From positions 1 through 36,783 of the forward strand of contig CATMRP010000029.1 of assembly GCA_950073835.1 (NCBI GenBank): a stretch of 36,783 nucleotides of DNA, given 5' to 3'. The stretch's first letter is position 1; each line of letters begins with the position of its first letter. The position numbers and the translations under genes are program-made. This document shows, in pieces, positions 1 through 36,783 of this stretch. Source of the stretch: an uncultured Alteromonadaceae bacterium. GTDB lineage: Bacteria > Pseudomonadota > Gammaproteobacteria > Enterobacterales > Alteromonadaceae. The notes below the pieces were generated by a model that made no database searches, was not told the origin of the DNA, and saw only the letters and a list, made by a program, of their open reading frames with translations.

Positions 1-329
1 TTTACCTGGTAATCGCCTTCATCAGTGCCAGGGCGAAATTTAATCTCCTTGACCTGAATTTGCTTCTGTTTTTTCTTTTGCTCTTTCTGAGCCTTCGATT
101 TTTCGAAGAGGAACTTGCCGTAGTCCATAACTTTACAGACTGGCGGCTCAGCGTTCGGACTAATTTCAACAAGATCTAAACTTGCTGCTTCGGCGGAACT
201 CATTGCTTCATTTATCGAAACAACGCCTACCTGGCTTCCATCAGCGCCAATTAAGCGCACTTCTCTTGCAGTAATTTCATCGTTAATCCGGGCTTTATCA
301 CCCTGAGCCTTATTGTTAGCGCCTTTAAT
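1..329 (-). CDS. infC: translation initiation factor IF-3 (N-terminal part, cut by window edge)
   Basis: About 109 N-terminal codons are present; the rest lies beyond the left edge. IF-3 binds the 30S subunit and monitors start-codon selection. The translation contains the strongly conserved IF-3 stretches [12 protein letters not shown] and MDYGKF, then a lysine-rich linker and the start of the C-terminal domain ([14 protein letters not shown]). No ATG, GTG or TTG fits. The frame opens at an ATT codon (327-329) with GGAGG a short distance upstream on the minus strand, matching the known AUU start of E. coli infC that lets IF-3 repress its own synthesis. It follows thrS, 132 nt downstream. A TATAAT on the minus strand (382-387) could be an internal promoter, but it has no good -35. 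Confidence 0.95.
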
Positions 330-461
330 GTGCTATTCCTCCAACTACTTTAATCTTTACCTGATTCCCTGTTTTCAACAAATTATATGGAAATCAGACA
401 CTTGCTTATTTGCATAGTACAACGACAGCCACGCTGCATAATTAGATGCGCGAGTATACCG

Positions 462-2378
462 TTATTTGATGATTTTTCCAGCGATTTCTTCACCCGCCAG
501 CGTAATAAAGTCTTCTAAAGGCATACTGCCTAAATCTTCACCACGACGAGAACGCACAGCAACCTTGCCTGCTTCCATTTCTTTATCGCCAACCACCAGC
601 ATATAAGGTACGCGTTTTAGCGTATGTTCACGAATTTTAAAACCAATCTTCTCATTTCTCAAGTCGGTCTTCACTCTAAAGCCCTGAGCTTGTAGCGAGT
701 CGACCACCTGTTTTGCATATTCGGCCTGGTTATCGGTAATGTTCATCACCACCATTTGCTTAGGCGCCAGCCATAAAGGGAAGAAGCCTGCATACTCTTC
801 GGTAAGGATACCGATGAAGCGTTCCAGAGAGCCCAGTACCGCTCGGTGAATCATTACCGGTACCTTACGCTCACCGTCTTCTGCCACGTATGACGAACCT
901 AAGCGGCCTGGCATAGAGAAGTCGGCCTGCACGGTACCACACTGCCATGCGCGATCCAGACAGTCATACAGGGTAAACTCAATTTTCGGACCGTAGAACG
1001 CGCCCTCACCCGGCAAGTATTTAAATTCAATATTTTTGCTGTGCAGTGCGTCGGCCAGGGCTTTTTCAGCTTTGTCCCAGATTTCGTCGCTACCGACCCG
1101 TTTTTCCGGACGGGTAGACAATTTAACTTCAATTTTTTCAAAGCCAAAGGTGCCGTAGGCATCGTAGATCATGTCGATACAGCTACACACTTCGTCGAGC
1201 ATCTGTTCTTCGGTACAGAATATATGCGCGTCATCCTGGGTAAAGCCGCGTACCCGCATTAAGCCGTGCAGTGCACCGGAAGGTTCGTTACGGTGACAAC
1301 AGCCAAACTCAGCCATTCGTAATGGCAGGTCGCGGTAAGACTTTAGACCCTGGTTAAAGATCTGCACGTGACCCGGACAGTTCATGGGCTTAATGGCATA
1401 TTCACGCTTTTCTGATTCGGTAGTGAACATGTTTTCGGCGTACTTGTCCCAGTGTCCGGATTTTTCCCACAACGTGCGGTCCATCATCAATGGCCCTTTC
1501 ACCTCGTCGTAAGCATATTTACGCAGCATATCGCGAACGTATTTTTCCAGTTCGGTATAAATAGACCAGCCATCGTTATGCCAGAACACCATGCCTGGTG
1601 CCTCTTCCTGCCAATGGAACAGATCCAGCGTTTTACCGATTTTACGGTGATCGCGCTTTTCTGCTTCTTCCAGACGTGTCAGGTAAGCTTTTAACTGTTT
1701 CTTATCTGCCCAGGCGGTACCATAAACCCGTTGCAGCATTTTGTTATCGCTGTTGCCACGCCAGTAAGCACCGGCCACTTTCATCAGTTTAAAATGATGG
1801 CAAAACTTCATGTTCGGTACGTGAGGACCACGACACATATCCACGTATTCTTCGTGGTGATACAGGCCTGGCTTGTCATCCTGGCTGATGTTTTCATCCA
1901 GAATTTCAATTTTGTAAGGTTCATGGCGCTCTACAAACGCATCACGGGCTTCCTGCCAGCTAACGGTTTTCTTAACCACGTCGTAGTTAGTCTTAGCCAG
2001 TTCCAGCATGCGCTTTTCAAGCTGCTGAATATCTTCCTGGGTCAGCGAGTGCTCCATATCCACGTCGTAGTAAAAGCCGTTGTCGATAACCGGACCAATG
2101 GCCATTTTAACATCCGGATAGAGCTGTTTAATGGCATGCCCTAATAAGTGCGCACAGCTATGGCGAACAATTTCCAGTCCTTCTTCGTCTTTAACGGTGA
2201 GGATCTGTAAATCTGCGTCGTGTTCAATGATATCAACCGCGTCAACCAGTTCGCCATTCACTTTACCGGCAACGGTGGCTTTGGCCAGACCAGGGCCGAT
2301 ATCATTGGCGATATCTAAAACTGAGACAGGGTTATCGAAAGAGCGCTTGCTTCCGTCAGGAAGAGTAATAACTGGCAT
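462..2378 (-). CDS. thrS: threonyl-tRNA synthetase
   Basis: Charges tRNA-Thr with threonine in the cytoplasm. The 638 residues compare with 642 in E. coli. Domains in order: TGS (about 1-61); editing domain with HxxxH at H73/H77 and a later CRGPH motif; class II catalytic core with MNCPGH, whose Cys334 is the zinc ligand, and [13 protein letters not shown]; and a C-terminal anticodon-binding domain ending with [10 protein letters not shown]. The ATG at 2378 has AAGGAT five bases upstream. Gene order thrS-infC is the classic gammaproteobacterial arrangement, usually continuing to rpmI-rplT, here off the left edge. The leader carries a hairpin and a promoter that are listed separately. Confidence 0.98.
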
Positions 2379-2395
2379 GAAATATCCTTACAGTG

Positions 2396-2416
2396 GTGAC
2401 ACCTACTCTGTGCCAC
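2396..2416 (-). promoter_or_regulatory. candidate ThrRS autoregulatory hairpin in the thrS leader
   Basis: Read on the minus strand, GTGGCAC and GTGTCAC form a 7-bp stem (one G-U pair) around a 7-nt loop AGAGUAG. The stem ends 6 nt before the AAGGAT ribosome-binding site. If numbered as an anticodon loop, the middle triplet is AGU, which carries the G35-U36 used by threonine anticodons. E. coli ThrRS represses its own mRNA by binding an anticodon-like hairpin just upstream of the ribosome-binding site. Position, size and loop fit that model. The residue before the triplet is G rather than the usual U33. Confidence 0.5.
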
Positions 2417-2483
2417 TTGTGTTAACGTCTGATGTGAAAATACCGCCGACCGCGGCTAAGGGTAAGTACCCAATAAGGCTCGG

Positions 2484-2511
2484 ATTATAACCATTGAGAC
2501 GCCACATGCAA
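2484..2511 (-). promoter_or_regulatory. sigma-70 promoter for thrS
   Basis: On the minus strand there is a perfect TATAAT (2484-2489) and an upstream TTGCAT (2506-2511), separated by 16 nt. Transcription would begin near 2477, giving a leader of roughly 100 nt that includes the hairpin at 2396-2416. Confidence 0.65.
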
Positions 2512-2519
2512 TGGCTGAG

Positions 2520-2750
2520 TGACCGCTTTGGTGGTGATTTAAGCCCACGCTGTAATTTCGCCAGTTTTTTCACCTGTATTTGCGTCTTTTTTTGCCGGTT
2601 AACATTGTTTACCGCGGACCACAACAAATTATTTATGAATTTTAAATAACCATATTGAAATAAATTATTATTTTTTCTGCAACTCAATCTAAAAATTTAG
2701 ACTTTAGTTTAATGCGGCAACATTTTTCTCTTATTAACAGCAGGAAAGCT
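2520..2750. other. AT-rich spacer between the thrS promoter and the metallophosphoesterase gene
   Basis: This is the rest of the non-coding stretch 2379-2750. It is strongly AT-rich toward the right. A palindrome TCTAAA-AA-TTTAGA at 2688-2701, 49 nt before the lipoprotein start codon, could be an operator or part of a promoter. No convincing -35/-10 pair and no small gene were found. Confidence 0.3.
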
Positions 2751-4724
2751 ATGAACGCATTAACCATAAAAACTTTAATACCTTCTTTGCTGGCAACAGC
2801 AGTATTAGCTGGATGTGGTGGTAGTGACTCATCTCCCACATCGCCAGTCGCCTCTCCCACCGAAACCCCTGCCGAATCAGCGCCACCAACACCGGAGCCG
2901 TTCACTATCGGGCTGCTGCCTGATACCCAGGGGGGGAGCGACGCCAACGGCCAGGCCCATGTGGCGGTCTATCCGATGCGTGAAGTGCTGGCCCACCAGG
3001 TGGCAGAAGGTGTGGATATGGTCATCGCCGTGGGCGATTTAACCGACAATGGTTCAGACATTGAGTTTGCCGAATGGCGTTCGGTTGCCGATGCATACGC
3101 AGAGCAAGGCATTGAATTTATGCCATTAATGGGCAACCACGAAACCAGTTATGCTTATACCTATAACTGGATCGAGAACATGAAACACTTCATTCCCCAG
3201 GATGCCGTGCACATGCCGGATTATGAGTGGATTAACTATTATGTTATTCGCGATAACGTGCTGGTTTTTGCCCTCGCCTATTATAATTTGCCAGTGGCTT
3301 TTGAATGGATTAAAGAAACCGTTGAAGCAACCAACGATATCGACCATATTGTTGTGGCCAGTCATGATGGTCTGATTGGTGCCAAATATGGTCAGACCCG
3401 CGAACAGATTGTGGATGGCACAAAAGATGACGACTGGGTGTACTCAGTACAACCACAAATCCGCGAGTTTTTTGCCGATCACGACGTCATTTATGTCCAG
3501 GGCCATGAACACCAGTATCAACGTTCCCTGGTGAGCGCTAAAACAACGCTACAAACCCTGCCTTCCAGCTCGACTCCAACCGGCGGTAATTACCGCATGG
3601 ATACTTATACCCAGATCATGTCAGGGAATGCCTCCTACAAAGGGTATGAATTCCGCTACGGTGAGCGTGAGCTGGTGCAGATGATCGTGGCCCAGAAAAA
3701 CGCAACGATGGAGCAAGGCTCTACGCATTTTGACGTTAATTCAGCGCTCCTGACTTTTGCCGGCGAACGTGTTGACTATCAGGCTTACTATGCACCGCAC
3801 ACGGCCACGTCGAATGACCCCGACCAGGATTTCACCGCCGAATGGCACCTGATGGATAAATTTTCCAGAACCAAAAACCGCTGTGAATCGGTGATTTACC
3901 CCAATTCCATTTTATCCGACACCCGCCCGGTACTGGTTTTTCAAACCCGCTACATGACCAATGAGTGTTATGCCGATGACGGCAGTTATGTCAACCTGGT
4001 TGGTGGTCAGAACGATACTTTCAACCGTACCGATACCCGCACCAGAGACATGAGCTTTACACCGGGTATTACTCGCGCAGAGTCTATGAACGATCTGTTA
4101 CGTTTGGCTTACCAATGGTTGTATCAGGTCCATGAAAGCTGGAGCCCTAACCTGAATAGTCCGGTTCGTGTGATCCCGGATTATGACTCTGGTGAACTAC
4201 TGATCCCCGAAACCACTATCGATCTTAAGGAACATGTCACCCTGAGCTGGCAGTCGGGTGAAAATACGGCTTCAGACGTTCTTATTATCAGCGGCACACA
4301 AAACCAGACCGGGGTTTATCAGGATGATTATGGCGTGGAAAAAGACATTGAAGCAGACAGTGGGTTAGCCACTTCCCAAACTGATGGTGGCGCTAAGCAG
4401 GCCATTATATTGCCATCCACCGCCAGCAAAGACTGGGACATCAGCACTGCCCTGAGCGATCCTTTTGCCGTTCAGTTTACCGGAGCTGAATCATTCGATG
4501 CCACAACCGTTACCCTTGGGATGCTCAATAATGGCGAATGGCAGTCGATAGCTCCGCCAAACTGTGTGGTGGACTCAGCATGGACAGACAGCTATCTGGC
4601 AGAACCGCCGGTGCGGGACGCTGAATGCGAAGATTATCCCTTAACGGGCTACGACAGCGCATTTGGTAATCGCTGGTGGGTAGTGCTGAACAAGGATGCT
4701 GAAATCGCGTTGCTTAATCAGTAA
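2751..4724 (+). CDS. calcineurin-like metallophosphoesterase lipoprotein
   Basis: A 657-residue predicted lipoprotein: charged start, hydrophobic stretch, then lipobox LAGC with Cys22, followed by a Ser/Pro/Thr-rich linker to about residue 50. The binuclear-metal phosphoesterase motifs follow in order: D58 in LLPDTQ, GDLTDNG (95-101), GNHE (128-131), SHDG with H205, and GHEH (251-254). The C-terminal half (about 280-657) is not recognised and may be a beta-rich accessory domain. An upstream in-frame ATG at 2712 exists, but 2751 has AGGAAAG at good spacing and gives a proper signal peptide. Likely an envelope phosphatase or phosphodiesterase; the substrate cannot be told. It stands alone and is followed by a terminator. 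Confidence 0.85.
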   Translation: MNALTIKTLIPSLLATAVLAGCGGSDSSPTSPVASPTETPAESAPPTPEPFTIGLLPDTQGGSDANGQAHVAVYPMREVLAHQVAEGVDMVIAVGDLTDNGSDIEFAEWRSVADAYAEQGIEFMPLMGNHETSYAYTYNWIENMKHFIPQDAVHMPDYEWINYYVIRDNVLVFALAYYNLPVAFEWIKETVEATNDIDHIVVASHDGLIGAKYGQTREQIVDGTKDDDWVYSVQPQIREFFADHDVIYVQGHEHQYQRSLVSAKTTLQTLPSSSTPTGGNYRMDTYTQIMSGNASYKGYEFRYGERELVQMIVAQKNATMEQGSTHFDVNSALLTFAGERVDYQAYYAPHTATSNDPDQDFTAEWHLMDKFSRTKNRCESVIYPNSILSDTRPVLVFQTRYMTNECYADDGSYVNLVGGQNDTFNRTDTRTRDMSFTPGITRAESMNDLLRLAYQWLYQVHESWSPNLNSPVRVIPDYDSGELLIPETTIDLKEHVTLSWQSGENTASDVLIISGTQNQTGVYQDDYGVEKDIEADSGLATSQTDGGAKQAIILPSTASKDWDISTALSDPFAVQFTGAESFDATTVTLGMLNNGEWQSIAPPNCVVDSAWTDSYLAEPPVRDAECEDYPLTGYDSAFGNRWWVVLNKDAEIALLNQ

Positions 4725-4739
4725 GCTGCAAACTGCAAC

Positions 4740-4768
4740 GGCCAGAGCAAATTCTCTGGCCGATTTTT
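4740..4768 (+). terminator. rho-independent terminator after the metallophosphoesterase gene
   Basis: Perfect 8-bp stem GGCCAGAG / CTCTGGCC with a 6-nt loop, followed by GATTTTT. It lies 16 nt after the stop codon and before the convergent DASS transporter gene. Confidence 0.85.
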
Positions 4769-4789
4769 GTGATTGTCGAACAACCTCTC

Positions 4790-6256
4790 CTATTTAAACC
4801 CCGCCGGGAAGCCGTTCAGGTTGAAGCCCCATAGCGCTGGTAATAACCAGTACACCGCCAAGGACAGTAAAATTATCGAAATAAAGTTCATCCAGATACC
4901 GGTTTTAAACATATCGGCAATTTTCAGGTAGCCGGAGCCAAACACAATAGCATTAGGTGGCGTGGCCACCGGCAGCATGTAAGCACAGGAAGCAGCTACG
5001 GTAACCGCCACCATCAGGGTATAAGGATGCACATCCAGCGCCAGTGCCATGGGCGCCAGTATGGGCAGCAGGACAGTGGTAGTAGCGAGGTTAGAGGTTA
5101 TTTCAGTGAGGAAATTAACCGCCGCAATTAAAATCGCCACCAGTAAAAACAGCGGTAAGGCTTCCAGCAATACCAAATGCTGCCCTATCCAGCTGGCCAG
5201 CCCGGATTTCTGAAAGCCGCCGGCAATAGCGATACCGCCGCCAAACAACACGATGGTGCCCCAGGGCATTCTGACCGCTTCTTCCCAGCTCATAATGGGC
5301 TGCGTTTTATCTTTTGAGGAGAACAAAAACAAGGTCGTCGCGGCGGTAATGGCAATAATGGTATCGTCGAGTTGCGGCACAAAATGTTGCATATAAGCGC
5401 GGCATACCCACATCAACGCGGTCCCCACAAAGACCGTGAGCACCAGCTTTTCTTCGTAACTCATGGGCCCTAGGGCTTCGCGCAGTTGGGCAATTTCCTC
5501 ACGCCCGCCCGGAAACTGACTGCCCTTACAGGCAAAAGCCAAGCGGGTGAGGTATACCCAGCATATTATCAGCAACACCACACTGATCGGAAACCCAAAC
5601 ATAAACCAGGTGGCAAAGCTGATATCAATGCCATAAATTTGCTGCAGGATTCCGGCTAGCACCAGATTAGGCGGCGTACCGATAAGCGTAGCCATACCAC
5701 CAATAGAAGCCGAATAAGCAATTGCCAGCATCAGCGCCTTACTGAACTGCTCACCCTCTTTGGGGTTTATTGCTGAATGGCCAAGAAACTGACTCGCAAC
5801 CGCCACACCTATGGGTAACATCATGACCGTGGTGGCCGTATTGGAAATCCACATCGACAAAAAAGCGGTAGACAACATAAAGCCCAGGATAATCCGCGGT
5901 ACGTTACTGCCCACAATATAGATGATAGTGAGTGCAATACGCCGGTGCAGGTTCCAGCGTTCAATTGCAATCGCTAAAATAAAACCACCCATGTACAAAA
6001 AGATGTATTTGTGGCCATAAGAAGCCGTGACATCGGCGATATTCACGCCGCCAAACAGCGGCAACAGCACAATGGGTAACAGGGCGGTTACGCTGATTGG
6101 TATGGCTTCGGTGATCCACCAGATTGCCACCCACAGGGTAGCGGCCAGCACGGCAACGCCCTGCTGACTCAGATTGTCAGGACTGAATCCCAGTAAAATA
6201 CCCAGAAAAACTATCGGGCCAAGACCCAGCCCAACTTGCTTGGTTGAAAGCGCCAT
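4790..6256 (-). CDS. DASS/SLC13 family sodium-coupled carboxylate transporter
   Basis: A polytopic inner-membrane protein of 488 residues with about a dozen hydrophobic segments. It shows the two pseudo-symmetric re-entrant motifs of divalent anion:sodium symporters: GTPPNLVLAG in the first half and MLPVATPPNAIVFGSG near the C-terminus. WWITEAIPISVTALLPIVLL near the N-terminus is also typical. Family members import dicarboxylates such as succinate or malate, sometimes citrate or sulfate; the substrate cannot be fixed here. The frame can start at TTG 6268, but ATG 6256 is preferred. Neither has a clear ribosome-binding site. It is convergent with the metallophosphoesterase gene and divergent from the kinase gene, with no operon partner. 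Confidence 0.9.
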   Translation of the reverse strand: MALSTKQVGLGLGPIVFLGILLGFSPDNLSQQGVAVLAATLWVAIWWITEAIPISVTALLPIVLLPLFGGVNIADVTASYGHKYIFLYMGGFILAIAIERWNLHRRIALTIIYIVGSNVPRIILGFMLSTAFLSMWISNTATTVMMLPIGVAVASQFLGHSAINPKEGEQFSKALMLAIAYSASIGGMATLIGTPPNLVLAGILQQIYGIDISFATWFMFGFPISVVLLIICWVYLTRLAFACKGSQFPGGREEIAQLREALGPMSYEEKLVLTVFVGTALMWVCRAYMQHFVPQLDDTIIAITAATTLFLFSSKDKTQPIMSWEEAVRMPWGTIVLFGGGIAIAGGFQKSGLASWIGQHLVLLEALPLFLLVAILIAAVNFLTEITSNLATTTVLLPILAPMALALDVHPYTLMVAVTVAASCAYMLPVATPPNAIVFGSGYLKIADMFKTGIWMNFISIILLSLAVYWLLPALWGFNLNGFPAGFK

Positions 6257-6445
6257 AAGAAGAAACAACGTATTGTTATGGTAGTAACTTGTTATAAAGA
6301 CAAAAAAAGTGCATTAAATCAAGCGCTCTCGTTTGTTTTACTGAGCTATTTGTCGAGTAAAGACTGCTGATGTTACTGCAAACACCTCAATTGGTTCTGT
6401 CTGGAACTGGCAAACAGGCAAATATATTCCATACTCAGGAAAAGT

Positions 6446-7351
6446 GTGACGATGCATACAACCATGTGGCAATTTATCAGCGAACAAATCAGTGAGCACA
6501 CCGGCCACTTATTTGTCTGTCAGAACCGTCAGCCGGTAGCCGGAGGCGACACCCACCAATGCGCGGTTATACGCGATGACAGCCAGCGCTACTTTGTTAA
6601 ATACCGCCCCCTGACTTCGGTGGACAATACCGAGTTGGACGCCGAAGCGGATGGACTGAAGGCGCTTGCCAGTGCCGCCAGTATTCGTACCCCCAAAGTG
6701 ATTTGTTACGGCGTACTGGAAGAGGATCACCAGATAAATGAGTACCTGGTCATGCAGTACTTAAAGCTATCAAAAAGTGTCAGTGAAGACTGGCTGACCT
6801 GCGGTAAACAACTGGCCCATTTGCACCAGACGACCAGCGGACCTGAGTATGGCTGGCCGCGGGATAATTACATCGGCCGCTCGGTACAGGTGAATACTGC
6901 CACCGACAGCTGGGCGACTTTTTTTGCTGAAAGCCGTATTGGTGCCATGCTGGAACTACTGGCCCGACAAGGCCACGTGTGGTGTAACATAGATGTCTGT
7001 ACTACGCAGATTTACCATTTTCTGCAGGATTATCAGCCACAGCCGTCATTGCTTCATGGCGATCTGTGGAGCGGGAACCTGGGTTTTCATCACCATCAAC
7101 CGGTATTATTCGATCCGGCCGTCTACTTTGGTGACCGGGAGACCGATCTGGCCATGACCGAGTTGTTCGGCCGCCTGCCCGACGCGTTTTACGAGGGCTA
7201 CAACACCACCTGGCCACTCGATGAGGGGTACCGGAGCCGGCGCAAGCTGTACCAGCTTTACCACATCCTTAATCATGCCGTATTATTTGGCGGTCATTAC
7301 CTGCAAGCCGCGCAGGACGACATCGTACAACTTAACCAACAACTACTTTAA
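6446..7351 (+). CDS. fructosamine kinase family protein (YniA-like)
   Basis: About 301 residues, full length for the bacterial fructosamine-kinase/ketosamine-3-kinase family, which phosphorylates sugar adducts on amines and proteins so that they fall off. Visible motifs are the catalytic HGDLWSGN (204-211), the metal-binding DPAVYFGDRETDLAM, and FFAESRIG and LLHGDLWSGN as in E. coli YniA. The start is uncertain: GTG 6446 is 5 nt after AGGA, ATG 6452 lies 11 nt after it, and ATG 6464 begins MWQFIS, which aligns with the YniA N-terminus but has no ribosome-binding site. The DUF3080-like gene starts 10 nt downstream, so the two are probably cotranscribed. Confidence 0.88.
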   Translation: MTMHTTMWQFISEQISEHTGHLFVCQNRQPVAGGDTHQCAVIRDDSQRYFVKYRPLTSVDNTELDAEADGLKALASAASIRTPKVICYGVLEEDHQINEYLVMQYLKLSKSVSEDWLTCGKQLAHLHQTTSGPEYGWPRDNYIGRSVQVNTATDSWATFFAESRIGAMLELLARQGHVWCNIDVCTTQIYHFLQDYQPQPSLLHGDLWSGNLGFHHHQPVLFDPAVYFGDRETDLAMTELFGRLPDAFYEGYNTTWPLDEGYRSRRKLYQLYHILNHAVLFGGHYLQAAQDDIVQLNQQLL

Positions 7352-7361
7352 GGGCAGTTCA

Positions 7362-8408
7362 TTGCAGAAGTCTGGCTGGCAGAACCGTGCCAGGGGGATG
7401 CTATATTCCCTCGCAATTTTAGTGAGTATAACCGCATGTACACCGCATCAGGTGAGCGACGATATCAACGAATACAGCGAACGACTGAGCCGGGTGCTGG
7501 ATACTGAGCTAACTGCCGCCGAAGCGCAGGCAGCAACTGAGTATCCGCAGCGTGAAATGTTGCTGTTGGCGCCTGCGCAGCTGGACATTAACCTGACCCG
7601 TTTCTATCAGTTACAACAATGTGAGCTGGGCAACCTGGTTGCCGAACGCAACACCGCACTGGGCAAAATTCAGCATTACTCCCAGCGTCTGGTATATGAA
7701 CGCCAGCTATTGGCGGCATTATCTGACTGCATCAATTTTGTTAGCCAGCAACACGATGAGGCTGCTCGTGAATTGCTGGCCACTATGCAAACATGGTATG
7801 CGGCCAAGCAGGCAGCCTACCCTGAGCACTGGAGTAATATGCTGATGCTCAGTGACGAGACCCGGGCGGCCTTCAGCCGGCCTCAGCCAGCCCTGCTGTT
7901 TACCGATACCGTGGACATTGCAGGCCAGCTTACCCTGTATCAGCAGCTCGACAGTTACTTATCGCCCGGCGCCGGAGTAGAAACCAGCCCGGAAGCACAG
8001 CTACAGGCGATTGGCGCCATCCGCCTGCCCGCCTCGGTATGGCAGGCTCAGCATCAGATAGCAACGCGCTTACCCACTCTCACCGTACAGCTTGATCCCT
8101 TGCTTGCTGGAACAGCCTGCCCTGATGGCAGTGCCACAGAGCAGGCCAACATTTTACGCAATGTGTTTTACCTGTTTTTTATTGAGCGGATCCAGCCCCT
8201 CGGTGGCCATATCAACGACTTTAACTATCAGTTTGCGCCGCTGCTAAAGAAATGGCGCGAGGAAGAAGCGCTGCCCGAATCGTTCCGGGCGTTTTTAACC
8301 GCCCAACAAACCCGTTTTACCGCTTATCAGCAGGCCATGCAGGAGCATGTGAAATTATGGCAGCGCTTTTTGGGCCGCTGTCGTTTATCCCCCACCGCGC
8401 CCGGGTAA
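7362..8408 (+). CDS. putative DUF3080-like lipoprotein
   Basis: A 348-residue protein with a cationic N-terminus, a short hydrophobic segment and a lipobox SITAC, so probably anchored in the envelope. The rest is Gln/Ala-rich, helical and without catalytic motifs. The opening after the lipobox (DDINEYSERLSRVLDTEL) resembles the DUF3080 family of unknown function. TTG 7362 is chosen because AAGGG precedes it at 7 nt and the extra residues provide Lys/Arg before the hydrophobic stretch. ATG 7398 sits directly against a G-run, leaving no spacing. An open frame extends upstream inside the kinase gene, but a start there would bury the signal peptide. Confidence 0.7.
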   Translation: MQKSGWQNRARGMLYSLAILVSITACTPHQVSDDINEYSERLSRVLDTELTAAEAQAATEYPQREMLLLAPAQLDINLTRFYQLQQCELGNLVAERNTALGKIQHYSQRLVYERQLLAALSDCINFVSQQHDEAARELLATMQTWYAAKQAAYPEHWSNMLMLSDETRAAFSRPQPALLFTDTVDIAGQLTLYQQLDSYLSPGAGVETSPEAQLQAIGAIRLPASVWQAQHQIATRLPTLTVQLDPLLAGTACPDGSATEQANILRNVFYLFFIERIQPLGGHINDFNYQFAPLLKKWREEEALPESFRAFLTAQQTRFTAYQQAMQEHVKLWQRFLGRCRLSPTAPG

Positions 8409-8419
8409 CCGAATAACAG

Positions 8420-9055
8420 CTACACAGTATGTTGCAGCGATAGATAGGAGCCCAGGCCGATAGTAAAGAGAAAACAGCCCCACACCGAGTGCTCAATAAC
8501 TACCACTGCCGTGGAACGGCTTTGAAGATAGCGCATACCGAACATAGCACCGCCCACCGCTGACAGCGCGACTGCCAGCCAGTTGCCGTAAATGGCATGG
8601 GCAAAACCAAATAACAAGGTACTCGCCCCCAGCCGCAATGAATGTGTGGGCAGAATAGTTTTATAGCGGTGAAAGAAAAACGTGCGGTAGATGATTTCCT
8701 GCGGGATCACTGAAAACAGCGGGTAAAGCAGTAAAGTTAACAGCCACAGGGAGGTTTGTTCGGCTGGCCACTGTAAAAATGACTCCGGTAACCAGAAGTA
8801 CACAATGGCAGCAGTTGCCAGCGCCCAGGGTAAAAACAGGCGCAACGAGGCTTTAAGGTGAGGTTTACCTTCCTGCCAGTTCCATAAGCGGACCCGCTTA
8901 AAGGTCTGATCTGACACCAGCAGCCAACAACACACGCCGCCTACTCCCGCCAGCAGCACCAGCAGGTAAGGACCAAATTGTTTGACGCCGGCCAGAAACA
9001 GCAGCGGCAGGACAATAAACAGGCTCAATAACTCTAGCCAGCGTTTTGCATGCAT
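8420..9055 (-). CDS. CPBP-family intramembrane metalloprotease homologue
   Basis: A 211-residue membrane protein with about six hydrophobic segments. The Rce1/CPBP motifs are visible: IPQEIIYRTFFF (motif 1), FGFAH (motif 2) and IEHSVWG (motif 3). Motif 1 usually reads EExxxR and the first Glu is catalytic in Rce1; here it is Gln (QEIIYR). The protein may belong to a subgroup with a natural QE form, or may have lost or changed activity. Family members cleave prenylated proteins, process bacteriocins or act as chaperone-like membrane proteins. It is convergent with the DUF3080-like gene, only 11 nt apart, with no terminator visible. Confidence 0.8.
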   Translation of the reverse strand: MHAKRWLELLSLFIVLPLLFLAGVKQFGPYLLVLLAGVGGVCCWLLVSDQTFKRVRLWNWQEGKPHLKASLRLFLPWALATAAIVYFWLPESFLQWPAEQTSLWLLTLLLYPLFSVIPQEIIYRTFFFHRYKTILPTHSLRLGASTLLFGFAHAIYGNWLAVALSAVGGAMFGMRYLQSRSTAVVVIEHSVWGCFLFTIGLGSYLSLQHTV

Positions 9056-9427
9056 TAACTAACAACCCACAGCAATATGAAAAAAATATGACGTTATGAT
9101 GAATTTTATACTATTTAAAGGTAACAAACGATGAGTTAGCGTTTTTTTTATACTTTTTAACGAACTGTGAAAGCCATCGTTTTTACGGCTACCCGGACAG
9201 GTAAGCTACGCAAAATGTGTGCACACTCGCCGTAAGCGGCTGTCTGTATACCAAAGTGACGGGAAATCAACTGGTTGGCTTGACGGCTTTCATCGACAAC
9301 GGAACCGTTTTAAAGAGGTTAAAAGCGCAATGGCTAAAAGGAGGGGTAAATGCTGCCATGCTCCGGTAAATATTACCGGCCAGTATGCCTGGCCGATGCA
9401 CCGTACGGGTTATTGTTGTGGAAGTTA
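9056..9427. other. non-coding stretch between CPBP and LysR genes
   Basis: A 372-nt gap downstream of the LysR gene and upstream of the CPBP gene. The left end (to about 9180) is AT-rich and likely holds the CPBP promoter. At 9363-9394 there are two perfect hairpins sharing two bases: CCGGTAA-ATA-TTACCGG, and GGCCAG-TATGC-CTGGCC. No T-run follows on either strand. A 50-codon GTG frame (9217-9369) lacks a ribosome-binding site and is not called. No known riboswitch was recognised. Confidence 0.4.
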
Positions 9428-10369
9428 TTAACTGTCTACTTTTACCGCATGGCCAAGGGTGTCAGACAGGATGCGCCGGATCTCATTGCCAAGCTCGCGG
9501 AAAAACACCCGTCCCGGTGCGGTATTCCGCCATACCAGATTATGCTGACGCTCAATTGGCGTATCTTTTAATTCACACACGTGCAATTCGTCTGGCTGAT
9601 GCAGTTCGGAGTGAACATAAAGGCCCGGCAGAAATGCCACGCCCATGCCCATGACCACCATTTGCCGGAGTGTATCCAGACTCGTGCCCTCATAATCCCG
9701 GGTCACCTGGGCGCCGATTTTCATGCAGATTTCATGAACCTGATGGTGAAAATGATGGGCTTCTTCAAGCGTTAACACTGTTTCACCATGGATTTGCTCC
9801 GGCTCAATATAACGAAGGCCGGATAACGCGTGGTCGCTGGGGACAACAAACTTTAGCGGCTCAACAAACAGCTTGCTGGCCACCAACTGCGAAGACTCCT
9901 GAGAACCCGGCGAGATAATGATATCAAAATGCCCATCGAACAGGCCCTGCACCAGTTGCGTAGGCGCGGCTTCACGTACATAGAACTTGAGCTTGGCGTA
10001 CCTTTTATGGAGTTGCGGCAAAATAAACGGTAACAAATAAGGCCCCAGCGTTGGCGGTACGCCAAGCCGATAGGTGGTTTGGTTACCACCAGCAATATCC
10101 CGGGCTTTTTCTTCAAAGCGAATGGACGATTGCAGCACATCTTCTGCCAGCGGTAACAAAGCGCGCCCCTCAGGCGATAACAGTGTGCCACTACGGGAAC
10201 GTTCAAACAGTGATATGCCGAGGCTTTTCTCCAGCACATTAATTTGGGAGGTCAGGGTTGGCTGACTTATGCCCAATACCTGCGCAGCACGGCGGTAACT
10301 TAATTCCCGCGCCAGTGCCACAAAATAGCGAAACTGCGTGTAGGTAACTGACTTGGTTGAGGTGACCAT
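9428..10369 (-). CDS. LysR-family regulator, OxyR-like, lacking the peroxidatic cysteine position
   Basis: A 313-residue LysR regulator: winged helix-turn-helix in about residues 8-66 (RRAAQVLGISQPTLTSQINV), then a two-lobe effector domain. The effector domain resembles OxyR: GPYLLPFILPQLHKRY, DGHFDIII, and GTSLDTLRQMVVMGMGVAFLPG. In OxyR the redox pair is C199 and C208. Here the aligned stretch is AHHFHHQVHEIC, so C208 corresponds to Cys215 but C199 is replaced by His206. Classical disulfide peroxide sensing is therefore unlikely. The gene is divergent from the first carbonic anhydrase gene, and a candidate operator begins 31 nt before its start. It probably controls both carbonic anhydrase-SulP units and itself; the signal is unknown. 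Confidence 0.85.
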   Translation of the reverse strand: MVTSTKSVTYTQFRYFVALARELSYRRAAQVLGISQPTLTSQINVLEKSLGISLFERSRSGTLLSPEGRALLPLAEDVLQSSIRFEEKARDIAGGNQTTYRLGVPPTLGPYLLPFILPQLHKRYAKLKFYVREAAPTQLVQGLFDGHFDIIISPGSQESSQLVASKLFVEPLKFVVPSDHALSGLRYIEPEQIHGETVLTLEEAHHFHHQVHEICMKIGAQVTRDYEGTSLDTLRQMVVMGMGVAFLPGLYVHSELHQPDELHVCELKDTPIERQHNLVWRNTAPGRVFFRELGNEIRRILSDTLGHAVKVDS

Positions 10370-10400
10370 AAACTGAAGTCCAAATAAACAATGCTGACAT

Positions 10401-10457
10401 ATAGCCTTAAGCTATCACGAAGTAAACTATTTTTCTATTAACCTATCAGGTAACAAT
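10401..10457 (+). promoter_or_regulatory. conserved operator block upstream of the first carbonic anhydrase
   Basis: Begins with ATAG-CCTTAAG-CTAT, the ATAG-N7-CTAT unit known for OxyR binding, then CACGA and three further CTAT elements spaced 8 nt apart, ending in TAACAAT. The same 57-nt arrangement, ungapped, recurs at 12841-12897 before the second carbonic anhydrase. It lies 106 nt before the gene start and 31 nt from the divergent OxyR-like LysR gene. A TATAAT at 10472-10477 may be the -10; no good -35 precedes it, consistent with activator dependence. Confidence 0.65.
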
Positions 10458-10506
10458 GATTTGGTATTTTATATAATTTTCTATTTTCATATTTAGGAGC
10501 GACTAA

Positions 10507-11166
10507 ATGGACCACGTTATCTCTGGTGTTGCCAAATTCCAACAAGAAGTTTTTCCAGAAAAAAAGGCCGCGTTTAAAAAACTCGCCACTGGTCAAAATC
10601 CTGAAGTGCTTTTCATTACCTGTTCTGATTCACGTATTGACCCTAACCTGGTCACACAAACAGAGCCCGGCGACCTGTTTATCTGCCGTAATGCCGGTAA
10701 CGTGGTTCCGCCACACAGTAATCAAACCGGTGGTATGACTGCCTCTATCGAGTTTGCCGTAGCAGCATTAGGTGTTACCCACATTGTTGTATGTGGTCAC
10801 TCTGACTGTGGCGCAATGAAAGGTGCCATTGCCCCGGAAGCACTTACCTCGCTGCCTCATGTAAAAGAATGGCTGGGCCACTGCCGCGTTGCTACCGACG
10901 TAGTGAAAGAACGTTGTGGCTGTGACTCACTGAATAAAGATGATCACTTACAGCTGGTAACTGAAGAAAACGTGGTGCAGCAACTGCAGCATCTGCGTAC
11001 TCATCCTGCGGTTGCGGCAAAAATCGCTACCGGTCAGGTAAAACTGCACGGCTGGTTCTACAACATCGAAACTGCTGAAGTACTTAATTACGATGAGAAA
11101 GCCGGTAAATTCGTGCCAATGGAATCTGCTTTTGCCGCCGAGGAGCAACTGGTAGCAAATAAATAA
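10507..11166 (+). CDS. beta-carbonic anhydrase (first copy)
   Basis: A 219-residue beta-class carbonic anhydrase that interconverts CO2 and bicarbonate. Zinc ligands are Cys39, His98 and Cys101, with the Asp41-Arg43 dyad in CSDSR; the second signature is HIVVCGHSDCGAMKG. No signal peptide, so cytoplasmic. GGAG lies 7 nt before the ATG. The SulP gene follows after 14 nt, which fits a transporter and enzyme pair for bicarbonate. About 90% identical by eye over the first 190 residues to the second copy at 12943; only the C-terminal tail diverges. Confidence 0.96.
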   Translation: MDHVISGVAKFQQEVFPEKKAAFKKLATGQNPEVLFITCSDSRIDPNLVTQTEPGDLFICRNAGNVVPPHSNQTGGMTASIEFAVAALGVTHIVVCGHSDCGAMKGAIAPEALTSLPHVKEWLGHCRVATDVVKERCGCDSLNKDDHLQLVTEENVVQQLQHLRTHPAVAAKIATGQVKLHGWFYNIETAEVLNYDEKAGKFVPMESAFAAEEQLVANK

Positions 11167-11180
11167 CAGGGATCTTGTAA

Positions 11181-12713
11181 ATGAAATTGGACCTATCTTT
11201 CAGTGAAATAAAGAACGATTTACCCGCGAGTATCGTGGTGTTCTTCGTTGCCCTGCCGTTATGTCTGGGTATTGCGCTCGCCTCTGGTGCGCCGCTGTTC
11301 TCCGGTATTATTGCAGGCATCGTCGGCGGTATCGTTGTCGGTCTTTTCAGTGGTTCGCGCCTCGGCGTAAGTGGCCCGGCTGCGGGCCTGGCAGTTATTG
11401 TATTCGACGCGATTGCCACACTGGGCAGCTGGGAGTTATTCCTGGTTGCTGTGGTATTATCCGGTGTAATTCAGCTCATAATGGGCTTTGCCCGGGCTGG
11501 TTTCATTGCGTATTTTATTCCCACTTCAGTGATCACCGGTATGCTAGCCGGTATTGGTTTACTGATCATCCTTAAACAAATCCCTTACCTGTTTGGCTGG
11601 CATGCTGATTTTCTTGGTGAAGAAGCATTTACTCATGCCAATGGCGAGAACACGTTTTCGGCCATCGAACATGCACTCAGCCTGATGTCGCCAGCGGCGA
11701 TACTGATTTCTGGCGTGTCGCTGGTTCTGTTGGTAATTTGGGATAAATTTTTGGTGCCACGTCATAAAATCTTCCAGCTTATTCAGGGCCCTATTGTGGT
11801 AGTACTGTTAGGTATTCTGGCTTCAGTAATGCTACGACAGGCCGGAACTCCGCTGGATCCGAGCATGCTGGTATCATTACCGGTGATTAACAGCTTCAGT
11901 GACTTCACCCAGGAACTGGCGTTCCCGGACTTCTCACAAATATTCAATATGGACGTGCTCACTATCGCTGTCGTTATGGCTGCCGTGGCAAGTATCGAAA
12001 CATTGTTATGTGTAGAAGCCACCGACAAGCTCGATCCGCAAAAAAATGTTACGCCAACCAACCGCGAGCTTAAAGCTCAGGGGATGGGTAATATTATTTC
12101 TGGTCTGGTGGGCGGTCTGCCAATTACTCAGGTGATCGTAAGAAGCTCGGCCAATATTGCGTTTGGCGGTAAAACCAAGCTGTCTGCCATTATGCACGGT
12201 GTCTTCCTGCTGGTTGCAGTGCTGGCAATTTCTTCCGTGCTCAATTTAATCCCACTGGCGTCACTGGCCGCAATTTTAATTGTGGTGGGCTATAAGCTGA
12301 CCAAGCCGGTAATGTTTAAGGTAATGTATCAAAATGGCTGGGAGCAATTTCTGCCGTTTGTCACCACTATTGCCGTGATGATTTTTACCGACCTGTTAAC
12401 GGGTGTATTTGCCGGATTGGGCGTGAGTATCTTCTTTACCCTGAAAAGTAGTTTCCTTAATGCTTATCAGTTTAAAGAAACCATCAATGAAGACCATGGA
12501 GAAACCACTCATCATATTGTACTGGCCGAGGATGTTTCGTTCTTTAATAAGCCAAGCATTCTGAAAAAGCTCAATTCGATCCCGGGTAATTCAAAAGTTG
12601 TACTGGATTTCTCTAATACCAAATCCATTGCATTTGATGTGAAGGAAATGATTAAGGATTACATCGACCAGGCACAAACGAAAAACATTCGGGTCGAAAC
12701 CATCAAGTTTTAA
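11181..12713 (+). CDS. SulP family anion transporter (probable bicarbonate)
   Basis: A 510-residue SulP/SLC26 transporter: an N-terminal membrane domain of many helices (about 1-420) with the SulP stretch SRLGVSGPAAGLAVIVFDAI, then a short cytoplasmic STAS domain (about 430-510; KVVLDFSNTKSIAFD). SulP proteins carry bicarbonate, sulfate or dicarboxylates. Its close pairing with a carbonic anhydrase suggests bicarbonate; this is inferred from context. It is clearly a different branch from the SulP at 13625. A terminator follows 57 nt after the stop. Confidence 0.9.
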   Translation: MKLDLSFSEIKNDLPASIVVFFVALPLCLGIALASGAPLFSGIIAGIVGGIVVGLFSGSRLGVSGPAAGLAVIVFDAIATLGSWELFLVAVVLSGVIQLIMGFARAGFIAYFIPTSVITGMLAGIGLLIILKQIPYLFGWHADFLGEEAFTHANGENTFSAIEHALSLMSPAAILISGVSLVLLVIWDKFLVPRHKIFQLIQGPIVVVLLGILASVMLRQAGTPLDPSMLVSLPVINSFSDFTQELAFPDFSQIFNMDVLTIAVVMAAVASIETLLCVEATDKLDPQKNVTPTNRELKAQGMGNIISGLVGGLPITQVIVRSSANIAFGGKTKLSAIMHGVFLLVAVLAISSVLNLIPLASLAAILIVVGYKLTKPVMFKVMYQNGWEQFLPFVTTIAVMIFTDLLTGVFAGLGVSIFFTLKSSFLNAYQFKETINEDHGETTHHIVLAEDVSFFNKPSILKKLNSIPGNSKVVLDFSNTKSIAFDVKEMIKDYIDQAQTKNIRVETIKF

Positions 12714-12770
12714 CTCCACGCCAAAAACCCGGTATCCCAACCTACCCGGTTTTAAGCGCGTCGTTAACGT

Positions 12771-12797
12771 AAAAGGCAGCCATTTGGCTGCCTTTTT
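12771..12797 (+). terminator. terminator after the first SulP gene
   Basis: An 11-bp stem AAAAGGCAGCC / GGCTGCCTTTT around a 4-nt loop ATTT, with the T-run as part of the right arm and just beyond. Separates the first cassette from the operator block of the second. Confidence 0.9.
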
Positions 12798-12840
12798 GTT
12801 ATATCTGTCCCACCCTAGTTGAAGAAAATGCGCCACTCTT

Positions 12841-12897
12841 ATAGCTTTTAACTATCACGAGGTGCGCTATTTTTCTATGAGACTATAATATAACAAT
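12841..12897 (+). promoter_or_regulatory. conserved operator block upstream of the second carbonic anhydrase
   Basis: Starts with ATAG-CTTTTAA-CTAT and then repeats the CACGA, CTATTTTTCTAT and CTAT spacing of the block at 10401-10457, ending in TAACAAT. The most conserved run is CTATTTTTCTAT. It is 102 nt before the second carbonic anhydrase start. Positions that differ lie mostly in the spacers, as expected for a protein-binding site kept after duplication. TATAAT at 12884-12889 is inside the block and may be the -10. Confidence 0.65.
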
Positions 12898-12942
12898 ATT
12901 TTAACAATCATAAATCTTACAAACGACGAGGAGTAAGTTGGT

Positions 12943-13599
12943 ATGGATCATGTCATTTCTGGCGTAGCAAAGTTTCAAAATGAAGTGTTCCCGGAAAAAA
13001 AAGCCGCGTTTAAGAAGCTCGCTAACGGCCAAAATCCGGAAGTATTGTTTATTACCTGTTCTGATTCACGTATCGATCCTAACCTGGTAACTCAAACCCA
13101 ACCAGGTGATTTATTTATCTGCCGTAATGCCGGCAACGTTATCCCCCCGCACAGCAACGAAACCGGCGGTATGACTGCCTCGGTTGAGTTTGCCGTAGCC
13201 GCCCTCGGCACCACGCATATTGTAATTTGCGGTCACTCTGACTGTGGCGCTATGAAAGGAGCAATTAACCCGGAAGCGTTATCCGCTCTACCCCATGTGA
13301 AAGAATGGCTGGGTCACTGCCGGGTAGCGACTGAAGTGGTAAAAGAGAAATGCGGTTGTGATGAACTGAACGCAGAAGATCATTTACAGTTAGTCACCGA
13401 AGAAAATGTGGTACAACAGTTACAACACATCAAAACTCATCCGGCGGTAGCAGCAAAGTTAGCCACCGGACAGGTAAAACTGCATGGCTGGTTTTACAAC
13501 ATTGAAACTGCAGAAGTCACCTGTTATCAGGAAGAAACCGGTAAGTTCGGCCCCATGGACGAAAAATATGCCGCCGAGTTGGTTTCTAAACCTAAGTAA
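12943..13599 (+). CDS. beta-carbonic anhydrase (second copy)
   Basis: A 218-residue paralogue of the enzyme at 10507, with the same zinc ligands Cys39, His98 and Cys101 and the Asp41-Arg43 dyad. Substitutions are mostly conservative (I/V, D/E, R/K), so both are probably active. GAGGAG lies upstream of the ATG. The BicA-like SulP gene starts 25 nt after the stop. The shared promoter block indicates that the upstream region was duplicated along with the gene. Confidence 0.96.
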   Translation: MDHVISGVAKFQNEVFPEKKAAFKKLANGQNPEVLFITCSDSRIDPNLVTQTQPGDLFICRNAGNVIPPHSNETGGMTASVEFAVAALGTTHIVICGHSDCGAMKGAINPEALSALPHVKEWLGHCRVATEVVKEKCGCDELNAEDHLQLVTEENVVQQLQHIKTHPAVAAKLATGQVKLHGWFYNIETAEVTCYQEETGKFGPMDEKYAAELVSKPK

Positions 13600-13624
13600 A
13601 CCTAACCATTGTTAAGGAAAAGTC

Positions 13625-15268
13625 ATGAAGAACTTATTTGCTAATGTTCGTGGCGATATTACCGGCGGTATAACCGCCGGCGTTGTTGCACTGCCGCTGG
13701 CACTGGCACTGGGCGTTGCGTCTGGTGTTGGTCCGATGGCAGGTATGTATGGCGCCATTGCGGTGGGCTTTTTTGCAGCACTGTTTGGTGGTACGCCTTC
13801 ACAAATTTCGGGGCCAACAGGCCCTATGGTGGTTGTTTTAGCTGGTTTGTTTGCCAGCTTATCGGGCAATATTGAATTAATTTTTACCGCCGTTCTTCTG
13901 GCCGGTTTGCTCCAGATAGTGTTTGGCTTTTTGGGTATTGGTAATTACATTCGATTAGTGCCCTACCCGGTAATCTCTGGTTTTATGTCGGGCATTGGCG
14001 CTATTATAATCATCTTACAAATTGGCCGCCTGCTTGGCCATGAGCCACCGGGCGGTACAATCGGCGCGCTCAGCTATCTTCCTACTGCACTGGCAGATAT
14101 CAATTTTTCCACTCTGGCACTGGGGCTTGGAACCCTTGTAATCGCCTACAAATGGCCGCCCAGCCTGGGTAAATACGTACCGGGCGCACTCGCTGCGCTG
14201 ATCATTGGTACCATCGTAAGTTTGTTTATCTCCGTACCAATCCTGGGCGATATTCCAACCGGGTTACCTAGCCTGCACCTGCCGGTATTTGAAACATCCA
14301 CACTCTGGTTGGTCATTGAAGCGGCATTTATTCTGGCCATTTTAGGGGCAATCGACAGTCTGTTAACGTCACTGGTTGCCGACAACATGACACGTACCCG
14401 TCATGACAGCAGTAAAGAGCTGATTGGTCAGGGGATTGGTAACACAGTAGCAGGTTTAATTGGCGGTATCGCCGGTGCCGGCGCCACCATGCGTACGGTA
14501 GTGAACATCCGTAGCGGTGGTAAAGAGCGTTTATCAGGTATGGTACATGCAATGGTACTGCTTGCTGTGGTACTGGGCCTAAGCCCTCTGGCGAGTGCCA
14601 TTCCACACGCGGTATTGGCCGGTATACTGGTTAAAGTAGGTCTGGACATTATTGACTGGAGCTACATGAAACGCGCTCACACCGGGCCGCGCTGGGACTT
14701 CGCACTGATGCTGCTGGTACTGGGTCTGACCGTCTTTGTCGACCTGATCACAGCCGTAGGCGTTGGTGTAGTATTAGCTGCACTGGCTTACGTTCGTCAG
14801 ATTGCCCAGCTGCAAATTGAAGAACTGAAGAAAATCCCCGATACGCTCAACGACCCCAAAGAAAACGCCCTGCTTGAGAAAGCCAAAGGCAAGGTCAGTA
14901 TCTTTAGTTTTGGCGGCCCGTTAAGTTTTGGTGCGGCGGCCGATTTGGGTCACCACGTGCGCGAGTGGGTTAAGCCTGGCTCAAGGGTGCTCATACTGGA
15001 CTTCTCCAGGGTGCCCACTATGGATGTATCGGCTTCCATGGCCGTAGAAACGGTAACATCAGATGCCAAGAGCTCAGGCCGACAACTGATGGTATGTGGC
15101 GCTTCCGAAAAAATCAGAGAAGTGCTGGATAATGTGAATGCTTCCTCTGCGGAAATTCTCACCTATCCCACCTTACTTGAAGCGCTGGAGTCGGCAGTGT
15201 CGATTATCGAGGATAGTGAAAAAAAGTCGCTAAAGCATGATGGCAGCTCCACACTGTCTCATGCTTAA
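13625..15268 (+). CDS. BicA-like SulP bicarbonate transporter
   Basis: A 547-residue SulP protein with a membrane domain (about 1-410) and a C-terminal STAS domain (about 425-530; FSFGGPLSFGAA, LILDFSRVPTMDV). The membrane part closely resembles cyanobacterial BicA, a sodium-dependent bicarbonate importer: RGDITGGITAGVVALPLALA, FGGTPSQISGPTGPM, VADNMTRTRHDSSKELIGQG and GIAGAGATMRTVVNIRSGG. It follows a carbonic anhydrase gene with AGGAA before the ATG. Bicarbonate uptake is the best guess; sulfate cannot be excluded. A strong terminator ends the unit. Confidence 0.9.
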   Translation: MKNLFANVRGDITGGITAGVVALPLALALGVASGVGPMAGMYGAIAVGFFAALFGGTPSQISGPTGPMVVVLAGLFASLSGNIELIFTAVLLAGLLQIVFGFLGIGNYIRLVPYPVISGFMSGIGAIIIILQIGRLLGHEPPGGTIGALSYLPTALADINFSTLALGLGTLVIAYKWPPSLGKYVPGALAALIIGTIVSLFISVPILGDIPTGLPSLHLPVFETSTLWLVIEAAFILAILGAIDSLLTSLVADNMTRTRHDSSKELIGQGIGNTVAGLIGGIAGAGATMRTVVNIRSGGKERLSGMVHAMVLLAVVLGLSPLASAIPHAVLAGILVKVGLDIIDWSYMKRAHTGPRWDFALMLLVLGLTVFVDLITAVGVGVVLAALAYVRQIAQLQIEELKKIPDTLNDPKENALLEKAKGKVSIFSFGGPLSFGAAADLGHHVREWVKPGSRVLILDFSRVPTMDVSASMAVETVTSDAKSSGRQLMVCGASEKIREVLDNVNASSAEILTYPTLLEALESAVSIIEDSEKKSLKHDGSSTLSHA

Positions 15269-15285
15269 CATTTAAATAATCATGC

Positions 15286-15313
15286 AAAGAGCGCCAACTG
15301 GCGCTCTTTTTTT
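15286..15313 (+). terminator. terminator after the BicA-like gene
   Basis: A 10-bp stem AAAGAGCGCC / GGCGCTCTTT with loop AACT, followed by a run of T. Closes the inorganic-carbon block. Confidence 0.92.
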
Positions 15314-15393
15314 ATGCCTCGAAAAACAGATACCCCTTTGTGAAATTGTTCGCTACACTAATTATGAAATATACCTAATAGCTGGACTTTGAA

Positions 15394-16215
15394 GTGGCTG
15401 ATAATAATGGTGTTTTAGCGCGAATTCGTGACAAGTATACCGACTTGTCGCCCTCGGCGCGGGCTATCGCCAATTACCTGCAACAGTTTCCGCTGACCAT
15501 CATCAGCGATTCTACCGCCGAAATTGCGGCTAAAACCAATACCTCCAAAGCCACCGTTAGCCGGCTGTTTCGTCAACTGGGCTACGCTTCCCACCAGGAT
15601 GCCAAACAGGATGTAGTGCTGCAGCGTGACGCCGGTATTCCGGTTAAACAAACCCTCACCCAGCACGATTACGTTGCTGCCGAACTTGGCAACCTGCAGC
15701 GTACCCTGGAGTCGATTCCGGGCGAAGAAATTAACCAAATCGCCGCCATTCTGGCCAAGGCGCCGCGGATCACGCTCATCGGCTATCGCAACAGTTATCC
15801 GGTAGCCCTGCACTGCCGCCAGCAACTCAAGCAAATCCGGCCAAATGTACGGCTATTACCTCAGCCAGGGCAAAGCCTGAGTGAAGATTTAATGGATCTG
15901 GCCGACGACGAAGTTATTGTGGTATTTGGCTTTCGCCGCCGCCCACGTATCTTTGCCCGTATGATTGATGCGCTGCCGCCACAACGCACCATTTTACTTA
16001 CCGATCCCACCGGTCAGGTTTATCAGGATCGCGTCGGTCATACCCTGGTGTGTCAGCTTGGCAATCAGTTCGCCTTCGATAGTTATGCCGCGCCGATGAG
16101 CCTGGTATCAGTAATCTGTAACCAGGCCTACACATTGCTTGGAGAAGAAGGCGACCACCGGGTGTCCACCATCAGTCAGCTCTATGCTCAGATGGGTGAG
16201 CTTGATCCGGAATAA
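15394..16215 (+). CDS. RpiR/MurR-family transcriptional regulator (HTH plus SIS domain)
   Basis: A 273-residue regulator: N-terminal RpiR helix-turn-helix (about 15-75; AAKTNTSKATVSRLFRQLGY) and a C-terminal sugar-isomerase (SIS) fold for ligand binding (about 120-255; RITLIGYRNSYPVALHCRQQ). It starts with GTG at 15394 with only a weak ribosome-binding site. In Klebsiella the allantoate-degradation genes are repressed by an RpiR-type protein, HpxU. Since the ureide operon begins 3.4 kb downstream, this gene is a reasonable candidate for its regulator, although ABC and MFS genes stand between. That link is inference; a role for the neighbouring exporter is the alternative. Confidence 0.88.
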   Translation: MADNNGVLARIRDKYTDLSPSARAIANYLQQFPLTIISDSTAEIAAKTNTSKATVSRLFRQLGYASHQDAKQDVVLQRDAGIPVKQTLTQHDYVAAELGNLQRTLESIPGEEINQIAAILAKAPRITLIGYRNSYPVALHCRQQLKQIRPNVRLLPQPGQSLSEDLMDLADDEVIVVFGFRRRPRIFARMIDALPPQRTILLTDPTGQVYQDRVGHTLVCQLGNQFAFDSYAAPMSLVSVICNQAYTLLGEEGDHRVSTISQLYAQMGELDPE

Positions 16216-16320
16216 GCTGGCGTAATTCATATTCTGAAACAATCAAAGGCTTGGCGAACCCAGCAGCCAGCGTAAAATACCCGCTACTTACAGGAACTAA
16301 GTGAAAAGGACGCAATACGG

Positions 16321-17277
16321 ATGCTCAGTCAACCCAGTGAAAACGCGTTGGCGCTTAATCAGATCAGCAAAACCTATGCAGGCAAACAGGTATTAAGTCA
16401 GCTTAACCTGGCTGTCCCTTATGGCAGTGTGTATGCGTTTTTAGGTAATAACGGCGAAGGTAAATCCACCACCATCAGAGTGCTCACTGGCCTGGAGGCG
16501 CCGGATGCTGGCAGCGTTACAATCTGCGGTGACAACCTTTATGCTAAACGCCGCTCTTTGCTGTCACGCTCAGCCCGGTTTGTGCCAGACTACCGCCTGT
16601 TACATCGCCTTGGCGGCCTGATTGATGCGCCCAGCCTTTACCCAAACCTTACCGCCGCCGAGTTTTTATCCATTGGCTGTGGTATTAAAGGCCTGCCGGT
16701 CAGTGAGATAGACCGGGTATTAGCGGTGGTCTCCTTAACCGACGCAGCCAAACGGCTTATCGGCCAGTTTTCGTTAGGCATGAAACAGCGGCTCGCCATC
16801 GCCCACACTTTACTGGGTGATCCCAAATTACTGATCCTCGATGAGCCTACCAACGGCCTCGACCCCAGCGGTATTCGCGATATCCGGCAGTTGCTCAGTG
16901 AACTACCGGCCAGCACCGGCACCACGATATTTTTCTCTACGCATAACCTCGATGAAGTGGAAAAAATGGCCACTCGCTTTGCGGTATTGAAAGATGGCCG
17001 CATTCGCTTTGAGTCGGATATCCCAAGCTGGAAAGCCGCGCAACAGTTCAATATGACACTGGAAGTGGGCGACGCTAACGCAGCTCATACGGTACTTTTA
17101 AAACACGGTTTTCAGAGCACAATGACTAATCCCAACACGGTACGGGTCGAGGGGCTGCCCCGTGATGAGCAACCGCGGCTACATGCCCTGTTGGTGAATG
17201 AAGGCATTGAATTATTTCAGTCTTACCAAAGTAAAACCTCGTTAGAGCAATGGTTTACCAATGAACATACCGATTAA
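16321..17277 (+). CDS. ABC transporter ATP-binding protein
   Basis: A 318-residue ATPase subunit. Walker A is GNNGEGKST (42-50), with Glu where most relatives have Ala; the signature is FSLGMKQRLAIA, Walker B is LLILDEPTNGLDP, and the switch His is in FSTHNLDEVE. The C-terminal 90 residues are an extra domain common in drug-type and lantibiotic-immunity-type ABC-2 exporters. It overlaps the permease gene by 17 nt, so the two form one transporter. AAAAGGA lies about 10 nt before the ATG. Substrate unknown. Confidence 0.92.
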   Translation: MLSQPSENALALNQISKTYAGKQVLSQLNLAVPYGSVYAFLGNNGEGKSTTIRVLTGLEAPDAGSVTICGDNLYAKRRSLLSRSARFVPDYRLLHRLGGLIDAPSLYPNLTAAEFLSIGCGIKGLPVSEIDRVLAVVSLTDAAKRLIGQFSLGMKQRLAIAHTLLGDPKLLILDEPTNGLDPSGIRDIRQLLSELPASTGTTIFFSTHNLDEVEKMATRFAVLKDGRIRFESDIPSWKAAQQFNMTLEVGDANAAHTVLLKHGFQSTMTNPNTVRVEGLPRDEQPRLHALLVNEGIELFQSYQSKTSLEQWFTNEHTD

Positions 17278-18028
17278 TCCATTTCCTGGCCTGAGCCGGC
17301 TGCTGGCAGTTGAGTGCCTCAAGCTCAAGCGCACATCAACGCTGTTGATGGTATTTGCCCTGCCTCTTCTGGTGGCGCTGTTTTCCACCGGATTAGCCGT
17401 TAAATCACAAAACCTGGCAGGCTTTGACGCCCAGGCCTGGCAACGTTGGTGGATGGGCGTCATGGCGTTATGGAGCTACTTTATGCTGCCGATGTTTATT
17501 GCGCTCATCACCGGCGCCATTAATGGTAATGAGCACAAAAATCACGGCTGGCGCCTGATGCTGGCACTACCGGTCAACCTCTACTCTCTCTATATTGCCA
17601 AACTACTCCTTGGCGTGCTGTTAACCGCATCAGCCCTGCTGTGGCTATGGTTGAGTGGTTTGCTTGCCACCTTACTGATGACCGCGTTGGGAGCCCCAGG
17701 GGAAACGGAATATGGCATGGTATTACTCAGCGCGATGCCAGCCCTGATGCTGACTTCCCTGCCCGTACTGATCATTCAACATGCGGTGAGCTGGCGATTT
17801 GGTAATATCATTGTACCGCTCTCGGTCGCGGTCATGGCCACCATGGGGATTGTCCAAATAGGCAGTTCAGAATACTGGGTCTGGTATCCGTGGAGCTATA
17901 TGACGATGTCGGTAATGGGCGGCACCGAAGAGCTGCGGCATCATGCAGTTTGGTTATCACTGGCCGTGGCCACGGGGTTATTCTGGTTAAGCACCTTACT
18001 GGCAGCCAGCCACAAACGCGCTGGCTAA
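17261..18028 (+). CDS. ABC-2 type permease subunit
   Basis: A 255-residue membrane protein with about six hydrophobic segments. The stretch NGNEHKNHGWRLMLALPVN between helices is typical of BcrB/lantibiotic-immunity ABC-2 permeases, which pump peptides or lipophilic drugs outward. The ATG at 17261 lies inside the end of the ATPase gene, suggesting translational coupling. No bacteriocin gene was seen nearby, so the cargo cannot be named. Confidence 0.88.
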   Translation: MNIPINPFPGLSRLLAVECLKLKRTSTLLMVFALPLLVALFSTGLAVKSQNLAGFDAQAWQRWWMGVMALWSYFMLPMFIALITGAINGNEHKNHGWRLMLALPVNLYSLYIAKLLLGVLLTASALLWLWLSGLLATLLMTALGAPGETEYGMVLLSAMPALMLTSLPVLIIQHAVSWRFGNIIVPLSVAVMATMGIVQIGSSEYWVWYPWSYMTMSVMGGTEELRHHAVWLSLAVATGLFWLSTLLAASHKRAG

Positions 18029-18067
18029 CAGAAAACCGCTGCCAATTAACCAGGGCTAAAGCTGGTT

Positions 18068-19348
18068 TCAACCTGACGCTCTGACATCAGGCGTATTATG
18101 CTCTGGTAAATGTTCGGTGCGCGGATCAATCTCAAATGCCGCAGGCGTGGTAATCCCCGCCGACGGCTGAAAAGTGGGATGCGAGTCACTGGTATCAGGT
18201 AACACGTGACTACGACGGCGAATAATCACGATAACGGCAAACAACAATAAAAAGAATGTCATATAGGCATAAAGTCCTTTAGCGCCCATAACCCCCATCA
18301 GAAAAGCGGCTAACGGTCCGCCGATGGCAGAACTGATGCCATAAGTGATCAGCATTCCACTGCCAATGGGCAGAAAATCCTTTGCCGTGGCATTGTCATT
18401 CACGTGAGCCAGACAAATGGCATAGGAAGTCATACAGGTGCCGCCCCACAGAAACGCCAGTATTGCTGCCGGCCAGCCGGCAAAACCCGACCAGAACGAC
18501 GCCAGCACAATAGCCAGTGATATCAAACCGCCAGCCAGCGCATTGTAAATTAAGATGATGCGCCTGTCGTAGCGGTCAGAGAAACGCCCTACCGGGATCT
18601 GAAAACAGGCGCCACCCAATACCGTGGCCGACATAAACATAGCCAGTTGCGCATTGGTAAAGCTGCTTTCGGCAGCAAACACCGGCCCGAGCGACCAAAA
18701 AGCGCCCGTCACCAGGCCCAGGATCACCGCGCCAATCATGGCGATATGCGAATGCTGCCAGACTTTTTTAAAACTCACTCTTACACTGTTGACCTTCGCC
18801 GGGGCCAGCGACAGCGTTAGCGATACGGGTATAATCGATAGCGCAACAAAGATTGCAGCGATACTGAAAAGTAACGGATAACTGGCATCCGCTAACAGGA
18901 GTAACTGTTGAGCGAGAGTAATCATCAACAGGTTCAGCATCGAGTAAAACGACAAAATCGTACCGCGATTGGTGGCATCGGCGCGCTCATTGAGCCAGCT
19001 CTCAATAATCATATACAGCCCGGATACCCCGGCCCCCAGGGCGAAACGCAGCACCAGCCACAATACAAACGACTGTAACCAGGCAAACAGCAGCGTAAAA
19101 ATAAGATAAGCACAGGCCAGTACCGCGAACCCACGAATATGGCCAACCCGCTTCAATACATGAGGCGTCGCCAGACAACCACCTATGATCCCCAGAAAAT
19201 AGGCCGAGCCCGTTAAGGCGATTTCCACGGCAGAAAAACCCAACTGATTGGCGGCCACGGGTAATAGCGTCAACAGTAAGCCATGACCCAGCAGTAACAG
19301 TGCATCAGACAACAACAGTGCAGAAATTGGCAGCAGTGAACGAACCAT
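18068..19348 (-). CDS. MFS transporter (YcaD-like)
   Basis: A 426-residue major facilitator with about 12 predicted helices and a long cytoplasmic tail. The N-terminal half resembles the YcaD group (YMIIESWLNERADATNRGTILSFYSM). The second-half loop PVGRFSDRYDRR matches the MFS loop motif. ATG 19348 is taken as start; a TTG three codons upstream is possible. It is convergent with the ABC permease gene (39 nt apart, with only a weak stem AACCAG/CTGGTT at 18048-18067). It is divergent from the ureide operon. Substrate unknown; location beside that operon leaves an export role for a nitrogenous product open. Confidence 0.88.
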   Translation of the reverse strand: MVRSLLPISALLLSDALLLLGHGLLLTLLPVAANQLGFSAVEIALTGSAYFLGIIGGCLATPHVLKRVGHIRGFAVLACAYLIFTLLFAWLQSFVLWLVLRFALGAGVSGLYMIIESWLNERADATNRGTILSFYSMLNLLMITLAQQLLLLADASYPLLFSIAAIFVALSIIPVSLTLSLAPAKVNSVRVSFKKVWQHSHIAMIGAVILGLVTGAFWSLGPVFAAESSFTNAQLAMFMSATVLGGACFQIPVGRFSDRYDRRIILIYNALAGGLISLAIVLASFWSGFAGWPAAILAFLWGGTCMTSYAICLAHVNDNATAKDFLPIGSGMLITYGISSAIGGPLAAFLMGVMGAKGLYAYMTFFLLLFAVIVIIRRRSHVLPDTSDSHPTFQPSAGITTPAAFEIDPRTEHLPEHNTPDVRASG

Positions 19349-19518
19349 AACAAGCAATCACGCGGATAAAGGTAATAACTTTACAATACCGAGAGAACGT
19401 AAAATTGCCAAGGCGCTCTGTACTTTTAAGGCCGATAAGCAACTACCTTGCCCCATCACTACCACTCACCGCACAAAACGCCCCTCATTGTTAACAAAAG
19501 CCACAACAATTTAACAAA

Positions 19519-19555
19519 CGTTTCACTTGACTTATTAGTGAAACGATTGTTTCAT
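19519..19555 (+). promoter_or_regulatory. promoter of the ureide operon with overlapping GTTTCA/TGAAAC operator
   Basis: A -35 TTGACT (19527-19532) and a -10 TTTCAT (19550-19555, 4 of 6 matches) are separated by 17 nt. Around them lie two overlapping palindromes: CGTTTCACT (19519-19527) with AGTGAAACG (19537-19545), perfect 9-bp arms and 9-nt spacer; and TGAAAC-GATT-GTTTCA (19539-19554). A repressor bound here would cover the promoter. RpiR-type repressors often bind GAAA/TTTC palindromes, which would suit the regulator at 15394; some TetR-family repressors bind similar sequences. Confidence 0.6.
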
Positions 19556-19584
19556 AGAGCTATCCTTCTGTAACATTAAACTTC

Positions 19585-20787
19585 ATGGATCATTTTACCG
19601 TTAGTTCGCCATTTGTCTGGCAACCAGCGCCCACGGTGGTGCCTGCTGAACAAGCCAGTACACCTGCTGCCAATGCAGAAAACGATAGCATTCACTCGCT
19701 GTCGGGCCTGCGCGTGGCCGTAAAAGACCTGTTTGCCATTAAAGGTACTGCCACCACCGCGGGTAATCCCCACTGGCTGGCCACGCACCCGGTAGCCGAT
19801 ACCACCGCTAGCGCCGTGACTAAGCTGATATCAGCGGGTGCTGAAGTTGCAGGCAAAACCATTACCGACGAACTGGCTTACAGCTTAAACGGGCAAAATA
19901 TCCATTACGGTACGCCGCAAAATCCACTAACGCCGGAGCGCCTGCCCGGCGGTTCATCAAGCGGGTCGGCCGTAGCAGTATCGGCCGACCTGGCCGACAT
20001 CGGCCTGGGCACCGATACCGGCGGCTCCATTCGTGTACCAGCCAGCTACAATAACCTTTTCGGCATGCGCCCAACCCATGGCCGCATCAGCACCGACGGC
20101 CTGGTCGCCCTGGCGCCCGGTTTCGATACCATCGGTGTGATGGCAAAAAGCCTTGATGTGCTTGAACGCAGTATGAACTGTTTATTCGACTCGCCGGTGA
20201 CCGATACTCCGGCGCTTACGTCTTTAGTGGTATACCAAACGGCAGTGGATAACAGTGAGCAGGCAAGTGCCGCTAAACAATGGCTTGCGTCCACACCAAT
20301 CGCCAGCCTGGCAGGTGATTTCAGCCAGTTGGAACAGCTACCGCTGGCTGAAGCGTTCAGAGTATTACAGGGGCGTGAGATTTGGCAAACTCACGGTGAG
20401 TGGATAACGAACGCGCAGCCGGTATTTGCACCGGATATTGCCGAGCGATTTAACCAAAGCGCCCAAATCAGTGACGTTGAGGTACAACACGCAACACACA
20501 TACAACAACAGGTACGTCGGCATTTAGCTTCACTGTTAAACGACAACTGCGCCATAGTGCTGCCCACAACGCCGGGTTGCGCACCGCGGTTAACAGCCAG
20601 TGCGACCGAACTGACCGACTACCGCAAACAATTATTATCATTAACTGCCTTAGCCGGACTGGCGGGTTTACCACAACTGCATTTGCCGTTATTTCGCCTG
20701 AATGACGCACCCTGTGGCTTATCAGTGATAGGCCCGGCGGGCAGTGAAACCAGCCTGTTCGCTCTGGCTCGTACCCTTACGGAATAA
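19585..20787 (+). CDS. amidase-signature hydrolase, candidate oxalurate amidohydrolase
   Basis: A 400-residue amidase-signature enzyme with the complete Ser-cisSer-Lys triad: Lys47 (VKDLF), Ser124 in the Gly-Ser loop (GGSSSGSAVAV) and nucleophile Ser148 (GTDTGGSIR), at the usual 24-residue spacing. It is first in an operon with allantoate and ureidoglycine genes and stands directly before an HpxW-like gene. In Klebsiella, hpxW is linked to an amidase-type gene (hpxY), so hydrolysis of oxalurate toward oxamate is the likely job. No separate small HpxX-like partner is present. The function is inferred from context; the family also includes allophanate hydrolase and general amidases. The ATG has no strong ribosome-binding site. 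Confidence 0.75.
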   Translation: MDHFTVSSPFVWQPAPTVVPAEQASTPAANAENDSIHSLSGLRVAVKDLFAIKGTATTAGNPHWLATHPVADTTASAVTKLISAGAEVAGKTITDELAYSLNGQNIHYGTPQNPLTPERLPGGSSSGSAVAVSADLADIGLGTDTGGSIRVPASYNNLFGMRPTHGRISTDGLVALAPGFDTIGVMAKSLDVLERSMNCLFDSPVTDTPALTSLVVYQTAVDNSEQASAAKQWLASTPIASLAGDFSQLEQLPLAEAFRVLQGREIWQTHGEWITNAQPVFAPDIAERFNQSAQISDVEVQHATHIQQQVRRHLASLLNDNCAIVLPTTPGCAPRLTASATELTDYRKQLLSLTALAGLAGLPQLHLPLFRLNDAPCGLSVIGPAGSETSLFALARTLTE

Positions 20788-20798
20788 GAATAGAAAGC

Positions 20799-22397
20799 AT
20801 GACAAAACAACAACACACTGCTTTTACCGCGCCACACTATGCTGCTTCGACAGTAGGTAACGATATCCTGCAACGCGGCGGCACCGCCATTGAAGCCATG
20901 GTCGCCGCAGCGGCCTCTATTGCGGTGGAATACCCGCATATGAACGGCCTTGGTGGTGACGGTTTCTGGCTAATCAGTGAACCGGGCAAAGCACCGGTGG
21001 CTATCGACGCCTGCGGCACCGCAGCCGAACTGGCCGACAGCGATTTTTATCAGGGCCTGGATGCTATCCCCTCGCGTGGAGGCAAAGCGGCTTTAACCAT
21101 GGCTGGTGCGGTAGCTGGCTGGCAAAAAGCACTGGAGATCAGTGCCAACTGGCAATCGCCGATGCCGCTGCAGGACTTACTGGCCACCGCCATCAGTCAG
21201 GCTAACTGGGGCATCGAAGTGACCCAGAGTATGTCGGATGCCAGTTTTAAAACTTTCGATGATTTAGCCAGTGATGAAAACTTTGCCCAGTTCTTAATTA
21301 AGGGTAAGGCCCTTAAAAAAGGCAAAATTGTTAAACTCACTAAGCTTGCTAATACCTTACAGCGCTTGGCCGACAACGGCCTGAGTGACTTTTATCATGG
21401 CGATATCGCTCGCGAACTGGCGGCCGATCTTGAAGCGGCAGGCTCGCCGATTCGGCTGAGCGATTTTAACCAGTACGAAGCCAAAGTCGTTACGCCGCTA
21501 AGTGTCTCAACCTCAAAAGGCAAACTTTACAATCTACCCGCACCTACTCAGGGCATCGCCTCGTTAATTATTCTGGCCCTGTACGACCGCGTGGTCAGCC
21601 AGGGTAATAACGATGCCGATATGGTCCACCTGCTGATTGAATGTACTAAGCAAGCCTTTATAAAGCGTAATGAATACCTCACCGATCCGGGCCGCTTAAG
21701 TGTTGATCTCAATAGTATCCTGACCGATGAAGCACTGGATGAGATGGCAGCAGCCATAAAGCTCGACAATGCTCTGCCCTGGCCGCAGGAAGCCAAACTC
21801 GGTGACACCATATGGATGGGCGCCTGTGACAACCAGGGTCGCATGGTCAGCTATATCCAAAGCCTGTACTGGGAATATGGCAGCGGTGTAGTCAGCCCGC
21901 AAACCGGTATTGTGTGGAATAACCGCGGTACGTCGTTCAGCCTGACGCCCGGTCACTTACAACAGCTCAAGCCCGGTTTAAAACCCTTTCATACCTTAAA
22001 CCCGGCCTTTGCCGAGCTTAATGATGGCCGCCGTATCAGCTACGGCACCATGGGCGGCGAAGGTCAGCCACAAACTCAGGCTGCCTTGTTCAGCCGCTAT
22101 GTTTACCACAACCAGCCACTGGATAAATCCATAGCCCTCGGCCGCTGGTTACTGGGCCGTACCTGGGGCGATCAGTCGCATAACCTCAAAGTAGAGCGCG
22201 ATCTTAACGAATACGTTGGTGAGGAACTGCTGGCCCGTGGTCACGATATGGTAGTGGTCGATGCCTGCAATGAACTCATGGGTCACGCCGGCGCAGTGGT
22301 TTTGCATGTAGATGAGACCACCGAAGCGGCCACCGATCCGCGCAGTGATGGCAAAGCTTTCGCGCAAGCTTACACCGCAACAGGAGAAGTACAGTAA
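20799..22397 (+). CDS. hpxW: gamma-glutamyltransferase-family Ntn hydrolase, probable oxamate amidohydrolase HpxW
   Basis: A 532-residue protein of the gamma-glutamyltransferase fold. The family is made as a precursor that cuts itself before a Thr, which becomes the N-terminal nucleophile. Here the site is Thr337 in LGDTIWMGACDNQG, giving subunits of 336 and 196 residues. Klebsiella HpxW, an oxamate amidohydrolase (oxamate to oxalate plus ammonia), is known to yield subunits of about 35.5 and 20 kDa, which fits. No signal peptide is seen, unlike periplasmic glutathione hydrolases, and PHMNGLGGDGFWL replaces the usual N-terminal substrate motif. It lies between an amidase and a ureidoglycine aminotransferase operon, supporting the ureide role. 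Starts 11 nt after the amidase gene. Confidence 0.78.
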   Translation: MTKQQHTAFTAPHYAASTVGNDILQRGGTAIEAMVAAAASIAVEYPHMNGLGGDGFWLISEPGKAPVAIDACGTAAELADSDFYQGLDAIPSRGGKAALTMAGAVAGWQKALEISANWQSPMPLQDLLATAISQANWGIEVTQSMSDASFKTFDDLASDENFAQFLIKGKALKKGKIVKLTKLANTLQRLADNGLSDFYHGDIARELAADLEAAGSPIRLSDFNQYEAKVVTPLSVSTSKGKLYNLPAPTQGIASLIILALYDRVVSQGNNDADMVHLLIECTKQAFIKRNEYLTDPGRLSVDLNSILTDEALDEMAAAIKLDNALPWPQEAKLGDTIWMGACDNQGRMVSYIQSLYWEYGSGVVSPQTGIVWNNRGTSFSLTPGHLQQLKPGLKPFHTLNPAFAELNDGRRISYGTMGGEGQPQTQAALFSRYVYHNQPLDKSIALGRWLLGRTWGDQSHNLKVERDLNEYVGEELLARGHDMVVVDACNELMGHAGAVVLHVDETTEAATDPRSDGKAFAQAYTATGEVQ

Positions 22398-23215
22398 TGG
22401 ATGCATTCATGGAGTTATTGCCGACGATTCTGGCACTGATGGCCACCGGCGTGTTTGCTGGTATTCTGGCAGGCTTGCTCGGCGTGGGCGGTGGTATTGT
22501 TATTGTACCGGTACTGTACTTTTTGTTTCAGGCACTGGGCGTATCGGCCGACTCAGCCATGCTGATTGCCACGGCCACCTCATTGGCAACGATTATACCT
22601 ACGTCGGTCAGTTCAATCCGCGCGCACCGTAAAAAAGGCAACGTCGACAGCGACCTGCTCAAACGCTGGGGCCCGTTTATATTACTGGGGGTACTGCTGG
22701 GCAGCTTCGCGGTAACCCAGGTGAACGGTGAAGTATTAACCTTACTGTTTGGCATTATCGCCAGCTTGTCTGCCATTAACATGTTTATCGGTAGCAAAAG
22801 CGCCTGGTTTAACGACATACCCGGCGCCCTTGGCCAGCGCATTATTGCCATTTGCATTGGTTTATTCAGCGCCATGGTCGGCATTGGCGGTGGCACACTT
22901 ACCGTCCCTACCCTGACTTTTTGTAATTATCCGGCGCACCGTGCCGTCGGCACGGCCGCTGCGGTTGGCCTGATCATCTCGCTGCCAGCAGCGGTGACTA
23001 TGCTGATTTTTGGTCAGGCGCCGGCCGATGCGCCCGATGGCACCATCGGCCTGGTTAACCTGATTGGCTTTGCCGCCATTGTCCCCCTTACTGTGTTATT
23101 CGCACCGGTTGGTGCTGGCCTGGCCAGCAAACTGGATGCCGCAAAGCTCAAGAAAGTGTTTGCCGTGGTACTGCTTATCACCGGCGTAAGAATGCTTGCT
23201 CAGAGCGTGCTCTAG
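22397..23215 (+). CDS. TauE/SafE-family membrane permease
   Basis: A 272-residue membrane protein of about eight helices with the duplicated TauE/SafE pattern: GVGGGIVIVPVL in the first half and GIGGGTLTVPTL in the second. Its ATG overlaps the stop codon of the hpxW-like gene (TAATG), so the two are translationally coupled. Family members export or move sulfite, sulfoacetate and other small organic anions. Being embedded in a pathway predicted to end in oxalate, it may carry oxalate or another pathway acid; this is inferred from position only. Confidence 0.88.
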   Translation: MDAFMELLPTILALMATGVFAGILAGLLGVGGGIVIVPVLYFLFQALGVSADSAMLIATATSLATIIPTSVSSIRAHRKKGNVDSDLLKRWGPFILLGVLLGSFAVTQVNGEVLTLLFGIIASLSAINMFIGSKSAWFNDIPGALGQRIIAICIGLFSAMVGIGGGTLTVPTLTFCNYPAHRAVGTAAAVGLIISLPAAVTMLIFGQAPADAPDGTIGLVNLIGFAAIVPLTVLFAPVGAGLASKLDAAKLKKVFAVVLLITGVRMLAQSVL

Positions 23216-23223
23216 GAGAAAAA

Positions 23224-24447
23224 ATGAAACCCTTAACCATGCCACCCCGACTGCTGATGGGCCCCGGCCCGATAAACTGCTACCCCCGGGTGTTAACGGC
23301 CATGTCGCAACAGCTGGTTGGCCAGTACGACCCGGCCATGACCAGTTGCATGAATGAAGTAATGGCGTTGTACCGTCAGGTATTTGAAACCAATAATCAC
23401 CACACCCTGTTAGTGGATGGTACCTCACGCGCGGGTATCGAAGCCGTGCTGGTCTCTGCACTCGAACCCGGCGATAAGGTGCTGGTGCCGGTTTTTGGCC
23501 GCTTTGGTCATCTGCTATGTGAAATTGCCGAACGTGCCGGTGCCGAGGTACACAGTATCGAAGTGCCCTGGGGCGAGGTGTTTGAACCTGAGCAAATCGA
23601 AAAAGCTATTCGTGAAGTACAGCCTAAAATGCTGGCGGTAGTACAAGGCGATACCTCCACCACCATGCTGCAGCCACTGGAGCACTTAGGTGAAATTTGC
23701 CGTCGCTACGACGTGTTGTTCTACTCTGATGCCACCGCATCCATTGGTGGTAACCCGTTTAAAACCGACGAGTGGCAGCTCGATGCGGTATCTGTTGGTC
23801 TGCAAAAATGTTTAGGCGGACCTTCCGGTAGCGCGCCGATTACTTTAAGCGATCGCTACGTTGAGCTGGTGCGCAAGCGTCATCATGTCGAAGCAGGGAT
23901 TCGCGAATCTGCCCACCAGTCAGGCTCAGGCAGTCGCATACGCTCTAACTACTTTGATATTCCCATGCTGCTGGATTACTGGGGTGAGGAACGCCTGAAT
24001 CACCATACTGAAGCCGCTTCTATGCTGTTTTGTGCACGGGAATGCGCCATTAACCTGATTGAGGAAGGTATTGATAACAGCATTGCCCGCCATAAGCAGG
24101 CCGGCGATGCCATGCTGGCCGGTGTGCAGGCGCTGAATCTTGAGCCATTTGGTAACCTTACGCACAAAATGCATAACGTAGTAGGCGTAGAAATTCCGGA
24201 TGGCGTGGATGGCGAGCAGATCCGCCAGCAACTGCTGCTGGATTTTAACATTGAGATTGGAACCAGCTTCGGCCCGCTGAAAGGCCGTATCTGGCGTATT
24301 GGCACCATGGGCTATAACGCGCGTAAAGATGCCGTACTGCATACCCTGCAGTCGCTGGAAACCGTGTTACGCCGCGCCGGGCATAAACTGCCTAGCGGTG
24401 GTGGTGTTGACGCCGCGCTGGATAGCTTTTCGGGTTCATCACTATGA
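23224..24447 (+). CDS. pucG: (S)-ureidoglycine-glyoxylate aminotransferase (PucG-like)
   Basis: A 407-residue class V PLP aminotransferase. Lys195 in VGLQKCLGGPSG is the PLP lysine. The sequence matches Bacillus PucG closely at LMGPGP, VGQYDPA, DGTSRAGIEA, SNYFDIPMLLDYW, RLNHHTEA and SFGPLKGRIWRIGTMGY. PucG moves the amino group of (S)-ureidoglycine to glyoxylate, making oxalurate and glycine. The next gene makes ureidoglycine, and the two genes before permease and start encode enzymes expected to consume oxalurate and oxamate. AGGAG lies 5 nt before the ATG; the stop overlaps the next start (ATGA). Alanine-glyoxylate aminotransferase is the alternative, but context and motifs favour PucG. 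Confidence 0.85.
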   Translation: MKPLTMPPRLLMGPGPINCYPRVLTAMSQQLVGQYDPAMTSCMNEVMALYRQVFETNNHHTLLVDGTSRAGIEAVLVSALEPGDKVLVPVFGRFGHLLCEIAERAGAEVHSIEVPWGEVFEPEQIEKAIREVQPKMLAVVQGDTSTTMLQPLEHLGEICRRYDVLFYSDATASIGGNPFKTDEWQLDAVSVGLQKCLGGPSGSAPITLSDRYVELVRKRHHVEAGIRESAHQSGSGSRIRSNYFDIPMLLDYWGEERLNHHTEAASMLFCARECAINLIEEGIDNSIARHKQAGDAMLAGVQALNLEPFGNLTHKMHNVVGVEIPDGVDGEQIRQQLLLDFNIEIGTSFGPLKGRIWRIGTMGYNARKDAVLHTLQSLETVLRRAGHKLPSGGGVDAALDSFSGSSL

Positions 24448-25679
24448 TGGATTTTGCCAGCCTGGCCAACCAGGTGATGTTACGTTGCGATCAGCTCGGT
24501 GCGATCACTCAGTCGCCCGGCATCGTTGACCGTCGCTATCTGACCCCGCAGCACCGTCAGGCTAACGATTTAGTGGCCCAGTGGATGCGCGAGGCCGGGA
24601 TGACAGTCTGGCAGGACGCCGCGGGGAATCAATGGGGCCGTTATCACAGTACCGACGCCAACGCGCGCTCACTGGTACTGGGTAGTCACCTCGATACCGT
24701 GCCTAACGGTGGTAAATACGATGGTATGTTAGGCGTAATTGCACCACTGGCGGTGGTGCACCATTGCTTCGAAAACGGCATCCGTTTTCCGTTTCACATT
24801 GATATCGTCGGCTTTGGCGATGAAGAAGGCACTCGGTTTGGCTCTACGTTGCTGGGTAGCCGCGCGTTAACCGGTCGCTGGAAAGAAGACTGGCAGTTAC
24901 TGCGTGATGAAAACAAGGTGTCGCTACCTGAAGCGATGGCCGAATTCGGTCTGGCTTTCGATAAAGTTGGTGATGCAACGCTTAAGCCCGACAGCGTACT
25001 GGGCTATCTCGAAGTGCATATTGAACAAGGGCCGGTACTGGAAGATAAGCACTTGCCGGTAGGTTGGGTGACCGCGATTGCCGGCGCCAAACGCCTTAAT
25101 GTGCAGGTAAATGGTATGGCCGGACATGCCGGTACGGTGCCCATGGGCATGCGCCAGGATGCCCTGGCAGCCTCCAGCGAAATGGTGCTGGCGGTGGAGT
25201 CCATTGCCAGCCAGTTTGGCATTGTCGCCACCGTCGGCCGGCTCGAAACCAGGCCCGGCGCGGTAAATGTGATCCCCGGTCAGGTCAATTTTTCACTGGA
25301 TATCCGCAGTGAGCACGACCATAAGCGCGACGCCGCATTGCAACTGATTGAAGAAGTGTTCCGCGACATCGCCCAGCGCCGCCATGTGGACGTTAACTGG
25401 CAGCAAACCCACCATGCCGATGCCGTACATTGTGATCCTTACCTGTCACAAACATTGTCCCAGGCCATTCAGCTTAGCGGCCATAACGCCGTTAGTTTAC
25501 CCTCGGGGGCCGGGCATGATGCCATGGCCATGGATGCTATTTGCCCGGTCAGCATGTTGTTTGTGCGCTGCAAAGGCGGTATCAGTCATCATCCGGGAGA
25601 GTCAGTCACCAGCGCCGACGTTGCCGCCAGTTTACAGGTTATTTATCGATTTTTTGACGCTTTTTCGCCTGACTTTTAG
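24444..25679 (+). CDS. allC: allantoate amidohydrolase (M20 family)
   Basis: A 411-residue enzyme of the M20 hydantoinase/carbamoylase branch. Metal ligands are visible: His82 (GSHLDTVPNGG), Asp93 (KYDG), Glu127/Glu128 (DEEGTRFG), His192 (EVHIEQGPVL) and His383 (ISHHPGES). AllC hydrolyses allantoate to (S)-ureidoglycine, CO2 and ammonia. The start overlaps the aminotransferase stop by 4 nt. N-carbamoyl-L-amino acid hydrolase and ureidoglycolate hydrolase share the fold, so the name rests on pairing with PucG and PuuE. No AllE-type ureidoglycine aminohydrolase is seen, which fits a route through transamination. Confidence 0.82.
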   Translation: MMDFASLANQVMLRCDQLGAITQSPGIVDRRYLTPQHRQANDLVAQWMREAGMTVWQDAAGNQWGRYHSTDANARSLVLGSHLDTVPNGGKYDGMLGVIAPLAVVHHCFENGIRFPFHIDIVGFGDEEGTRFGSTLLGSRALTGRWKEDWQLLRDENKVSLPEAMAEFGLAFDKVGDATLKPDSVLGYLEVHIEQGPVLEDKHLPVGWVTAIAGAKRLNVQVNGMAGHAGTVPMGMRQDALAASSEMVLAVESIASQFGIVATVGRLETRPGAVNVIPGQVNFSLDIRSEHDHKRDAALQLIEEVFRDIAQRRHVDVNWQQTHHADAVHCDPYLSQTLSQAIQLSGHNAVSLPSGAGHDAMAMDAICPVSMLFVRCKGGISHHPGESVTSADVAASLQVIYRFFDAFSPDF

Positions 25680-25708
25680 GCCATTTATCAAGTAGAAGGA
25701 TGATACGC

Positions 25709-26074
25709 ATGAAGATCCCCAGAATTTATAATGATGCAGACGGCAAAAGCCATTTTGGTGAAGCCGAAATCCCGCTTAAAGATGGCGGCCCAATCGGTTT
25801 ATTATCAGAGAAGATCCCGGCAGGTTCGATTATTTTTCGCGAAACCCCCGCCGACTATGATTTTAAATGGCACCCTGCGCCGACACGCCAGTTGCTGTTC
25901 ATTTTAAAAGGCCGGGCCGAATTCACCGTGTCCTCCGGCGAACGCCACGTGTACGGTGCCGGTGACGTGTTATTACTGGAAGATACCGAAGGCGAAGGCC
26001 ATTGCAGCCGCGCTATGTACAATGAAGTCCGCCATTCAATTTTTGTTACCCTGCCAGAGGGTTTCCCTTACTAG
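25709..26074 (+). CDS. small single-domain cupin, last gene of the ureide operon
   Basis: A 121-residue single cupin. ATG 25709 is chosen because AGAAGGA precedes it by 8 nt; the ATG at 25700 overlaps that site. The first cupin motif is incomplete (WHPAPTRQLLFILKG, one His and Gln in place of Glu), and the second has GAGDVLLLEDTEGEGHCS with one His. Metal binding is therefore uncertain. It is too short for AllE (a double cupin) and does not look like HpxZ. Possible roles are ligand binding, isomerisation or protection of unstable ureidoglycine. No function is assigned. Confidence 0.8.
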   Translation: MKIPRIYNDADGKSHFGEAEIPLKDGGPIGLLSEKIPAGSIIFRETPADYDFKWHPAPTRQLLFILKGRAEFTVSSGERHVYGAGDVLLLEDTEGEGHCSRAMYNEVRHSIFVTLPEGFPY

Positions 26075-26225
26075 CAAATCCCACAGAGTTCTCCGTATGG
26101 GGCTGGCTGCTCATGAGTCAGTCACGCCCCTCTCTGGTGCAATGGCTCTTTAACGCCGCCAACAAAAGCCACACAACGCAATTATAATCTTTTAATTACA
26201 GCAACTTAAATATCAACCTATCATT

Positions 26226-26241
26226 CGGACCAAATGGTCAG
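26226..26241 (+). promoter_or_regulatory. RutR-like operator before the exported deaminase gene
   Basis: Palindrome GACCA-AA-TGGTC within CGGACCAAATGGTCAG, 49 nt before the proposed start. It matches 11 of 14 defined positions of the E. coli RutR box TTGACCA-N2-TGGTCAA. It is one of three such sites in this block; the downstream bases GATTATTGCTT resemble those after the site at 34311. Confidence 0.55.
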
Positions 26242-26289
26242 ATTATTGCTTCATTGGTAACGTCTTTTTTAACCTCTACAGTGAGCAAT

Positions 26290-27765
26290 ATGTGCAGTAT
26301 GTTTTACCGGTGGAATGGCCGCCGTCCAGCCCACCTTTTGTGTCGATTCCTGTTTGCCGCCGCCCTGACGCTGACTTCGCTGTCGGTATTCAGTGCCGAC
26401 ATGAACACCTGGTTCCGGGAATTCAAGCAGAGTGCCAGTGACCAGACCCTTTACAAGCTCCTTTGGTCACTGCCCAAAGGGGGCGATTTGCACCATCACT
26501 TAAGTGGTGCCGGTTACAGTGAATGGTGGTACGACATTGCCACCCGCCCGGAACAAAATGGGGGTTACCGTTACTACACTAAAACCCGTTTACTGCAATG
26601 CCGCGGCTATGGTACCAATGAGTACGGGCCCAATCCGCAGAACCTGTTATTTCGTACCATTCAGGCCTCTACTTACGCAGCCCTCAGCGACTGTGAAAAA
26701 CAGGAATATGAGTTACTCCGCGACCTCGATGACAACACCAGACTTGCCTGGCTTAACAGTATTCGCCTGGACAAAGCCCATGAAGGGCGCAATGAGTTTT
26801 TTGAACGCCACTGGCAACGACTGAACGAACTCACCAGTAACCCGCATATTGGTGCCCATATCCTGCTCAAAAATATGCAGGCTTTCGCAGCAGAGGGGTT
26901 GCAGTACCTTGAGACTCAGGTGAATGTGGATCGCGGTATTACGCCTCAGGGCGAGTTAATGTCGCCACAAGCGTCACTGAAAGTATTTACCGATATGCTG
27001 GCCTCAGAAGCCGCCAGGAAAACCGGCGTTACGGTGCGCTTTCAATACGCTCTGCTGCGCTTTTTACCTCACGCTGAACAGCATTTACGCTGGATGTATG
27101 ATTTTGTCGATCAGCATCGCAACCTCTATGTAGGCATTAACATGGTGGGGCGCGAGGATAACGACAAAGGTTATCCGCTACGCTTCCTGCCTGTGCTACG
27201 GGATTTACGCCGCCAGTATCCGGCGATTAATCTGGCCATTCACGCCGGTGAAGTAGATGAACCTAACCAGCATGTAAAAGACACCCTGCTGCTGGGTGCC
27301 CAGCGTATTGGCCACGGCCTGAACACCATTACCGATCCGGACACCCTGCTGTTGATGCGCCATGGCCCGTATCTGATTGAAATTAATCTGATCAGTAACC
27401 GCCTGCTCGACTATACAGAAGATTATGCCAGCCATCCGTTTCCGGAGTATTTGCGCACCAATATTCCGGTGGCGCTGACGACTGACGACCGCGGCATGTG
27501 GGACAGCACCCTTACCGATGAATACTACGTAGCCGTTAAAGAATTTAATTTATCCTGGCAAGAGCTCACCGGTCTTGCCCGTCAGTCTCTTAAGCACAGC
27601 TTTTTAGCCGAAGACGATAAACAAGCCGCGCTCAATGCTTACGAGCAGCGATTGCGCCAGTTTGCAGAAACCCTTGCCCGTGATGGCGTTTCGTCATTAC
27701 CGCAAGCCGCCCCTAAACGGCGTTTTATCTGCGACTATCAACCCACTTTGTGTCATCAAGGATAG
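26290..27765 (+). CDS. exported adenosine-deaminase-like protein (ADGF/ADA2-like)
   Basis: About 491 residues with an Arg-rich N-terminus and a hydrophobic signal peptide ending near VFSA, so probably periplasmic. Adenosine-deaminase motifs are complete: DLHHHLSG (metal His pair), IHAGEVDEP (metal His and catalytic Glu), RIGHGLN (catalytic His) and TTDDRGMW (metal Asp). An extra conserved-looking insert (about residues 75-150), together with a signal peptide, recalls secreted ADGF/ADA2 enzymes rather than cytoplasmic Add. It likely turns adenosine into inosine before uptake. The start is uncertain (TTG 26254, ATG 26290 or ATG 26299). An NCS2 permease gene follows 3 nt after the stop. Confidence 0.82.
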   Translation: MCSMFYRWNGRRPAHLLCRFLFAAALTLTSLSVFSADMNTWFREFKQSASDQTLYKLLWSLPKGGDLHHHLSGAGYSEWWYDIATRPEQNGGYRYYTKTRLLQCRGYGTNEYGPNPQNLLFRTIQASTYAALSDCEKQEYELLRDLDDNTRLAWLNSIRLDKAHEGRNEFFERHWQRLNELTSNPHIGAHILLKNMQAFAAEGLQYLETQVNVDRGITPQGELMSPQASLKVFTDMLASEAARKTGVTVRFQYALLRFLPHAEQHLRWMYDFVDQHRNLYVGINMVGREDNDKGYPLRFLPVLRDLRRQYPAINLAIHAGEVDEPNQHVKDTLLLGAQRIGHGLNTITDPDTLLLMRHGPYLIEINLISNRLLDYTEDYASHPFPEYLRTNIPVALTTDDRGMWDSTLTDEYYVAVKEFNLSWQELTGLARQSLKHSFLAEDDKQAALNAYEQRLRQFAETLARDGVSSLPQAAPKRRFICDYQPTLCHQG

Positions 27766-27768
27766 CGC

Positions 27769-29160
27769 ATGTCACAACATCACATACTTTACGCACTGGA
27801 AGATAAGCCCGGCTTTATGGTTAGCCTCACGGCGGCGGTGCAACACGTTCTGGCCAGCTTTATTGGCGTGGTAACGCCAACGCTGATCATTGCTTCGGCA
27901 CTGGGTTTACAGGCTGAAGTGCCCTACCTGATCAGCATGGCGCTGCTGGTTACCGGTATCGGCACTTTTATCCAGACCCGCGGATTCGGCCCGGTGGGCA
28001 GCGGTCTGGTGGCTATCCAGGGCACCAGCTTTGCCTTTATCAGTGCGTTGCTGATGGTTGGTACCACGATTAAATCCCGGGGAGGATCGAATGACGATAT
28101 TCTCGCCATGATGTTTGGCGTTTGTTTCTGGGGCGCGTTTGTTGAAATTATTCTGAGTCAGTTTATTACCCAGCTCAAACGCGTCATCACCCCTATTACC
28201 ACCGGAGTTGTGATCATTGCCATTGGTATTTCACTGATTAAGGTCGGCATGACAGACCTGGCAGGCGGCTTTAACAGTGATGATTTTGGCAGCGTGGAAA
28301 ATCTAAACCTGGGACTAACAGTACTGCTGGTGATTATTTTCTTTAATGCGCATCGAAACCGCTGGTTAAGATTATCCGCCATTTTTATCGGCATGAGTCT
28401 GGGCACTCTTATCGCATTTTTTGCTGGCATGACCGATTTCACAGCACTCACTTCGCTGCCGGTTTTCAGCTTCCCGCAACCCTTTAAGTACGGCTTTAAT
28501 TTTGACTGGGCGCTATTTTTACCCATTGCATTAATTTACTTTTTTACGGCAATTGAAACGGCGGGCGATCTCACCGCCAACAGCTTATTTTGTCAGTTGC
28601 CGATCCGCGGCGATAAATACCTTAAGCGGATCCGGGCGGGTATCCTCGGTGATGGCTTTAACTCATTAATGGCTGCCATCTTTTGTACCTTTCCCAACAC
28701 CACCTTCGGGCAAAATAACGGTGTTATACAGATGACGGGCATAGCCAGTCGTAAAGTGGGCTACTTTGTGGCGGCAGTATTTGTGGTTCTTGGCGTATTT
28801 CCCTTTATCGGTGCAGTGCTTCAGGCAATTCCAAAACCTGTGCTGGGCGGCGCCACACTGGTGATGTTTGCCATGGTCGCCGTCGGCGGTGTTAAGATCC
28901 TGACCAGTGAACCATTAACCCAACGCAACAGCCTGATTACCGCGTGTTCACTTGGCATGGGGCTGGGCGTGATGATGGTGGGTGACGTGCTTGCTCAACT
29001 GCCACCATGGCTTGGCAACATATTTATATCACCGGTTACCACCGCGGGGTTAACCGCAATTGTTCTGACGGTAGTGCTACCTAACAATAGAGAGGCTGAC
29101 ACCAGCACAGATAGTTTGCAAAACGACGACTCGCAGCAACAGCCCTGTACTGAGAAGTGA
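27769..29160 (+). CDS. NCS2-family nucleobase permease (xanthine/uracil permease type)
   Basis: A 463-residue membrane protein of the NAT/NCS2 family. Hallmarks: QHVLASFIGVVTPTLI in TM1, GSGLVAIQGTSFAF in TM3, the acidic AIETAGDLTANS in TM8 and the family signature QNNGVIQMTG in TM10. These proteins import xanthine, urate or uracil with protons or sodium. AAGGA precedes the ATG, and the gene is 3 nt from the exported deaminase gene, so the pair is one operon. Purines rather than pyrimidines are favoured by the surroundings. Xanthine or urate are the best candidates. Confidence 0.9.
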   Translation: MSQHHILYALEDKPGFMVSLTAAVQHVLASFIGVVTPTLIIASALGLQAEVPYLISMALLVTGIGTFIQTRGFGPVGSGLVAIQGTSFAFISALLMVGTTIKSRGGSNDDILAMMFGVCFWGAFVEIILSQFITQLKRVITPITTGVVIIAIGISLIKVGMTDLAGGFNSDDFGSVENLNLGLTVLLVIIFFNAHRNRWLRLSAIFIGMSLGTLIAFFAGMTDFTALTSLPVFSFPQPFKYGFNFDWALFLPIALIYFFTAIETAGDLTANSLFCQLPIRGDKYLKRIRAGILGDGFNSLMAAIFCTFPNTTFGQNNGVIQMTGIASRKVGYFVAAVFVVLGVFPFIGAVLQAIPKPVLGGATLVMFAMVAVGGVKILTSEPLTQRNSLITACSLGMGLGVMMVGDVLAQLPPWLGNIFISPVTTAGLTAIVLTVVLPNNREADTSTDSLQNDDSQQQPCTEK

Positions 29161-29166
29161 ACAGTG

Positions 29167-29186
29167 AGCCCGGTCTTGATCGGGCT
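29167..29186 (+). terminator. possible terminator after the NCS2 permease gene
   Basis: Stem AGCCCG / CGGGCT with an 8-nt loop, followed only by TCAGCTTT, a weak T-run. It is 6 nt after the stop codon. Confidence 0.45.
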
Positions 29187-29338
29187 TCAGCTTTACATGG
29201 TGCAATGTTCAGATAATACTCCCTGAAATGGTGCAATGGGCTGAAGAAACTTTCACCGTTAACAATTACGTAACTAAAAGACCTTTTCAACCTATATTTT
29301 TATCTATATATATCAATAAATTAAAAACAAAATCAACC

Positions 29339-29354
29339 CTGACCACATGGACAG
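29339..29354 (+). promoter_or_regulatory. RutR-like operator before the TonB receptor gene
   Basis: TGACCA-CA-TGGACA, a near-palindrome agreeing with 11 of 14 positions of the RutR box, about 90 nt before the receptor start. A second inverted repeat, ATGCA-AGTC-TGCAT, follows at 29378-29391. Weaker than the sites at 26226 and 34311. Confidence 0.42.
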
Positions 29355-29441
29355 GATTTTGGCATTAAACCTGCAATATGCAAGTCTGCATAGCTATATC
29401 TCACTTAAATTTACAAAAAATCCGAGAACATGAGGAACACC

Positions 29442-31868
29442 ATGAAAACGACCAAATTTAGTGTGGCGCCGATTGCGCTGGCCGTCACCAGCAGTCTGAT
29501 GCTATCAACTGCTGCTTTTGCGCAGGAAGAGCCATCTGATGCTGAAATCGAAAAAATTGAAGTAAAAGGCTCACTGGGCAGCTTACCTGGCCAGGACGTC
29601 GAAGCTGTTTTTGGTTTTGGTAAGTCAATTCTGGAAACGCCTCGTTCTGCATCGACCATCTCGGATGAGCAAATGGAACGTTTTAACGTATCCGATATTG
29701 ACGAACTGGTTGCCTTTGCTCCTGGTACCTTTACCCAGTCGTTCTTTGGTGTAGCCGGTTCTCTGGATATTCGTGGTAACCCCGGTGAAGCTTACTTCCG
29801 TGGCATGAAGCGCCTGGACAACCCGGGTAACTACCCTACACCAATTGGTGCGTCAAGCCGTATCGATATCGTACGTGGTCCGGCATCACCTATTTATGGT
29901 CCGTCAAAAATTGGTGGTTATCTGAACTTTAACCCTAAATCTGCCCGTGCTTCTTCAGGTCAGTACCTGGACACACCTACCGGTGCATTGTCTTATACCC
30001 ACGGCAGCTGGGATAAGAGCATTATCACCGCTGAAGTCGGTGGTCCTGGCAGCATTGGCGGCAAGGAAATGGGTTACTATGTTTACGGTGAAGTTGAAAA
30101 CTCAGGTTCTTACTACGATAACACCGATACCGACCAGTCAATCATTCAGGCTTCTTTTAACATCGACCTGACAGATAATCTGCGCGTTGAATTTGGTGGT
30201 ATGTACCACAACTATCAGGGTAACCAGGTAGCGGGCTGGAACCGTCTGACCCAGGAGTTGGTTGATAACGGCACTTACATTACAGGTACCGCACAACCAC
30301 TGGATACTGATGGTGACGGCTCTATCTCTCATGAAGAATACGGTGCGGTTAATTTAGCCGGCGCGGGCTTCTTCTATGTACCGGCAGCAGCATTCACCGA
30401 TGATGATGCCCTGCCACTGATGAACCTGGAAAATGTTGGTACCACTACCCTTAAAGGCAATCAGACCCTGGTTGCGCCAGATGATCAGTTAGGCAACAAA
30501 GCCACTACCCTTTATTTTGATGTGATTTATTACGCGGGCGATTGGGAAATCAAAAACCAGTTATTCTATGATGCCTACGATAATATCAACGAAAATGCTT
30601 ACGGCTTCTCACAATTCCACGATAGCTGGGTTGTTGAAGATAAAGTGGTTTTCGCCACCGAAGTGGAAACGGGCTCGCTTTACGCACAGTTCCAGATTTC
30701 ACCGTCAATCCGCTATACCGACTTCTTACACGGTGACGACTTCACTTATGAGTACTTCAACCGCCGTGATCTGACTATGCCTTCAGGCGCTCTGGATCGC
30801 CGTTTACTGTCTACCCGTTCCGGCATGAACTACGATAACTATGACCAGGGTGATTATCTGGATCTGGGTATTGCAGCCATGACTGACTTAACCTGGGACT
30901 GGGGTCTGAACATCGTGTTAGGTGCTCGCTACGACACCATCGATATCGAAACCACGTCTCGCCAGGACTTGTTACTACCAGGCGCACGTGAAGACGCTGA
31001 TGTTACTACCCCAATTACGCTGGATGAAACCGTTGATGGGGTATCCTGGAACGCCAGTATCTCCTACACCACACCAATTGGTCTGATCCCTTATATCACC
31101 ATGGCTGAGCAGGCTACGCTGGTGGCTGGTCAGGGTGCAGAAATCAACATCGGTCAGTTAGGTAACGCTGATGGCAGTGGTGCATTCGATACTTCTGAGC
31201 TGATTGAATACGGTGTGAAAGGTTCATTCCTGGATGAGTCGCTGTACTTTGCCCTGTCAATCTTCGAACAGGAACGTACCGACTACAATACACAGAACAC
31301 CGTTACCAACAATACCACCAACAACGAAGGTCTGGAATTTGAACTGCGTTGGGTAGTAAACGAAAACCTGGTGCTGTCTGCCGGTTACTCGAACGTTGAA
31401 GTTGTAAACCTGACGGCCCTTGAAAACGGTACTCAGTTTGGTTTCCTTGGTGCCGAAGATCTGGTTAACCTGAGCGATCCATCACTGGTGTTTGGTGGTA
31501 ACGTTATCGGTCTTAACCTGGTTGGTCCCGGTACTAACAACCCGAAAGGCCTGAAAGCCGGTATGCCGGAAAACATCTACACGCTGACGGGTACCTATGA
31601 CTTCCAGAATGGTTACGCGGCCAGCTTAAGTGTAATCGATGTTGACTCGGTTTCTTCAGGTTTCTCTGGTGCGGTTACACTGCCAGCCTACACCCTGGTT
31701 AACGCCGGTCTGTCTTATCAGGATGAAAACTTCGGGGTTAACCTGACCGTGAAAAACCTGACAGACGAGCGCTATTTCCGCGCTAACTTCCCGGACTTAT
31801 TCGGTAGCCAGATTGTGTTACCTGAACTGCCACGTCACTTCAACGTGAAGTTCTCTTACAAGTTCTAA
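29442..31868 (+). CDS. TonB-dependent outer-membrane receptor, probably for purine nucleosides or bases
   Basis: An 808-residue receptor: signal peptide cut after about Ala27 (AFA/Q), a likely TonB box in EIEKIEVKG, a plug domain (about 60-180; RIDIVRGPASPIYGPSKIGG) and a 22-strand-type barrel ending in the outer-membrane signature FNVKFSYKF. ATG 29442 has GAGG upstream; ATG 29430 is in frame but would lie within the ribosome-binding site. Residues 288-299 (DTDGDGSISHEE) form a canonical EF-hand calcium loop, rare in such receptors; a second similar run is NADGSGAFDTSE later in the barrel. The NUP gene follows after a terminator. Purine cargo is inferred from the neighbours; the plug also resembles siderophore receptors. 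Confidence 0.88.
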   Translation: MKTTKFSVAPIALAVTSSLMLSTAAFAQEEPSDAEIEKIEVKGSLGSLPGQDVEAVFGFGKSILETPRSASTISDEQMERFNVSDIDELVAFAPGTFTQSFFGVAGSLDIRGNPGEAYFRGMKRLDNPGNYPTPIGASSRIDIVRGPASPIYGPSKIGGYLNFNPKSARASSGQYLDTPTGALSYTHGSWDKSIITAEVGGPGSIGGKEMGYYVYGEVENSGSYYDNTDTDQSIIQASFNIDLTDNLRVEFGGMYHNYQGNQVAGWNRLTQELVDNGTYITGTAQPLDTDGDGSISHEEYGAVNLAGAGFFYVPAAAFTDDDALPLMNLENVGTTTLKGNQTLVAPDDQLGNKATTLYFDVIYYAGDWEIKNQLFYDAYDNINENAYGFSQFHDSWVVEDKVVFATEVETGSLYAQFQISPSIRYTDFLHGDDFTYEYFNRRDLTMPSGALDRRLLSTRSGMNYDNYDQGDYLDLGIAAMTDLTWDWGLNIVLGARYDTIDIETTSRQDLLLPGAREDADVTTPITLDETVDGVSWNASISYTTPIGLIPYITMAEQATLVAGQGAEINIGQLGNADGSGAFDTSELIEYGVKGSFLDESLYFALSIFEQERTDYNTQNTVTNNTTNNEGLEFELRWVVNENLVLSAGYSNVEVVNLTALENGTQFGFLGAEDLVNLSDPSLVFGGNVIGLNLVGPGTNNPKGLKAGMPENIYTLTGTYDFQNGYAASLSVIDVDSVSSGFSGAVTLPAYTLVNAGLSYQDENFGVNLTVKNLTDERYFRANFPDLFGSQIVLPELPRHFNVKFSYKF

Positions 31869-31888
31869 GCAATACATTGTTCGACCCT

Positions 31889-31917
31889 AACGGCATGCCT
31901 CGGCATGCCGTTTTTTT
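31889..31917 (+). terminator. strong terminator or attenuator between receptor and NUP genes
   Basis: A 10-bp perfect stem AACGGCATGC / GCATGCCGTT with loop CTCG, followed by TTTTT (part of a 7-T run). It lies just 16 nt before the NUP start, so NUP is probably expressed by partial read-through, giving less NUP than receptor. Confidence 0.88.
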
Positions 31918-31933
31918 ACCTCCTGGAGAAACC

Positions 31934-33052
31934 ATGCGTTATTTATTATTGAGTTTGCTGAGTTGTCTGGCTCTGAGCGCCTGTCAGCCGGGCACGGATG
32001 CTCCTGTACAAACCACCGCCGCAGAAGCGGTAAAAACACCGGCAGAAAGCGCCGAAAAATTGCAGGTTAAAGCCGTTGTTGTTGCCATGTTTGAAATTGG
32101 CGAAGACGAAGGCGATCGCCCCGGCGAATTTCAGTTCTGGAAAGAGCGCTACGGCCTGACTGAAAAATATGCTTTCCCTCACGGCTTCCACGACCTTTAC
32201 TACAACCCTGAAAAAGGCGTACTGGGCATGGTCACCGGTATGGGCATTGCCCGCGCGTCATCGGCATTTACCGCGCTGGGACTGGATCCTCGTTTTGATT
32301 TAACCAAAGCCTACTGGCTGATAGCGGGCATTGCTGGTATCGACCCGCAGGATGGCTCAATTGGCTCTGCGGTATGGACCGATTACCTGGTTGACGGCGA
32401 CCTGGCGCATCAGATTGATGCCCGTGAAATCCCAAATGACTGGTCTACCGGTTACTTCCCGCTGTTTGCACATGAGCCCTACCCTGAACAGGATGGTGAG
32501 GTAGTGGCGCGCAACGGTGAGGTTTTTCAGTTGAACACAACATTAGTTGACTGGGCATTCAACCTCACCAAAGATATTGAGTTAATGGATACCGATGCCA
32601 TGCTGGCGTTACGTAGCAAGTACACCGAAATGCCAGCAGCGCAATTGCCTCCCAGGGTTTTACGCGGCGACCACCTGTCTGCATCAACCTTCTGGCACGG
32701 CAGACTGTTTAACGACTGGGCAAACGACTGGACGGCCTTCTGGACCAATGGCAAGGGCAACTTTATGACCTCCGGCATGGAAGACACCGGCAGCTATCAG
32801 GCGCTGACCTACCTGGATAACGCCGGTCTGGCCGATAAAACACGCGTAATGGTGTTACGTACCGCCAGTAACTTTACCATGCAGCCAACAGGCATGACTG
32901 CAGCCGAAAATCTCGCCGCAGAGAGTACCGGCGCCGGCTATGCAGGCATGCTACCGTCGCTGGAAGCCGCTTATAAGGTCGGTAGCACTGTGATTGATGA
33001 AATTGTCCTTAACTGGAACAAGTATCAGGATACCTTACCGGGTCAGCAGTAA
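31934..33052 (+). CDS. lipoprotein of the purine nucleoside permease (NUP) family
   Basis: A 372-residue protein whose ATG 31934 (GGAG upstream) gives a lipoprotein signal with lipobox LSAC. The mature part matches the NUP family throughout: VTGMGIARASSAFTALGLDP, WLIAGIAGIDPQDGSIGSAV, RGDHLSASTFWHGRLFNDWA, MEDTGSYQALTYL and VLRTASNFTMQPTGMTAAE. NUP proteins are named after a yeast permease, but the sequence is soluble in character and looks like a nucleoside-phosphorylase fold. It may therefore bind or cleave nucleosides in the periplasm. Coupled to the TonB receptor by position. An earlier start at 31877 would put a hairpin in the coding sequence. Confidence 0.85.
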   Translation: MRYLLLSLLSCLALSACQPGTDAPVQTTAAEAVKTPAESAEKLQVKAVVVAMFEIGEDEGDRPGEFQFWKERYGLTEKYAFPHGFHDLYYNPEKGVLGMVTGMGIARASSAFTALGLDPRFDLTKAYWLIAGIAGIDPQDGSIGSAVWTDYLVDGDLAHQIDAREIPNDWSTGYFPLFAHEPYPEQDGEVVARNGEVFQLNTTLVDWAFNLTKDIELMDTDAMLALRSKYTEMPAAQLPPRVLRGDHLSASTFWHGRLFNDWANDWTAFWTNGKGNFMTSGMEDTGSYQALTYLDNAGLADKTRVMVLRTASNFTMQPTGMTAAENLAAESTGAGYAGMLPSLEAAYKVGSTVIDEIVLNWNKYQDTLPGQQ

Positions 33053-33077
33053 TTCAGCAGAACCTTAAGCGTATACA

Positions 33078-33103
33078 AAGAAGGGGCCTTTTGGCCCCTT
33101 CTT
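33078..33103 (+). terminator. terminator after the NUP gene
   Basis: An 11-bp stem AAGAAGGGGCC / GGCCCCTTCTT with loop TTTT, 25 nt after the NUP stop and before the convergent adenine deaminase gene. The T-run is broken (TTCTTGCT), but the stem is strong. Confidence 0.7.
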
Positions 33104-33121
33104 GCTATCTACACGCAATAC

Positions 33122-34135
33122 TTAAGCCGCTTTGGCCACCAGGTTATCAATACATCGCAGCCACTTATTCTTTTCCTCGGCCGGTAAAAATGAGCCAATA
33201 AAACTGTTTTTGACCAGTTGCACCAGGGCCGTTTCATTCATCGCCAGGTGGGTCATTAGCGCTTTGTAGTTGTCGTTCAGGTAGCCACCAAAATAACTCG
33301 GGTCGTCAGAATTAACCGTTACACACAACCCCTGTTCGAGCAGATCGAGAATATTATGTTGCGCCATATTATCAAACACACACAACTTAATATTACTTTG
33401 CGGACACACCGTTAGCGCCATACCGCTGTCGCGTAAACGCTTAATGAGCTGCTCGTCTTCTTCGGCTCTGACACCGTGATCCACGCGATCTATTTTAAGC
33501 AAATCAAGAGCTTGCCAGATGTACTCCGGCGGGCCTTCTTCACCGGCATGGGCCACACATTTGAAGCCCAGCGCGCGGGCGGCGGTAAACACCTTCACGA
33601 ATTTTTCCGGCGGATTACCCTGCTCCGAACTATCGAGCCCCACGGCCTTGATGACCGGGTAGTAATCCCGGGCGTGATTGAGGGTTTCAATTGCAGATGC
33701 CTCACAGAGGTGGCGCAGAAACGACATAATCAGGAATACGCTAATGCCCCATTGCGCTTTCGCTTCATCAATAGCCCGCTGGAAACCCGGCATAAATACG
33801 TCAAAACCGATGCCCCTTTCGGTATGGGTTTGCGGATCAAACATGATTTCGGTGTGTACAATGTTATCGTCATGACAGTGCCGCAAATAACTACGCATCA
33901 GCAGGTAGAAATCTTCTTCGTCGCGCAGCACGTCTGCGCCCTGATAATACAGGTCCAGGAAACTCTGAAGATTGTCAAACTGATAGGCTGCCTTAATAGC
34001 CTCTACAGAATCGTAAGGTAACGACACCCCGTGTTTTTCGGCCAGCGCCCACATAAGTTCGGGCTCCAGTGTGCCTTCTATATGCAGGTGCAATTCGGTT
34101 TTTGGCAACTGCTCAATTAAATGAATTAGTTTCAT
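33122..34135 (-). CDS. adenine deaminase (adenosine-deaminase-fold type)
   Basis: A 337-residue cytoplasmic enzyme of the adenosine-deaminase superfamily. Motifs: ELHLHIEGTLEPEL (metal His pair), VAHAGEEGPPEYIWQAL (His and catalytic Glu), RVDHGVRAEED and VTVNSDDPSYFGGY (Asp). FDPQTHTERGI, GLDSSEQGNPPEKF and DHGVRAEED fit the fungal and Pseudomonas adenine deaminase subgroup, not adenosine deaminase Add. It converts adenine to hypoxanthine. ATG 34135 is taken; GTG 34159 is in frame, but the family start suits the ATG, with GGGAG about 11 nt before it. Divergent from the AzgA-type permease gene, a natural uptake partner. Confidence 0.88.
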   Translation of the reverse strand: MKLIHLIEQLPKTELHLHIEGTLEPELMWALAEKHGVSLPYDSVEAIKAAYQFDNLQSFLDLYYQGADVLRDEEDFYLLMRSYLRHCHDDNIVHTEIMFDPQTHTERGIGFDVFMPGFQRAIDEAKAQWGISVFLIMSFLRHLCEASAIETLNHARDYYPVIKAVGLDSSEQGNPPEKFVKVFTAARALGFKCVAHAGEEGPPEYIWQALDLLKIDRVDHGVRAEEDEQLIKRLRDSGMALTVCPQSNIKLCVFDNMAQHNILDLLEQGLCVTVNSDDPSYFGGYLNDNYKALMTHLAMNETALVQLVKNSFIGSFLPAEEKNKWLRCIDNLVAKAA

Positions 34136-34244
34136 CGCGTAACGGGCTCCCTCGCGCACTGTTGTCAGGCAAATTCACCATTTAGGTGCATCTTTGAATG
34201 GCTCCATGCCAAAATAGCCTGCATCAAACTGATTTATAGTAAGA

Positions 34245-34306
34245 TTGGTCTGTTCGGTACCAACCGTTTATTGTGATATATAAAAGTCTAGCAGATACCA
34301 GACCAA
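34245..34306. promoter_or_regulatory. long-range inverted repeat in the adenine deaminase/permease divergent region
   Basis: TTGGTCTG (34245-34252) and CAGACCAA (34299-34306) are perfect inverted repeats 46 nt apart. A smaller palindrome CGGT-ACCA-ACCG lies between them. Each arm contains a TGGTC half of the RutR-like box. They could be half-sites for the same regulator as the box at 34311, or ends of a repression loop. Confidence 0.4.
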
Positions 34307-34310
34307 CTCT

Positions 34311-34326
34311 TTGACTAAATGGTCAG
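34311..34326 (+). promoter_or_regulatory. RutR-like operator before the AzgA-type permease gene
   Basis: TTGACTA-AA-TGGTCAG matches 12 of 14 defined positions of the E. coli RutR box, the best of the three copies in this window. It lies 59 nt before the permease start and 176 nt before the divergent adenine deaminase start. Confidence 0.6.
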
Positions 34327-34385
34327 TTTTTTGCTTGCACTAAGCCAACACACTCAACAATTACAAACCATAAAAGAGATTCACT

Positions 34386-35714
34386 ATGTCATCATCGCTG
34401 ATAGAGCGGCTTTTCAAACTTGAGGCCCACGGCACCACCATTAAAACCGAGGTGATCGCCGGCCTGACCACGTTTGCAGCAATGTCTTATATTCTGGTGG
34501 TAAACCCCGGCATACTTGGCTTAAGCGGCATGCCGGCAACCGGCTTAATAACAGTTACGGCACTGGCTGCCTGTTTGGGCACGATGCTGATGGCATTTAT
34601 GACCAACTACCCGATTGCACTGGCACCGGGTATGGGCCTTAACGCCTTTTTTGCCTTTACCATTTGTATGACCCGGGAAATTCCCTGGGAAGCCGCCCTG
34701 GGCATCGTATTCTGGAACGGTGTGTTGTTTCTGCTATTAACCCTGACCGGGGTACGCACCTTAATTGCCGAAGCCATACCTCCGTCACTGAAGATAGGCG
34801 TGCAATGCGGCATTGGCTTATTTATCGCGTTTATCGGCCTCAAAAATGCCGGTTTGATCGTGTCTAACCCGGCAACCTTTGTAACCATTGGTGATTTATC
34901 TAACCCTGCGGTAATGCTGGCACTCGCCGGAATTCTGCTAACCGTAATACTGGTGAAGAAAAACGTAACCGGCGGTATTCTGCTGTCAATTATTCTGCTC
35001 ACCCTGATGGGATTTATTATTCCCACCGAAGACGGCATGCTAACGCCTACACCGGAGGCTGTTGTAGGCATGCCTGAGCCGATCAGTGACACCTGGTTTG
35101 CCATGGATATTATGTATCCGCTGGAGCATTTCGCTGAAACCTGGGATCTGATTTTTGCCCTGATGTTCGTCAACATGTTCGATACCATCGGTACCCTGAT
35201 TGGTGTATCGCGCCGGGCGAACCTGCTCAATGAAGAAGATAAACTGCCGAAAATTGGGGCGGCGATGACCGCCGATGCATCTGCGAGCGTGGTCGGTGCC
35301 GCTTTAGGTACCTCACCGGTAACCAGTTATGTAGAATCAGCCGCCGGCGCTTCAGCTGGCGGCCGTACCGGCCTCACCGCTATTGTAGTTGGTATCTGCT
35401 TTTTGCTAGCGTTATTCTTAACGCCACTGATGAAAATCATCCCGCTAATGGCCACCACACCGGCACTGGTGATGGTAGGTATCTTAATGATGGAATCGAT
35501 TCGTCATCTGGAATTTGATGATCTTGGCGCTACCGCTACAGCCGTGGTTGCACTTATGGCTATGCCACTCACCTTTAGCATCAGTGAAGGGATAGCACTG
35601 GGTTTTATCACCTATGTGGGTGTAAAGCTGGGCACTGGCAAACACAAGGAAATCAGTATTATTACCTACTTACTGGCACTGGTATTTATACTGCGTTACG
35701 CCTTCGGCCTTTAA
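34386..35714 (+). CDS. AzgA-type NCS2 permease for adenine, guanine or hypoxanthine
   Basis: A 442-residue membrane protein of the AzgA branch of NCS2. Characteristic stretches: EVIAGLTTFAAMSYILVVNP at the N-terminus, GMGLNAFFAFTI, the TM8 region FVNMFDTIGTLIGVSRRAN, and TSPVTSYVESAAGASAGGRT. Family members (PurP, GhxP and PbuG types) import adenine or guanine/hypoxanthine with protons. AAGAGA lies 8 nt before the ATG. Pairing with the divergent adenine deaminase gene favours adenine or hypoxanthine. The downstream spacer is filled with hairpins. Confidence 0.92.
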   Translation: MSSSLIERLFKLEAHGTTIKTEVIAGLTTFAAMSYILVVNPGILGLSGMPATGLITVTALAACLGTMLMAFMTNYPIALAPGMGLNAFFAFTICMTREIPWEAALGIVFWNGVLFLLLTLTGVRTLIAEAIPPSLKIGVQCGIGLFIAFIGLKNAGLIVSNPATFVTIGDLSNPAVMLALAGILLTVILVKKNVTGGILLSIILLTLMGFIIPTEDGMLTPTPEAVVGMPEPISDTWFAMDIMYPLEHFAETWDLIFALMFVNMFDTIGTLIGVSRRANLLNEEDKLPKIGAAMTADASASVVGAALGTSPVTSYVESAAGASAGGRTGLTAIVVGICFLLALFLTPLMKIIPLMATTPALVMVGILMMESIRHLEFDDLGATATAVVALMAMPLTFSISEGIALGFITYVGVKLGTGKHKEISIITYLLALVFILRYAFGL

Positions 35715-35757
35715 AGTACAGGATTCACCAGGTAACAAAATACACTACTTCACACCC

Positions 35758-35789
35758 GTCATACCGGAAGCGGCCTCTGCCGCTATGAC
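35758..35789. repeat. REP-like hairpin 1
   Basis: Core stem AGCGGC / GCCGCT with loop CTCT, flanked by GTCAT and ATGAC that pair outside an asymmetric ACCGGA bulge. First of four related elements in the 35715-36267 spacer, 44 nt after the permease stop. Confidence 0.6.
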
Positions 35790-35822
35790 GGTAATATTTG
35801 AAGGCTGCACACACTCCCGTCT

Positions 35823-35852
35823 TCCCGGAAGTTTCACAGAAACTATCCGGGA
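35823..35852. repeat. REP-like hairpin 2
   Basis: Stem TCCCGGA-AGTTTC with GAAACT-A-TCCGGGA, 13 bp and one bulged A, loop ACA. Shares the CCGG-rich outer arms of the neighbouring elements. Confidence 0.6.
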
Positions 35853-35912
35853 TCTCCTGAAATGTTTTGCTCACTCAATAAAACTGTTTCAAGCAGTCAA
35901 ACTGTTTGGAAG

Positions 35913-35934
35913 ATCCCGGCGAGGTGGCCGGGAT
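35913..35934. repeat. REP-like hairpin 3
   Basis: ATCCCGGC / GCCGGGAT with loop GAGGTG, followed by GACTG. A wider CAGTCA/TGACTG pair (35894 and 35934) encloses it. Just to the left lies a direct repeat of AAACTGTTT. Confidence 0.6.
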
Positions 35935-36059
35935 GACTGTATAATTCAACCGGCATGAGGGTGATGTTTGAAAGCTACGATGCGATGTTAAAACATCGGC
36001 TTTTTACCCGTTCGGTTATTGCGAACTATTGGCCGACAAAAAGTTTCAGGTAATCCGTA

Positions 36060-36144
36060 GGCTCGTCACGGACGACGAGCCAGGGCTGCGCGGGCAGGAC
36101 GCCCGCTCAGCGGTCGCACTACGCCCCTCGTTGCTGTCGGCAAC
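36060..36144. repeat. cluster of three further hairpins
   Basis: GGCTCGTC-ACGGAC-GACGAGCC (36060-36081), GCGGGC-AGGAC-GCCCGC (36090-36106) and GTTGC-TGTCG-GCAAC (36130-36144) lie in a row. None is followed by a T-run on the plus strand. Their sequence differs from the REP-like elements around them. Could be a folded RNA, the remnant of a small mobile repeat, or both. Confidence 0.5.
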
Positions 36145-36207
36145 CCGACAAATGCTGAGACTACTTCAGCGTTGTGGCTGTTTGTGCTGAGTCGTGCTGT
36201 TCAGGAG

Positions 36208-36229
36208 ATACCGGCTCGAAGGCCGGTAT
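36208..36229. repeat. REP-like hairpin 4
   Basis: ATACCGGC / GCCGGTAT with loop TCGAAG, followed by GACGG, the same tail as hairpin 1. It lies just downstream of the 3' end of the puuE gene on the opposite strand, so it may protect or end that transcript. Confidence 0.6.
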
Positions 36230-36267
36230 GACGGTTATTTTTATAATAACTACTCAATCTGAAACGG

Positions 36268-36783
36268 CTAGTTTTCGCCGTAAGGAAAATGCTCTACCCA
36301 GTGCTGAGCAATCTGCTCCCTGGTACAACACCACACCTGTTCGTGACCCTGCACGTACTCAACAAAGCGTTTTAACGCAGCAAACCGGGCCGGGCGGCCG
36401 ATGATACGATTGTGCAGGCCTATGGATAACATCTTCGGTGTATCCTGCCCTTCTTCGTACAGCACATCGAAAGCGTCTTTCAGGTAAGTGAAAAATTGCT
36501 CACCGCTATTAAAGCCCTGCGGGGTGGCAAAGCGCATGTCATTGGTATCCAGCGTATAGGGTACAATCAACAGTGGCTTACTGTAATGCGTATCATAGTA
36601 AGGTAAGTCGTCGGCATAGGAGTCGGCGCAGTAAAGAATATCGTCGCGCTCGGCGATGAGGGCCAGCGTATTCGGGCTCGTTCTGCCAGTGTACCAGCCT
36701 GCGGGAGCTTTGCCCGTTAGCGCTTTATGACGAATGACAGACTCTTCAATCTGGGCCCGTTCTTCGTTGATATCCATGTCCTG
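36268..36783 (-). CDS. puuE: allantoinase PuuE, C-terminal part (cut by window edge)
   Basis: The frame stays open to the right edge; 171 codons plus stop are present of about 300. It matches the polysaccharide-deacetylase-like allantoinase PuuE: GWYTGRTSPNTLALIAE, DSYADDLPYY, VPYTLDTNDMRFATPQGFN, SGEQFFTYLKDAFDVLYEEG and SIGLHNRIIGRPAR. PuuE hydrolyses (S)-allantoin to allantoate, the substrate of the AllC encoded at 24444. The catalytic N-terminal half and start codon are outside the window. Convergent with the AzgA-type permease gene across the hairpin-rich spacer. Confidence 0.9.
   Translation of the reverse strand, partial: QDMDINEERAQIEESVIRHKALTGKAPAGWYTGRTSPNTLALIAERDDILYCADSYADDLPYYDTHYSKPLLIVPYTLDTNDMRFATPQGFNSGEQFFTYLKDAFDVLYEEGQDTPKMLSIGLHNRIIGRPARFAALKRFVEYVQGHEQVWCCTREQIAQHWVEHFPYGEN

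Follow-up and report, generated by a model that had tools for sequence, protein, structure and literature searches.

A conserved operon of an uncultured Alteromonadaceae bacterium predicted to convert allantoate to oxalate with a single-chain amidase and a TauE-family permease

The DNA analysed here, referred to below as the window, is a stretch of 36,783 nucleotides from an uncultured Alteromonadaceae bacterium in which six genes, all on the + strand, occupy positions 19585 to 26074. Profile matches confirmed the gene families, and both positions and families agree with an earlier sequence-only reading of this DNA. The genes are separated, in order, by 11, -1, 8, -4 and 20 nt, and the tight operon described in that reading therefore stands with a measured range of -4 to 20 nt in place of -4 to 29 nt. 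An allantoinase gene of the PuuE type does lie about 10 kb away, as had been noted, with only its C-terminal part in the window because the contig ends at 36783. The features are as follows.

15394-16215, + strand: RpiR-family regulator (HTH_6 and SIS domains; Pfam PF01418/PF01380), predicted HpxU counterpart
19539-19554, no strand: perfect palindrome TGAAACGATTGTTTCA, conserved upstream of the operon, predicted operator of the RpiR regulator
19585-20787, + strand: amidase-signature hydrolase, predicted single-chain oxalurate amidohydrolase (NF006169, PRK08310, 444 bits against a cut-off of 391)
20799-22397, + strand: predicted HpxW-type oxamate amidohydrolase (GGT-fold, Ntn hydrolase, with predicted self-cleavage before Thr337; best PDB match 5hft)
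22397-23215, + strand: TauE/SafE-family permease, predicted oxalate exporter (PF01925, 171 bits)
23224-24447, + strand: ureidoglycine aminotransferase PucG/HpxJ (3nnk, E 1e-182; 3isl, E 3e-130)
24444-25679, + strand: allantoate amidohydrolase AllC/HpxK (NF006775, 600 bits against a cut-off of 479)
25700-26074, + strand: small cupin, accessory and non-core (weak Cupin_2, AraC_binding and Cupin_3 matches)
36268-36783, - strand: PuuE allantoinase, C-terminal part only (3cl6 PuuE, E 1e-61)

Among the best 80 of 512 pucG relatives, 49 loci bear tauE and are here termed class A, the other 31 being non-A. The order amidase-hpxW-tauE-pucG-allC is kept in 46 of the 49 class A loci, with no inserted gene in 43 of those 46, and exceptions include L020, an operon without the amidase, and L044, an operon without HpxW. 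The five-gene operon is a conserved unit beyond chance; this conservation, like the family memberships, the absences and the regulator-operator association given below, is a computed observation. Recurrence of the full set of six genes, which the sequence-only reading had proposed to look for, holds for the first five genes in order and does not extend to the cupin, which was detected at 13 of the 49 class A loci, a count that short divergent cupins could escape and in which one of the 36 cupin-less loci (L008) is represented by fetched sequence that stops shortly past allC. The cupin family assignment consists of weak profile matches only, with a best PDB sequence match at E 0.033 and a mean pLDDT of 46.4 in a single-sequence structure model. 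On the basis of its distribution the cupin was rejected as a core part of the operon, and we regard it as optional rather than as the full member it had been taken to be.

The closest solved relative of the window aminotransferase is 3nnk, the Klebsiella ureidoglycine-glyoxylate aminotransferase, and the match to PucG (3isl) is weaker; these are full-length matches to characterised enzymes. The AllC-like protein exceeds the cut-off of the allantoate amidohydrolase model NF006775 and falls under those of further allantoate models, TIGR03176 AllC among them (218 against 598 bits). For the GGT-fold protein, 5hft is the best PDB match, and HpxW of K. oxytoca, from the hpxWXYZ cluster, also matches 5hft over its whole length. 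The small chain of 5hft starts at the residue aligned with Thr337, and Thr337, Tyr357 and Arg376 are present in 47/47 class A and 21/21 class B proteins. The window protein keeps residues of Klebsiella HpxW and lacks the DYREMAP/DGREMAP and SPGG stretches shared by two other GGTs of its own genome, and it scores under the cut-off of the NCBIfam model g_glut_trans (296 against 358 bits). These features fit well with a predicted HpxW oxamate amidohydrolase.

The amidase belongs to a different family from that of the Klebsiella pathway. On the window protein the AtzE models score far under cut-off (TIGR02715, 179 against 426 bits; NF006631, 191 against 461), and PRK08310 is the sole match at E <= 1e-62 in all 31 operon amidases scanned; in contrast, AtzE models match 16 of 16 HpxY-type amidases scanned, with a best E of 1e-237. 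In the amidase tree the PRK08310-type purine-linked proteins, which form one clade, and the HpxY-type proteins are two separate groups, each with support of 100/100, and identification of the window amidase as HpxY/AtzE was rejected on these model scores and tree groups. Lys47, Ser124 and Ser148, which we take to be the catalytic residues, are invariant in 31/31 sequences. The AF2 model of the amidase has a mean pLDDT of 92.1, VIA-align structure comparison returned plain amidase-signature folds, and alignment to 6c62 does not begin until residue 33 of its chain.

The partners of HpxY are also largely missing. No HpxX-like small partner (PF13318) was detected in the window's own genome, a search run without a positive control of its own, for which the detection of proteins by the same profile in 13 of 43 relatives serves as control; the amidase without a visible small partner, as originally remarked for the window, is thus without one genome-wide. 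Among the relatives, HpxX was found in 1 of 30 class A genomes (L038) versus 12 of 13 others, and HpxZ (PF11533), also not found in the own genome, in 1 of 30 (L053, Tolumonas) versus 13 of 13. AllG, a component of the oxalurate enzyme in E. coli, was found in none of 31 class A genomes including the own genome. The best reading of these families and absences is that a single-chain PRK08310 oxalurate amidohydrolase has replaced HpxX-HpxY(-HpxZ). OHCU decarboxylase, which acts at a stage before allantoin, is present in the own genome and in 20 of the 21 class A relatives searched.

The RpiR gene lies 3.4 kb upstream of the operon in the window; elsewhere it precedes the operon by 78-237 nt in 13 of the 26 class A loci in which it occurs, and it was not seen within the fetched stretch of 23 of the 49. 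A gap of 30 nt separates the palindrome from the start codon of the amidase, and occurrence of the palindrome follows that of the regulator: of the 26 class A loci with the RpiR gene, 24 have a site with 0 mismatches ahead of the operon's first gene, versus 1 of 22 testable loci without it (L045, which has none in its stretch). In two Tolumonas loci the RpiR gene is present and a clear operator is absent. Across 1.62 Mb of loci there are 27 palindrome sites, against a mean of 0.07 and a maximum of 2 for 119 permuted half-sites. A gene matching the window regulator (blastp, 33-39% identity) occurs in 30 of 31 non-A loci, and a related palindrome, TGAAACN4GTTNCA, lies near the start of that gene in 27 of these 30. 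HpxU is said, in the title of a 2013 report by Guzman, to be an RpiR-type repressor; the RpiR gene and palindrome match this Klebsiella arrangement, and we predict that the regulator is its counterpart. A larger palindrome regulon was rejected for the own genome, which has 4 sites versus 1 for a reversed control; of the 3 other sites, 2 fall within ORFs, and none neighbours a gene that the ORF lists would link to purines. The sequence-only reading mentioned neither an RpiR/HpxU-type regulator nor a likely operator.

Together these features suggest, with a probability of roughly 0.7, that the operon specifies the final part of purine catabolism, from allantoate through ureidoglycine, oxalurate and oxamate to oxalate. 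AllC would convert allantoate to ureidoglycine, NH3 and CO2, and PucG/HpxJ would transaminate ureidoglycine with a 2-oxo acid to give oxalurate. The amidase, standing in for HpxX-HpxY and mostly also for HpxZ of the Klebsiella pathway, would hydrolyse the terminal amide of oxalurate, the resulting carbamate decarboxylating to leave oxamate and NH3, and HpxW would release oxalate and NH3 from oxamate. Nitrogen would therefore be recovered by these steps without urea or urease. TauE would export the oxalate, and the RpiR-type regulator would repress the operon via the palindrome. The protein families are in line with the order of chemistry first proposed, AllC, PucG, amidase and HpxW; we infer every substrate, the repression, and what TauE carries and in which direction.

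Several other explanations of the enzymes were weighed. Public records name the HpxW-like protein a gamma-glutamyltransferase, as would be expected if it were an ordinary member of that family and the operon a loose nitrogen-scavenging set. This identity was rejected on the residues and model scores given above, with 5hft as the closest solved chains, and we regard it as very improbable. The amidase might instead cut oxalurate at the oxalyl amide to give oxalate and urea, with HpxW using oxamate from another source; the PRK08310 model names no substrate, and hpxW is missing from one class A locus (L044). A urea-forming step would however make hpxW needless, and hpxW, carrying the HpxW signature, accompanies the amidase at 46 of the 49 class A loci, so that we give this cleavage little credence. 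It is also unlikely that another ureide is the amidase substrate and that some enzyme not yet recognised removes oxalurate. Shifting specificity could underlie the fast divergence of the amidase (41-92% identity to the window protein, median 48, versus 67-99%, median 76, for the PucG proteins of those 46 class A loci), and the L020 operon does without it; against this, every hydrolase of the operon except the amidase already has its step, and the search for AllG was negative. In favour of the main reading, the amidase of genome G315 remains beside pucG-allC, with hpxW lying elsewhere, adjoining a permease that belongs to a different family (PF03547). Outside the operon, PRK08310 relatives in eight stretches of 13.5-18 kb (L109-L116) had no blast match to pucG, hpxW or tauE, which ORF choice may have caused to be missed, and no close pucG match (>45% identity) was found on their contigs; pucG genes are present in L107 and L108.

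The permease, a PF01925 member, lies between hpxW and pucG in 47 of the 49 class A loci, those showing both genes, and it probably carries oxalate, the pathway end product, out of the cell. Public records name this gene sulfite exporter, and a search of its relatives returned no other functional name. No Oxc over cut-off was found in 43 relatives or the own genome; 13 of these, all non-A, also have no tauE in the locus, so that Oxc absence alone is not evidence for oxalate export by TauE. Import of allantoate or another ureide, with TauE replacing the ABC transporter of enterobacterial hpx clusters, is somewhat unlikely, if the most serious of the alternatives. In its favour, tauE is missing and an ABC ATPase gene lies on the pucG strand in 28 of 31 non-A loci, whereas class A loci carry tauE, and purine permease genes also occur in the window, making uptake genes a common feature of the surroundings. 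However, named TauE-family members export small anions, the gene lies within a catabolic operon, and the cluster is tied to intracellular purine breakdown, which would make allantoate inside the cell. Export of oxalate is the reading we retain.

The joining of the PucG route with HpxW had been thought little described, but the route is known Klebsiella HPX chemistry and the combination itself is therefore not new. Papers on the HPX pathway give the name of oxamate amidohydrolase to HpxW and that of oxalurate amidohydrolase to HpxY. In K. oxytoca (L083), hpxW, an amidase of the AtzE type and a gene resembling AtzH neighbour the counterparts of pucG and allC. The Klebsiella system (hpxJK and hpxWXYZ, with repressor HpxU) shares with the window the HpxK/AllC, HpxJ/PucG and HpxW counterparts, an RpiR-type regulator and a related palindrome. 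The window system departs from it in its amidase family, in lacking HpxX and HpxZ, in having a TauE permease and no ABC transporter inside the operon, and in its layout as one operon. PMC6219798 reports that AtzE of Pseudomonas sp. ADP is insoluble without AtzG; in contrast to that AtzG-AtzE-AtzH system, no AtzG-like protein was found in the genome of the window amidase. The same paper describes an enterobacterial cluster in which ggt-atzG-atzE-atzH adjoin genes for a transaminase, an ABC transporter and an allantoate amidohydrolase, and calls its regulator LysR-family, where we find an RpiR match instead. The B. subtilis route has a PucG-type aminotransferase (3isl), whereas the window enzyme scores higher with the Klebsiella structure. 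The E. coli oxamate branch, which according to PMC11326118 uses the oxamic transcarbamylase AllFGH, shares the intermediates oxalurate and oxamate; the window route would differ in hydrolysing oxalurate rather than forming carbamoyl phosphate, and AllG was found in neither the own genome nor any of 30 class A relatives. A literature search, covering few subscription journals, found no account of an operon of the tauE type or of oxalate export by TauE.

It is conceivable, at slightly less than even odds, that this is a widespread alternative ending of the purine pathway in marine Gammaproteobacteria, in which a new family of single-chain oxalurate amidohydrolases, recruited from PRK08310 amidases, alone does the job of HpxX-HpxY-HpxZ of enterobacteria, TauE exports oxalate, and HpxU-type control is conserved from Klebsiella to Alteromonas. 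The operon offers a candidate oxalurate enzyme for bacteria in which neither HpxX-HpxY nor AllFGH was found, a predicted substrate for an amidase family of no named function and a predicted cargo for a TauE permease, and implies that some public records misname genes, HpxW as glutamyltransferase and TauE as sulfite exporter. If the proposed route is true, marine purine nitrogen use would be a source of oxalate in the sea, with purine-fed cells releasing oxalate to seawater.

All six open reading frames of the operon proposed by the sequence-only reading are present at 19585-26074 on the forward strand, as that reading had correctly observed; the intergenic gaps measure 11, -1, 8, -4 and 20 nt.

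Genes of the operon in order (19585-26074, forward strand), with Pfam and NCBIfam matches
Amidase, 19585-20787: Amidase/PRK08310
HpxW-like protein, 20799-22397: G_glu_transpept
Permease: TauE
PucG-like aminotransferase: Aminotran_5
AllC-like hydrolase: M20 allantoate amidohydrolase, NF006775 at 600 bits (cut-off 479)
Cupin: weak match only

The flanking genes fit a role in purine use, the operon being followed by genes for an adenosine-deaminase-like protein, a xanthine permease, a TonB receptor, a NUP-family protein, an adenosine deaminase and a second purine permease. The part at 26254-33052, where an adenosine deaminase-related growth-factor type protein precedes the xanthine permease, TonB receptor and NUP-family protein, is likely a purine scavenging set. 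The C-terminal part of the allantoinase PuuE fills the final 516 nt of the contig; in Glaciecola sp. KUL10, a TetR gene and xanthine dehydrogenase genes come after puuE. OHCU decarboxylase, which acts at a step before allantoin, is present in the window's own genome. Further upstream, at 9428-15268, a LysR gene is followed by two carbonic anhydrase and SulP-type transporter pairs, which look like paired bicarbonate uptake modules; the nearest model to the second SulP is BicA, at a score below the BicA cut-off.

The proposed path from allantoate to oxalate has good support from the protein families, and all enzyme and transport activities discussed here are predictions. Its novelty did not hold, the route being the known HPX route of Klebsiella purine metabolism. 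The nearest match of the aminotransferase is the ureidoglycine-glyoxylate aminotransferase 3nnk (E 1e-182), with PucG 3isl at 3e-130. The solved structure nearest to the HpxW-like protein is 5hft, an entry named only gamma-glutamyltranspeptidase, which we take to be Klebsiella HpxW because HpxW of K. oxytoca, encoded alongside AtzE- and AtzH-type genes, matches it over its full length; the corresponding paper is cited as Hicks and Ealick 2016. The small chain of 5hft begins with a Thr, the counterpart in the alignment of Thr337 in the window's protein, and Thr337, Tyr357 and Arg376 are kept in all 47 HpxW proteins from loci with a tauE gene (class A) and all 21 from class B loci, which have none. 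The two other gamma-glutamyltransferases of the same genome retain the Thr and have different residues at 357 and 376. Position 358, after the catalytic Thr, is Trp in 47/47 class A and His in 21/21 class B proteins, a split that may mark a functional difference.

Conservation was assessed in the best 80 of 512 loci related to the window's PucG, from named genomes, with genes called by blastp with the window's proteins (matches above 60 bits). A tauE gene occurs in 49 of the 80, and in 46 of these 49 class A loci amidase, hpxW, tauE, pucG and allC share strand and order, uninterrupted in 43 of the 46; in L037, L040 and L042, pucG and allC flank an adenosine deaminase gene. The exceptions are L020, without amidase, L044, without hpxW, and L030, a 4 kb contig starting inside tauE. 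By record title, most carriers belong to Alteromonas, Paraglaciecola, Aliiglaciecola, Marisediminitalea, Pseudoalteromonas, Thalassotalea, Cellvibrio and Tolumonas. In Pseudoalteromonas sp. Bsw20308 these five genes lie on a plasmid record, where they are labelled amidase, gamma-glutamyltransferase, sulfite exporter, alanine-glyoxylate aminotransferase and allantoate amidohydrolase. The cupin is found in 13/49 class A loci. The remaining 31 loci (by our rule 28 are class B; the rest are L035, L073 and L075) come from Enterobacterales, Pseudomonas, Alloalcanivorax and one Alteromonas; their stretches hold RpiR (30/31), allC (31/31), amidase (27/31) and hpxW (23/31) genes, and in 22 of them amidase and hpxW both run opposite to pucG.

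Judged from sequence, it is the amidase that is the new part of the operon. All 31 class A amidases scanned (the window's and 30 of 47 from the loci) matched PRK08310, and none matched any other NCBIfam family at E 1e-62 or better, whereas all 16 scanned of the 27 non-A amidases matched AtzE models (best E 1e-237); the K. oxytoca amidase is well above the AtzE cut-offs. A tree was built from 61 of the 85 amidases after removal of 24 near-identical rows; a few of its rows show long branches or unusual composition. In it the purine-linked amidases form one group (37 rows, 100/100) amid PRK08310 relatives of other contexts, and HpxY, the Klebsiella oxalurate amidohydrolase, forms a separate group (16 rows, 100/100) set off by a very long branch. 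Structure prediction gives the window's amidase an amidase-signature fold with confidence (mean pLDDT 92.1), and the nearest structures are 2dc0, GatA, 6c62 and malonamidase E2. A relative at E <= 1e-40 was present in 14 of 369 gammaproteobacterial genomes surveyed, the window's own among them. In one relative genome (G315), pucG and allC are followed in turn by rpiR, the amidase gene and a permease gene of family PF03547, and hpxW lies at another site in the genome, so that the amidase keeps company with pucG where hpxW and tauE do not. Across the 46 class A loci with all five genes in order, identity to the window is 41-92% (median 48) for the amidase, 67-99% (median 76) for PucG and 48-97% (median 66) for HpxW; by this sequence measure, divergence of the amidase is much faster than that of its operon partners.

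The usual partners of HpxY are also mostly missing. HpxX was found in 1/30 class A genomes (L038) and HpxZ in 1/30 (L053), in contrast to 12/13 and 13/13 of the others, and neither was found in the window's own genome (95.6% complete); the one non-A genome without HpxX, Alloalcanivorax L078, has no amidase in its stretch. The Tolumonas locus L053, from the sole class A genome with HpxZ, has an RpiR gene and no clear palindrome of the kind described below. A passage of PMC6219798 states that AtzE, the HpxY counterpart, is insoluble without AtzG (akin to HpxX), and that AtzH (akin to HpxZ) processes the product of AtzE. As HpxX and HpxZ are mostly not found in class A, its amidase should function without need of either helper. 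AllG, which forms part of the oxalurate enzyme of E. coli, was found in 3/13 of the other genomes and in none of the own and 30 class A genomes.

The tauE gene adjoins that of the predicted oxalate-forming enzyme. Should oxalate be a dead end, it would have to exit the cell, and we infer that TauE may be its exporter. In the own genome and in the 43 relatives searched, which span both classes, no oxalyl-CoA decarboxylase scored above cut-off (E. coli control positive); this is no test of export by TauE, because the 13 non-A genomes, which have no tauE in the locus, likewise show no such match.

Regulation may be tied to an RpiR gene at 15394-16215 (forward strand), 3.4 kb from the operon and predicted to be the counterpart of HpxU, which, by the title of a 2013 paper by Guzman, is reportedly an RpiR-type repressor for the allantoate cluster of K. 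pneumoniae. Between them lie an ABC ATPase/permease pair, lantibiotic-immunity transporter-like, and an MFS gene (16321-19357); both or one of these also occur in L008-L014, and in L015-L017 the RpiR gene immediately precedes the amidase. A perfect palindrome, TGAAACGATTGTTTCA (19539-19554), the predicted operator, ends 30 nt upstream of the amidase start codon. Perfect TGAAACN4GTTTCA sites number 27 in 1.62 Mb of fetched loci, many of them close kin and the sites thus not independent events, against a mean of 0.07 (maximum 2) for 119 permuted half-sites; 25 are found upstream of the leading gene in class A operons, and the remaining two within Alloalcanivorax clusters. Among class A loci, the palindrome is present in 24/26 whose stretch holds an RpiR gene, compared with 1/22 testable ones whose stretch does not (Fisher p 3e-10, kinship ignored). 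In 13 of the 26 the RpiR gene is 78-237 nt from the operon, 11 of these having the palindrome. In non-A loci, TGAAACN4GTTNCA lies close to the called start of 27/30 RpiR genes; of the three without it, two (L052, L066) have such a site just outside the scanned stretch.

The pathway is thus predicted to be the same as in Klebsiella, but the window's variant has another amidase, no HpxX or HpxZ found, and a TauE gene. On this reading of the sequences, the operon is a variant form of the HPX system, marked by its replaced amidase, the partners not found, the tauE gene and its tie to the regulator.
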